NCBI RefSeq assembly: GCF_028330985.1
Contig: NZ_JAQMUE010000067.1
Coordinates: forward strand, 1-45,800
Direction of reading: 5' to 3'
DNA: 45,800 nucleotides
Origin: Roseofilum reptotaenium CS-1145
GTDB lineage: Bacteria > Cyanobacteriota > Cyanobacteriia > Cyanobacteriales > Desertifilaceae
Shown: piece after piece, positions 1 through 45,800 of the stretch
Position numbering within the stretch: the first letter of the stretch is position 1
Layout of the letters: every line of letters begins with the position of its first letter
Notes under the pieces: model-generated
Database searches by the model: none
Seen by the model: only the letters and a program-made list of their open reading frames with translations
Told to the model about the DNA's origin: nothing
Program-made: the position numbers and the translations under genes

Positions 1-1
1 C

Positions 2-133
2 GATCAGCTAGAAGAAGTGTTGTACCAGCGCTGCCAAACCTTATTGAAACAGCCAGAATTAATTGGAGGGTTAACCGATTTTTACGGGTGGAGTGAACTC
101 ACTGCTATATCACAACTTATTCAACGGACTTGA
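2..133 (+). CDS. C-terminal end of a transposase-like protein (partial)
   Basis: Frame 2 is open from the window edge to a TGA at 131-133, giving 43 residues. The segment has the pattern RC-x-L-x-x-QPELI followed by an aromatic FYGW, which resembles the tail of IS630-type DDE transposases. The catalytic part lies outside the window, so the family call rests on this short tail only. It differs from the tail of the IS630-like transposase at 40.6-41.6 kb, so it would belong to another subgroup. The following 180 bases hold no gene that I can support. Confidence 0.4.
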   Translation, partial: DQLEEVLYQRCQTLLKQPELIGGLTDFYGWSELTAISQLIQRT

Positions 134-313
134 TATAATAGCTCTTGAGAGCTTGCGCTTAGATTGACATTCATGATCGTTAGAGCATACCAAAAATTTG
201 GGTTCAACTTTCATCCTACCCAATCTGGTTTTCTTATCATGTACTTACAATTCCAAGTTAATACATCATCCAATCCGTGAACTGTAGAATTCATAGACAG
301 TCAAGCGGTCGCC

Positions 314-976
314 CTAAAGGAGACCCCGATAGCGGATAAAGACTAGAATAACTGCCCATGAGCCTAAAGCCACTTTTAGGGCAACTAAGATATTCAGAAC
401 TGGAATCATGCCACCGCTTAGGAGTGTACCTAACTCTCCTTGGGGAAGTTGTAGGCCGACTAATGTGATCGCTGCTAACACAATAAAGACTAAAACGGAA
501 ATCTTTTCCCAGGTGGATGCTCTCCAACGTTCATAAATCTCTTCCATCCGTTCGGAAGGGGAGGTAATGGCAATTAAACCGATCGCCGTTCCACCCGCGA
601 CACCGGCAGCAAATCCGCCTCCTGGACTCAGATGGCCTCGGATGGCTAACTCGATACAGACCAAAGCGGATATAGTTGCACCTAAACGAGCTAAAACGAT
701 GGAAGGTTGGTCGGTAAACTGGCAAACTATGGCTGAGGGTTGTTCATTGGCTAATAAGAATTTTGCTCCCATAATGGCGATCGTAAACACCACTACTTCA
801 AATATCGTATCGTAGATCCGATTTCTAAAGATAATCCCGGAAACAGCGTTGGGGATGCCACTATCTGCAACCACAGACTCGACAATCGAAATCTCGCCCC
901 CCTCGAATGTGGGATCTTGCATCACTAACATTTTGACTAAAAAGATAATGCCTGCTACCAAATAAAGCCATTTCAT
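314..976 (-). CDS. mrpB: Mrp-type Na+/H+ antiporter subunit B
   Basis: This is the last gene of the leftward mrp operon and encodes an integral membrane subunit of a multisubunit cation/proton antiporter. The family signature GHLSPGGGFAAG is clear in the middle of the protein, with hydrophobic segments on both sides. The N-terminal part also has membrane segments, followed by an MnhB-like domain. I chose the ATG at 976 because GGAGG lies 11 bases upstream; an in-frame GTG at 994 would add six residues. The length (220 aa) is above the ~140 aa of a minimal MrpB, as expected when part of the MrpA C-terminus is fused to it. A GC-rich palindrome separates it from the MbhD-like gene upstream. Confidence 0.85.
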   Translation of the reverse strand: MKWLYLVAGIIFLVKMLVMQDPTFEGGEISIVESVVADSGIPNAVSGIIFRNRIYDTIFEVVVFTIAIMGAKFLLANEQPSAIVCQFTDQPSIVLARLGATISALVCIELAIRGHLSPGGGFAAGVAGGTAIGLIAITSPSERMEEIYERWRASTWEKISVLVFIVLAAITLVGLQLPQGELGTLLSGGMIPVLNILVALKVALGSWAVILVFIRYRGLL

Positions 977-1031
977 CTGCTGTTTTTCCTCCACTGATCG
1001 CTATTTCTCTTGAGCTTTGTCACTAATTGGG

Positions 1032-1045
1032 CAAGGGGCCCCTTG
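1032..1045. terminator. 14-bp GC-rich palindrome between mrp genes
   Basis: CAAGGGGCCCCTTG is a perfect palindrome in the short spacer between the MbhD-like gene and mrpB. On the minus strand it is not followed by a T run, so it may attenuate or process the message rather than terminate it. The same core occurs in the hairpin at 32290-32312. Confidence 0.4.
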
Positions 1046-1057
1046 TTTGTCTTTTGC

Positions 1058-1603
1058 CTAACCCGACACATGATTTTTCATCGATAAACTGGTTACTTCA
1101 CTGGGTAACTCAGTCTGCATAATCTCATAAAGTCGCTCTACCCGAATGGTTGTATGGTAGGGTTTTGTCTCTTGACTGGCTGAAGAGGAAATACAAGTGG
1201 CGTGAATTTCCTTATCCATCAGCGCCTGATGTAGACTGGCATCATCACTATAGGGAACCAGATCGAGGCGCATATGATATTTATCTAAGGTTTTCTGTAA
1301 GCTGTTAATTAAGGCTTCAAATTGGGGATTTTCCTGCTCCATGTCTTCAGAAATGGTGCCCAGACGCATCACCAAAGACGATCGCACGGCTACCGCATAT
1401 AAAGTAATGGCTAACATTGTCCCCACTAGAGCTTCTGTTAAGGCCACATCTGCCCCACCTAACACGGCATATACCAGTGCTGCTACAGCTCCCAAGATCC
1501 CCCGAATAACTAGCGCATGGTAGGGATTTTTTTGCAGAACCACTAGACCTGCGGCTAATGGCAATAGGGCAACAATTAATAATAGAGAGATATCAGTCGT
1601 CAT
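1058..1603 (-). CDS. MbhD/DUF4040-type subunit of the Mrp antiporter (MrpA C-terminal-like)
   Basis: The first ~85 residues are hydrophobic and match the DUF4040/MbhD pattern: a KNPYHALVIRGILGA segment followed by GGADVALTEALVG and a further helix. In classical Mrp systems this domain is part of the C-terminus of the large MrpA subunit; cyanobacteria have it as a separate gene. The last ~95 residues are hydrophilic and probably cytoplasmic. The ATG at 1603 was chosen because the GGGGGA just upstream can serve as ribosome binding site and because a relic of this same start (MTSDI) is kept after mrpG at 3260. The gene begins inside the relic of mrpG described next. Confidence 0.75.
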   Translation of the reverse strand: MTTDISLLLIVALLPLAAGLVVLQKNPYHALVIRGILGAVAALVYAVLGGADVALTEALVGTMLAITLYAVAVRSSLVMRLGTISEDMEQENPQFEALINSLQKTLDKYHMRLDLVPYSDDASLHQALMDKEIHATCISSSASQETKPYHTTIRVERLYEIMQTELPSEVTSLSMKNHVSG

Positions 1604-1679
1604 TATTTCCCCCACTGGAACAAGAGGCTAAAACATATCCTATCGGTAATAGAGAGATTATGGCACTCCAATACAACAA
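1593..1679 (-). pseudogene. Relic of the mrpG 3' end
   Basis: Directly after the mrpD2 stop, the same frame reads LLYWSAIISL...IGYVLASCSSGGNNDD and a stop. The intact MrpG ends LLVLGIISL...LGYVLAYCSSGGNDDE. About 28 codons are therefore a decayed copy of the last part of mrpG, with a short internal deletion. Its end overlaps the start of the MbhD-like gene as the ancestral junction would have. This relic shows that the segment between mrpD2 and the MbhD-like gene once contained a second mrpG. Confidence 0.85.
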
Positions 1680-3119
1680 TCATTGCCAAACCATCCAGAA
1701 TAGAAACAACAACATTAAATTCATCATGCCAATCAGATGGTCAAGCGTTTCGAGTGTCTGAGGGAGTTTAACGGTTGAGTTGCGAAAGATGATGAAGTAG
1801 GCAAGCCAACCCAAGGCGATCGTGACAAGGGGTTTGGCTATGTTTGCCAGGGTATAGGTCTGATAATTAAAGGCGTTTGCGCCGATGAGTCCACTGATTA
1901 AAATGACCACTGCCAACCAGAAACCGATGGATAGCTTTTGAGTGTCCTCTTCTGACCTTTCATGGGGCAAAAACATGAATTGTCCATAGACGGTTGCTGT
2001 GCCCACGGCAGCGAAACTCATGCCCAGCATTTGCCAAGGGATCAGGTTTTTCAGGGTTAGGACTTTAGCGCCAAAACCGGCAAGTAGGGGACAACCACAG
2101 ATGGATAAACTTGCCAAGTTGAGGGCGATCCACAGGGAATTGGCCATGGGTTTTTGTTGCAATTCTTTTAGGTTACGACTGGGTAAGTTACCCCCAATTA
2201 GGAATAGGGCAGATTTTGCCAGTCCGTGGGTAAGAGCATATAATCCTCCCACTTCCGGGGCTACAAGGACAAAGCCCAATTGGGAAATTGTACTCAAGGC
2301 TAACATGCGTTTGATGTCTTTTTCAAATAGGGCATACCCTACACCTAATAGGGCAGTAGCTACGCCAAAGAAGCGTATGATGGGGTCAATTGCTTCTAAA
2401 GTCAGGGCGCAGCGCACTAGGGGAAAGGCTGCAGTTTTGACGACGACTCCTGAGAGGATGGCAGAAACAGGGGTTTCTGATTCTGAGTGTGTCAGGGGTA
2501 ACCAGAATCCGGGGACAAAGATACCGCCTTTGGCTAGAAGTGCGAGGAAGATCAGGGCAATGGCTTCGGCGGGAGCATTGATTAAACCGGTTAAAGCGAA
2601 GGAGTTGTTTGCTTTATAGACGAGGATGGCTCCCACTAAGTACAAGAGCATAACGGTATTACTAAGCAATAGATACCGCAGTCCTATCCAGATGGCGCGA
2701 TCGCTTCTTGGATAGGAAATCAGCAGAAATGCGGCGATGGTCATCACTTCTATGCCGACATAGATACTCAGCCAGTCAGCACAGACAAAGACTGAGTTGA
2801 TACTGCCCTGTAAAACCACAAGCTGAGTATAAAAGAAGGCGCTTTTGCTACTCCGCCAACAGTAGAGTAGTACTGCCACACAGACAAAAGCATTAGTTAA
2901 GATAAAGAAGGCACTCTGTTCATCGGCGATCAGGGTAACTCCGAAATTATCGAGCAATTCCAGGACAATGGGTTCGGGTTGCTGAAATACGAAGGTCGCA
3001 TAGGCAAACGAGACTAGGGTCGTCCCAAAGGCCAGAAACCAATCGAGCCTTGGTAGGAGATAAATTCCTAAGCCAACAATCAAAGGGAGGAGAAGCCAAG
3101 CGATTGTGAGGATGGTCAT
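1680..3119 (-). CDS. mrpD: Mrp antiporter subunit D, second copy
   Basis: This 479-residue polytopic protein belongs to the NuoL/M/N-MrpA/D family that carries the proton or cation channel. It is nearly colinear with the copy at 4256-5695. The conserved channel residues are present: Glu in YVGIEVMTI, Lys in LLAKGGIF, the HSESETPVSA segment and FEKDIKRML. One difference stands out: it reads RMLALSTISQLG where the other copy has RMLAFHTISQLG; the STISQLG form is more usual in MrpA/NuoL proteins. The ATG at 3119 matches the start of the paralogue; the longer reading from 3137 lies in the mrpC relic. No full-length MrpA is seen, so this copy may take that position in the complex. Confidence 0.9.
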   Translation of the reverse strand: MTILTIAWLLLPLIVGLGIYLLPRLDWFLAFGTTLVSFAYATFVFQQPEPIVLELLDNFGVTLIADEQSAFFILTNAFVCVAVLLYCWRSSKSAFFYTQLVVLQGSINSVFVCADWLSIYVGIEVMTIAAFLLISYPRSDRAIWIGLRYLLLSNTVMLLYLVGAILVYKANNSFALTGLINAPAEAIALIFLALLAKGGIFVPGFWLPLTHSESETPVSAILSGVVVKTAAFPLVRCALTLEAIDPIIRFFGVATALLGVGYALFEKDIKRMLALSTISQLGFVLVAPEVGGLYALTHGLAKSALFLIGGNLPSRNLKELQQKPMANSLWIALNLASLSICGCPLLAGFGAKVLTLKNLIPWQMLGMSFAAVGTATVYGQFMFLPHERSEEDTQKLSIGFWLAVVILISGLIGANAFNYQTYTLANIAKPLVTIALGWLAYFIIFRNSTVKLPQTLETLDHLIGMMNLMLLFLFWMVWQ

Positions 3120-3155
3120 GGTGTGAGTTTTTCCCAATCTCCTTGGTTTCTAATA
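3117..3155 (-). pseudogene. Relic of the mrpC 3' end
   Basis: Immediately upstream of mrpD2 the minus strand encodes LLETKEIGKN, matching the last codons of the real mrpC (TLETKAIEKNYTP). A one-base deletion breaks the frame before the ATG of mrpD2. The match holds at DNA level over nearly 40 bases, including the ACACCATGA overlap that joins mrpC to mrpD1. Confidence 0.8.
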
Positions 3156-3170
3156 AGGTCACCGGTACGG

Positions 3171-3191
3171 ATACATTACGACGTTATGTAT
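3171..3191. repeat. 21-bp inverted repeat upstream of mrpD2
   Basis: ATACATTACG and CGTTATGTAT flank a single A; the arms pair with one mismatch. It lies in the only sizeable non-coding gap of the operon (3156-3221), between two gene relics, in a position where it could bind a dimeric regulator of the distal genes or stabilise the message. No function can be read from sequence alone. Confidence 0.4.
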
Positions 3192-3221
3192 AATACCCTA
3201 TCTACCAGAGTGGAAAATAAC

Positions 3222-3262
3222 CATAAAAGGCAAGAGGGCCATGATTAAATATCACTCGTCAT
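3222..3262 (-). pseudogene. Relic of the MbhD-like gene 5' end
   Basis: Just past the end of mrpG the minus strand has ATG-ACG-AGT-GAT-ATT then TAA, reading MTSDI against MTTDIS at the start of the intact MbhD-like gene. After a gap of ~9 bases the match resumes in TTAAT..GCCCT.TTGCC. It is the mirror of the mrpG relic at 1593-1679: both copies of the old mrpG/MbhD junction survive. Confidence 0.8.
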
Positions 3263-3530
3263 CATTCCCCCCACTAGAACAATAGGCTAAGACATATCCC
3301 AAAACGGTATTCCAAATGGCGAGAGAAATAATACCCAATACCAGTAAGGGCCATTCTCTGGGAATTTGCAGGAGTAAACCAATAATCATACTCATGGAAC
3401 CGAGGGTATCAGCGACAGAGAGACTATGGAGTTTAAAGAGAACGGAGCGATCGCCAATTAAAGGAAAGGTTCCCCAAAACCAGAACACGATCCCCACTCC
3501 CATACAGATATAACTCAAGGTTGTAATCAT
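3252..3530 (-). CDS. mrpG: Mrp antiporter subunit G
   Basis: A 92-residue membrane protein with three hydrophobic segments and the MrpG pattern: FWGTFPLIGDRSVLFKLHSLS followed by DTLGSMSMIIGLLL. It overlaps mrpF by the four bases ATGA, which points to coupled translation. It ends in a small polar tail, CSSGGNDDE. It is a small obligate subunit of the multisubunit antiporter in the cytoplasmic membrane. Confidence 0.88.
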   Translation of the reverse strand: MITTLSYICMGVGIVFWFWGTFPLIGDRSVLFKLHSLSVADTLGSMSMIIGLLLQIPREWPLLVLGIISLAIWNTVLGYVLAYCSSGGNDDE

Positions 3531-3778
3531 CCCTCCCCCACTCGTTTAATTACATGAGCTAACAACATTAATGCTGCATTCCCTACACTTAAGATAATGA
3601 TGCCAACCACACCCAGCATTAAATCATCGCGTAACACCGAGACAATTAAAATCATCATTGAAGTTTTGGTCGCAATGCTGGCAAAGGCCAACATTTTCTG
3701 CCAAATATCACTATCTTGACAAGCCTCATACATGGGAATTAATAGCGCAAAAATCATCAAAACCAAAATTACAGTCAT
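3527..3778 (-). CDS. mrpF: Mrp antiporter subunit F
   Basis: An 83-residue protein with three hydrophobic helices, of the right length and position for MrpF. The segment ending VLRDDLMLGVVGIIILSVGNAAL fits the family's conserved middle part, and the product ends in a short basic tail. The spacer to mrpE upstream is 70 bases and begins with a hairpin-repeat copy, whereas most other junctions in the operon overlap. It overlaps mrpG downstream. Confidence 0.85.
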   Translation of the reverse strand: MTVILVLMIFALLIPMYEACQDSDIWQKMLAFASIATKTSMMILIVSVLRDDLMLGVVGIIILSVGNAALMLLAHVIKRVGEG

Positions 3779-3835
3779 CTTTTAAAAGTCTCCATCCCCA
3801 TATCTCTAAGTCTCCCGATCGCCGTGTCTGTGCTT

Positions 3836-3855
3836 CCTTCGACTCCGCTCAGGGA
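3836..3855. repeat. Small hairpin repeat, copy a (end of mrpE)
   Basis: CCTTCGACTCCGCTCAGGGA covers the stop of mrpE. It belongs to a family of ~20-bp elements also found at 9227, 9628 and 9963. The insertion supplies the last codons (RTETNAP) and the TGA of mrpE. Confidence 0.7.
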
Positions 3856-4259
3856 GCGTTTGTCTCTGTGCGTCCCCGCCTTCTTCGTCTCACCCAATGA
3901 ACTTCATACGATCCCCTAGCGTGATACTTCACCACAATGGTTTTGGGGGTAAAGGTAATTACGAAAATATCTAAAAAGATCAATCCGGGAGTCCGGTTGG
4001 GTTTAACTTGCTCCAGGGTGGTTTCTTCTTCTTGATGGGGACGAACCATCAACTCGATCGCTTCTATATAAGCTTGAGGAATGGCGACTGCAATCTCCCA
4101 AAGAGCGTGTAACCAATCTTTGAGGACTGCTGGAGCAGTAACCGATCTCGGTAGGAGAAAGGCTACGGCTACGCCAATAACAATATTGGCTAGGCTCAGA
4201 TCGGAGGTGAGTAAAAACCAGATGGTCAATCGTAGTATCAGATCCAGATATCCAATCAT
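3849..4259 (-). CDS. mrpE: Mrp antiporter subunit E
   Basis: The 136-residue product starts MIGYLDLILRLTIWFLL, has two or three hydrophobic helices and contains the MrpE-type PRTPGLIFLDI-like segment (NRTPGLIFLDIF) followed by TFTPKTIVV. I placed the start at the ATG at 4259, which overlaps the TGA of mrpD1 as ATGA; the longer open frame from 4385 only reads through mrpD1 in another frame. The C-terminus runs into a string of arginines and then into a hairpin-repeat copy, so the native end has been replaced. Confidence 0.85.
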   Translation of the reverse strand: MIGYLDLILRLTIWFLLTSDLSLANIVIGVAVAFLLPRSVTAPAVLKDWLHALWEIAVAIPQAYIEAIELMVRPHQEEETTLEQVKPNRTPGLIFLDIFVITFTPKTIVVKYHARGSYEVHWVRRRRRGRTETNAP

Positions 4260-5695
4260 GCCCACACCATCCAGAACAGCAGCAACAACATTAAACTCAT
4301 CATCCCCATCAGATGATCGAACTGTTCCAGCATTCGGGGCAGTTTGACCGTTGCGTTGCGGAAGATGAGAAAGTAGGCGACCCAACCGAGGGCGATCGTC
4401 ACCAGAGGTTTAACAATATTGGCTAGGGTATAGGCTTGATAATAGACTACGTTGGCTCCCACCAGTCCTCCAATCAAGACTACGACAGCTAACCAGAAGC
4501 CAATGGATTGCTTTTTATCCCCTTCTTTTGCCGCTTCATGGGGTAGAAAGATGAGTTTGGCAAAGGAAATAGAAGTTCCCAAGGCAGCAATATTCATGCC
4601 AATGACTTGCCAAGGCATTAGGGTTTTCATCGTCAGGACTTTCGCACCAAAACCAGCAAGTAGGGGAAAACCGGAGATGGAAAAACTGGCCAAGGTTAGG
4701 GCAATCCACATAGGATTGGGAATGGGTTTATGTTTCAATTCTTTTAGGTTACGACTTGGTAAATTCCCTCCGATTAGGAAAAGGGCCGATTTCACCAATC
4801 CGTGGGTGAGGGCATAGAATCCTCCGACTTCCGGGGCTGCGAGGATAAAGCCTAATTGGGAAATGGTGTGAAAAGCTAACATCCGTTTGATGTCTTTTTC
4901 AAACACGGCATAGCCGACTCCCAATACGGCAGTGCCCACGCCAAAGAAGCGCACGATGGGTTCAATGTCGTCTAACATTAGGGCACAGCGTACGAGGGGA
5001 AAAACGCCAGCTTTCACCACGACCCCTGAGAGCATGGCAGAAACGGGGGTTTCGGATTCCGAGTGCGTCAGGGGTAACCAGAGTCCGGAGATAAAAATCC
5101 CCCCTTTGGCAAGCAGTCCGAGGAAAATTAAGGCAATGGCTTCGGTGGGAGCATTGGTTAGGCCAATGAACGCAAAAGAGTTGTTGGCTTGATAAACTAG
5201 GATTGCGCCCACAAGATAGAAGAGCATAGCCACATTGCTAACAAATAGATAGCGTAGCCCTACCCAGATGGAGCGATCGCTTCTCGGATAAGTAATCAGC
5301 AGAAACGAGGCGATGCTAATAACTTCTAAGGCAACATATAAAGTAATCCAGTCTGCACAGATGAAGGCTGAATTTACACTACCCTGTAAGATAATGAGCT
5401 GAGTATAGAAAAAGTAACTTTTGTTGCTTCTCCAACCGTAAAGCAACACTGCCATACAGACCAAAGCATTGGTTAAAACAAAGAAGCCAGTCTGGTGATC
5501 GGCGATCAGGGTCACCCCGAAACTATCCAGGAGTTCCAGGGGAATGGGTTCAGGTTGCCGAAATACAAATGTGGCATAGGCAAGGGAGACTAGAGTTACC
5601 CCAAAGGCTAGAACCCAATCAAGCCTCGGTAGGAGGTAAATCCCTAATCCAACAATAAAGGGAAGTGCAAGCCAGGCGATAGTTAAAAAGGTCAT
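4256..5695 (-). CDS. mrpD: Mrp antiporter subunit D, first copy
   Basis: A 479-residue polytopic protein of the NuoN/MrpD family that carries ion-translocating half-channels. Key features visible are Glu in YVALEVISI, Lys in LLAKGGIFISG, HSESETPVSAMLSGVVVK and FEKDIKRMLAFHTISQLG. It starts inside the end of mrpC (ATGA overlap) and ends in the start of mrpE, so the genes are translationally coupled. It is the parent or sister of the copy at 1680-3119; the two are similar along the whole length, also at DNA level. Confidence 0.92.
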   Translation of the reverse strand: MTFLTIAWLALPFIVGLGIYLLPRLDWVLAFGVTLVSLAYATFVFRQPEPIPLELLDSFGVTLIADHQTGFFVLTNALVCMAVLLYGWRSNKSYFFYTQLIILQGSVNSAFICADWITLYVALEVISIASFLLITYPRSDRSIWVGLRYLFVSNVAMLFYLVGAILVYQANNSFAFIGLTNAPTEAIALIFLGLLAKGGIFISGLWLPLTHSESETPVSAMLSGVVVKAGVFPLVRCALMLDDIEPIVRFFGVGTAVLGVGYAVFEKDIKRMLAFHTISQLGFILAAPEVGGFYALTHGLVKSALFLIGGNLPSRNLKELKHKPIPNPMWIALTLASFSISGFPLLAGFGAKVLTMKTLMPWQVIGMNIAALGTSISFAKLIFLPHEAAKEGDKKQSIGFWLAVVVLIGGLVGANVVYYQAYTLANIVKPLVTIALGWVAYFLIFRNATVKLPRMLEQFDHLMGMMSLMLLLLFWMVWA

Positions 5696-6027
5696 GGTGT
5701 ATAGTTTTTCTCGATCGCCTTAGTTTCTAATGTGGGGTTATCTTTTGCCAGCTTCATCACTCCCACAAGCATCAGCGCTTGAATCGAAAAGCCAATCACA
5801 ATCGCCGTTAAAATCACTGCTTGTGGCACAGGATCGGCATATTCAACAGTTTTGGTGGGATCGAGAATGGGGGTAAACAGCCCTTCTCGTGAGGCAATGA
5901 AGATATAATAGGCGATCACTCCGGTACTCATCACGTCCATAGAGATGATCTTCATGACAAGGTTCTTTTTCAGGATAATTCCGAAAAATCCGAATAATAG
6001 GGTGATTAGGATGCAGGCTTGTAACAT
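5692..6027 (-). CDS. mrpC: Mrp antiporter subunit C (NuoK-like)
   Basis: A 111-residue protein with three hydrophobic helices, similar in build to NuoK and MrpC. The first helix (ITLLFGFFGIILKKNLVMKII) and the PVPQAVILTAIVIGFSIQAL segment are typical of the family. It is the first gene of the leftward operon. The 250 bases to menA on the right must hold the promoters of both divergent units; I see no clear operator there. Confidence 0.88.
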   Translation of the reverse strand: MLQACILITLLFGFFGIILKKNLVMKIISMDVMSTGVIAYYIFIASREGLFTPILDPTKTVEYADPVPQAVILTAIVIGFSIQALMLVGVMKLAKDNPTLETKAIEKNYTP

Positions 6028-6277
6028 CGACAGGGCTTAGGGGGTCAGGGGAATGGGCTATGCTCTGGAAAGCTTTTTAATAAGAATACACAATTTCCGG
6101 TCGTTGAGAACCATTAGGGACTTAAGTTATTCGTAAGGAAAACCATTGGTTATCATTGATGTACCGATCTCCTCAGCTTACACTAGAGGCAATATGATCG
6201 CTGTACCGATTACCAGGACAAAACCCTTTTAAGGTAAACTCTATAAACTAATTACTTCTTAATATTGAAGCTTTTCC

Positions 6278-7177
6278 ATGACTACGCCCACCCTTCCTAT
6301 TTCGCGAAAAAAGCTATGGTTAGCCGCCATTAAGCCACCCATGTATAGTGTTGCGGTCATTCCCATTGGAGTAGGCAGTGCCGTTGCTTTTGCGGAAACA
6401 GAAAGCTTCAATTGGGCAATTTTTAGCACTTTCATTACGGCAGCTATCCTCATTATAGCCTGGCTGAATTTAACTAATGATGTATTTGACTCTGAAACGG
6501 GAATCGACGTTAATAAACACCATTCTGTTGTTAATTTAACTGGCAATAAAACCTTAGTTTTTTGGATTGCCAATGGACTCTTAGCGATCGCTGCTCTAGA
6601 ATTGATCTTGATTGCCTGGTGGCAACATAGTCCGATGATTCTAGAACTGATTGCCTTAGCAGTTTTTCTGGGCTATACCTATCAAGGTCCACCCTTTCGT
6701 TTGGGTTATTTAGGTTTAGGAGAAATCATCTGTTTCATTACGTTTGGTCCCTTAGCTGTTTCTGCTGCATACTACTCCCAAAACCCCACTTGGTCAACGA
6801 CTAGCCTGAAGGCATCCATTATTATTGGCCTTACCACCAGTATTATTTTACTCTGCTCCCATTTCCATCAAGTGGAAGATGATATCGCCGCTGGAAAACG
6901 CTCTCCCATTGTCCGTATTGGCACAACAAAAGGCGCTCAACTGCTGTTGAGTGCTTGTGTAGCTGTTTTTGCGGCGATCGCCCTTTTCACTATTGAAGGC
7001 TATTTCCCCCAATGGACAGCCTTAAGTTTCCTCAGTATCCCCGTTGCGGTGCAACTATGCTACCATGTTCTGATGTATCATGACCAACCGGAACAAGTAA
7101 AAAACTGTAAGTTTATCGCCGTTAACTTTCACTTTATCAGTGGATTTTTATTGGGTTTAGGATTTATTTTAGGATAG
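6278..7177 (+). CDS. menA: 1,4-dihydroxy-2-naphthoate phytyltransferase
   Basis: A 299-residue UbiA-family membrane prenyltransferase. It joins a phytyl chain to 1,4-dihydroxy-2-naphthoate in the synthesis of phylloquinone, the secondary electron acceptor of photosystem I. The first Asp-rich motif NDVFDSETGID and the second motif VEDDIAAGKRS, which bind the prenyl diphosphate through Mg2+, are both intact. About eight or nine hydrophobic helices cover the rest. It stands alone on the plus strand, divergent from the mrp operon. Its length and the TYQGPPFRLGYLGLGE segment fit cyanobacterial MenA well. Confidence 0.9.
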   Translation: MTTPTLPISRKKLWLAAIKPPMYSVAVIPIGVGSAVAFAETESFNWAIFSTFITAAILIIAWLNLTNDVFDSETGIDVNKHHSVVNLTGNKTLVFWIANGLLAIAALELILIAWWQHSPMILELIALAVFLGYTYQGPPFRLGYLGLGEIICFITFGPLAVSAAYYSQNPTWSTTSLKASIIIGLTTSIILLCSHFHQVEDDIAAGKRSPIVRIGTTKGAQLLLSACVAVFAAIALFTIEGYFPQWTALSFLSIPVAVQLCYHVLMYHDQPEQVKNCKFIAVNFHFISGFLLGLGFILG

Positions 7178-7329
7178 GTTATATAGCAGTTTTTCCTAAG
7201 CAATAAAGACGCTAGAAATGGACAAAAGCTTTGATTGAGCATAAGCCATCGTTTGATATAGCTTTTAAACAATATTTAGTTAAGTATAATACGTTTTTAT
7301 TGAGCGTTAGACTGGCGCAATATACTGTT

Positions 7330-7926
7330 TCATAAGGAGGTTGGTGGCTTTTCATCCAGCCCGAAATCCCTAGGGAATGCTACATAAATTACATGATCGA
7401 CCCATTGATCGTTTTCGTAATAAAAGCCATAACGAATACACTCTTTCTGCAAGCCAATACTTTCAACGAGTGCAATCGAAGGATAATTATCAAGATTGAT
7501 AGCGGCTTCGATACGATGATACCCAAGCTGCTCAAACCCAGCAATAACGGCAGCTCTTACAGATTCTTTCCCAAATCCTTGTCCCCAGTGTTGATTATGG
7601 ATACTGTAGCCCAAGTTAGCCCACTGTTTTTCCTCTCGTTGAATAGTAGATAAGTCAAGGTTACCCAGATGTTGATTCGTTTGCCGACAAAATACGCCCC
7701 AAATATATGCGTAATCATTGAAAGCTTGTTCCTGATGGCTATTACATATATCGGCAAAACGGTTAGCATCATAGTCATCTAAATTAATCTGTCCTTCGTC
7801 ATATGGGTACTGCTGAGGCAGTCGTTCTGATAACGCAACATACCAAGATTGATAGTCCTTAGGTTTTTGAGGACGTAGGATAAGGCGTTTAGTCTGGATC
7901 GTCAGATCCTAAGCTATTTCATTCAT
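7330..7926 (-). pseudogene. GNAT acetyltransferase (RimJ/RimL type) with an early amber codon
   Basis: One frame is open over the whole GNAT domain: TKRLILRPQKPKDYQSW at the N-terminus, then GYSIHNQHWGQGFGKES (the acetyl-CoA loop) and NYPSIALVESIGL near the end. This is what RimJ/RimL-like N-acetyltransferases have. The natural ATG is at 7926 (MNEIA), but the sixth codon, 7909-7911, is TAG. No other good start exists before the domain; the only ATG-initiated reading starts at 7614 and lacks the first half. The gene is either recently inactivated or uses a rare CTG at codon 8. A sequencing error is also possible. Confidence 0.75.
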
Positions 7927-8026
7927 CACAAAAATTTTCGACAAAAATTTTCGTTTGCCAAATTGATTCCAGCTTGAATATAAATCCCGGTAAAATGGAC
8001 TCTCCAGACACCCAACTTGGAGACTC

Positions 8027-8176
8027 TCACACTTCAATCTCTTGATTCAGACAATAAACTGCCACTTTCCGCGATGAAGGAATAATAAGCCAGGCTAAAC
8101 GAGTACCATTGTCTAGATATTCTTGCATTTTCTGTTGCGTCACTTTTAAAATTTGGGTAATCGACAAACTGTTGTT
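8027..8176 (-). pseudogene. Remnant of a Uma2-family (DUF820) endonuclease
   Basis: Between the acetyltransferase and gshB the minus strand keeps ~49 codons reading KVTQQKMQEYLDNGTRLAWL, then IIPSSRKVAVY. This is the conserved C-terminal part of Uma2-family proteins, which have a PD-(D/E)XK-like fold. The N-terminal two thirds are gone and a TAA lies just before the remnant. The family spreads with mobile DNA in cyanobacteria; a complete member is at 11873. Confidence 0.7.
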
Positions 8177-8183
8177 TTAATCG

Positions 8184-9158
8184 TTATAAACTAAACTTCA
8201 CATAATCGCTCAACCAAGCAATCACTTCTTCTCCTAAGCGCACGTCATTTAAGCGGTCAATTTCGCGAATACCAGTGGGACTGGTGACATTAATTTCCGT
8301 CAAATAGCCACCAATGACATCTAAGCCAACAAAATAGAGGGCATTTTTCTGTAAAATTGGGGCTAATTGGGAACAAATCTCTTGTTCTCGGTCGGTGATT
8401 TCTGTTTTTTCTACGTCTCCACCAACGGCCATATTATTGCGGAATTCTTCAGTTCTGGACACCCGATTGACTGCACCAATTGGCTCTCCATTGAGGAGAA
8501 TAATTCGTTTATCTCCGTCCTTGGCTGCGGGTAAAAATTGCTGTACCATCACCGGTAATGTCCCGTTTTGGGTACTGAGTTCAATGAGGGAGTTGAAATT
8601 GCGATCGCCAGGCTCCAATATCAGAATTCCTTCCCCGGCTTTGCCTCCCAGGGGTTTCATGATTGCTTTTCCGTGAGTTTGGACAAACTTGCGAATGGTG
8701 GTTTTATCTGCTGTTACCTGGGTTTCGGGGATCAATTTGGGAAACTGGAGCGCATACATTTTTTCATTGGCATTGCGCAAGGCTTTGGGATTATTCAACA
8801 CCAGAGTTTTTTGCGGGTCAACATAATCTAAAATATAGGTGGCATATAAATAGGAAATCGTCACCGGTGGATCGGTGCGCATAAACACCGCATCCATCTC
8901 TTCTAGGGGGCGAATAACTGGGTTTTCGACTTGAAACCAGGGATGGGTAGCTACCCAATGGTCTTCTTTTAATTCGACTGGGGTTAAGTGAAGCGGAGAC
9001 AGTTTTGCCCAAGCTTTACCGGATCTGACTTCTAAGTCTTGAGCTTCAGTAATCCAAACCTGATGGCCTAGTTTTTGAGCGGCTTCCATCATCGCCACAC
9101 TGGTATCATGGCAAGGATCGAGGTGGTGAATGGGGTCAATAATAAAGGCAAAATCCAT
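8184..9158 (-). CDS. gshB: Glutathione synthetase
   Basis: A 324-residue ATP-grasp ligase that adds glycine to gamma-glutamylcysteine, the second step of glutathione synthesis in the cytoplasm. Visible landmarks are FAFIIDPIHHLDPCHDTSV at the start, the substrate-side VFMRTDPPV, the ATP-binding KPLGGKAGEGI and the metal site near ITEINVTSPTGIREID (read here as LTEINVTSPTGIREID). The ATG at 9158 gives the usual N-terminus; a TTG three codons earlier is less likely. It is ~30 bases downstream of plsY and runs in the same direction, so the two may share a message. Confidence 0.93.
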   Translation of the reverse strand: MDFAFIIDPIHHLDPCHDTSVAMMEAAQKLGHQVWITEAQDLEVRSGKAWAKLSPLHLTPVELKEDHWVATHPWFQVENPVIRPLEEMDAVFMRTDPPVTISYLYATYILDYVDPQKTLVLNNPKALRNANEKMYALQFPKLIPETQVTADKTTIRKFVQTHGKAIMKPLGGKAGEGILILEPGDRNFNSLIELSTQNGTLPVMVQQFLPAAKDGDKRIILLNGEPIGAVNRVSRTEEFRNNMAVGGDVEKTEITDREQEICSQLAPILQKNALYFVGLDVIGGYLTEINVTSPTGIREIDRLNDVRLGEEVIAWLSDYVKFSL

Positions 9159-9186
9159 GGTTTTCAATTAATCATTAAAAATGGGG

Positions 9187-9912
9187 TTAGTTGGAGGGTT
9201 CGGAGACTTTGGGGTTAATTTGGGAGTCACTGAGCGGAGCCGAAGTGCCGATTTTGGGTTCGGTTCCGGCTAAGAGGCGTTCGATATTGCTGCGGTGTCG
9301 CCAAATGACGTATAAGCCGCCGATAATGCCAAAGATTTCATAGGCGAGGGGTTGGTGGAAAGCTGCCATGAGGGCAGAAACGGCGATCGCCGCACTCATC
9401 GAGCCGAGTGATACAATTCGGGTAATGCCGATGACGCTGCCAAACACGGCAAAGGTGAGCAAACCCACCGGCCAATATAAAGCTAACAATACCCCTAAAC
9501 TGGTGGCGGCCGATTTTCCTCCTTTACTTAAGGATTTTCCTTCGGGTTGATTCCAAATTAACCAAACCGATAAACTATGGCCAAACAGGGCTAAAAATCC
9601 GGCTAACACCACTATCCCATCTTGTAGCTCACTGAGCGAAGTCGAAGTGAGCGAAGTCGAAGTGAGCCAACCCCATTGATAGGCAAAGCGCACCAGAAAA
9701 ATGGCTGCTACTCCTTTAAGAACGTCCACCAATAGCACGGTTAACGCCGCACCTTTGCCTACTGTTCGCAACACATTGGTTGCACCGGTGGAACCCGAAC
9801 CCGACTCGCGAATATCAATGCCTTTGAGGGCTTTGGTTAACCAATATCCTGTCGGAATAGAACCCAATAAATAAGCCCCAATCAAGACACCAACGGCGAT
9901 TGCCCATTGCAT
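9187..9912 (-). CDS. plsY: Acyl-phosphate:glycerol-3-phosphate acyltransferase
   Basis: A 241-residue membrane enzyme that makes lysophosphatidate from acyl-phosphate and glycerol-3-phosphate, the first acylation of phospholipid and glycolipid synthesis. The family motifs GSIPTGYWLTK, GSGSTGATNVLR and GHSLSVWL...GGKSAATSLG are intact. I chose the ATG at 9912, preceded by AGAGGTGAAGGT; the longer frame from 10002 includes a repeat element. Two copies of the small hairpin repeat lie inside the gene: one adds a TSTSLTSTSLSE stretch in a loop before a central helix, the other forms part of the polar C-terminal tail. Confidence 0.92.
   Translation of the reverse strand: MQWAIAVGVLIGAYLLGSIPTGYWLTKALKGIDIRESGSGSTGATNVLRTVGKGAALTVLLVDVLKGVAAIFLVRFAYQWGWLTSTSLTSTSLSELQDGIVVLAGFLALFGHSLSVWLIWNQPEGKSLSKGGKSAATSLGVLLALYWPVGLLTFAVFGSVIGITRIVSLGSMSAAIAVSALMAAFHQPLAYEIFGIIGGLYVIWRHRSNIERLLAGTEPKIGTSAPLSDSQINPKVSEPSN
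9227..9247. repeat. Small hairpin repeat, copy b (inside plsY)
   Basis: On the minus strand this copy reads CACTTCGGCTCCGCTCAGTG. The outer CACT pairs with AGTG. It encodes the APLSDS residues of the PlsY tail. Confidence 0.65.
9628..9667. repeat. Small hairpin repeat, copy c (double unit inside plsY)
   Basis: Two overlapping units of CACTTCGACTTCGCTCA lie head to tail on the minus strand and encode TSTSLTSTSLSEL in PlsY. The frame is kept. The outer arms here are CACT/AGTG, where copies a and d have CCCT/AGGG. Confidence 0.75.
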
Positions 9913-9962
9913 ACCTTCACCTCTTTCTCGATCTACTTTATCTAACGTTCTCATCCCACTGT

Positions 9963-9984
9963 TCCCTTCGACTCCGCTCAGGGA
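9963..9984. repeat. Small hairpin repeat, copy d (spacer before plsY)
   Basis: TCCCTTCGACTCCGCTCAGG followed by GA lies between the DUF3086 gene and plsY. TTCCCT and AGGGAA pair around a ~12-base loop. It may act as a transcript hairpin in the spacer. Confidence 0.7.
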
Positions 9985-9995
9985 ACAGGGAAACC

Positions 9996-11309
9996 TTACC
10001 AATTATCAATCATCGGGGGTGCTTCTGGATTCGGTGCAAACGCCAACCATAGGGGAAACTGCAACATGGACACACTCACCTTATCCTCAGACTCATCAAG
10101 AATAATGAGAGGGAGTTGCTTCTGTTGGGTAATTCGGTCTGCTTTTACGGCTAAGGGTTCAGGTGCTTCAAACATAGTAATCCCTCTGTCCGAGCTAAAA
10201 TCCATGCGAGAGATACCCAAACAATCTTGTAAACCCCGTCGCCATTCGCCCAAGCGCTCTGGAGTATTGACTAAAATCAACGGTCTGAGGCGATCGCCAT
10301 ATAAACTATAGACTACCGAAATTACTGCCGAGGATACCAAAATATTTTGTAGACGAGACCCCATGGTACGCACCGCTCCCCGTCCCCCGTGGGTAAAAAA
10401 CCATTGGGATACCCGTTCTGCATGGATGGGTTCAAACGTGCGCCGCAATTGCCAAGCTGGGCCATAATAATCGGGACGGGTGCGATACTGATCCAATAGA
10501 TGGCGAATTTGGCGCACTTGATCGCCAAACTTGGATTTGGTAAATTGGGGATTTTCTAATTCTGGGGGGCGTTCTGGTTCTCGACGGGAACGCATGATCG
10601 GCACTTCCACTGGAGCGACGGGTTCGCGAGCATCTGCCCCTAACTCTATATTTTCCGCCGCACTGGCCAAATCCTGCAAGCTACCGACCAAATAATCCTT
10701 AAAGCCTTGAACGCGGATAGCGAGATCCTGGGAAACACCCGCAAAGCTTGTCCGCATTTCCGCACGGATGCGCTCTGCACGTCTTTCCAGTTTTTCGATC
10801 GTAATTTCTAGCTTATGTTTGCGATGCTCTAGCTCACTTAAACCTGCTTGTACCAATTGTCCCATGGCTGATTGCTGGGCTGTCAGTTGCTCTTGCAGGG
10901 TTTCGGCTTCCTGTCGCAGTTCCTCCACCTGGTTTTGCAGCGCTTGCTCGGTAAACCGTAGATCCTCAATCCGCGCTTGCCATTCATCCACTTCTTCCTC
11001 CCTGGGAGGTTCCGAGTCTTGTTCCTCCACTTCTTCCTCCCGATCTAGTCCTCCGTCTGTAGCTGCCCTTTCTTCACGGGGTTCGGGATGATCGGGGGTT
11101 TTGGTATCAAGCTGAAGCGGAAGTAAGCTATCTCCCGTTTCACTATTTTGATTTTCTATGGTTTCATCTTCTGTTTTCCGATCGCCATGGCGATCGCCAT
11201 TTTCCTCCGTCTCTTGAGAGGCTGAGGGTTGAGGAACGTCAGATTCAGGAACGGGGGTTGAAGGGGTTTCGGGGTTGGAGTCCCAAGGATTCAATGGATC
11301 GGTATTCAT
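9996..11309 (-). CDS. DUF3086 domain protein
   Basis: A 437-residue protein of unknown function found across cyanobacteria. The first ~110 residues are acidic, proline-rich and probably disordered. Residues ~110-215 form a long coiled coil (repeated EELRQEAETLQEQL-type heptads). The remaining part is the conserved DUF3086 region, with QIRHLLDQYRTRPDYYGPAW and TMGSRLQNILVSSA as landmarks. It lies upstream of plsY and downstream of the DUF3119 gene, an order I recall as common in cyanobacteria, and it lacks membrane segments. A role tied to lipid synthesis can only be guessed from plsY beside it. Confidence 0.8.
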   Translation of the reverse strand: MNTDPLNPWDSNPETPSTPVPESDVPQPSASQETEENGDRHGDRKTEDETIENQNSETGDSLLPLQLDTKTPDHPEPREERAATDGGLDREEEVEEQDSEPPREEEVDEWQARIEDLRFTEQALQNQVEELRQEAETLQEQLTAQQSAMGQLVQAGLSELEHRKHKLEITIEKLERRAERIRAEMRTSFAGVSQDLAIRVQGFKDYLVGSLQDLASAAENIELGADAREPVAPVEVPIMRSRREPERPPELENPQFTKSKFGDQVRQIRHLLDQYRTRPDYYGPAWQLRRTFEPIHAERVSQWFFTHGGRGAVRTMGSRLQNILVSSAVISVVYSLYGDRLRPLILVNTPERLGEWRRGLQDCLGISRMDFSSDRGITMFEAPEPLAVKADRITQQKQLPLIILDESEDKVSVSMLQFPLWLAFAPNPEAPPMIDNW

Positions 11310-11334
11310 CAGTTATTCATCAGTTCTACAGGTA

Positions 11335-11739
11335 TTAACGAGAACGGGGACAACGTTCTTCCAGAGTGCGCTTGAGGGTTGAATAGTCAAAGATTATGGG
11401 TACAAAATGGATACTCTTAACTTCTTTGAAATAGAACAAGATGGGCAGTTTGTCCCAGAAAATCTCCCAATTTTGCCAGTCTTGGTAAGGAAATTGGCGA
11501 ATTTGCTTGTCGGAACGGTAAACCTCAAGAGCTGTTGGAGTAAAGGTGAGCCGGATAGTGGTGGTTTGTAGGGTTAAGAATAACCCAAAGAGGGCGATCG
11601 CCCCACCTAATCCAATTTGAACGGCTGCTAGAGGAATCGCCAACAGCACCAGCACTAAGGGTATCCGGTAACTGGGCTTCAGGGTAACCGTTTCTAGGGT
11701 AGTGCTCGAGGTTGAAGATGAAAAGGGAGTTGAAGTCAT
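11335..11739 (-). CDS. DUF3119 family membrane protein
   Basis: A 134-residue protein with a polar Ser/Thr-rich N-terminus, two adjacent hydrophobic helices (residues ~28-60) and a PH-like C-terminal part containing FPYQDWQNWEIFWDKLPILF. These fit the cyanobacterial/plastid DUF3119 family. It is the first gene of a leftward group with DUF3086, plsY and gshB, 25 bases from the next gene. Function unknown; the PH-like build suggests a membrane-associated regulatory or lipid-related role. Confidence 0.75.
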   Translation of the reverse strand: MTSTPFSSSTSSTTLETVTLKPSYRIPLVLVLLAIPLAAVQIGLGGAIALFGLFLTLQTTTIRLTFTPTALEVYRSDKQIRQFPYQDWQNWEIFWDKLPILFYFKEVKSIHFVPIIFDYSTLKRTLEERCPRSR

Positions 11740-11872
11740 CGGAAGTTCTAAATCACCTATGGTTGACTATTTTATCGTGCCGTGGCTGGTAATGCCCGAT
11801 CTCCCCATCTCCCCATCTCCCTATCCCCAGTAAAATTGAATTTAGCCTGAGATTGAGGTTTAGGAGGGAGCG

Positions 11873-12427
11873 ATGTCAGTCTTATTGAAGCGGTTGTTTA
11901 CGGTGGAAGAGTACCATAGGATGGGCACAACTGGGATTCTGTCTGAAGGCGATCGTACTGAATTAATCCGAGGAGAAATCATTCAAATGTCACCTATTGG
12001 CCCAATTCATGCCTCTTACGTCAATCGCCTGACTCAGTTATTTATATTGCAATTCGGCAAACGAGTATTGGTGAGAGTACAAGATCCAGTCGTGTTAGAT
12101 AATACTTCTGAGCCAGAACCAGATTTATGCCTGGCGCATCCCCGTGCTGATTTTTATCAGGGGGGACATCCGCAACCGGAGGATATTTTTTTACTGGTAG
12201 AGGTAGCGGATACAACGCTTCGGGGCGATCGGGACATCAAAATTCCCCTGTATGCACAAGCGCAAATTCCGGAAGTTTGGCTGCTGAATATTCCCGAACG
12301 GTGTTTAGAAGTCTATCGACAACCGACTCTAGAAGGCTATCAGCAGGTGCAACGCTTAGAAGAAGGAGAAGTTGCGGTGCAATTGTTTCCCGATATCCAG
12401 TTTTCAGTTGAGGAAATCCTGGGATAA
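11873..12427 (+). CDS. Uma2 family (DUF820) endonuclease-like protein
   Basis: A complete 184-residue member of the Uma2 family, with a PD-(D/E)XK-like fold. Conserved landmarks are FTVEEYHRM at the start, GDRTELIRGEIIQMSPIGP, the EPEPDLCLAHP strand and the LLVEVADTTLRGDRDIKIPLYA segment that supplies the Asp/Glu/Lys residues of the putative active site. A clear AGGAGG precedes the ATG. The biological role of these proteins is uncertain; they are abundant and patchy in cyanobacteria and often near mobile DNA. An MNT gene follows after 63 bases. Confidence 0.88.
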   Translation: MSVLLKRLFTVEEYHRMGTTGILSEGDRTELIRGEIIQMSPIGPIHASYVNRLTQLFILQFGKRVLVRVQDPVVLDNTSEPEPDLCLAHPRADFYQGGHPQPEDIFLLVEVADTTLRGDRDIKIPLYAQAQIPEVWLLNIPERCLEVYRQPTLEGYQQVQRLEEGEVAVQLFPDIQFSVEEILG

Positions 12428-12490
12428 TCGACTGTTTCTGTTCCCATGAGATACATTGAGGATGGATAGGCAATCCTGCTATACATCAAA

Positions 12491-12880
12491 ATGACTACTG
12501 AAATTAGCGATCGCACCAGCAATGAGTCCCATTATCGCCAAATTTACCATCGCCTAGGAACTACCCCGGAACAACTCGCTCAGTTTTGCCAACGTTGGCA
12601 GATCGTGGAACTGTCCTTATTTGGCTCGATTCTCCGGGATGACTTTAATATGAACAGTGACGTGGATCTTTTAGTCACGTTTAAACCCAATCACTCTTGG
12701 GGTTTAGAATTTATCCAGATGCGCGAACAACTCTCTACTCTTTTTAATCGCCCTGTGGATCTAATGACGCGACAAAGTATTATCAATAGTCCGAATATTC
12801 TCCGTCGCGAGAACATCCTTGATTCGGCGGAGGTCATCTATGTCCAAAAGTTAGAATTCATCTTGAGCCAGGAGTCCTAG
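12491..12880 (+). CDS. MNT-type nucleotidyltransferase (orphan MntA-like)
   Basis: A 129-residue protein of the minimal nucleotidyltransferase family. The signature LFGSILRDDFNMNSDVDLLV contains the GS and the two metal-binding Asp residues. Members paired with a HepT (HEPN) RNase act as antitoxins that AMPylate the toxin. No HEPN gene follows: the gene runs tail to tail into the NACHT gene, overlapping it by 23 bases. The end RRENILDSAEVIYV is typical for this subgroup. It is similar to the truncated gene at 40392. Confidence 0.85.
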   Translation: MTTEISDRTSNESHYRQIYHRLGTTPEQLAQFCQRWQIVELSLFGSILRDDFNMNSDVDLLVTFKPNHSWGLEFIQMREQLSTLFNRPVDLMTRQSIINSPNILRRENILDSAEVIYVQKLEFILSQES

Positions 12881-15192
12881 CATCACCTGCAAAATGTTCT
12901 CGCAATTTATCATGCAGAAACCGATATCTTCCCCCCACTTGGTTTAAAAGTCTGCGCTCTGCCGCATAGGTGAGAAACTGGCTATAATTCCAGGCAATCA
13001 CCTCTTTTTGACACAGCATCACCCGCAAGACCAAATGTTGAATACAAGCTAGTCCCCCTCCAAATGAAAAGCTGAGGATTGCACTTAATCCTAAACCGCT
13101 AATCAGGGTATTCGTAAAGTCCACCGATCTTCCAGTTACAAACTCAGGCAAAATAAATATCAGCATCGTTGCAGGGAGAGTAATCAAAAATACAGTTATG
13201 GCATTTTTTGCTGATTCTAGGATGCCCTGATTTGCTTTTGATCGATAGTTAAGATCAGCCCTTAGACCCCTAATCAACCCAACAATTCCGCCAAAAATTA
13301 TCCCGAAAATGGCATCAAAAAAAACTCCTAAAATCAGGGCTAAAACCAGCCAATAAATAATCCCTTTCTTGATTTTTTTTTGAGAAAAGTCAAAAGCTTC
13401 TGTCAATTCAATAGATAGACCTACTGTTCCAAAAATTACTCCATCAATCAATCCACCAATTAGCCCACCAATTAGCTTGAAAAATAGCCCCTCAAACCCC
13501 TCCAAAATCATCCCCACCATTACCCCTAAAAACATACCTTCAATCATCCCCACTATTAGCCGATAAACCAAACGTTCTCCCTTGGTTGCTAACAAAATGG
13601 GCTGCATTTCTTCAATATAAGAATCCGTCTGGCGCTGCTGCTTCAGGCTTCGGGCAAGCCAGGTAAGATAACGGCGGGTTTGCTCTGGAGTATATTTCCT
13701 CGCTCCCTTGGCGTTTGGCTCGTCTAACTTGCGCTCTACATACTTTTCTAATAACGCCGCTTGCGTTTGCTGTCCCCCTGTCCCTTGGCTCTCAATTCCC
13801 TGGGGATAAGCCACCGGAATCAGATGCAAAAATAAGGGAATTCTCGCTAACTCCAACAGTCCCTCATCTCTTTGAATCTGCCGCCACAATTCCCCCCGTC
13901 CTAACCCCCGTAAATAGCGCTGAATCTGGTCATCCTCCAGCGCTTGCAGATAAACCGCTCCGTTCAATGCCTCTAGCATCACCTCCCCTTCCCGATAGCG
14001 CTTGCAGATAAACCGCTCCGTTCAATGCCTCTAGCATCACCTCCCCTTCCCGATATTGCTGCTGCCGACAACACACCACCAGAGACAATCGGGAAGCATA
14101 GGGAACACCTTCCCGTAAAAAGCGATTCATCTGGGCAATACAGTCTTGTTGTCGGTTTAAACCCACCTCATCCAACCCATCAATCAAGGGTAATAAGTCT
14201 CCCCGCTGAAGTGCCGCTTCTGTATGCGCTGGCGGGATACTGTGGCGCTTTTGCAAGTCCTCAACTAACCACTGACCAATGGTTATTTTTCCCGGATACC
14301 GAAACATTTCAAACAACACGGGAATGGGCTGTTTCTGCCCTTCAGTGTGCCCTTGCGCTTCTTCGAGTAAATCCCGCGCCAACTCCAGCAGGGTTGTTGT
14401 TTTTCCCGCCCCCGGTTTCCCCAAAATCAGCAACCTGCCCCCAATCTCTGGCTTATGGAAAATATCAAGTATTCGCTCTTGTAGGTCTAAAACTTGCTGC
14501 TCTTGCCCTCTGAACGGCTGCCACAACCGCCGAAGACGCAACGGCCAAACTGGTTCAGGAGTTTGAATCTCCAGTTTGGCCTCCTGTCCCACCTGTTCCC
14601 GTCGGTCTTCCATCTTTAAAAGAATGGAGTTTTTCTGGTGCTGTCCATTTTTCCGGTCATGCTTTTTCTTGTCATGTAGAGCATTGTCCAACCATTGTTT
14701 GACCTCCAGATTCATCACAGTCCGCATATTTTCGCGCCACTGTTGCAGACTATCCGCCGACGCTATAGCTTCTGTTCCCATCGCCTGAATCACCGGCTCT
14801 CCCTTCCGCAAAGCCAGCAGCAGCAACGCCATCGGCGGAAACAGCACGCCGAACACAAACAGCCCCACAGTCGCATATCCCAAAAATTCCGTTACCTTGT
14901 CCGGTAGAACTGTCCATTGATTCAGCATCCACAGGGAAGCAACCGCAAACCCAGTTATTGATAACCCCGCAACCCACACCCAACGGGTACGCGTCTCCTC
15001 TTCTGATCGCTCCGACACCGCATTGGCAACAAAAGGCAACACCCCAAACAATACCGCAATCCCAATCACCAACAGTGTGGGGGGATTCCAGTCGTCTAAA
15101 ACCTGCTCAGAGACTTCATTAATACAAACCCCCAACCCCACATTCGCTGCACCGGTGATGAACGGCAGTGTAATCTGGCTATTCTTGCTCAT
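12858..15192 (-). pseudogene. Membrane NACHT-type STAND NTPase split by a tandem duplication
   Basis: Two overlapping frames (15192-13930 and 13982-12858) are one gene. Removing one copy of a perfect 58-bp repeat at 13940-14055 restores a 758-residue frame. The N-terminus has about four hydrophobic helices (residues ~8-125). A NACHT-type NTPase follows: Walker A LGKPGAGKTT (258-267) and Walker B LLPLIDGLDE (333-342). The second part has the winged-helix-like region (IPLFLHLIPVAYPQ), glycine-rich membrane helices and the end YRFLHDKLREHF. NACHT STAND proteins include anti-phage sensors; here the N-terminal module is membrane rather than a nuclease. As sequenced, the product stops ~21 residues past the repeat. 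Confidence 0.85.
13940..14055. repeat. Perfect 58-bp tandem duplication in the NACHT gene
   Basis: Bases 13940-13997 and 13998-14055 are identical, beginning GCGCTTGCAGATAAACCGCT. As 58 is not a multiple of three, the frame shifts by one. Loss of a copy by slippage or recombination would restore the gene. Confidence 0.95.
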
Positions 15193-15284
15193 CGTCTAAC
15201 CCAACCCACCGGCTCCTATGGCAACCTTTCCCCAGGTCTGGAGTAATTGCTGTGATCGGAAAACGGCTGTATTTTGATGTTTTT

Positions 15285-15326
15285 AGTAGATACAGCCATT
15301 CATTAGGGCAAAGCGCTGTATCTACT
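15285..15326. repeat. Inverted repeat over the end of the Rieske gene
   Basis: AGTAGATACAGC (15285-15296) and GCTGTATCTACT (15315-15326) pair perfectly around an 18-base loop. The right arm contains the stop of the Rieske gene. No T run follows on the minus strand, so it looks like a 3' stabilising hairpin more than a factor-independent terminator. Confidence 0.6.
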
Positions 15327-15780
15327 GAGCTTTGACTAAAATTAAGTCCCCTTCCTGTTTCACTTCAAACAGGGGTAAGGGGTTTTCCGCAGGAGAAGCT
15401 AAAACTGCGCCATCTAAGTCAAATTGGGAACCGTGACAGGGACAGTCAAATACGTTTTCATCAGCCAACAGTTCTACGGTGCAACCTTGATGGGTACACA
15501 TAGGATTGAGGGCAGTGATGGCTTGGGTTTCTTGATGGCGGAAGATGAGGACGGGTTTGGGAGCGTTGCGTCGGTCTAGAATGGTTCCTTGGGCTTCGAG
15601 TTGGGAGATTGTATCGAGGGCTTGAAACCTATCTTCGCGTATGGAGGTATCAATTTTAGGCGTGTTATTACTGGAGGATATTGGGCGTTTTTCTCCAGAC
15701 TGACAACTGGAGAGGGTGGGGGGGAGGACGCTGACGAGTGCGCCAAGGGTCATCCAATTGATAAAGTAACGGCGTTCCAT
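15322..15780 (-). CDS. Tat-exported Rieske [2Fe-2S] protein
   Basis: A 152-residue Rieske protein. The cluster motifs CTHQGC and CPCHGSQFDLDG are complete, providing two Cys and two His ligands. The N-terminus MERRYFINWMTLGAL is Tat-like (RRxF) and is followed by LSSC, which could be a lipobox, so the folded protein is probably exported and membrane-anchored. I chose the ATG at 15780; the longer frame reads into the CcsA-like gene. The gap to that gene is only ~20 bases, so both are probably on one message. It is too short and differently built to be the usual PetC of the b6f complex. Confidence 0.85.
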   Translation of the reverse strand: MERRYFINWMTLGALVSVLPPTLSSCQSGEKRPISSSNNTPKIDTSIREDRFQALDTISQLEAQGTILDRRNAPKPVLIFRHQETQAITALNPMCTHQGCTVELLADENVFDCPCHGSQFDLDGAVLASPAENPLPLFEVKQEGDLILVKAQ

Positions 15781-15799
15781 AGTAGATGGGAGTTGAATT

Positions 15800-17485
15800 T
15801 TAGGAGAGGACTGGAGATTGCGATTGGTTTTTGAGCATCTGTTGACGCAGGAATACGACCAATACAAACAGGAGATCTAGGGCAATTAAGCTACCGATAA
15901 TCAGTTCTGAGCCTCCGGTACTGAAGCCGTAGCTGTGTAATCCAGTTCCGAGGACAAAATTTACGCCATACCAGGCCATGAGGATAGCATTAAAGCTGAC
16001 AACACTAGCGATCGCCATACCAAAGTTGCCGAGCCAACCGGCTAATCGACCGTGTAGGGGCACGATATAGCACATGAGGGCGATTAAGGCCCAGGTTTCT
16101 TTGGGGTCCCATCCCCAAAACCGTCCCCAGGAAAAGTGGGCCCAAATGCCACCGAGGATAATGCCAGTGGTCAGGAAAAGTACGCCGACTTGGAGGATAG
16201 AATAGTTCCAGCGCGAGAGGCGGTTGATAAAGTCTTTGGCTGCGGGCTTGAATAGGTAAGCGCCCAGGAGCAAATGACCGAAGCCAAAGGCAAGGGCAAA
16301 ACTGGCGTAACCAAGGGTAATGGTAGGCACATGGACACTGAGCCAAAAGTTATCGCGCAGGACGGGAACGAGGGGTTTAATGCTGGGATCGAGGACAGCC
16401 GGGAGGCGATCCCCCAACATCAAGCATAGGATAGATAAGGGTGCAGCGGACAATAGGTAATATTTCGCACGATGCAGGAATTCAAAGGTAACGGCGATCG
16501 CCGCTATTCCCAAACTCACCCAAATCACTGACTCATACATATTCGTCACTGGAGGGCGTTCTGCAATTTGCATCCGCTCCCAAAACCCATATCCATGCAC
16601 CGCTAACCCACTGCAAAATAACCCTAATACTACCCAATAGGCTTGTAACTTTTCCAACTCCAAAGTCACCAACATCACCACGAACCCTACACCATATAAA
16701 ATCCAGGCTTGGGTAAACCAATGCAGTCCATAAAAACGAACTTCTCGCGTTAGTTTTTCCCCAGAAGGATAGACTTGGGGACTTAATGTTATCAGTTGCG
16801 ATTTCAAAGTTGCAACCTGGGCATTTAAATCCGAAGTTAAACCCATTTGTACTGCTTGTTTGATTTCGCCATAGGTTGTTTGCAAGGTCTCGACTTGTTC
16901 CGGCGAATAATATTCAGAAGCCTGAGCAATTCCCAACCATTTGCCTTTCGGATCGCTTGGATGGGGAACAACCGGTAACTGGGTACTGCTAACCGTCTCT
17001 AACATTAGGGCTAAACGGTCTTCTAGAGTTAGCGCTTCCCGTTGATCTCGCGTTAAATCTAGATTCTGCGCTTGAGCTTCATGGGCTTGCAAAACAAAGG
17101 AACCCAAGGGAGACGAAACCAGATCCACGAAAGAAAAATATTTCTGTTCTGGATTGAGTCCCAGTTCAGTTTTTAAGGGTCGATAACTAAACAGGATAAA
17201 GGGTTCTTTGTTCCAGTCTCGGTTATTGAATAAGAGGGAAAGATAGGTATCGAGATAATCGAGCTTTTCTCCGGTTAAGGGTTCATAGCGGAAACTGCCA
17301 TGAATTTGAGTAACTGTTTCTCTGGCAACCGTATCAAGGGGCTTTTTGCGTCCATCCAGTTGTACTGCCAGAGTTTTCAGGGAATCATAACTCGTTTCCG
17401 GACTAGAGATTATTGCTTTCCATGCGGGGAAGAAGCACAGGAGAAGACCTAATGTTAAACCAATGAGAAATTTAATTGGATTCAT
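15800..17485 (-). CDS. Long CcsA/ResC-type cytochrome c biogenesis protein
   Basis: A 561-residue membrane protein that should handle haem for System II cytochrome c assembly. The C-terminal half is CcsA: PVTNMYESVIW, then the tryptophan-rich haem motif WGRFWGWDPKETWAL and the late LGTGLHSYGF histidine. The N-terminal ~240 residues form a large non-cytoplasmic domain after one helix, with LDGRKKPLDTVARETV and EQKYFSFVDLV. This domain is known from the CcsBA-type proteins of bacteria rich in multihaem cytochromes and is absent from the ~350-residue plastid/cyanobacterial CcsA. Its natural partner could be the ResB-like protein at 38954. The Rieske gene follows directly. Confidence 0.85.
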   Translation of the reverse strand: MNPIKFLIGLTLGLLLCFFPAWKAIISSPETSYDSLKTLAVQLDGRKKPLDTVARETVTQIHGSFRYEPLTGEKLDYLDTYLSLLFNNRDWNKEPFILFSYRPLKTELGLNPEQKYFSFVDLVSSPLGSFVLQAHEAQAQNLDLTRDQREALTLEDRLALMLETVSSTQLPVVPHPSDPKGKWLGIAQASEYYSPEQVETLQTTYGEIKQAVQMGLTSDLNAQVATLKSQLITLSPQVYPSGEKLTREVRFYGLHWFTQAWILYGVGFVVMLVTLELEKLQAYWVVLGLFCSGLAVHGYGFWERMQIAERPPVTNMYESVIWVSLGIAAIAVTFEFLHRAKYYLLSAAPLSILCLMLGDRLPAVLDPSIKPLVPVLRDNFWLSVHVPTITLGYASFALAFGFGHLLLGAYLFKPAAKDFINRLSRWNYSILQVGVLFLTTGIILGGIWAHFSWGRFWGWDPKETWALIALMCYIVPLHGRLAGWLGNFGMAIASVVSFNAILMAWYGVNFVLGTGLHSYGFSTGGSELIIGSLIALDLLFVLVVFLRQQMLKNQSQSPVLS

Positions 17486-17708
17486 ACAATGTATAGGCTA
17501 CAGACTGGTGATGTAGGAAGCCTTGAGACATTCCTGATTCCTTAGTGGTAACTGTCTGGGGGGAATTGTTCTGCTCACTGGTAACATCTAGCTATTACCC
17601 TATACTTCTCAGTCCACAATGTTAGCCTTTATGTGATAAAGTGGGAGTCAAAATAAAAATTCACCTATAATTGAGCATAAAAATCAAGATAGTCTCTATA
17701 ATTCATCA

Positions 17709-18032
17709 ATGATCGGTATCCATAAAACTCCATCTCTCACTGCTGACACTATCCTTGAATCTCTCCGGGAAATGTTCCCTCAAATTCAAAAGCAATACCA
17801 AATCAGTACGCTAGGAATTTTGGGTTCGTATGTCCGAGGTGAAGCAACTGAAGCCAGCGACATTGATTTACTCATTGAATTCCAACCAGACATTCGTTTT
17901 GGTCTAATTGCTTACTGTCAACTGGAAAATTACCTGAGTGAAAAACTGGGTAAACAAGTAGATCTGGTTACTAAAGATGGTTTAAAACCTGATGTCGGGG
18001 AAAATATTCTCAAGGAAGTGGTTTACCTATGA
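17709..18032 (+). CDS. MNT-type nucleotidyltransferase (MntA-like antitoxin)
   Basis: A 107-residue MNT protein with the motif GSYVRGEATEASDIDLLIEF. In two-gene systems MntA neutralises HepT by adding AMP to it. The stop overlaps the ATG of the next gene by ATGA, the usual layout for mntA-hepT, but that next gene is cut to 30 codons. The C-terminal segment VDLVTKDGLKPDVGENILKEVVYL is typical. The gene itself looks intact, so an antitoxin remains with no toxin to act on in this place. Confidence 0.85.
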   Translation: MIGIHKTPSLTADTILESLREMFPQIQKQYQISTLGILGSYVRGEATEASDIDLLIEFQPDIRFGLIAYCQLENYLSEKLGKQVDLVTKDGLKPDVGENILKEVVYL

Positions 18033-18121
18033 ACCGTACCATCAAAGATTACTTAAGGGATATCCTAAAAGCAATCAATGCTGCCGAAAAATTTGTTATG
18101 GGTTTTGATATAGAGTATTAG
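18029..18121 (+). pseudogene. HepT (HEPN) toxin stub
   Basis: Thirty codons read MNRTIKDYLRDILKAINAAE and on to GFDIEY, then TAG. This is the start of HepT/DUF86 proteins; the normal length is ~110 residues with the catalytic RX4-6H motif near the end. The catalytic part is missing from here and from the following bases, so the toxin is dead. Truncation probably came from deletion, as an unrelated small gene starts 14 bases later. Confidence 0.75.
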
Positions 18122-18135
18122 TCTGGAAATTAGAT

Positions 18136-18381
18136 ATGACCGTTACAAACTTGTTGCCACAAATGCATCATTTATCTAGGCAGGATAAATTAAAGATTAT
18201 TAAGCTTTTGCTTCAGGATTTACATGAGTTAGGGAGCAGGGAGGATGATACAGTTTTGTTGTCAGATCGCGATCGCTTTTTGTTGACTCAGGCCGTTGGA
18301 AGCTGGACAGAAACAGATGAGGCTGAGTTTTTAGAAAAGACGAAGACTTTTAGGGATGTTGATGAAAGCTTGTGGAATTAA
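18136..18381 (+). CDS. Small hypothetical protein, possibly antitoxin-like
   Basis: An 81-residue acidic protein. The first part, NLLPQMHHLSRQDKLKIIKLLLQDL, is amphipathic helix and resembles small cyanobacterial proteins found in front of toxin genes. The rest is rich in Glu/Asp and lacks a known motif. It follows the mntA-hepT remnant closely, which again hints at a toxin-antitoxin setting, but no toxin gene follows. Codon use and the A-rich leader before the ATG look normal. Confidence 0.5.
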   Translation: MTVTNLLPQMHHLSRQDKLKIIKLLLQDLHELGSREDDTVLLSDRDRFLLTQAVGSWTETDEAEFLEKTKTFRDVDESLWN

Positions 18382-18484
18382 AGCCAATTTTATTAGATAC
18401 CTATACTGCACTTAACTAAAAATGTGCCTGATGCCATTGAAATCATTGGGAAAATCAAGGACAAGTTTTAGAATTTCCAGAGTT

Positions 18485-18793
18485 TCATGGTTTAATATGT
18501 TTAAATATAACATTGAACGAATGATGCTTGTCGGGATATTCAAACTTTCCTGTTGCTATTTTAGCATTTTGACATCTGCCTTCACCCTCTAATTTTTTAC
18601 CTGAAAATTTTGTATCTGAAACTGAAATATCATACCAATCCAAATTCCATGTATCGTCTTTCTTATAGTTAATTTCAAATCTTACAGGATTGGGATATTG
18701 ACGAGGATATTGACCACTTGTTACTGAAATCTCTTCTAGGCTCTTGTCTCCAGAATATGGATGGTCAAGAAGATACATTATTCCTGTTACCAA
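18485..18793 (-). CDS. Hypothetical protein, N-terminus lost into a repeat
   Basis: I do not recognise this 102-residue protein. It is polar, with many Lys and Tyr and two Cys-free beta-like stretches (RFEINYKKDDTWNLDWYDISV), and could be a lipocalin-like or secreted beta-rich domain. The only start is a TTG; upstream in the same frame a TAG sits in GGCAATA heptamer repeats, so the original N-terminus, perhaps a signal peptide, seems to be lost. It may be a pseudogene. Confidence 0.4.
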   Translation of the reverse strand: MVTGIMYLLDHPYSGDKSLEEISVTSGQYPRQYPNPVRFEINYKKDDTWNLDWYDISVSDTKFSGKKLEGEGRCQNAKIATGKFEYPDKHHSFNVIFKHIKP

Positions 18794-19226
18794 TTTATCT
18801 TCACCATTTTCTGTTTCTATTGCCTATTGCCTCAAACCATAACCTCATTGTCCTAATCAACTCTTTCACTGCTATAGCACTTACAGCGGTTTGCGATGTA
18901 ATGAGATACAGTAAGAAAAATCCCTCTAAATCCCCCTTTCTAAGGGGAGACTTTTACTGCCCCCCTTAGAAAGGGGGGTTGGGGGGATAGAAATCTACCA
19001 CATAAGAGCGAAAACTGCTGTAATATCCAGCAGAGCGGGCAGGAAAATAGACTCACTTCTTCTGAACTTTTAATAGTTTCTGGTGTTATAGTCAATTCAA
19101 ATAACAGTGAGACATTTTTGTAGGGGCGAAAAAATTTTCGCCATAAGAGTTCAAGATACCAGGTTGCCTCAGATTCAAGACTGCAACGGTTCACTAATAC
19201 ATCCAACCGCTTCAGCATCATAATTA
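18794..19226. repeat. Gene-free repeat region
   Basis: No gene is supported in these ~430 bases. At 18873-18915 there is TATAGC...TAATGAGATACAG, which resembles the terminal repeat of the IS630-type element at 40605. At 18930-18990 two hairpins follow: CCCCCTTTCTAAGGGG and the perfect CCCCCCTTAGAAAGGGGGG (18960-18978), a repeat type common in cyanobacteria. The remainder has heptamer-like GGCAATA units near its left end. Confidence 0.6.
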
Positions 19227-19730
19227 CTAGAGAATGGTAGTGTGAGATTTACTGTCAATATGAACTTCAAATAATTTTTCTGGGGGATTGCGAGTACTGT
19301 AGTCAACTATGTTTACCGCAACAGTATAAAAATATTGAAGTGCCTCTGTATCTCTATTCTGGACTTCATTGAAGTTAGTAAAACATACATGCCACAGGTT
19401 TGGCTTACTGTTTTTATCCCAAATAGCAAATATTTCTTTAAAGGCTTTAACAACTTTTTCCCGATCATCTCCTTCAATGAGAACCCAAAACTCTCGCCAA
19501 CCCGCGCGCAAACACTCACAAGGCAAGCTAAAGTTTTGTAGGAATTGATCCCAACCATTAGAGAGGAGTTCCGATTCCTCATCTTTGGAGAATTTGCCCT
19601 CAGCAATAGACTCGATCGTGATAAATAAGATCGCCATGAATGCTTTCGGGTCTGGTTCTAGTAGTGCCTCCAGTTTTTTAGGAAAGGTGGCGCGATCGAC
19701 TATGATACAATTACCCTCAATGTTATTCAT
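19227..19730 (-). CDS. Hypothetical protein of 167 residues
   Basis: I do not recognise the family. The protein is soluble, mixed alpha/beta, with aromatic stretches such as LRAGWREFWVLIEGDDREKV and no signal peptide or membrane helix. The first 15 codons (MNNIEGNCIIVDRAT) are repeated, as DNA, at 21783-21835, on the far side of the SDR/AraC pair. The good length and single clean frame suggest a real gene. Confidence 0.55.
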   Translation of the reverse strand: MNNIEGNCIIVDRATFPKKLEALLEPDPKAFMAILFITIESIAEGKFSKDEESELLSNGWDQFLQNFSLPCECLRAGWREFWVLIEGDDREKVVKAFKEIFAIWDKNSKPNLWHVCFTNFNEVQNRDTEALQYFYTVAVNIVDYSTRNPPEKLFEVHIDSKSHTTIL

Positions 19731-19736
19731 TAGAAG
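19684..19736. repeat. Direct repeat, left copy
   Basis: About 50 bases, starting AAGGTGGCGCGATCGACTAT, cover the first codons of the 167-residue gene. The same segment with only two or three changes is at 21783-21835 in the same orientation. The 2.05 kb between them contain the SDR and AraC genes. Confidence 0.85.
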
Positions 19737-19957
19737 AAACCAGTTTTTAATCGCAAGGCCAGTTCTTTGTCTTTGTTCACATTACAACTCATGATAGCCG
19801 AGAACAAACCAAAGGGACTATCGTTCACCAGTAAGGAGGGTTGGCTTCAGCCATGCGCCAGGGCCTTTACCACGTTCACCCCCAGATTAACGGTTGCACA
19901 TTGTTCCACAGTCTGCTGAATCGTTGCCAGTAAACTTTCGATCTTTATGAATTGGGT
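19737..19957 (-). other. Decayed coding sequence between repeat and SDR gene
   Basis: The minus strand has a frame reading ESLLATIQQTVEQCATVNLG up to a TGA, then, after it, LLVNDSPFGLFSAIMSC and on to a TAA just before the 167-residue gene. The composition is protein-like, but I recognise no family and there is no start. It may be the worn end of a transposase or another upstream gene. Confidence 0.3.
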
Positions 19958-20689
19958 TTAGGCCGGTTGCCGGGTAGCCGTGATCGTGATATCACGGATG
20001 TTTACATTCTGCGGTTGGGAATACATAAACACTGCTGTGCGAGCAATGTCGTCGGCAACCAATGCGCCGCCCATTGCCTGTTTCCATTCCTCATAACCAT
20101 CAATGATTTCCTGCGAAGTGGTGTGACTCAGCAGTTCGGTTTCTACTGCCCCAGGGTGAATTGCCATCACGCGTACATCGCTGTTAGAAACCTCTTCACG
20201 AACATTTTCGGTAATTGCGGAGACGGCAAACTTGGTTCCAACATAAGCCGCATGGTTGGGAAAGGACTTTTTGCCCGCAATAGAACTCATGTTTATGATG
20301 GTGCCAGTGCCTCGCTCCTTCATCGAGCTAAGAACCGCCTGCATTCCGTTTAACAAGCCGAGAACGTTCACATCAAACATTCTGTGCCATTCCGCTGAAT
20401 CTTGTGTATCAATCTGCCCTAGAAGCATCACACCAGCATTGTTGACTAAGCAATCTACCGGGCCATATTCAGCTTCAGCCTTTTCAATGGCAACATGGAA
20501 AGCTTCAGCATCGGTGACATCGAGTTTGCGGCACATTGTGTTGGGTAGGCCAAGCGCTTCGAGTTTTTCAATTCGGCGAGCGAGAAGTAACAGCGGGTGA
20601 CCAAGTTCGGCGAAACGTCGAGCAATAGCCTCACCAATACCGGAGCTTGCACCGGTAATAACCACTAAGGATTTCTGATTCGTCTCCAT
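19958..20689 (-). CDS. SDR family NAD(P)-dependent oxidoreductase
   Basis: A 243-residue classical short-chain dehydrogenase. The cofactor loop is TGASSGIGEAIARRF, followed by NNAGVMLLG, the catalytic Ser in INMSSIAG and the AAYVGTKFAV (Tyr-x3-Lys) site. The Arg-rich ARRIEKLEAL after beta-2 suggests NADP(H). The closest group by eye is the YdfG-like branch that acts on small hydroxy acids, but the substrate is open. It is divergent from the araC-type gene, with a shared control region, so the regulator probably governs it. Confidence 0.88.
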   Translation of the reverse strand: METNQKSLVVITGASSGIGEAIARRFAELGHPLLLLARRIEKLEALGLPNTMCRKLDVTDAEAFHVAIEKAEAEYGPVDCLVNNAGVMLLGQIDTQDSAEWHRMFDVNVLGLLNGMQAVLSSMKERGTGTIINMSSIAGKKSFPNHAAYVGTKFAVSAITENVREEVSNSDVRVMAIHPGAVETELLSHTTSQEIIDGYEEWKQAMGGALVADDIARTAVFMYSQPQNVNIRDITITATRQPA

Positions 20690-20750
20690 ATTTTCCCCTC
20701 TCTAGTGTCTTGTAAATGCAGTGTACTTTTGAACGACTAGCAATCTCAAG

Positions 20751-20785
20751 GCCTATTTCTGCTTAGACATTGCCTATTTCTGCTT
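20751..20785. promoter_or_regulatory. Candidate AraC operator: two direct repeats 21 bp apart
   Basis: GCCTATTTCTGCTT occurs at 20751-20764 and again, identical, at 20772-20785. The 21-base period equals two helical turns, the layout expected for the two half-sites of an AraC-family protein. The repeats lie between the SDR gene and the araC-type gene. Confidence 0.7.
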
Positions 20786-20797
20786 TCTGCCCATTGT

Positions 20798-21754
20798 TTG
20801 AGCGCAATTCTTGACAGCGATTGCTATAGTCAAGTGATAAGGCTATTTGAGGAGGAGCGAATTATTTATCTACAACAAATCATGGATGTTTATCAGTTTT
20901 CCAAAGTGGAAGGCTTTATCAAGACTCATATCAGAGGTGTCAGTTTCTTCTGGGCAACAAAAGCTATAGCGTGTTCGCCGCTCGTCTACAATGCTGGGCT
21001 AGTGATTATTGAGCAGGGTAATAAGGTTGGATACCTCGGCGATCGCGTGTTTCACTACGATAGTGACCATTACCTTGTCCTTAGTGTGCCACTCACCTTC
21101 GAGTGCGAAACAAATGCCAGCTTGGACAACCCATTACTGGGCATTTTTATTGAACTCGATCTTGCCGAACTTCACAAGATGGTGATGCAACTCTCAAAAC
21201 ATAATGCACTCGATAACTTTGAGCTGACATCACCATTATGTGGTGTTGAGCCGGTTGCCCTTGATTCCCAGATGCGTAAGGCAACAACTCGGCTCATGCA
21301 AGCCCTCTGCTCAGAACAGGATAGTGAAATTCTCGGTTTGTCATTAGTTAGGGAGGTCGTCTACCGCGCACTGTTGGGTAAACATGGACCTGCTCTTTAT
21401 GCGCTCACCCAACACAACTCCCACTATGCGCGGATTGCTCGAAGCATAGAGATCATTCGGCGTGAGTACCAAAAACCCCTCACGATCAAGCAGCTCGCCA
21501 AAGAAGTGGACATGAGTGTCTCGGCATTTCACCGGTCGTTCAAACAGATAACCGAAAAATCTCCACTACAGTACCTCAAAGAGTATCGATTACATAAAGC
21601 TAAGAGTCTTATTCTTCATAACAATATATCTGTAGGTACGGCAGCCCTCAATGTGGGGTACGAGAGCACATCCCAGTTTAGTCGAGAGTTTAAGCGCTAT
21701 TTCAATTTTTTGCCCTCTCAAGCAAGAGACTCGGGCTATGCCCAACTTGTATAG
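20798..21754 (+). CDS. AraC family transcriptional regulator
   Basis: A 318-residue regulator with an N-terminal cupin-like sensing domain of the YqhC type (ACSPLVYNAGLVIIEQGNK, later DSDHYLVLSVPLTFECE) and a C-terminal pair of HTH motifs (LTIKQLAKEVDMSVSAFHRSFK and GTAALNVGYESTSQFSREFKR). The start used is a TTG at 20798; an ATG at 20882 would shorten the cupin domain and is less likely. It is divergent from an SDR gene, as is common for such regulators of aldehyde or alcohol responses. The pair looks imported, being flanked by direct repeats. Confidence 0.88.
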   Translation: MSAILDSDCYSQVIRLFEEERIIYLQQIMDVYQFSKVEGFIKTHIRGVSFFWATKAIACSPLVYNAGLVIIEQGNKVGYLGDRVFHYDSDHYLVLSVPLTFECETNASLDNPLLGIFIELDLAELHKMVMQLSKHNALDNFELTSPLCGVEPVALDSQMRKATTRLMQALCSEQDSEILGLSLVREVVYRALLGKHGPALYALTQHNSHYARIARSIEIIRREYQKPLTIKQLAKEVDMSVSAFHRSFKQITEKSPLQYLKEYRLHKAKSLILHNNISVGTAALNVGYESTSQFSREFKRYFNFLPSQARDSGYAQLV

Positions 21755-21782
21755 ATTCAATAGGGTTGGTCTTGAGTTTAGT

Positions 21783-21835
21783 AAGGTGGCGCGATCGACT
21801 ATGATACAGTTACCCTCAATGTTATTCATGAGAAG
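21783..21835. repeat. Direct repeat, right copy
   Basis: This copy matches 19684-19736 (AAGGTGGCGCGATCGACTAT and on). Read on the minus strand it again gives MNNIEGNCIIVDRAT but the frame then runs into unrelated sequence, so it is a fragment, not a second gene. Confidence 0.85.
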
Positions 21836-21875
21836 TTCCCATATACAAAATTTGATCGCGTCTCGATTTTACTGG

Positions 21876-22424
21876 CTACTCAGAAATTACACCACAAGCC
21901 AGGCGAGGACCGCCGCCACCGAGAGGAGCTGGCTCGTCAGAAAAGTTATCTCCGTGCATATGCACCATTAGAGAACGACCATTTAAGAAGCTGACTTCTA
22001 ACCGGGGAGCTAAAACAGGAGTTGTTGCTGTACCATTATTGGCCACAAATAACGGAGGTAAATCTCCCAGGTGACCATCATCCGCATAGGGGCCTTTATG
22101 GACTCCGGTATTGAATGGGTCGAAGTGCCCGCCGGCAGCTAATCCAGGTACGGTCTTGCCATCTTTCATTCCAGGGCCGCAGTCTGGATTGGTATGAATA
22201 TGAAATCCATGGGAACCTGGAGTCAAATTGGTCAGATTCGGGGTAAGAAGCAAACCATATTCCGTATCTTCCAAAAGCACCGTACCAACAGCCGCGCCAA
22301 TACCATTGGCATCAGTGAGATTCATTTCAACGGTAATGGCATGACCGTCAGCATAAGCTGGTGCGAGAACAGTTGCTGTCATTAGGGCTGTCAGAGAAGC
22401 AATATAAACTGATTTTTTTTTCAT
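21876..22424 (-). CDS. sodC: Cu/Zn superoxide dismutase, secreted
   Basis: A 182-residue precursor with a clear signal peptide (MKKKSVYIASLTALMTATVL, cleavage probably after AYA). The mature part has the copper ligands in HGFHIHTNPDC, the bridging/zinc region GGHFDPFNTGVHKGPYADDG and HLGDLPPL, and the closing GGGGPRLACGVI whose Cys makes the disulphide. It removes superoxide in the periplasm. I used the ATG at 22424; the longer frame to 22487 has no merit. Cu/Zn enzymes are less common in cyanobacteria than Fe- or Ni-SOD. It is a single-gene unit. Confidence 0.92.
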   Translation of the reverse strand: MKKKSVYIASLTALMTATVLAPAYADGHAITVEMNLTDANGIGAAVGTVLLEDTEYGLLLTPNLTNLTPGSHGFHIHTNPDCGPGMKDGKTVPGLAAGGHFDPFNTGVHKGPYADDGHLGDLPPLFVANNGTATTPVLAPRLEVSFLNGRSLMVHMHGDNFSDEPAPLGGGGPRLACGVISE

Positions 22425-22550
22425 GGGTATCTTGGAAGTCAAAAAATAAATAACGTATGACTGGGGACAATATATTAATTGACACACGAGACAGTGTGCC
22501 AGTAATGGTTAATGCAAAGTGTATCCCAGAAAACGAAAACCATAAGGCCA

Positions 22551-22660
22551 TATAGCGATTCTCTTTTCTATGAAGTACAGCTTGAAGCCTTAGACCCTAA
22601 GCAATATACGCTTTTGCCTATTGCAAAGCAAGCCTATTGCCTACCGCGAAGTGCTATATA
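22551..22660. mobile_element. MITE-like element with IS630-type terminal repeat, copy 1
   Basis: The left end TATAGCGATTCTC, then ATGAAGTACAG, matches the terminal repeat of the IS at 40605-41622 over ~30 bases. The right end is GAAGTGCTATATA, so both tips read TATAGC inwards. A second copy is at 33994-34092. The right end overlaps the 3' end of the FAD oxidoreductase gene and gives it its last codons and stop. Confidence 0.75.
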
Positions 22661-23786
22661 TTTCCGAGATCGCCTCTTCTGCTAGACCAAACGATAGGGT
22701 CATTCCCGCACCACTGAGGGCGTTAACAATGGTCACACCCGGTTCTGGATATAAAATCAATTCAGTTGATCCGGGTAACTTGGCATACACACCGTGCCAT
22801 GTTTGGGCAATGTCTAGGGAAGGGGGTTGGACAAAGCCTTTTAAGTAGTTGAGAACGTAGTTGTTCAGATCGGCGCGATCGAAGGGGTGAGGACACCAAC
22901 CATATTCATGAGTGTCGCCAATAATTAATTCTCCTAATCCATTTTGCGACATCATGACGTGAATTCCCCATTCTGGAAAATAGGGAGTTTCTTTAGCAAT
23001 GCGTTCTTTGAGAGCAGGAAGGGAGGGACAGTCTGCAAACGCACTATAGTGGGTTAGGGTTAATCCTCCGCAAAGTGCTGCACCGAGTCGCCAGTTGTTG
23101 GGTTGGGGAGCCGTTCGCATCATTTGCAGTTTAACTTTGGTGATGCCGCTCTTGGCGTAGTGTTGGGGATAGAGGGTTTCAAAGTCTGCACCGGAACAGA
23201 CAAAAATGCGATCGCCTCGCCATTGCTCTCCCCCGGCAATTGCCACCCGATCCGCGATCGCTGTAACAACCGTACCAAACTTGAAGGTAACCCCGTAGGT
23301 TTTACTGAGATAATTTGGTAATTCGGCGATCGCTTCTCTGGGGTCTACAATCACTTCTGTGGAACTCCACAGCGCTCCTAATAACCCTTCCTTAACTACG
23401 GCTGGACTCTTCTCTAAGACTTGATTAGGGGTCAGTAAAGCTACAGAATGGGTAGAGGCTCTAATGCTGATAAATTCCTCTAAAACCGCCATCTCATCTT
23501 CACGATAGGCCAGATGTAGCGATCCGGCTTCTTCTGCGTGAAATCCAGTCTGAGCCGACAGTTCCAGCCAAATTTGTCGAGAGTTGAGGGCGCGATCGCC
23601 TAATTGTCCTAAGGGTTGTCCCACAGGCCAGACCATGCCAAAATTGCGAATTGATGCACCCATTGCCTGGGGATTCCGTTCAAAAACAACAACCTTGAGT
23701 CCTCGTTTGGCACAGGCTAAAGCATGAGCTAAACCAACAATCCCTGCACCAATAATTAATACATCAGCCTGATTTTGTGAAGTCAT
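22641..23786 (-). CDS. FAD-dependent oxidoreductase of the TIGR03364 (phosphonate-associated) type
   Basis: A 381-residue DAO-type flavoenzyme. The Rossmann start is VLIIGAGIVGLAHALACAKRG and the RNFGMVWPVGQ segment is characteristic of the TIGR03364 family, which occurs in phosphonate-degradation operons and is thought to oxidise an amine such as an aminophosphonate. The end contains NALSGAGMTLSFGLAEEAI, the usual C-terminal FAD contact. The last residues (YSTSR) and the TAG come from a MITE-like element inserted at the 3' end. It is third in a tight operon after the HAD and AllA-like genes (11-14 base gaps). Confidence 0.82.
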   Translation of the reverse strand: MTSQNQADVLIIGAGIVGLAHALACAKRGLKVVVFERNPQAMGASIRNFGMVWPVGQPLGQLGDRALNSRQIWLELSAQTGFHAEEAGSLHLAYREDEMAVLEEFISIRASTHSVALLTPNQVLEKSPAVVKEGLLGALWSSTEVIVDPREAIAELPNYLSKTYGVTFKFGTVVTAIADRVAIAGGEQWRGDRIFVCSGADFETLYPQHYAKSGITKVKLQMMRTAPQPNNWRLGAALCGGLTLTHYSAFADCPSLPALKERIAKETPYFPEWGIHVMMSQNGLGELIIGDTHEYGWCPHPFDRADLNNYVLNYLKGFVQPPSLDIAQTWHGVYAKLPGSTELILYPEPGVTIVNALSGAGMTLSFGLAEEAISEIYSTSR

Positions 23787-23797
23787 GAGTTACTACG

Positions 23798-24463
23798 TTA
23801 ATAAATCAGAGGAACAGATAAGAAAACACCAAATTCTTGGGCTAAATTACAACTGACACGACCATGAACTTTACCTTGTTCATCGTGGAATTTTGCCCGG
23901 TCTGCCAGGGGAAATACAGCCTCATGCCACACATTAGGATGAATATATAATCCCTGGTGACCTTCGACATAGAACGCGATAAAGTCTTCCGGTTTCACCT
24001 CGTCTCCGGGTAAAGCGAGGGGAACGACAAAGGGCGTATTTTCTAAGGGAAAAAACAGTTGTCCACCATCGGGGTGATAATTGGCGTGCCAGAGTAAGAC
24101 CTGAGAGCGTCCTGATTCTGGTGTGGTTTGAGATTGGGCATTTCCTGGGTTTGTAGACCAACCCAAGAGATAGCGATCGCCAACCGCTTGATTATGACCA
24201 TAAAGGATCTCTCCTTCCCACCAAAATTCAAAGATCCCTTGGGTAGTTCCCCCTTGGTTGCCGGTTTCTGGATCGAGTTTTCGCCATCCTTGGGTGGGCC
24301 AGGTCACAATTTCAATAGAATAGCTCTCATAATCATCCACCAATTGACCATATCCAGCCAGAGATTCTGGTGTGGCTTTGACCAAGGGAACGTCCACCCA
24401 GGGGAGTTCTGGGGGAACATCAGGAGCCAGGTAGTTAATGGGATGACCTAAAGTTTGCATCAT
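23798..24463 (-). CDS. AllA-like (ureidoglycolate lyase fold) protein in a phosphonate operon
   Basis: A 221-residue protein whose second half resembles the ureidoglycolate lyase/AllA cupin fold: HPDGGQLFFPL, VVPLALPGDEVKPEDFIAFY and GLYIHPNVWHEAVFPLAD carry the conserved His and surrounding residues. The first half is less typical, with many Trp. It lies between an HAD phosphonatase-like gene and a TIGR03364 oxidase, in the same direction and with short gaps, so its substrate is more likely to be a product of phosphonate breakdown than ureidoglycolate. That is inference from neighbours. No purine-degradation gene is in the window. Confidence 0.6.
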   Translation of the reverse strand: MMQTLGHPINYLAPDVPPELPWVDVPLVKATPESLAGYGQLVDDYESYSIEIVTWPTQGWRKLDPETGNQGGTTQGIFEFWWEGEILYGHNQAVGDRYLLGWSTNPGNAQSQTTPESGRSQVLLWHANYHPDGGQLFFPLENTPFVVPLALPGDEVKPEDFIAFYVEGHQGLYIHPNVWHEAVFPLADRAKFHDEQGKVHGRVSCNLAQEFGVFLSVPLIY

Positions 24464-24477
24464 CGTAATTCTTGGGA

Positions 24478-25209
24478 TTATGCTGTGATTTTTTCTTTCA
24501 ACTCCCGCAGAGAATCCAACAATCCATCATTCGGATATTGGGCTAACTGTTCTCGGCGATGAGTTCCATTGGTTACTCCCAAAGTCATCAAACAATGGGC
24601 ATTCAATCCCGCTTCTAAATCTGAGGGAGTATCCCCAACTACAATTACAGTTTGGGGATTCTTGACCCCAAGTTTGTACATCGCTTTCTGAATCATATAG
24701 GGAGCTGGGCGACCTTCGTTATTATAAATCTCTGAGGGCGTAACCGAGACTTGGATATAAGAGTGTTCTGAGCCAACATAATCTTGATTTAACCCTTTAT
24801 CCCATCCCAAACGACGCAAGATAATATCCGTTACCTCACGATAAAATCCTGTATTTAACCCAATCTTAATTTCCTCAAACTTTAGCCAGTCAAACAGTTC
24901 TAAGCATCCTTCTGTCGGTTCAACCGGTTGGGTTTGATAATGATGTTCTAAGGTTTCCTTAAACCGTTGATAAGAAACCTCGACATTTTGCTGATAATCT
25001 GGGTGATCTCCACCGAGTTGTTCTCGCCACAACGTTTGAAATACCAGCTTTTTTGACCATCCCATCATGGCATTCACGCGATCGCCGGAAGCCTGTAAAC
25101 CCGTTTGTTCGGCAGCCACAAAGAAACAGTTTTGCACTTCATTGTTATCCTTGACCGTTGTGCCTGCCATGTCAAAGATAACCAGTTCCACATTAGGAGT
25201 AGAAGACAT
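24478..25209 (-). CDS. Phosphonatase-like HAD hydrolase (TIGR03351 type)
   Basis: A 243-residue HAD-superfamily hydrolase. Motif I is FDMAGTTVKDN (nucleophile Asp), followed by the cap domain, GRPAPYMIQKAM (the PhnX-like substrate segment) and VVGDTPSDLEAG (motif IV). The family is close to phosphonoacetaldehyde hydrolase (PhnX), but lacks the cap lysine pattern I would need to claim that activity. It is the first gene of a leftward operon with the AllA-like protein and the FAD oxidase, so it probably dephosphorylates or cleaves the C-P bond of the oxidised product. Two CTCC-type sites precede the ATG weakly. Confidence 0.8.
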   Translation of the reverse strand: MSSTPNVELVIFDMAGTTVKDNNEVQNCFFVAAEQTGLQASGDRVNAMMGWSKKLVFQTLWREQLGGDHPDYQQNVEVSYQRFKETLEHHYQTQPVEPTEGCLELFDWLKFEEIKIGLNTGFYREVTDIILRRLGWDKGLNQDYVGSEHSYIQVSVTPSEIYNNEGRPAPYMIQKAMYKLGVKNPQTVIVVGDTPSDLEAGLNAHCLMTLGVTNGTHRREQLAQYPNDGLLDSLRELKEKITA

Positions 25210-25266
25210 TCAAGTGACTCCTCCGATGAGTCAGTTTGTCTCTATTAGGATAACTTAAAACGTACC

Positions 25267-25494
25267 CTATTCCCTCTTCCCTACCCATTCGTAAACTTCA
25301 AAGGCGGTTGTATCGCAATGGGTACAACCGCCACATTTTTGCCCTTCTAAGCTTACCGGGCGCACTCTGCCTTTATTGACTAATTTATTGAGCATTGCCC
25401 GCAAAGCATCAGGATGGCTGCGAAAGTGGGTTTCGAGTTCGGCCAGAGAGACTTTCTGTTTTTGGGCGAGGTAGTTTTGTAGTTCTAGAATCAT
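25267..25494 (-). CDS. feoC: FeoC-like iron-sulphur winged-helix protein
   Basis: A 75-residue protein that starts MILELQNYLAQKQKVSLAEL, the winged-helix part of FeoC, and then has the cysteine cluster CGGCTHC typical for this family, which may bind an Fe-S cluster or sense iron or oxygen. It lies downstream of feoB in the same direction, separated by a MITE-like element in a 170-base gap, so it may have its own promoter or be affected by the insertion. Confidence 0.8.
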   Translation of the reverse strand: MILELQNYLAQKQKVSLAELETHFRSHPDALRAMLNKLVNKGRVRPVSLEGQKCGGCTHCDTTAFEVYEWVGKRE

Positions 25495-25513
25495 GGCTTT
25501 AATTAATAATTAA

Positions 25514-25588
25514 TAGACTTCTTGCAGAAGTTAGGCAATAGGCAACAGGCATAAGACTGTATTACTATTCATTTATGCAAGAGATCTA
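25514..25588. mobile_element. 75-bp MITE-like element between feoB and feoC
   Basis: TAGACTTCTTGCA at the left and TGCAAGAGATCTA at the right are inverted with 11 of 13 bases matching. The inside has GGCAATA-type heptamers. No coding capacity. The tips start with TA, consistent with insertion at a TA target. Confidence 0.6.
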
Positions 25589-25667
25589 ATACTTTTGGCA
25601 ATAGAGAACGGGGAATGGGGCATCTCTACTGCCCCGTTCCCCGTATCTCCCGATCCCCTTGTCCGCA

Positions 25668-28004
25668 CTAAATGGGGCTTTCAGATTGGCGGTGGGTTTT
25701 CAACTGGGGATTCAACATTTTGAGACCGAAGAAGACACCAACGCTAATCACTACCATACTTAAAAGCCATACACTAGCGAAGGTGGGTTGAACACTCAAT
25801 TGAGTGATTTGATAGAAACTGGTGGCGACGATGTAGGCTAAACCTGTTGTCCATGAAGCAACAAAAATTGTCCATTGCCAGTTGGTTTCCCGGTAAACGG
25901 CTGCGGTGGCAGCGACACAGGGGAAATAGAGCAACACAAATAAGAGATACGCAAAGGCTCCAGCTTTGCCATCAAACCGGCGTACCATGGCTCCAAATGT
26001 CCCTAAAGTAACTTCCTGTTCTTCCGAGGCAATTTCTACATCTGAGGTATCGCCAATGTTAAGACCAATGGGGTCGAGTAAGGTACCGGGAACGTCAGCT
26101 AAGTTAGCGGGAATGGTGGCGAACGCTTCTTGGATACCGCCCCAGAAACTAAAGCCTCCTTCTTCCTCTTCTAATTCGGGATTATCAGTAAGTGCCAATT
26201 GTCCGTAAATGGAATCGAGTGTGCCTACCATGGCTTCTTTAGCAAAGACACCGGTAAAGATTCCCACGGTAGCGGGCCAATTTTCCTGGGTAACGCCCAT
26301 GGGAGCAAAAATGGGAGTTACAGATTGACTGGCAGCGCTTAGGATGGATTGGTCGCTATCTTGATTACCAAATGAACCATCTGTTCCTAAGGAGTTGAGT
26401 AATCCGAGGATGGTGACCATGATAATAATGACTTTTCCGGCTTTCAAGAGAAATGCCCGTAGCCGATCCCAAGTGCGAATCATGACCCCTTTGAATCGAG
26501 GAATATGGTAGGGAGGAAGCTCCATGACAAAGGGAGAAATTTCGCCTTTGAGGATGGTGTTTTTCATCACCAGTCCGGTGAAGATGGCAAAGGCAATACC
26601 GAGGATATAAAGGCCAAAGACAATATTTTGACCGCCCAGGGGAAAGAAGGCAGCCGCAAAGAGGGCGTAAACCGGAAGCCTTGCACCACAGGACATGAAG
26701 GGATTCATGAGAATAGTCATGAGGCGATCGCGGGAATTTTCTAAGGTGCGGGCGGCCATAATTGCGGGTACATTGCAGCCAAAGCCGACTAACATGGGCA
26801 CAAAGGATTTTCCAGGTAAGCCCACAAACCGCATCATCCGATCCATAACAAAGGCGGCTCGTGCCATGTAGCCAGAATCTTCGAGTATCGATAAGAAGAG
26901 GAACATGAAGCCAATAACGGGAATAAATGTGGCGACGGTTTGCACACCACCACCCGCACCGTCAGCTAACAGGGCGATCGCCCATCCGGGGAAGCGGAGG
27001 CTTTCGAGCAGTTGCCCCAATCCGTCTACAAAGATTGTCCCAGCAACGATATCAAAAAAGTCAATAAAGGCACTGCCAACATTGATCGTAAATAGGAACA
27101 TCAGATACATGATGCCTAAGAAAATGGGAATCCCCAGCCAACGGTTGAGGACAATCGCATCGAGCTTATCGCTCATGGACTGACTCACTTCTCCCGTGCG
27201 TTGACTGGCTTCTTGGGTCACGGTTTGAATAAAGCCGTAGCGACTATCGGCAATCAGGATATCGAGATCTTCTCCTAAGACTTGATGAATGCTACGCCGA
27301 TGTTTAGCGATCATTTCCGTAAGCGCTGGAGTAACGAGTTCACCAACTCCCCGTTCATCGTATTGCAGCAAGTTTAGAGCAGTCCAGCGAGGTTCGACGA
27401 TCCGATTGGTCGTGTTTTGAGTTAGGTAAGGGACGATTTCAGCTAAGGCATCTTCGATGACTGCTGGATAAGCAACGTAACTGGCAGGATGGGTTAAGTT
27501 CTCTAGGATGTGACCGACGAGATCGACTAAAGAGCCAATTCCTTCGCGATCGCTGGCAATCAGGGGCAGAACAGGAACACCTAAGCGATCGGCTAAACGC
27601 TCTGCATTAATATCGATACCTCGCTTCTGGGCAATATCGATCATATTCAGAGCGACAACCATCGGCAGGCGCATTTCCATCAACTGAGTCGTCAGATAAA
27701 GATTACGCTCTAGATTGGAGGCATCAATGATATTAATTACCAATTGTGCTTCTCCAGAAAGGAGATAATCTCGCGCCACTAATTCATCCATTCCGGTGGC
27801 ACTTTCTTCGGCATCCAGGGAATAGACCCCTGGCAAGTCTACCAGGGTAATGGTCGCTTGATTAATCTTAAACTGCCCTTCTTTGCGATCGACTGTAACC
27901 CCCGGCCAGTTTCCTGTCCGTTGGTTAGCTCCGGTGAGGGCGTTAAATAGAGTGGTTTTTCCGCAGTTGGGATTACCAATTAAGGCAACAATGGGTTTGA
28001 GCAT
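25668..28004 (-). CDS. feoB: Ferrous iron transporter FeoB
   Basis: A 778-residue Fe2+ transporter. The N-terminal G-domain has G1 GNPNCGKTTLFNALTG, the switch NWPGVTVDRKEG, G3 DLPGVYSL and G4 NMID; a GDI-like linker follows. The membrane part has the two Gate motifs with Cys (FGCNVPAIMAARTLEN and MSCGARLPVY, VFAKEAMVGTLDS). Ferrous iron is taken from the periplasm into the cytoplasm. The product lengths and motifs look intact. FeoA is upstream and FeoC downstream, so the operon is feoA-feoB-feoC, expected to be iron-controlled. Confidence 0.95.
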   Translation of the reverse strand: MLKPIVALIGNPNCGKTTLFNALTGANQRTGNWPGVTVDRKEGQFKINQATITLVDLPGVYSLDAEESATGMDELVARDYLLSGEAQLVINIIDASNLERNLYLTTQLMEMRLPMVVALNMIDIAQKRGIDINAERLADRLGVPVLPLIASDREGIGSLVDLVGHILENLTHPASYVAYPAVIEDALAEIVPYLTQNTTNRIVEPRWTALNLLQYDERGVGELVTPALTEMIAKHRRSIHQVLGEDLDILIADSRYGFIQTVTQEASQRTGEVSQSMSDKLDAIVLNRWLGIPIFLGIMYLMFLFTINVGSAFIDFFDIVAGTIFVDGLGQLLESLRFPGWAIALLADGAGGGVQTVATFIPVIGFMFLFLSILEDSGYMARAAFVMDRMMRFVGLPGKSFVPMLVGFGCNVPAIMAARTLENSRDRLMTILMNPFMSCGARLPVYALFAAAFFPLGGQNIVFGLYILGIAFAIFTGLVMKNTILKGEISPFVMELPPYHIPRFKGVMIRTWDRLRAFLLKAGKVIIIMVTILGLLNSLGTDGSFGNQDSDQSILSAASQSVTPIFAPMGVTQENWPATVGIFTGVFAKEAMVGTLDSIYGQLALTDNPELEEEEGGFSFWGGIQEAFATIPANLADVPGTLLDPIGLNIGDTSDVEIASEEQEVTLGTFGAMVRRFDGKAGAFAYLLFVLLYFPCVAATAAVYRETNWQWTIFVASWTTGLAYIVATSFYQITQLSVQPTFASVWLLSMVVISVGVFFGLKMLNPQLKTHRQSESPI

Positions 28005-28122
28005 GGCTAGGGTTTTAATGTGGGGGAATGGGGGAAGAGGGAGATAGGGGGATAGGGGGCATCTATTGCCATGACCTATGACCCATTACCTATTACCAGC
28101 GCGAAGCTCGAAGTAAAAAGCG

Positions 28123-28737
28123 CTATAAACGTTCTACTTGTAAGGCTTCGGCTTCTTGTTTGCGTACAGTTAAATGAAAGCCTCGTACTTGAATTTCAAC
28201 TGGATCGCCTAGGGGGGCTACGCGAATCACGGTAAATTCTGTACTTGGAGTGAGGCCCATGGAGAGGAGTTTGCTTTTGTAGGCGCGATGGGTCTTTTCA
28301 TAGCCGAGAATGCGCCCTTTTGTGCCTACAGCTAGGTCTCCTAAATGGAGTGTGGAGGTTGAGTTTTCCATATCTGAGTGTGGATGTAAGGATAGATTTG
28401 TGTCTGTGACTAAGACTCGTGAGGCTAGACCGGCACCTAAGCCTAAGCGGTTATCGGCGATCGCTACTACCACCGAGCCACTCCCTTGGTGACTGAGAAT
28501 TTGCAACTGAGATCCTGGGGTAATTCCCATGGCTAAAAGGCGAGATATACCCCCTTTGCCTTGAAACCCCTTAACCCATACCTGCTGTCCAGGTTGTGCT
28601 TCACTGAGCAAAAAGGCATTAACGTCTAGGCGTTCTGATGCGGCTTCCTCTTGACTATCTAGGCTCGAACTGTCTCCTATGTAGTCGTAGGAGCTGTCGT
28701 CATCATGCTGTCCTGACCCTGAAGGGTGATGGTTCAT
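28123..28737 (-). CDS. feoA: FeoA with two tandem FeoA domains
   Basis: A 204-residue protein with two FeoA (SH3-like) domains in one chain. The first contains GQQVWVKGFQGKGGISRLLAMGITPGS; the second GTKGRILGYEK and KLLSMGLTPSTEFTVIRVAPLGDPVEIQVRG. An acidic, Ser-rich leader precedes them. The usual FeoA is ~75-80 residues, so this is a duplication or fusion. I chose the ATG at 28737 because GAGGAAA lies just upstream; in-frame ATGs at 28788 and 28761 have no such site. The stop codon falls in a TATAGCGC tip of a repeat element. FeoA assists FeoB at the inner membrane face. Confidence 0.88.
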   Translation of the reverse strand: MNHHPSGSGQHDDDSSYDYIGDSSSLDSQEEAASERLDVNAFLLSEAQPGQQVWVKGFQGKGGISRLLAMGITPGSQLQILSHQGSGSVVVAIADNRLGLGAGLASRVLVTDTNLSLHPHSDMENSTSTLHLGDLAVGTKGRILGYEKTHRAYKSKLLSMGLTPSTEFTVIRVAPLGDPVEIQVRGFHLTVRKQEAEALQVERL

Positions 28738-29052
28738 TTTTTTTCCTCTACGTCTTTTCATCCAACCAACAACTTGAGGGCGATTCATTGGAATTGCTAA
28801 TTATTTTCATTTAAATGCCATCGACAGTCTACTCTAATCCCTAATAAATAGCGGAAGGATTAAAAAAGATTTAACCTTTAGTTCAAAAAAGTTCTTAATC
28901 TATTTTTAATCTTCACTTCTGTAATATTTCGCAAAATCCAGATAAATATTAATTTTTAATTTAGAGAGCTATTTATTTCTTCACTGTGAAGTATTATCAA
29001 AGATGGCTCATTTAAATTCTCGCGACAATAAACCCCAAAATAGTTAAAAATC
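28738..29052. promoter_or_regulatory. Divergent promoter region feoA / HMA-like gene
   Basis: These ~315 bases hold no gene. The sequence is very AT-rich, especially 28850-28990. Near feoA, AATGAAAATAATTAGC (minus strand, about 28795-28811) is a loose match to a Fur-type box, which would suit an iron-uptake operon, but the match is weak. Confidence 0.3.
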
Positions 29053-29664
29053 ATGACCGACGCTGCATCTCCTTCGGAAGTCTCCCCTGCAACAGTGGCC
29101 CAGAATACCCAACCCCCTTCTGAGTTTACTTCTCAATTAGGACAATGGCTAGAAAATACCGGTGAAATCGCTGCAATTTTACCGGTCGTCACTGGATTAT
29201 TAGTTACTAGTCGCTTGCAGTTGCGAGGGGCACAAGCCTTATTGGTCAATCTGACGATCGCCGCCCTAGTCCGTCAAGCCATCCAACAAATCAAGAAACA
29301 AGCCAAGCCTGGCTCAGAAAACGGTCAACAAGCTTTATCTGCTAGTGAAGAACAATCGAATCAAGAGGAAGAAGATTATAAAATTGTCCATTCTGTCCCT
29401 GGGCGAATTCGTTTACGCATCCCTCGTTTAATGAATGACATGCTTTATGCCAAACGCCTAGAAAAACTTCTGAGTGCCGAGTCGAAAGTCAAGCATGTGC
29501 GGATTAACCCAGCAGCCGCTTCCCTCATTATTCAATACGATGGAGAGGGCATGTCAGAACTAGAATTAGGCATGTATTTACTCAATATTCTCGATCAAGC
29601 CAATTCTACAAACCTGGATGGTCAAAGCGATCAAGATTCAGAATCTGAAGGCGATAGGCAATAG
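29053..29664 (+). CDS. HMA-like domain protein next to a P-type ATPase
   Basis: A 203-residue protein. Residues ~37-85 are hydrophobic and probably form one membrane helix plus an amphipathic segment; residues ~108-185 form a ferredoxin-like HMA_2 domain starting KIVHSVPGRIRLRIPRL. It has no CxxC metal site. The same GRIRLR domain starts the P-type ATPase downstream, so the two products may interact or bind the same ligand. The C-terminus is acidic and ends in heptamer repeat sequence. It is probably transcribed with the ATPase. Confidence 0.7.
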   Translation: MTDAASPSEVSPATVAQNTQPPSEFTSQLGQWLENTGEIAAILPVVTGLLVTSRLQLRGAQALLVNLTIAALVRQAIQQIKKQAKPGSENGQQALSASEEQSNQEEEDYKIVHSVPGRIRLRIPRLMNDMLYAKRLEKLLSAESKVKHVRINPAAASLIIQYDGEGMSELELGMYLLNILDQANSTNLDGQSDQDSESEGDRQ

Positions 29665-29720
29665 GCAATAGGTAACAGGCAACAGGCAATAAATGCCCCC
29701 ATTCCCCCATTCCCCCATCC
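29648..29720. repeat. Heptanucleotide tandem repeats
   Basis: GGCAATA-type heptamers (with variants GGTAACA, GGCAACA) run over 29648-29690, followed by CCCCATT heptamers to ~29720. Such short tandem repeats are typical of filamentous cyanobacteria. They supply the last codons of the HMA-like gene and cover the leader of the ATPase gene. Confidence 0.8.
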
Positions 29721-29728
29721 CATACTCC

Positions 29729-31858
29729 ATGCTAAAGACCGTTCATTCAATTCCTGGGCGAATTCGCTTGCGAGTTCCCGAACTGAAAGAAAATTCTACT
29801 TATGCTTCTCAACTGCAAGCAACCCTGTCTACTTGGCCGGGGGTAAGGCATGTTCGCATTAATCAGTTATCAGCGTCTCTAGTGGTTGGTTATGCTCCTG
29901 AAGTTTTGCAGGAAGGGCAGATCAGACAAACTGTAGAGGATCGGATCGAAAAAATTAGCCAGAATCTTGCTCCAGAGACACATCCTGCTCTGCCGAGTCA
30001 AGACAGTTCAGAAGGGTGGTCAAGTTTACGCCTTCCGTTGGTGGCGACTTCTCTGGCTCTGCTGAGTCGGACTCTCCCTCGATGGGTTGGCTTGCGTCCA
30101 GTTACAACGATCGCCTTTCTATTGATTGCTTTTCCAGTCGCCAAACGAGCATGGCAGAGTATGGTCAATGAACAGCGTTTAAATATTGATTGTTTGGATT
30201 TTCTGGCTCTCAGTTTAAATGCGTGGCAAGGAAAACAGGTGACTCCGATGATGGTGATCTTGCTCCATGAATTGGGGGATATCATCCGCGAACAAACGGC
30301 CAGAGCAACGGAAGTGCGGACGGCTGATTTACAAGAGGCGATCGGGCGGTTTGCTTGGGTGAAACGGGAAGAAGATCAACCTCCACAGCAAATTCCTAGC
30401 GATCGCGTGGAAGTCGGCCAGACGGTTATTGTTTATCCTGGGGAGCAAATTCCTGTCGATGGCACGGTATTGCGGGGGGAAGGAGTGATCGACCAACAGC
30501 AGCTTACTGGGGAAGCTATGCCGGTAGTGAGACAGGAAGGAGAATCGGTATTAGCTTCAACATTGCTGCGATCGGGTCAACTGTATCTGCGTGCCGATCG
30601 CGTAGGCAACCAAACCCGCGCTGCTTTGAGTCTCGCCCTATTGCAAAAAGCTCCTGTCCATGATACTCGCATGGCTAACTATGCCGAAAAAATCGCCGAT
30701 CGCCTGATTTTACCCTCTCTATTTCTCGCTGCTCTCGTTTGGCTCACCACAGGCGATTCTTCTAGGGCAGCCGCTATCCTCACTCTAGACTTTGTAACCG
30801 GCATTCGTGTCTCGATTCCCACTGCCTTTTTAGGAGCCTTGAACCATACCACTCGCCATGGCATTTTGGTTCGCAGCGGTCGGACTTTAGAACAATTGGC
30901 GGAAGTAGATACGGTAGTGTTTGATAAAACGGGAACTCTTACCCAAGGGATTGTCACAGTATCGGGAATTACTCCTTTCAATGGATCGTCTGAAGAGCGA
31001 GTGCTTCAACTAGCCGCTGCCGCTGAACAACGGCTGAATCATCCCGTGGCTGAAGCCATTGTTGACTATGCCCATCAGAAGGGGGTAACGATTCCTTCAC
31101 GGGGAGAATGGTTCTACGAACTGGGTTTAGGGATTCGCGCTCAAATTGAAGGTCAGGAGGTTTTGGTCGGCAGTCAGCGCTTTTTACACCAGGCTGGGAT
31201 TGAGTGGGAAAGTGTAGATGGGGAACAGGTAGAGACCGATGCCCCCTCTGAGATTTATGTGGCTTGTAACCAGCAGTTTCAAGGTATTATCCACTATCGC
31301 GATCCCTTGCGTCCAGAGAGCGATCGCCTAATTCACACTCTACAAAAGAGTTATGGCATTGATGTTCATTTGTTAACGGGCGATCGCCCCCAACGAGCGG
31401 CTCAAGTGGCTCAGGAACTCCGTATTCCCACCACCCAAGTGTATGCCGAAGCGTTCCCCGATGATAAGGCTCGGATTTTGCGCGATTTACACCGTTCTGG
31501 GCGAACTGTTGCTTTTGTAGGAGATGGTTTAAATGATTCGGTTGCCCTCGCTTATGCGGATGTAGCAGTGTCTTTTGAACAGGGTTCAGAGATTGCTCGG
31601 GAAACGGCGGATGTGGTGTTGATGAATAATAATTTACTCGATTTACTCGAGGCGATTTCTATTGCTCGTCAAACCCGCAATCTGATCGATCAAAATATTG
31701 CGTTGGTGGTTGCACCTAATTTAGCGGCGTTGGGGTTAGCGTCGAGTGTGGGACTGCATCCTTTACTGGCAACTGCTATTCACAATGGATCGGCGATCGC
31801 TGCTGGAGTCAATAGTCTGCGTCCCCTTGTCGAGCATCAGATGACAGTTAAAAGTTAG
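29729..31858 (+). CDS. P-type ATPase with HMA_2 domain but no CPC motif
   Basis: A ~709-residue P1B-like ATPase. An N-terminal HMA_2 domain (VHSIPGRIRLRVP) precedes a P-ATPase core: TGEAMPV actuator loop, DKTGTLTQG phosphorylation site, NHPVAEAI (the P1B-type HP), and GDGLNDSVALAYADV. Where P1B pumps have CPC in the sixth helix this protein reads DFVTGIRVSIPTA, so the metal-binding cysteines are absent. Its ion may be other than Cu/Zn/Cd, or the cargo may not be a metal. I chose the ATG at 29729, next to the domain; the ATG at 29693 lies in heptamer repeats. DUF5132-like small genes follow. Confidence 0.85.
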   Translation: MLKTVHSIPGRIRLRVPELKENSTYASQLQATLSTWPGVRHVRINQLSASLVVGYAPEVLQEGQIRQTVEDRIEKISQNLAPETHPALPSQDSSEGWSSLRLPLVATSLALLSRTLPRWVGLRPVTTIAFLLIAFPVAKRAWQSMVNEQRLNIDCLDFLALSLNAWQGKQVTPMMVILLHELGDIIREQTARATEVRTADLQEAIGRFAWVKREEDQPPQQIPSDRVEVGQTVIVYPGEQIPVDGTVLRGEGVIDQQQLTGEAMPVVRQEGESVLASTLLRSGQLYLRADRVGNQTRAALSLALLQKAPVHDTRMANYAEKIADRLILPSLFLAALVWLTTGDSSRAAAILTLDFVTGIRVSIPTAFLGALNHTTRHGILVRSGRTLEQLAEVDTVVFDKTGTLTQGIVTVSGITPFNGSSEERVLQLAAAAEQRLNHPVAEAIVDYAHQKGVTIPSRGEWFYELGLGIRAQIEGQEVLVGSQRFLHQAGIEWESVDGEQVETDAPSEIYVACNQQFQGIIHYRDPLRPESDRLIHTLQKSYGIDVHLLTGDRPQRAAQVAQELRIPTTQVYAEAFPDDKARILRDLHRSGRTVAFVGDGLNDSVALAYADVAVSFEQGSEIARETADVVLMNNNLLDLLEAISIARQTRNLIDQNIALVVAPNLAALGLASSVGLHPLLATAIHNGSAIAAGVNSLRPLVEHQMTVKS

Positions 31859-32008
31859 GGAATAGGGAATAGGGGATACGCCATCGCTGTATCTCCATGT
31901 CGCTGTCGCTCTCTACTTTAAGATTGTTAACAATAGTTCTCATTAGTTGCAAAAATTCTGCTAGGCTATGGGCAGAAATCAACCTTTCTACATGGTCTTC
32001 TAACCCCT

Positions 32009-32251
32009 ATGTCTCTGATTCATCTGGAAAAGTCCATCGTGACTTTTCATCTCAAGGAAATTCTCGAAGATGGACACGGTAATCATCCCCTATTCTGGGT
32101 TGGATTAGGCGTTTTAGTTTTAGCCCCTACTCTGTTACCCGATCCTCAACCGGTGAATCAACGGTTGAATAAAGAGGGAAGAACAGGAAAAACAGAAATG
32201 TCTTTATCTGAGTGGGTGGCTCAGGCACAGAAAAATAGAGTCGATGCTTGA
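32009..32251 (+). CDS. Small membrane protein downstream of the P-type ATPase
   Basis: An 80-residue protein with one hydrophobic helix in FWVGLGVLVLAPTLLP, preceded by FHLKEILEDGHGNHP and followed by a polar tail. I do not recognise a named family, but similar one-helix proteins sit with HMA-type ATPases and DUF5132 genes. It runs in the same direction as the ATPase, ~150 bases downstream, and ends before a strong hairpin. Confidence 0.5.
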   Translation: MSLIHLEKSIVTFHLKEILEDGHGNHPLFWVGLGVLVLAPTLLPDPQPVNQRLNKEGRTGKTEMSLSEWVAQAQKNRVDA

Positions 32252-32289
32252 CAGTTAACGGTGACTGTCTACAACTCTCAAGTTAAAAG

Positions 32290-32312
32290 ACAAGGGGCCC
32301 CTAGCCCCTTGT
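32290..32312. terminator. Bidirectional terminator hairpin
   Basis: ACAAGGGGC and GCCCCTTGT pair perfectly around CCCTA, followed by TTT on the plus strand and, after TGTC, TTTT on the minus strand. It lies between convergent genes and fits a shared terminator. Confidence 0.8.
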
Positions 32313-32381
32313 TTTGGTGAGTTTCTCCGAGTTTACAGCACCATCAAAACGATCCAAGAGGGCTGTAACTGAACCGTTAGG

Positions 32382-32672
32382 TTAGGAATTTGGGAGGGAT
32401 TTGTTCTCAGTCTGGGCATGAACTTCCGCTTTGGCTTCAGCCGCAATATCCGCGAGGCTTTCGGCCGTTTCCGCTAGGGTGGATTTGGTCTTTTCATACC
32501 AAGTAACTCCCGTTTTAATGGTGGTTTTCAAAACCGGTTTGACCAACGGCAAAATGACAGGTGCAAGGGCAACGGTAGCGACTCCGACGACGATCGCCTT
32601 GGTGTTGGGGTTACGGGTGAGTTCGGCGACTCGCGATCTTAGTCCCATGCCTTCTTGATGCATCATTACCAT
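32382..32672 (-). CDS. DUF5132-type protein
   Basis: A 96-residue protein: a hydrophobic, glycine-poor helix (AIVVGVATVALAPVILPLVKPV) and a long amphipathic helix rich in Ala/Glu (KSTLAETAESLADIAAEAKAEV). This is the DUF5132 layout, seen beside HMA_2-containing P-type ATPases. It is convergent with the small gene at 32009, sharing a terminator. A function in assembling or regulating the pump at the membrane is inferred only from neighbours. Confidence 0.65.
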   Translation of the reverse strand: MVMMHQEGMGLRSRVAELTRNPNTKAIVVGVATVALAPVILPLVKPVLKTTIKTGVTWYEKTKSTLAETAESLADIAAEAKAEVHAQTENKSLPNS

Positions 32673-32841
32673 AATTGAAGATCCTGTTGCTAAGTTGAAA
32701 TAAAATGTAGCTCACATTCTCATCTATTATACCCTAATTGAGAAAGAAAAACCAGACCAATCAGAGGAGTAAGACGTTACTTAACGTTTCTGATGATCTG
32801 GGATATCCTGTAATTGATGTTGTGCCAACCTTGAAGTAGCC

Positions 32842-33636
32842 TTGAGTCAACCTAAACTCTTGCACAGTGGCAATCCTTTGTATCGACCCCTAACGGCTAT
32901 CCTGTTGGGGGGACAGGCGATCGCCCATATCCTAGCCGGAAAAATTCATCGCCGAAATACGATGGAGCAGATGATTAACGTGGGGCCAGCATCGGTGGCG
33001 ATCTCTGTGATGACGGCGGTTAGCGTCGGCTTCGTGTTCACCATTCAAGTTGCCCGTGAATTCATCAACTTTGGAGCCACTACTGCGGTTGGGGGCGTTT
33101 TGGCGATCGCCCTAGCCAGAGAACTCTCCCCCGTCCTGACTGCCGTCGTTGTTGCTGGGCGCGTCAGTTCCGCCTTTGCTGCCGAAATTGGAACCATGCA
33201 AGTGACCGAACAAATCGATGCCCTCTACATGCTCAAAACCGATCCCATCGATTACCTCGTCATTCCTCGATTAATCGCCTGTTGCTTAATGGTTCCCCTT
33301 CTGAGCCTCCTGTCCCTTGTCATGGGGATTGCCTCCGGTTTATTTATTGCCCAAGCTCAATACCGCATCCCCTACTCTGTCTTCCTCTCCTCCGTACAAA
33401 GCTTCATGACTCCTTGGGATGTCTTTAGCTCTGTGATTAAAGCCTTTATTTTTGGAGCCTTAATTTCTGTCATTGGCTGTAGTTGGGGACTCACCACCAC
33501 TGGAGGTGCAAAAGGGGTGGGTAAATCCACGACTACCGCTGTAGTTATTTCTCTGCTCTCGATCTTCATGACTGATTTTGTCCTCTCTTGGATTATGTTC
33601 CAAGGTATGGGTACATCCTCAATTCAAGGGGTATAA
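32842..33636 (+). CDS. MlaE-type permease of a lipid ABC transporter
   Basis: A 264-residue inner-membrane permease of the MlaE/YrbE/TGD1 family. The family segments GPASVAISVMTAVSVGFVFT, LARELSPVLTAVVVAGRVSSAFAAEIGTM and EQIDALYML are clear. It should move lipids between membranes together with an MlaF ATPase and an MCE (MlaD) protein; neither gene is in the window. The start is a TTG at 32842; a stop shortly upstream excludes longer forms. Confidence 0.9.
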   Translation: MSQPKLLHSGNPLYRPLTAILLGGQAIAHILAGKIHRRNTMEQMINVGPASVAISVMTAVSVGFVFTIQVAREFINFGATTAVGGVLAIALARELSPVLTAVVVAGRVSSAFAAEIGTMQVTEQIDALYMLKTDPIDYLVIPRLIACCLMVPLLSLLSLVMGIASGLFIAQAQYRIPYSVFLSSVQSFMTPWDVFSSVIKAFIFGALISVIGCSWGLTTTGGAKGVGKSTTTAVVISLLSIFMTDFVLSWIMFQGMGTSSIQGV

Positions 33637-34122
33637 CCCTTCTCTAGAGCAACGATTTAGTCCATAAATCATGTTATCGGATTGGCTTTAAGCCATCTTG
33701 AGAACTTGATAAAAGATAGGGGCAAATTCGAGGGAGATGCTATTTACAAATCCTCAAAAATGCATTTTTTGCATATAGTCTATGTTTTTATTTCAATAAG
33801 TATTTTTTTCCGTAGTTTATCTTACAGAATATCCTAGATAATCTGGATATATACAAGTTATATCTTGGACAAAAAAGAATTGAAATTGTCTATAGCAAGG
33901 AATAAGTTAGTGAGAACAAGCAATTGACTTAGAGTCAATTGTTATCAGCTAATGGGACAGTTTTCTATAAGTCCTAAGTATTTCTTAATTGGCTATAGCA
34001 ATCCTCTCTTCTATGGAGTACAGCTTGAAGCCCTAGACTCCAAGCAACATCAGCTATTGCCTGTTGCCTATTGCCAGCGCGAAGCGCTATATCACCCAGA
34101 CTGCATAAGGAGAACACCAAAA
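33637..34122. promoter_or_regulatory. Long leader region of the globin/cytochrome cluster
   Basis: These ~485 bases hold no supported gene. The first part (33740-33960) is AT-rich with several TAT-rich stretches suited to promoters. A MITE-like element occupies 33994-34092, directly before the AAGGAGAA site of the globin gene, so the element now forms the leader of the cluster. The open frame starting at 33952 reads through the element and is not a real N-terminus. Confidence 0.55.
33994..34092. mobile_element. MITE-like element, copy 2
   Basis: TATAGCAATCCTC, CTATGGAGTACAGCTTGAAG and GAAGCGCTATAT match copy 1 at 22551-22660 nearly base for base, with heptamer units (TTGCCTA) inside. Termini resemble those of the IS630-type element at 40605. 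Confidence 0.75.
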
Positions 34123-34554
34123 ATGTCACTAAAAGTCGAACTTCTGGAAGAGAGCTTTGAAAAAGTGAAGCCAGAAGCGAATGAATTTGTTGAGAGTTTC
34201 TATACATATTTGTTTACGGATAATCCGGACGCTAAACCGTTGTTTGAGCATACGGATATGAAGAAACAAAAGCAAATGCTTTTGCAATCTTTGGTCTTTA
34301 CAGTAGAAAATTTGAAAAAGCCAGAAGAGTTAAGTAATGCACTTAAAGGCTTAGGGGCACGCCACGTTAAATATGGAGCCCTTCCTGCCCATTATCCCCT
34401 AGTTGGTGGGGCACTCTTGAAAACTTTTGAACAATACTTAGGGGATGATTGGACTCCTGAAGTCAAACAAGCTTGGATTGATGCCTATCAAGCGATTACC
34501 GATCTGATGCTTTCCGGTGCAGATTACGATAAAGCGGAAACCCAACTTTCTTAA
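34123..34554 (+). CDS. Single-domain bacterial globin
   Basis: A 143-residue globin of the flavohaemoglobin/Vitreoscilla type without a reductase domain. The probable distal side has Tyr/Phe in FVESFYTYLF and Gln in KKQKQMLLQSL; the proximal His is in GARHVKYGALPAHYPLVGGALL (F8 His of RHVKYGA). Globins of this kind bind O2 and NO. The ATG at 34123 follows AAGGAGAACACC. It is 3 bases upstream of the five-haem cytochrome gene, so it is translated with the cytochromes; a role with NO or O2 in the same pathway is inferred. Confidence 0.9.
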   Translation: MSLKVELLEESFEKVKPEANEFVESFYTYLFTDNPDAKPLFEHTDMKKQKQMLLQSLVFTVENLKKPEELSNALKGLGARHVKYGALPAHYPLVGGALLKTFEQYLGDDWTPEVKQAWIDAYQAITDLMLSGADYDKAETQLS

Positions 34555-34557
34555 GTC

Positions 34558-35205
34558 ATGACCAGCAATTTGCAGCGGTTTCCTCTTCTGAAAAATATTC
34601 TTCAAGTCAAGACAGCTATTATTGCAGTGGTCGTTTTGTTACTGATTTGGGGAATTGCTGCGTTTGCCTTAGATCAACGTCAAATCTTTCTTCCGGGAGT
34701 GACATCAGACGGGCACACCTTAATTGAGGCTTCTTGTAGTTCCTGTCATGAAGGATTTAAACCGGTCAGTAATGAAACCTGTATGCGTTGTCATGAAGCA
34801 GAGTTAGTCAGTGATATTCACGGCCCGAAAAAGTTTCGCGATCCCCGTTGGGCAGAATACCTCAGTAATTTAGATGTGTTAACTTGCACTGCTTGTCATG
34901 CGGAGCATGTCCATATGTTTGGTCGCGGGGTTCACCTGAAACCAGATTTATGTATGGCTTGTCATGAAGGAGTCATTACTGGAGATATTCCCAGCCATAA
35001 AGGGTTTGAACCAGATGGCTGTTGGACAGCAGGATGTCATAATTTTCACGATCATCGCTCGATTTCAACGGGTTTTTTGCGGGAAAACTTGAATCAACCC
35101 ATCCTATTACCGAAGCCAGAAATGCCGAATTTAGAAGTCACTTTAACCGAAAGTAAACCCCCTAAACCTGATTTGGGTGAGGAGTTTCTGGAGGGGAGAG
35201 GATGA
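34558..35205 (+). CDS. Membrane-anchored multihaem cytochrome c (four CXXCH, one CX4CH)
   Basis: A 215-residue protein with one N-terminal helix (TAIIAVVVLLLIWGIAAFAL) and a soluble domain outside the cytoplasm. It has haem sites CSSCH, CMRCH, CTACH and CMACH and, near residue 155, CWTAGCH, a CX4CH spacing. Further histidines (HNFHDH, HAEHVH) can serve as distal ligands. I cannot place it in a named family; the anchor plus five haems recalls quinol-oxidising NapC/NrfH-type proteins by function only. It overlaps the next cytochrome gene by ATGA. The C-terminus is proline-rich. Confidence 0.88.
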   Translation: MTSNLQRFPLLKNILQVKTAIIAVVVLLLIWGIAAFALDQRQIFLPGVTSDGHTLIEASCSSCHEGFKPVSNETCMRCHEAELVSDIHGPKKFRDPRWAEYLSNLDVLTCTACHAEHVHMFGRGVHLKPDLCMACHEGVITGDIPSHKGFEPDGCWTAGCHNFHDHRSISTGFLRENLNQPILLPKPEMPNLEVTLTESKPPKPDLGEEFLEGRG

Positions 35206-35996
35206 GAAGAAACAGCATTTTTCTGATGGTATGGCTATGGTCTGTGGTGATATTGTGGGGTTGTAATGGGGCGATCGCCTCCCCAATCTCCGCCGAGCGA
35301 GTAACAGAAATTACTCAGCAATGGGAAAACAGTGTTCATGCTCTGGCGGATGTCAACTGTTCCACTTGTCATCAAGAGAGCCAAACGAAAACCTTGGTGG
35401 TGCGTCCTAACCAAGAAAGTTGCCAAAGTTGCCATCAGCAACAGGTGGATACATTTCTGCTCGGTAAACATGGTATTCGCACGGCTGAAGGACTGTCTCC
35501 TTTAACGCCAAAGATGGCGCACTTACCGATGAAAGCCTCTGCTCAGGAACAGTTCATGGGGTGCAATACCTGCCATGATGTCCATCAACCTGACACGTTT
35601 AAGGCTTCTGTAGACTCCTGTCTGCAATGCCATGATGATACCCATTCTCTCAATTATGGGGACTCGAAACATGGTTCTCTGTTTGCCGCATCGGTTAGAC
35701 TGCCTCGCCCGAGTCCGGATCTGGTGACCTGTGCAACCTGCCATTTACCTCGCACAGTCAATGAAAATACCAATTCGGTGTTTGTGAATCACAATAACAC
35801 TTACACTCTGCTTCCGCGCGATCGCATGGTGAAGGATGTTTGTATGAATTGTCACGGCTTGGAATATTCCTACAACAGCATCTTTGATGATCAGTTGATT
35901 GAGGGCAATTTTCACCATCCCCCTCAGCAAGATTTAGACACGCTGAAATTGGTTAGAGCGCTAGAAGAAAAGCGAACCGCTTCAGACTCTGAATAA
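35202..35996 (+). CDS. Six-haem exported cytochrome c
   Basis: A 264-residue protein with a signal peptide ending LWGCNGAIA, possibly a lipobox. Six CXXCH sites follow: CSTCH, CQSCH, CNTCH, CLQCH, CATCH and CMNCH. The late segment VKDVCMNCHGLEYSYNSIFD resembles the last haem region of hydroxylamine-oxidoreductase-like multihaem proteins, and GDSKHGSLF fits the SKHG-type distal ligand of such proteins; no cross-linked Tyr can be claimed. It is probably the terminal reductase or electron store of the cluster. Translation is coupled to the membrane cytochrome upstream. Confidence 0.85.
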   Translation: MRRNSIFLMVWLWSVVILWGCNGAIASPISAERVTEITQQWENSVHALADVNCSTCHQESQTKTLVVRPNQESCQSCHQQQVDTFLLGKHGIRTAEGLSPLTPKMAHLPMKASAQEQFMGCNTCHDVHQPDTFKASVDSCLQCHDDTHSLNYGDSKHGSLFAASVRLPRPSPDLVTCATCHLPRTVNENTNSVFVNHNNTYTLLPRDRMVKDVCMNCHGLEYSYNSIFDDQLIEGNFHHPPQQDLDTLKLVRALEEKRTASDSE

Positions 35997-36026
35997 CAGA
36001 TTTGTTCACCTAATGGAAAACCGACT

Positions 36027-36683
36027 ATGCTTATCCTCAGAACTTGGATACGTTCACTTAAACTGAAAACCATTAGCTTATTCGTTTTAGCGACAGCTAT
36101 TTGTCTGACTGCTGTTTCTTGTGCTGGAGGAAACAGCAATAGTTCGACTCAAACCAGTGGTATTGATCCTGCTCTTGTCGTTGATTATATCCATGCTGTG
36201 GCGGAATCTGACCGTACTGCCTACACCAAGCATGTGGTTAACCGGCTGAAAACACTCGAAGGACAAGAGAAATCCAATGGAGTCGTTCCCGCAGAAGCAA
36301 CGGAAGCTTGGCAAGAAGCCGATGGTATTCCTTTACCCGCACAAATGTTCCGTTTAGGTGCAGAACTGGCTTCTGAACAAGGTACATTCACGTATGGTTT
36401 GATTTCTCCTTGGAATATTAATGATGCTCAAGCTCCTAGAGGTGAGTTTGAAGAAGTGGGGATGCAAACCGTTATTGATACGGGTGAACCCTATAAAGAT
36501 TATCGAGAAATTTCTGGTCAACAATATTACTCTGCTATTTATCCCGATGTGGCGATCGCCGAAGCCTGCGTCACCTGTCACAACGATCATCCCATCCATA
36601 AAGAACGTTATCCCGATAAAATCTTTGAACTGGGAGATGTCATGGGCGGTGTCGTAATTAACTTACCCCTTGAAGGAACTTAA
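36027..36683 (+). CDS. DUF3365 (Tll0287-like) c-haem lipoprotein
   Basis: A 218-residue protein with an N-terminal hydrophobic segment ending in LTAVSCAGG, a lipobox. The rest is a DUF3365 domain with a PAS-like fold; the haem site CVTCHNDHP is near the C-terminus. Tll0287 of Thermosynechococcus has this build, with covalent haem c and a proposed sensor or redox role. Position between the cytochromes and the membrane cytochrome b suggests it takes part in, or senses, this redox pathway. The gap to the previous gene is 30 bases. Confidence 0.85.
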   Translation: MLILRTWIRSLKLKTISLFVLATAICLTAVSCAGGNSNSSTQTSGIDPALVVDYIHAVAESDRTAYTKHVVNRLKTLEGQEKSNGVVPAEATEAWQEADGIPLPAQMFRLGAELASEQGTFTYGLISPWNINDAQAPRGEFEEVGMQTVIDTGEPYKDYREISGQQYYSAIYPDVAIAEACVTCHNDHPIHKERYPDKIFELGDVMGGVVINLPLEGT

Positions 36684-36766
36684 TCCATTTCTTTTTTTTA
36701 GGTTTGATTTAGGGAGGAATGCAACGTTTGTATTCTCTCCCTTAATTTCAATGTAGCTTATCCACA

Positions 36767-37369
36767 ATGAAACCCAAGTTTTCCACCCTCATCCTCTTAA
36801 CCGTAATTTGTGCTATTCTGCTCACCCCTTTTGTTTTCAGTCCTAACTATATCCCCGTCCTCCGCTTAAATGACTTTGATCTCTATTTAGCCTTTCAGAG
36901 CGAACTCTATAAGCAAATTACGGGATATTTATCCCTATCTTTTGTGCTACTAGAAATGGCGCTAACCCTCCGTAAACGAGGAAGAAGCTGGAAAGTAAAA
37001 ATCAAGGTTCCGGGCAGTATTCAGCTCTGGAGAAGCCTACATGTTTTTCTAGGCATTGCCTTAGTGGGTAGTACATTTATCCATACTATCGGGGTGCGAG
37101 GTTTGAATTTTAATGCCATTTTCCTATGGGTCTTTTTCTTGGTCACCTTATCCGCTTTAGTCGGGGTAGTTGCTGAAACTGGAATCATAGAATCTTCCCA
37201 GCGTTATTTCCGATTTAGTTTATCTTCTACTCCTGGCAATACCGGCATTTCTAAAGGAGTTTTGATTCGCAATTTACGAGGAATTTGGCTAACCAGTCAT
37301 ATCATTTTAGTCAGCATGTTTTTAGTTATGCTAGTCTTTCATATCATCATTGCCTACTATTATCAATAA
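36767..37369 (+). CDS. Small membrane protein, probable di-haem cytochrome b
   Basis: A 200-residue protein with five hydrophobic helices. Four helix histidines form two pairs: LHVFLGIAL and TFIHTIGV in helix 3, TSHIILV and VFHIIIAYY in helix 5. The spacing within each helix is ~13-14 residues, as in di-haem cytochromes b561 or ferric-reductase-like proteins that pass electrons across the membrane. I cannot name the family. Its stop overlaps the ATG of the thioredoxin gene. As part of the cluster it would link quinol or cytoplasmic donors to the exported cytochromes. Confidence 0.65.
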   Translation: MKPKFSTLILLTVICAILLTPFVFSPNYIPVLRLNDFDLYLAFQSELYKQITGYLSLSFVLLEMALTLRKRGRSWKVKIKVPGSIQLWRSLHVFLGIALVGSTFIHTIGVRGLNFNAIFLWVFFLVTLSALVGVVAETGIIESSQRYFRFSLSSTPGNTGISKGVLIRNLRGIWLTSHIILVSMFLVMLVFHIIIAYYYQ

Positions 37370-37854
37370 TGCCGATTGAGACGATCAAACAAGTTATTTT
37401 GGGATTAGTATTGATGGCCGTATTTGCTTACTTCTTTCTGCTACCCAAATCTCCTGCGTTACTGCCCTCTAGTTTAACCGGCTTGCAGCAACTTAAAGCC
37501 AGTGTCCAAATTGCTGTTCCCTATCGTATTGCGCTCAATAATTCTTTACCGACAGTGATTGAATTTTATGCCGATTGGTGTACTACCTGTCAAGCTATGG
37601 CTCCTACAGTTTGGCAGATTGAAAAAGAGTATGAACATAAAATAAACTGGGTGATGATTAATATCGATCGCCCAGAATATACCCATCTTATTGAAGAATA
37701 TAACGTGCAAGGTGTCCCTCAGTTTATTTTCTTCAATACTCAACAAGTTGTTCAGGAAATTCTAATTGAAAAAATTCCTTCATCTCTACTGGTTGAACAA
37801 GTTCGTTTATTACTAAATTTTGATGATACATCACCCAATCAGGAGCTGAGATAA
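37369..37854 (+). CDS. HCF164/TxlA-like membrane thioredoxin
   Basis: A 161-residue protein with one N-terminal helix and a thioredoxin domain facing outside the cytoplasm. The active site is YADWCTTCQAMAP and the cis-Pro loop GVPQF. Proteins of this type (HCF164 in plastids) keep apocytochrome cysteines reduced for haem attachment. The ATG at 37369 overlaps the TAA of the cytochrome b-like gene; the frame before it is a shadow. It is probably a dedicated helper for the many CXXCH sites encoded next to it. Confidence 0.88.
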   Translation: MPIETIKQVILGLVLMAVFAYFFLLPKSPALLPSSLTGLQQLKASVQIAVPYRIALNNSLPTVIEFYADWCTTCQAMAPTVWQIEKEYEHKINWVMINIDRPEYTHLIEEYNVQGVPQFIFFNTQQVVQEILIEKIPSSLLVEQVRLLLNFDDTSPNQELR

Positions 37855-37873
37855 ACTTGACTAATCCATGGGA

Positions 37874-38800
37874 TTAATGGGGAACATTTAAGGCTCCTGT
37901 GTGTCTTAACCAATCTTTTTGATCGTCAGTCAATCCTTGGGCATCCGTAAATGTTGCTCCCATGAATTCGCAGTTAATGAATTGAACATCTTTCCAAATC
38001 GTCCGTTCTAAATTGGCATCCTGGAAACTGGTTTCAACCAACTTGACTTCATCGAATAAAGCGGATTCTAGATCGGTAGACAAGAATGAACAGTGTTCTA
38101 AAACACTATTGGTAAAGGATGCATTGATACATTTAGCTCCTAAGATCTCTGTATCTTTCATCTCAAGAGATCGAAAATCAACTTCACACAAATTTGTAGA
38201 TACAAGACTAGAGTTATGTACCTTGCTCCTTAGAAAAATGGATCGATGTAAATTGGCTTTTTCTAAATTAGCATCTATCAAGAAACTGTCACTTAAATCT
38301 GCATTTTCTAAAATAGCCGAGTGCAAAACTGATTCAGTAAGATTACACTGTGTCAACTGAGAAGAAGTCAGATTAACTTGGGTTAAATTGGCAGAATTTA
38401 AATTAGCTTTCTGAGCTTTAATTTTTCTCAGATCTGACTTATAAAAATCAGCATCAACACCATTCAAGTGATCTAAAGTTGCACCATAAAGTTTCGTATA
38501 ACGAGCATCAATCGATCGGCAATTGGCACTGTTTAAACAAGCTCCATTGAGTTCAGCACGGAATAATTTAGCACACACTAAATTAGTTTCGGTCAAATTG
38601 GCTAACATCAAGTTGGCTTCAGAAAAGTTTGTCCCTTGACAAAAGGCTCTAGATAAATTTGCCCCCCGTAGATAGGCTTGACTAAAATCACCATCATCAA
38701 GGATACAACCCTCGAGATTAATCCGGCTTAATTCAGCCCTAACAAAAGATTCTCCGTCCTGGAGTTGGTTGATAACTTCTTCGGCTGTGAATAAACTCAT
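37874..38800 (-). CDS. Pentapeptide repeat protein
   Basis: A 308-residue protein made of about 45 A(N/D)LxX-type repeats (for example AYLRGANLSRAFCQGTNFSE), forming a right-handed quadrilateral beta helix. The start MSLFTAEEVINQLQDGESF is the usual short leader. It has no signal peptide or enzymatic domain. It lies on the opposite strand inside the cytochrome cluster, separating the ResB gene from the rest; I see no functional tie. Such proteins are abundant in cyanobacteria. Confidence 0.9.
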   Translation of the reverse strand: MSLFTAEEVINQLQDGESFVRAELSRINLEGCILDDGDFSQAYLRGANLSRAFCQGTNFSEANLMLANLTETNLVCAKLFRAELNGACLNSANCRSIDARYTKLYGATLDHLNGVDADFYKSDLRKIKAQKANLNSANLTQVNLTSSQLTQCNLTESVLHSAILENADLSDSFLIDANLEKANLHRSIFLRSKVHNSSLVSTNLCEVDFRSLEMKDTEILGAKCINASFTNSVLEHCSFLSTDLESALFDEVKLVETSFQDANLERTIWKDVQFINCEFMGATFTDAQGLTDDQKDWLRHTGALNVPH

Positions 38801-38953
38801 AAAATTAAGGTAATAGATGACAAAACTTAACTTCTAGCTTATCGCTTAATTGCCCGTTTTTGCTACTTCTGTCATCCTGAATACAACCGGATCTTCTCAA
38901 ACCAGTAAGGTAGACAATAAGAAAACCCTTTGATCATTCTTGAAACTGTTAAG

Positions 38954-40363
38954 ATGAATACGCCTTTGATCCGGTTCTTTGGCTCGATCCAGTTTGCTGT
39001 TCCCCTTCTGGCTAGTATTGTTGCTATTTTAATCGGAGCGACAATTTATGAGTCTCAAGTGGGCTCGACTGTCGTACAACATCTGATTTATAAAAGTCCT
39101 TGGTTTGGGATCTTGATGTTCCTGCTGGCAGTCAATTTATTCATTTCGGCACTCACGCGCTATCCTTGGCGAGGCTTTCGTAAAGCGGGATTTGCTTTAA
39201 CTCATATTGGACTGGTTTTGATTATTGTAGGCTCGGCGGGAGTTATTCACTTGAGTTTGGAGGGAATGCTACCGTTAAGAGAAGATCTAGCGGGCAATAA
39301 TCAGATTCGGGTTGAGGGAGATTTATTAGAAGTGATGACTCCTGAAGGCGAAACTGAACAACGGGATATTTTTATCCGTCCTGATGGCTCTATTTCTCCT
39401 TCTTCAGTTCTCGGACTTTCTTTGTTAGGTTATGCGGAAAATACGGTGAAAACCGTTCACTTTAAGGAAGGAGGAGCCACGGATAACGTGGCTTTGAAGG
39501 TGCGGTTAACCAGTGCGCGAATGTCACAAGAGGTGGAACAATGGTTAGGGTTTGCACCCCTACCTTATCGTAGGGTAAGTTTGGGGCCGGCTGAGTTGGT
39601 GCTGACGGTTGTGGAGAGTGAGGAAGCAGCGCAAGAGAAGGTTGCGACACTGGCTGATACTTCAGAGGGGAATTATTTTCAGGCGATCGCCACTTCATCC
39701 GGTAAACTTTATTATGCTACCCATTCCTCTCAAGGCTTCCAATCCGGTATTCTAAAACTGAATGAACCGATTGCACTCGGTTGGGCAGACTTTGAGATTA
39801 CCCTAGAAGAGCAGCTAACCCATGCTCAGATTGACCGTCAAATTGTACCGGTTGGCGATCGCACCGTGCAAGGCACTCCCGCTATCCTAGTCAAAACAGA
39901 AACAGGAACCCAAACCTGGCTACCTTGGGGAGAACCTACCACTATTCCTGTACCCGATGGGGAAATTTTAGCAGCATTTACGCCTAAACTTTTTTCCCTT
40001 CCCTTTCAAGTGGCGTTGCAAGACTTTATTGTAGAGCGCAATGAAGGTTCTGATAGCGTCGCCATGTGGACAAGCAAAATCCAAATTCAAGACCCTCATC
40101 AGCATATTAGCAGCGATCGCACCGTCTGGATGAACCACCCCACCTGGTATCAGGGATGGAAAATCGCTCAAGCCTCCTGGAACCCTGGAGATTTACGCCA
40201 ATCTACCCTACAAGTGAAACGCGAACCTCTGTGGATAACCCTACTCACTTGGACAGGTTCAGCCCTTGTCGTTGTCGGTATTGGTACAATGTTCTATGGT
40301 AAGGCCATTCACAAAAGCCTCACCCATTATCCATCACCCGTCATTAATTTAGGAGAAAATTAA
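38954..40363 (+). CDS. ResB/Ccs1-type cytochrome c biogenesis protein
   Basis: A ~469-residue protein: three N-terminal helices (RFFGSIQFAVPLLASIVAIL, then SPWFGILMFLLAVNLFISAL, then GFALTHIGLVLIIVGSAGVI), a large exported domain and one C-terminal helix. The FGSIQFAVPLL start and the HIG histidine region are typical of ResB. With a CcsA partner it forms the System II haem lyase. Cyanobacteria have a standard Ccs1; this one, next to multihaem cytochromes, looks like a second dedicated copy whose partner may be the long CcsA-like protein at 15800. The ATG at 38954 fits better than the TTG at 38930. Confidence 0.85.
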   Translation: MNTPLIRFFGSIQFAVPLLASIVAILIGATIYESQVGSTVVQHLIYKSPWFGILMFLLAVNLFISALTRYPWRGFRKAGFALTHIGLVLIIVGSAGVIHLSLEGMLPLREDLAGNNQIRVEGDLLEVMTPEGETEQRDIFIRPDGSISPSSVLGLSLLGYAENTVKTVHFKEGGATDNVALKVRLTSARMSQEVEQWLGFAPLPYRRVSLGPAELVLTVVESEEAAQEKVATLADTSEGNYFQAIATSSGKLYYATHSSQGFQSGILKLNEPIALGWADFEITLEEQLTHAQIDRQIVPVGDRTVQGTPAILVKTETGTQTWLPWGEPTTIPVPDGEILAAFTPKLFSLPFQVALQDFIVERNEGSDSVAMWTSKIQIQDPHQHISSDRTVWMNHPTWYQGWKIAQASWNPGDLRQSTLQVKREPLWITLLTWTGSALVVVGIGTMFYGKAIHKSLTHYPSPVINLGEN

Positions 40364-40391
40364 GCAACTTTTACTGTTACTCTTGGGTTGT

Positions 40392-40607
40392 ATGGTGAAT
40401 ATCGATCTGCTCTACCAACGACTGGGCATTACTGCTAATCAACTCCTAGAGTTTTCCCAAAATAACCAGATTATTGAATTCGCTTTGTTTGGCTCGATTT
40501 TGCGAGATGATTTTCAACCCAATAGTGATGTTGATATACTGGTTACCTTTGCGCCAAAAGCGAAAGTTAGCCTTTTACAGTTTATTGGCATAGAACAAGA
40601 TCTATAG
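40392..40607 (+). pseudogene. MNT nucleotidyltransferase cut by an insertion element
   Basis: The 5' part of an MNT gene: 71 residues with LFGSILRDDFQPNSDVDILV, close to the complete gene at 12491. The frame ends in the TAG formed by the left tip of the IS630-type element (TATAGC). The rest of the gene is not found to the right of the element, so the insertion was followed or accompanied by loss of the 3' part. Confidence 0.8.
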
Positions 40608-41622
40608 CCTTTCTCGAATTAATGAGGTACAGTAGAATGGGAGAGTAACAAATGGGTAAATGAAAGCATACTCAATTGATCTACGTCAGAAAATAATTGA
40701 CACCTACTATAACCAACCGATTTCACAGAGGCAATTAGCTACAAGATTTTGTGTGGCTTTGAGTTTGGTGCAGAAATTGCTTAAACAATATCGATTGACT
40801 GGTAATGTAGCTCCCCAACCTCATAGAGGAGGAGTAAAACTGAAACTCAAGGAAGAATAATTAATTATACTTGGTGAATTAATTGAAGCAAATAATGGTG
40901 CAACGCTCGATGAACTCTGTATTCTGCTGGAGAAGAAAACTCGAGTAAGGGTGAGCCAAGCGACCATGGGAAGAATGACAAAAAGACTGAATTTTACCTG
41001 GAAAAAAACACTATTTCCGTCAGACAAAGACAGTGAGAGAGTACAAAAGCTCAGATGTGAATTTAGGGAAGAAATCAGACAGATAAAGGCTGAGGACATG
41101 AGCTTCATAGATGAATCAGGGGTGAATTTAGGATGAGTGCGCCGATATGCTCGTTCACAAAAAGGAAAAAGGGCGCTGGGAGCTAAACCGAGTAAACGAG
41201 GTAGAAATGTGTCGATAATAGCGGCAATATCTCTACAAGGTAAGGTTACCCACGTCAATTTGTTAGGGGGCACAGATGGCTTAACACTTGAAGCATTTAT
41301 TATCCGAAAATTAGTGCCGAAACTATGGAAAGGGGCAGCGGTGTTCATGGATAATTATAGTATTCATAAGGGAGAAGAAGTGGAAAATGCCATTGATGGA
41401 GCAGGAGCTAGGCTAATCTATTTACCTCCCTATTCTCCCGATTTTTCTCCCCTTGAAAATTGCTGGTCAAAGGTGAAGCAAATTCTCCGTAGTGTCGGAG
41501 CTAGAACTCACAAGGCATTAGATAGTGCCATCGAAGAAGCCTTCAGTCAAATTTCTAAGCAAGATTTTCATAACTGGTTTACACATTGTTGTTATTGTAC
41601 CTCATCTATTTGAGAAACGCTA
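40605..41622 (+). mobile_element. IS630-type insertion sequence
   Basis: A ~1018-bp element flanked by TA on both sides. The tips TAGCCTTTCTC and, inverted, TAGCGTTTCTC match over ~28 bases including AATGAGGTACA-like inner parts (left AATTAATGAGGTAC, right, inverted, AATAGATGAGGTAC). It has one transposase gene, itself broken by two nonsense codons. It cuts an MNT gene on the left and ends in the stop codon of the HD-domain relic on the right. Confidence 0.88.
40660..41613 (+). pseudogene. IS630-type transposase with two in-frame stop codons
   Basis: The whole 317-codon gene is in one frame, broken by TAA at 40858-40860 and TGA at 41134-41136. The N-terminal HTH (QPISQRQLATRFCVALSLVQKLL) and the DDE parts (FIDESGVNLG, VFMDNYSIHKG, LPPYSPDFSPLENCWSKVKQ) are otherwise well kept. 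No frameshift is visible, so the damage looks recent. The catalytic Asp, Asp and Glu are still encoded, but a full protein would need read-through of both stops. Confidence 0.88.
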
Positions 41623-42057
41623 TAAATACTTCCGAACAAAATAGTCAAGATCTGGAGTCTCTAAACCCTCAACTTTGGCTTGTTCATCCCAGCAACGAAG
41701 TTTAATACTATCGAGAGCATAAGGTTGTGCGACAAATGCTTGAGCGTCTTCTGGAGAGAACACACCTCCTTGGATGATTAAGCTCTGTTGGGAAGCCCGG
41801 GAAAGTTGACTCAAATATTTGGGATCGACTGCACAAAGATAGCGTTTTGCTTCAACATGGAGATGGATAGGTTCTGTGATAGCGGGAGGAAAGAGCGATC
41901 GCAAAACCGGCAAAGCACAATATTCATGGCGGAAATTAGAAATACACGATTGATAGAACTGATCTTTAATTGACTCAATGATGATACCCTTGACATCAGA
42001 GGTGCATGAAAAGTTAATATCATGGAAAATCAGCAGATAGAAACCACTAAACCTCAA
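41620..42057 (-). pseudogene. 3' part of a phosphonate HD-domain oxygenase (PhnZ-like)
   Basis: The conserved part reads PAITEPIHLHVEAKRYLC, then QGGVFSPEDAQAF and, at the end, LRCWDEQAKVEGLETPDL, typical of the HD-domain proteins of phosphonate operons (TIGR03276, PhnZ group). The N-terminal half with the first HD metal ligands is missing and no proper start exists before the conserved part; the open frame runs back into the divergent NUDIX gene at 42022. The stop lies in the terminal repeat of the IS. It is a relic of a complete oxygenase that would fit the phosphonate genes at 22.6-25.2 kb. Confidence 0.72.
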
Positions 42058-42480
42058 ACTCGCTTACGAGTAGCGGTTGTCGCCTTATTTGTCATCGAAA
42101 CCGAAGTGTTACTGATTCATCAGATGACGTTCCCAGAACCTGACTGTTGGGACTTACCAGGGGGAGGCATTGAACCCCACGAACCTATTCGGGAAGCTCT
42201 ACGACGAGAAGTTAAAGAAGAGACAGGAATAGAGAACTTTGAAATCGATGATCTATTGACAATAGCCGAAAGTTTCTTTCCCGAAGGAGGCGATCGCGTC
42301 CTCCATACGATTAACATTATCTACCAATGCTCACTTCCAAGTAAACCCACCCATCTCCATAGCGATGAATCCGAAATTGGCCCCAAAGGCATTCAATGGG
42401 TCGATATGGCTTCTGTGTCTCAAAAATCCTGCTCCACTCGCTGCTGGCAAGCCCTACAAGTTCTGGGCGCTGGTGAGTAG
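42022..42480 (+). CDS. NUDIX hydrolase
   Basis: A 152-residue NUDIX protein with the complete box GGIEPHEPIREALRREVKEE followed by TGI. These enzymes cleave nucleoside diphosphates linked to another group; the substrate is not readable here. The segment before the box (VVALFVIETEVLLIHQM) is the usual first strand pair. It stands between a truncated HD gene and an alkaline-phosphatase-like gene. An XRE- or operon-like link is not visible; a 155-base gap follows. Confidence 0.9.
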   Translation: MENQQIETTKPQTRLRVAVVALFVIETEVLLIHQMTFPEPDCWDLPGGGIEPHEPIREALRREVKEETGIENFEIDDLLTIAESFFPEGGDRVLHTINIIYQCSLPSKPTHLHSDESEIGPKGIQWVDMASVSQKSCSTRCWQALQVLGAGE

Positions 42481-42635
42481 AGACAGGGGGAATAGGCGAT
42501 CTCCCGATCCCCCATCTTCCCCATCCCTCAACATGAAATCAAGTTAATTGATTCATAACCCATTATCTCCTAACCCATAACCTGGGCTTAGTCTTTCTCT
42601 GGTATGACTATCTAAGCATTCAGGATGGGTGAATT

Positions 42636-43460
42636 ATGAGTAAACGAGTCATTGTCGTGCTATTAGATGGCTTGCGTTTTGATGTGGCTGTTTCCTCAAT
42701 GGGTTACTTGGGCCATTTAGTGGAAACCCTCCAAGCCAGTCTGTATCAAGTCCGAGCTGAACTACCGAGTTTATCCCGGCCCCTCTATGAAGTGCTATTG
42801 ACCGGTACACCGGTTTCCGTCAATGGTATTGGAGCCAATGATGTGGTGCGTCTGTCCCATCAGCAAAGTGTGTTTCATTTGGCAACGGAAGCTGGCTTAA
42901 CTACCGCAGCAGCCGCCTATTCGTGGTTTAGCGAACTCTACAATCATGCTCCGTTTGTTCCCCAGCGCGATCGCGACCAGCATAATATCCATAACCCCAT
43001 CCAACATGGGCGCTTTTATTGGGAAGATTCTTACCCTGATTCCCATCTGTTTGCTGATGCCGAAATGCTCAGGCAAGCTTATAATCCTGACTTTTTCCTT
43101 GTCCATTCTATGGGAATTGACCATGCGGGACATGGCTATGGCTCGGATAGTAAAGAGTATCGCGGTTATGCCTTCCTAGCCGATAGTCTACTGTCCCACT
43201 ATATTCCCCTTTGGCGGGAAGCCGGTTATACCCTTCTCATTACTGCCGATCATGGTATGAATCCTGACGGTCACCATGGAGGAACTCTACCGGATGTGCG
43301 GGAGGTTCCCCTATTTACGATCGGGACTGACTCGAATGGGGAGGCAACTGAGCCGATATCCCAATTGGCGATCGCCCCTTTAATCTGCACTCTATTGGAC
43401 ATCTCGCCCGCACCAGCGATGCTCAAATCTGCACAAGCTTTATCCCTCACCGCTTCTTAA
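42636..43460 (+). CDS. Alkaline phosphatase superfamily hydrolase
   Basis: A 274-residue enzyme of the nucleotide pyrophosphatase/phosphodiesterase group. The first metal Asp is in VVLLDGLRFD, the nucleophile lies in LPSLSRPLYEVLLTGTP, and the other ligands are in SMGIDHAGHGYGSD and LLITADHGMNPDGHHGG. Without a signal peptide it is probably cytoplasmic. It is followed after 35 bases by a family 5 solute-binding protein, so it may hydrolyse the imported compound, perhaps an organophosphate or phosphonate ester. The link to phosphonate use is inference from the HD relic next door. Confidence 0.85.
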   Translation: MSKRVIVVLLDGLRFDVAVSSMGYLGHLVETLQASLYQVRAELPSLSRPLYEVLLTGTPVSVNGIGANDVVRLSHQQSVFHLATEAGLTTAAAAYSWFSELYNHAPFVPQRDRDQHNIHNPIQHGRFYWEDSYPDSHLFADAEMLRQAYNPDFFLVHSMGIDHAGHGYGSDSKEYRGYAFLADSLLSHYIPLWREAGYTLLITADHGMNPDGHHGGTLPDVREVPLFTIGTDSNGEATEPISQLAIAPLICTLLDISPAPAMLKSAQALSLTAS

Positions 43461-43495
43461 ACCCATTTGATTATTCCTACTTTCAGGAGAACCTC

Positions 43496-45637
43496 ATGCA
43501 TTATCGATTCAATCCACAATTGAGTTCTAGAGTCACAAAAGTTACTCATTCTGCTTTAGTATTGGCGATCGCCGGACTTGCTTCCTGTGCTTCTAACGTG
43601 GAAACCACAACGACTGCTGGGACTACCGCCACCAGAGCTGAAGGCAGTTGTCCTGCCATTACCCTCGCTGATGCCCAAGGCATTGGTGAAGGAAAATATC
43701 CCCAGCAATACGACTTACAGAACTATGAAGCCGAAACGGGATGTGAGATGGCTTTCGTCGCTAACCCAGAAATTGAGGATCTCAATGGGGAAATTCAAGG
43801 CAACGCTGACCTCCCCTCCATAGATGAAAGAATCCCGAACGAGCCATTAGTTGTCGTTCCCTATGAAGAAATTGGTCAATATGGGGGCATCCTAGCTGGA
43901 CTCTCCAAAGCCACAGAATCTGGAACTTCAGACCTGCTCTCTACTCGCCATGTGAACCTCTTCCGCTATTCCGACGACCTAAAAACCTTAGTTCCCAATA
44001 TCGCTCGCGACTTTGAATGGAACGATGATTACACCGTTCTCACGGTTTATCTACGAGAAGGACACAAGTGGTCAGATGGCGAACCCTTCACGGCTGAAGA
44101 TATTGTCTTTTGGTATAACAACGTCCTAGCGAATAAAACCCTATACTCGAATGGTATCCCCGATCGCTTCCTCGTCAACGGCCAACCCATGGCAGTAGAA
44201 GCGGTTAATCCCACCACAGTTACCTTTACTCTCTCCCAAGCCAAACCCGGTTTAACTTCCTTATTTGCCACCGACTACGCTCAACCGTTTCTACCCAAAC
44301 ATTTCTTAGGCAAATACCACCCCGATATTGACTCCAATGCTGAAAAGAACGCCAAAGATGATGGCTTTGAAAGCTGGGATGAAGCGTTTAACTTCTACTA
44401 TGGCAGCAGTGACTGGAAAGATGTCCCCTCTCCTCTGCTCAAAGATACAGCTAAAGCCAATAGCTTAGAGCGAGCAGTAATGCCGACTTTAGAATCCCAT
44501 ATTGTCATTGCCGATACCGCAGAAGGTCGGCGTTTGGTGGCGAATCCCTATTTCCATCAAGTTGATACTACGGGACAACAACTCCCCTATATCAGCAGGA
44601 TTGATGAGGTGTATGTGCCAGAGAAGGAAGTCCAGAACTTAAAACTCTCCAATGGGGAAGTGGTGTATAAATCTCAAGCTGTATTTGCTGAAGATTTGCC
44701 CGTATTGCAACAAAATGAAAGTAAAGGGAATTATAGTGTCAATCCCGTTCCCACTGTAGGGGAATCTATGGTGGTCTACTCCTTTAATGTCAACCACAAG
44801 GATGAAGGCTTGCGAGAGATTTTTGACGATCTTCGCTTCCGTCAAGCTGTCAGTCATGCCATGAATCGTGAGGAGATGAACGAGTTGGTGTATTTTGGGT
44901 TAGCTACTCCCGCCCAATATACAGGCATTGACCCGAATACAGTGGATTTTATCACGGAGGAGCAAAAGACCTATTTAATTGAATATGACCCAGATAAAGC
45001 CAATGAACTGCTTGATGAGATGGGGTTAGTCGATGCCAATGGGGATGGAAAACGCGATCGCCCCAACGGTCAGCCCTTAGTGATTAATTTACAATTTGCT
45101 ACCCAAGGTGGTGCAGTCAAACTGCATGAACTGTTTGTCCAATATCTTGATGATGTGGGCATTAATATGCAGCTCAAGGAAGTCACCTCCGATGAATATC
45201 GCGCCAGTCAAGCGTCTAATGATTTGGATATCATGACCTGGACAAAAGCCTATACCTCAGCGTTTGTAGCGGGTTCGCGGGAACCCTTCTTCCCTCCCTT
45301 TGGTGACTATTTTAGCCTTACCAACGGTCATCTCTGGGCTAAATATATTGAAACCGATGGCGCTGAAGGCTTGGAACCTCCCGAATGGGTGACCGAGTTG
45401 GATCAAGCTTCCACGGAGTATCAGAAGTATACGTTGGGGACACCGGAATCCAATCAACTCGGTAAGCAAATCGTCGATTTACTGCAATCCGATCTGCTGT
45501 TTATCGGCACGGTAGGGAATCCTGCCGAACCTGTTTACCATCGCAATGATTTAGGTAATTTCCAGGAATTTACTGCCAAATCCTATGACTATTACTGGGC
45601 TTATCCCTATCGTCCCAGTCAATGGTTCTTGAAGTAG
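43496..45637 (+). CDS. Family 5 extracellular solute-binding lipoprotein
   Basis: A 713-residue substrate-binding protein of an ABC importer, of the oligopeptide/nickel type (SBP_bac_5). It begins with a lipoprotein signal ending LASC. Landmarks are VYLREGHKWSDGEPFTAEDI, VNPTTVTFTL, LRFRQAVSHAMNREEMNELV and DANGDGKRDRPNGQP. It is longer than the usual 500-600 residues owing to an extended N-terminal part. AGGAGA precedes the ATG. The cognate permease and ATPase genes should lie beyond the window if they follow. Confidence 0.9.
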   Translation: MHYRFNPQLSSRVTKVTHSALVLAIAGLASCASNVETTTTAGTTATRAEGSCPAITLADAQGIGEGKYPQQYDLQNYEAETGCEMAFVANPEIEDLNGEIQGNADLPSIDERIPNEPLVVVPYEEIGQYGGILAGLSKATESGTSDLLSTRHVNLFRYSDDLKTLVPNIARDFEWNDDYTVLTVYLREGHKWSDGEPFTAEDIVFWYNNVLANKTLYSNGIPDRFLVNGQPMAVEAVNPTTVTFTLSQAKPGLTSLFATDYAQPFLPKHFLGKYHPDIDSNAEKNAKDDGFESWDEAFNFYYGSSDWKDVPSPLLKDTAKANSLERAVMPTLESHIVIADTAEGRRLVANPYFHQVDTTGQQLPYISRIDEVYVPEKEVQNLKLSNGEVVYKSQAVFAEDLPVLQQNESKGNYSVNPVPTVGESMVVYSFNVNHKDEGLREIFDDLRFRQAVSHAMNREEMNELVYFGLATPAQYTGIDPNTVDFITEEQKTYLIEYDPDKANELLDEMGLVDANGDGKRDRPNGQPLVINLQFATQGGAVKLHELFVQYLDDVGINMQLKEVTSDEYRASQASNDLDIMTWTKAYTSAFVAGSREPFFPPFGDYFSLTNGHLWAKYIETDGAEGLEPPEWVTELDQASTEYQKYTLGTPESNQLGKQIVDLLQSDLLFIGTVGNPAEPVYHRNDLGNFQEFTAKSYDYYWAYPYRPSQWFLK

Positions 45638-45671
45638 AGCGCTACGCGCTGGTAATGGAGAAACGCTAAAA

Positions 45672-45696
45672 AGTGGGTTTCTGACAGAAACTCGCT
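45672..45696 (+). terminator. Hairpin after the solute-binding protein gene
   Basis: AGTGGGTTTCT and AGAAACTCGCT pair (with G-T pairs) around GAC, followed by TTCT. It may end or attenuate the message 35 bases after the stop. Confidence 0.6.
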
Positions 45697-45764
45697 TTCT
45701 AAATTCTACCCGTTCTCTATACCTGATGTCTTATCTCAAGAGAGGCGTTTTTACACGCAAGGGA

Positions 45765-45800
45765 GCCACTAACCCATCAAATTCTTGATGGGTTAGTGGC
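45765..45800. terminator. Perfect 16-bp hairpin at the window end
   Basis: GCCACTAACCCATCAA and TTGATGGGTTAGTGGC pair without mismatch around ATTC. What follows is outside the window, so terminator, mRNA control hairpin and element terminus are all possible. Confidence 0.65.

Follow-up and report, generated by a model that had tools for sequence, protein, structure and literature searches.

A conserved cyanobacterial gene cluster for a globin, two multihaem c cytochromes and a second haem-attachment set

The DNA analysed here, referred to as the window, is the 45,800-nt stretch at positions 1-45,800 of the forward strand of contig NZ_JAQMUE010000067.1 from Roseofilum reptotaenium CS-1145 (GCF_028330985.1). 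Six co-directional genes within 34123-37854 encode a globin (GLB), two multihaem cytochromes (C5 and C6), a Tll0287-like lipoprotein (TLL), a four-His membrane protein (B4H) and a membrane thioredoxin (TRX), with a 4-base overlap between the C5 and C6 genes (Table 1). Every gene named in the original prediction was found where it had been placed; a second CcsA-type protein (CCSA) and a Rieske protein (RSK) at 15.3-17.5 kb had been overlooked.

Table 1. Genes of the cluster and associated genes in the window
Name	Description	Position	Strand	Evidence
GLB	Cytosolic globin, flavohaemoglobin-type distal pocket	34123..34554	+	PF00042 4.3e-19
C5	Membrane-anchored pentahaem c cytochrome (4 CXXCH + 1 CX4CH)	34558..35205	+	Invariant motifs; PF14537, PF22113
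C6	Exported hexahaem c cytochrome, six CXXCH	35202..35996	+	Invariant motifs; PF14537
TLL	Tll0287-like (sCache_heme, DUF3365) c-haem lipoprotein without axial Cys	36027..36683	+	PF11845 4.3e-15
B4H	Four-His membrane protein, two HX13H pairs, DUF4405-like, probable di-haem b cytochrome	36767..37369	+	Conserved His
TRX	Membrane-anchored thioredoxin (WCTTC), probable apocytochrome thiol reductant	37369..37854	+	PF00085 8.3e-18
PPR	Pentapeptide-repeat protein, divergent gene, possibly associated	37874..38800	-	PF00805 8.4e-41
RESB	Second, divergent ResB/Ccs1-like protein	38954..40363	+	PF05140 1.9e-12
CCSA	Second CcsA-type haem-attachment protein, long N-terminal part	15800..17485	-	PF01578 1.4e-30
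RSK	Small exported Rieske [2Fe-2S] protein	15322..15780	-	PF00355 4.8e-14

Similarity to C5 or C6 retrieved 37 loci, six of them from the genus of the window (the window included), so that these two cytochromes are present by construction and the other genes are not. The order globin-C5-C6-TLL-B4H on one strand was kept in all 34 loci that extend far enough, 33 as judged by ORF clustering and one (L098) by tblastn; contig ends truncate the other three (L020, L025 and L049). The gene order expected in other cyanobacterial genomes was thus found there, with the cytochromes again paired with globin, DUF3365 and four-His membrane genes. Its recurrence rules out a chance neighbourhood. TRX is present in 26 of the 37 loci and the pentapeptide gene in 23, and in L111-L113 a single protein combines the globin with the pentapeptide region. 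A strong C5 match was obtained in 39/388 genomes of the order to which the window belongs, about a tenth of the sample. Host genera include Roseofilum, Spirulina, Prochloron, Xenococcus, Halomicronema and Symploca, several of which are mat-forming or benthic.

GLB has 143 aa and a globin match only, with no FAD/NAD reductase domain. Its best PDB match is 3s1i (Hemoglobin-like flavoprotein, 1.3e-23), which we take to be Hell's Gate globin I. Among 62 globin domains, H81 and L53 are invariant, Y27 is conserved in 60 and Q49 in 61; from the alignment, we take these residues to be His F8, Leu E11, Tyr B10 and Gln E7. The best NCBIfam match is the NO-inducible flavohemoprotein (1.4e-22; 80 bits, below the cut-off of 432). 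The pocket residues are those of a flavohaemoglobin-type distal site, and a role in handling O2 or NO is plausible. Many relatives carry tandem globins, the number of domains per protein ranging from one to five, and bacterial proteins with as many as five globin domains in tandem would represent a new protein architecture. The globin family also occurs without C5, in 101/349 genomes. The genome gave no match to truncated globin (PF01152).

The most familiar multihaem c cytochromes are those of anaerobically respiring organisms. C5 has one N-terminal hydrophobic segment, and its five haem motifs and six further His are invariant (36/36), as are the six CXXCH and six further His of C6 (37/37). 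Haem binding itself is predicted from these motifs. In C6 the number of further invariant His equals that of the haems, so the protein looks like a wire in which every haem could be bis-His ligated. PF14537 was matched by 18/18 C6 members and, together with PF22113, by 17/17 C5 members at E<=0.01. The AlphaFold2 model of C6 had a pLDDT of 41, and profile searches of C5, TLL and B4H against PDB sequences returned nothing useful.

Known multihaem systems did not accommodate the two cytochromes. NapC/NirT (PF03264) was matched by none of 17 C5 members at E<=0.01, nor by the C5 of the window at E<=0.1, and CXXCK occurs in none of the 37 C6 or 36 C5 proteins, although NrfA forms with CXXCH at the active-site haem escape this motif test; membership of NrfHA was rejected on these two grounds. 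PF02335 was matched by 2/18 C6 members at E<=0.001. An assignment to HAO or the octahaem reductases fails because all 37 C6 proteins have six CXXCH, not eight haems, and because the matches to the HAO-like chain 6h5l (1.2e-7) and to octahaem nitrite reductase 3sxq (1.7e-4) are partial. The HAO- or NrfA-type enzymes originally considered therefore found no support, the His of C6 being numerous enough for bis-His ligation throughout. An MtrCAB-type conduit was likewise rejected, since decahaem cytochromes are absent and no ORF besides C5 and C6 has at least two CXXCH among the 647 ORFs of the 37 loci, which leaves no outer multihaem partner nearby.

PF11845 was found in all 15 TLL members scanned and CXXCH in 36/36. 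In all 36, the stretch from the lipobox region to CXXCH is free of Cys, that is, the axial Cys is absent, whereas it is present in 7/7 of the stand-alone Tll0287 clade among 30 homologues read. Two short ORFs with no output domain (L130 and L144) also lack it. H56, H188 and H191 are invariant in TLL and H69 is kept in 35/36; an invariant His could act as sixth ligand and close the haem site. In the tree, TLL grouped with a clade of seven homologues (support 88/88), a grouping that is not strongly supported and for which the tree tool gave a long-branch warning. A nucleotide cyclase domain is present in six of the seven; five also show a match to the C-terminal portion of the HNOBA (haem NO binding associated) model, which in four exceeds the cut-off. 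The HNOBA match spans only the linker beside the cyclase, and TLL has no such linker. According to passages of a preprint (PMC12889525), an NO-binding sCache_heme member has no axial Cys, as in TLL, a Cys-bearing stand-alone member binds NO weakly, a Cys-to-Ala change alone does not give slow NO release, and stand-alone members are given redox rather than NO roles. TLL would be a natural exception to the proposal of a redox function with Cys ligation for the stand-alone sCache_heme proteins.

B4H has H92, H106, H178 and H192 in 37/37 members, forming two HX13H pairs. DUF4405 (PF14358) was matched by 15 of 18 members at E<=1 (best 7e-6), with no match for the member in the window. The AlphaFold2 model (pLDDT 68) has five long helices and gave no Foldseek match at E<=0.001. 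Haem b binding is described as demonstrated for a DUF4405 protein in passages of PMC11334425. B4H is probably a di-haem b cytochrome, its His ligation being predicted from the conserved pairs.

The canonical ResB and CcsA sit on other contigs of the same genome, and RESB is a second copy. A second ResB was found in 36/39 genomes with C5 compared with 7/349 of the remaining genomes. CCSA occurs in 19/37 loci and RSK in 15/37; both adjoin the second ResB in other genomes, where RSK follows CCSA in many relatives, and in the window they have been displaced by rearrangement (synteny to L040). The PF05140 match of RESB and the PF01578 match of CCSA are above cut-off; the NCBIfam CcsB equivalog cut-off was not reached by the set (151 vs 187.6 bits). 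Because of the canonical copies elsewhere, a housekeeping role for the second ResB/CcsA pair was judged unlikely. Together with TRX, the pair is probably a dedicated c-haem assembly for C5, C6 and TLL, as predicted from co-occurrence. The proposal of dedicated haem-attachment helpers is borne out to the extent that RESB is an extra copy and tracks the cytochromes.

The best explanation, which we regard as likely, is that the cluster encodes an electron-transfer complex of the membrane together with a dedicated cytochrome c assembly set; the full statement, in which that complex is also linked to NO (or O2) handling, is tentative. As we infer its mechanism, B4H would pass electrons, probably from plastoquinol, across or out of the membrane via two b haems, and the anchored C5 and exported C6 would serve as a haem wire. 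TLL, with the sole c haem minus the usual sixth ligand, is the likely meeting point of the chain and a small ligand, for which NO or another nitrogen oxide is the most probable candidate. The cytosolic globins, with their NO-dioxygenase-type pocket, would remove NO or bind O2, and TRX, RESB and CCSA would build the c haems. The genes form one conserved unit, and the transmembrane electron route originally suggested is probable; its proposed substrates (NO, nitrite, hydroxylamine or an external acceptor) can only be suggested.

Gene order, invariant haem motifs and ligands, the second ResB, and the HX13H pairs and weak DUF4405 similarity of B4H all favor this NO-linked complex. So do the conserved globin pocket with its flavohemoprotein match, and the Cys-less TLL, which in this respect matches the NO-binding member of the preprint and groups with cyclase-bearing homologues. 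Nevertheless, the cluster contains no catalytic subunit of any known N-oxide enzyme, the globin has no reductase and is frequent without C5, an invariant His of TLL may fill the sixth site, the TLL grouping is not strongly supported and the HNOBA match lies outside the region shared with TLL. Two points of the preprint (PMC12889525) also weigh against NO, namely the redox roles given to stand-alone members and the insufficiency of the Cys-to-Ala change. NO synthase co-occurrence gave no support: the synthase was detected in 25 of the 291 genomes searched from the order, none of them among the 39 with C5, in a sample known to include six C5 genomes of the genus of the window, all negative. The most specific version would be an undescribed NO-processing complex of oxygenic phototrophs, with globins in the cytosol, an sCache_heme lipoprotein lacking the axial Cys across the membrane and, joining them, a chain of twelve c and two b haems linked to the plastoquinone pool; a haem-attachment set of its own would build it. 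This version is doubtful.

Alternatively, the cluster might be an electron outlet that drains plastoquinol to an extracellular or periplasmic acceptor (a metal, an organic or a sulphur compound) in mats that are dark or poor in O2, with the globin only buffering O2. The wire-like C5 and C6, weak matches to MtrC/MtrF-domain and DmsE-family proteins and the mat-forming or benthic habit of several hosts are consistent with this, but no outer multihaem partner lies nearby and no terminal reductase was recognised in the cluster, and we consider an outlet unlikely. Electron input, with an external donor (hydroxylamine, NO or sulphide) oxidised and its electrons entering the quinone pool, is improbable: sequence cannot tell the direction of flow and C6 has some likeness to 6h5l and 3sxq, but the likeness is partial, the haems are six and C6 has no open-site motif. 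Quite improbable is an extracytoplasmic redox or NO sensor made of TLL and the cytochromes and read by the globin or pentapeptide protein; the sCache_heme domains closest to TLL are cyclase-fused, yet the gene families common to at least four loci include, judging from translations, no kinase, cyclase or regulator, and eleven additional c haems seem more than a sensor would need. A role of the tandem globins in storing haem for the CcsA/ResB set, or in chaperoning it there, is very unlikely, since storage needs no conserved ligand-binding distal pocket and the globin is frequent without the cytochromes, even though globin number varies, the haem-binding His is invariant and a ChaN-type haem-binding protein occurs in 6/37 loci.

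The combination of globins, a covalent haem chain and its own attachment machinery suggests an electron-transfer or gas-handling system of a kind not previously linked to oxygen-producing photosynthetic bacteria. If such a complex exists, roughly one in ten of the genomes sampled from a single cyanobacterial order has an unrecognised electron route beside the photosynthetic chain; the cluster also offers a testable setting for cyanobacterial single-domain globins. No description of such an operon was found in the titles, abstract starts and passages of open-licence PubMed Central literature (for some topics the best 20 of 31, 14 of 15, 12 of 71 and 12 of 43,127 matches), including passages of PMC12889525, PMC11334425, PMC7344198 and PMC11788075 and the listing entry for PMC6104048.

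The cluster globins share the fold, proximal His, Tyr B10, Gln E7 and Leu E11 of flavohaemoglobins and single-domain globins such as 3s1i. They differ from flavohaemoglobin NO dioxygenase in having no reductase domain, and from both groups in their tandem repetition in relatives and fixed place in a cytochrome cluster. In composition, a membrane anchor or b haems with a multihaem c chain, the cluster resembles quinol-to-multihaem-c complexes such as NrfH/NapC; Geobacter Cbc is a further complex of comparable composition. Unlike NrfH/NapC, C5 is not NapC/NirT by Pfam, NrfA is absent, and globin and sCache_heme proteins are added. The ResB-like, CcsA-like and membrane thioredoxin proteins are those of System II cytochrome c maturation (Ccs/Res), but here they form a second, cluster-linked set beside the canonical pair, and the CcsA has a long N-terminal part. 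As in the DUF4405 cytochromes of the PMC11334425 passages, B4H has four conserved His, presumably two haem b and extracytosolic redox partners; it may differ in helix number, a low-confidence model showing five long helices rather than six, and its partners are c-haem rather than flavinylated proteins. TLL shares with the Tll0287/sCache_heme family (PMC12889525) a PF11845 domain with CXXCH in a stand-alone lipoprotein, and departs from the stand-alone redox type in its missing axial Cys and nearness to cyclase-fused members, and from the family generally in that its gene lies within a multihaem operon.

All of the genes named in the original prediction were found at the positions it had assigned to them. 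The window is an entire contig of 45.8 kb in a genome of 5.67 Mb in 113 contigs. The C6 cytochrome of the window shares 95% identity with that of the MAG UBA2566, 89% with that of Roseofilum halophilum and 87% with that of R. acuticapitatum, which makes Roseofilum the most likely source. The ferrous iron uptake genes FeoB and FeoA (25668-28788) precede the cluster by about 5 kb.

Genes of the cluster in the window, downstream of the globin gene
Gene	Position	Features
C5, anchored pentahaem c cytochrome	34558-35205	four CXXCH and one CX4CH
C6, exported hexahaem c cytochrome	35202-35996	six CXXCH; four-base overlap with C5
TLL, Tll0287-like c-haem lipoprotein	36027-36683	PF11845 (sCache_heme) protein, lipobox-like N-terminus
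B4H, membrane protein	36767-37369	four His
TRX, membrane thioredoxin	37369-37854	hydrophobic segment at the N-terminal end
ResB-like gene	38954-40363	follows a divergent pentapeptide-repeat gene, itself beyond TRX

ORFs were clustered across 37 loci, comprising the window and 36 from other genomes. Because all 37 were retrieved through C5 or C6 similarity, the presence of these two cytochromes was not counted as evidence. The order globin-C5-C6-TLL-B4H on one strand was recovered by ORF clustering in 33 of the 37 loci and by tblastn in L098, while the remaining three loci without the full order (L020, L025 and L049) end at contig ends. TRX is present in 26 of the 37, the pentapeptide gene in 23, the divergent ResB in 21, CcsA in 19, a Rieske protein in 15 and a ChaN-type haem-binding protein, its family assigned from one member, in six. 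Two loci added later share the plan (L117, and L115 as far as its contig end). An extra, more divergent globin gene, 47-48% identical to the window globin, lies between B4H and TRX at L024:10582-11112, L020:4072-4599 and L117:4831-5361.

Within the order, the C5 profile matched 42 of 388 genomes, with 39 kept after removal of three weak matches, and a single-protein search of a phylum-wide sample gave 4 positives among 386 genomes, including that of the window. The cluster is therefore patchy yet widespread. In fourteen non-cyanobacterial C6-like loci (L026-L039), several of them short, globin, TLL, B4H, TRX and ResB were all unmatched at E<=0.01.

The cluster had also been proposed to possess its own haem-attachment helpers, and this was supported. 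Canonical ResB (220 bits) and CcsA (243 bits) are encoded on other contigs of the genome, so that the window ResB and CcsA are additional copies. Of the 39 genomes with C5, 36 have the divergent ResB, against 7 of the 349 without C5; these are raw genome counts that ignore kinship. Two of these seven exceptions were inspected. G020 carries what seems to be a decayed cluster, with ResB, a CcsA split over two ORFs, Rieske, ChaN, a thioredoxin and, beside a transposase gene, an N-terminally shortened B4H; globin, C5, C6 and TLL were unmatched within the decayed-looking stretch beside the transposase gene (L109:8624-17871). At the inspected site of G024, ResB, CcsA and Rieske are found without the cytochromes.

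ResB adjoins CcsA in several relatives, while in the window the two are some 21 kb apart in opposite orientation. Synteny with L040 (95.8% over 8.5 kb) breaks at about 17.5 and 40.4 kb. Compared with L040 (window 15773-17486 and 31908-40377), the segment with the CcsA end lies in inverted orientation at a distance of about 21 kb from ResB. CcsA and Rieske were missed originally because this rearrangement separated them from ResB. Close to the window break is a transposase gene (41137-41613; DDE_3, 1.6e-26).

All five haem motifs of C5 and six further His are invariant (36/36), and two more His are nearly so. In C6, the six CXXCH are matched by six further invariant His (37/37), so every haem could be bis-His ligated. 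H92, H106, H178 and H192 of B4H form two HX13H pairs (37/37), a pattern that fits two stacked b haems within the membrane. At E<=1, DUF4405 matched 15 of the 18 B4H members (best E-value 7e-6), the window B4H being unmatched; haem b binding by a DUF4405 protein was shown in PMC11334425.

TLL was compared with 30 PF11845 homologues from relatives. No Cys lies between its lipobox region and CXXCH (36/36). The axial Cys is kept in all seven members of a stand-alone clade (L132-L137 and L147) and is absent from two other short PF11845 ORFs, L130 and L144. In the tree, TLL tentatively groups with L138-L144 (support 88/88; long branches). Five of these seven share the CXXCHNxHP motif of TLL. An adenylate/guanylate cyclase domain is present in six, and five also match the HNOBA (haem-NO-binding-associated) model in its C-terminal region, four of them above cut-off. 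In L138-L143 the PF11845 c-haem domain is fused to a nucleotide cyclase, with an HNOBA-like linker in five of the six; these may form a cyanobacterial family of extracytoplasmic cyclases that respond to NO. In a preprint (PMC12889525), a Cys-less signalling member binds NO tightly and a Cys-bearing stand-alone member weakly, and a Cys-to-Ala variant of the latter gained no slow NO release. Since this variant lacked slow release, and since invariant His residues of TLL's own are candidate ligands, an open, NO-reactive TLL haem is a prediction only.

The window globin has a single domain. Single-domain forms account for 25 of the 41 globin ORFs of the loci, including one truncated at a contig end, while 14 have two domains, one has four and one has five; three-domain globins occur in L115 and L116. 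The four-domain ORF (L090:6440-8383) encodes 647 aa and the five-domain ORF (L094:9767-12121) 784 aa, with domains 2 to 5 of the latter nearly identical. At E<=1e-20 the wider family was found in 140 of the 388 genomes, and every one of the 39 C5 genomes has it. The pocket residues Y27 (60/62 domains), Q49 (61/62), L53 (62/62) and H81 (62/62) correspond to B10, E7, E11 and F8. In three other cyanobacteria, globins are fused to pentapeptide repeats (L111:5692-7677, two globin domains; L112:4984-8109, four; L113:5399-6850, one), a hint that the divergent pentapeptide gene is part of the system as well. No multihaem ORF was found in these three fetched stretches.

The simplest picture from the gene anatomy is probably a membrane electron-transfer complex. 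B4H would be the carrier in the membrane, C5 and C6 a haem wire and Rieske an optional carrier, with TLL providing the likeliest ligand-reactive haem. TRX, ResB and CcsA would act as the builder, and the globins would handle NO or O2 on the cytosolic side. The globin pocket and the position of the Cys-less TLL near cyclase-linked domains are indirect hints of a link to NO. This link is unsupported by co-occurrence, as none of the NO synthase-positive genomes (25/291) is among the 39 with C5.

No description of the combination, of the tandem bacterial globins or of the second haem-attachment set was found among the open-licence papers listed. The features tested for NrfHA and for HAO were absent, as was the decahaem feature of MtrCAB, and membership of NrfHA and HAO was rejected. 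The cluster globin resembles flavohaemoglobins and the single-domain globin 3s1i in its distal and proximal residues. Every part of the cluster is a member of, or similar to, a known family.
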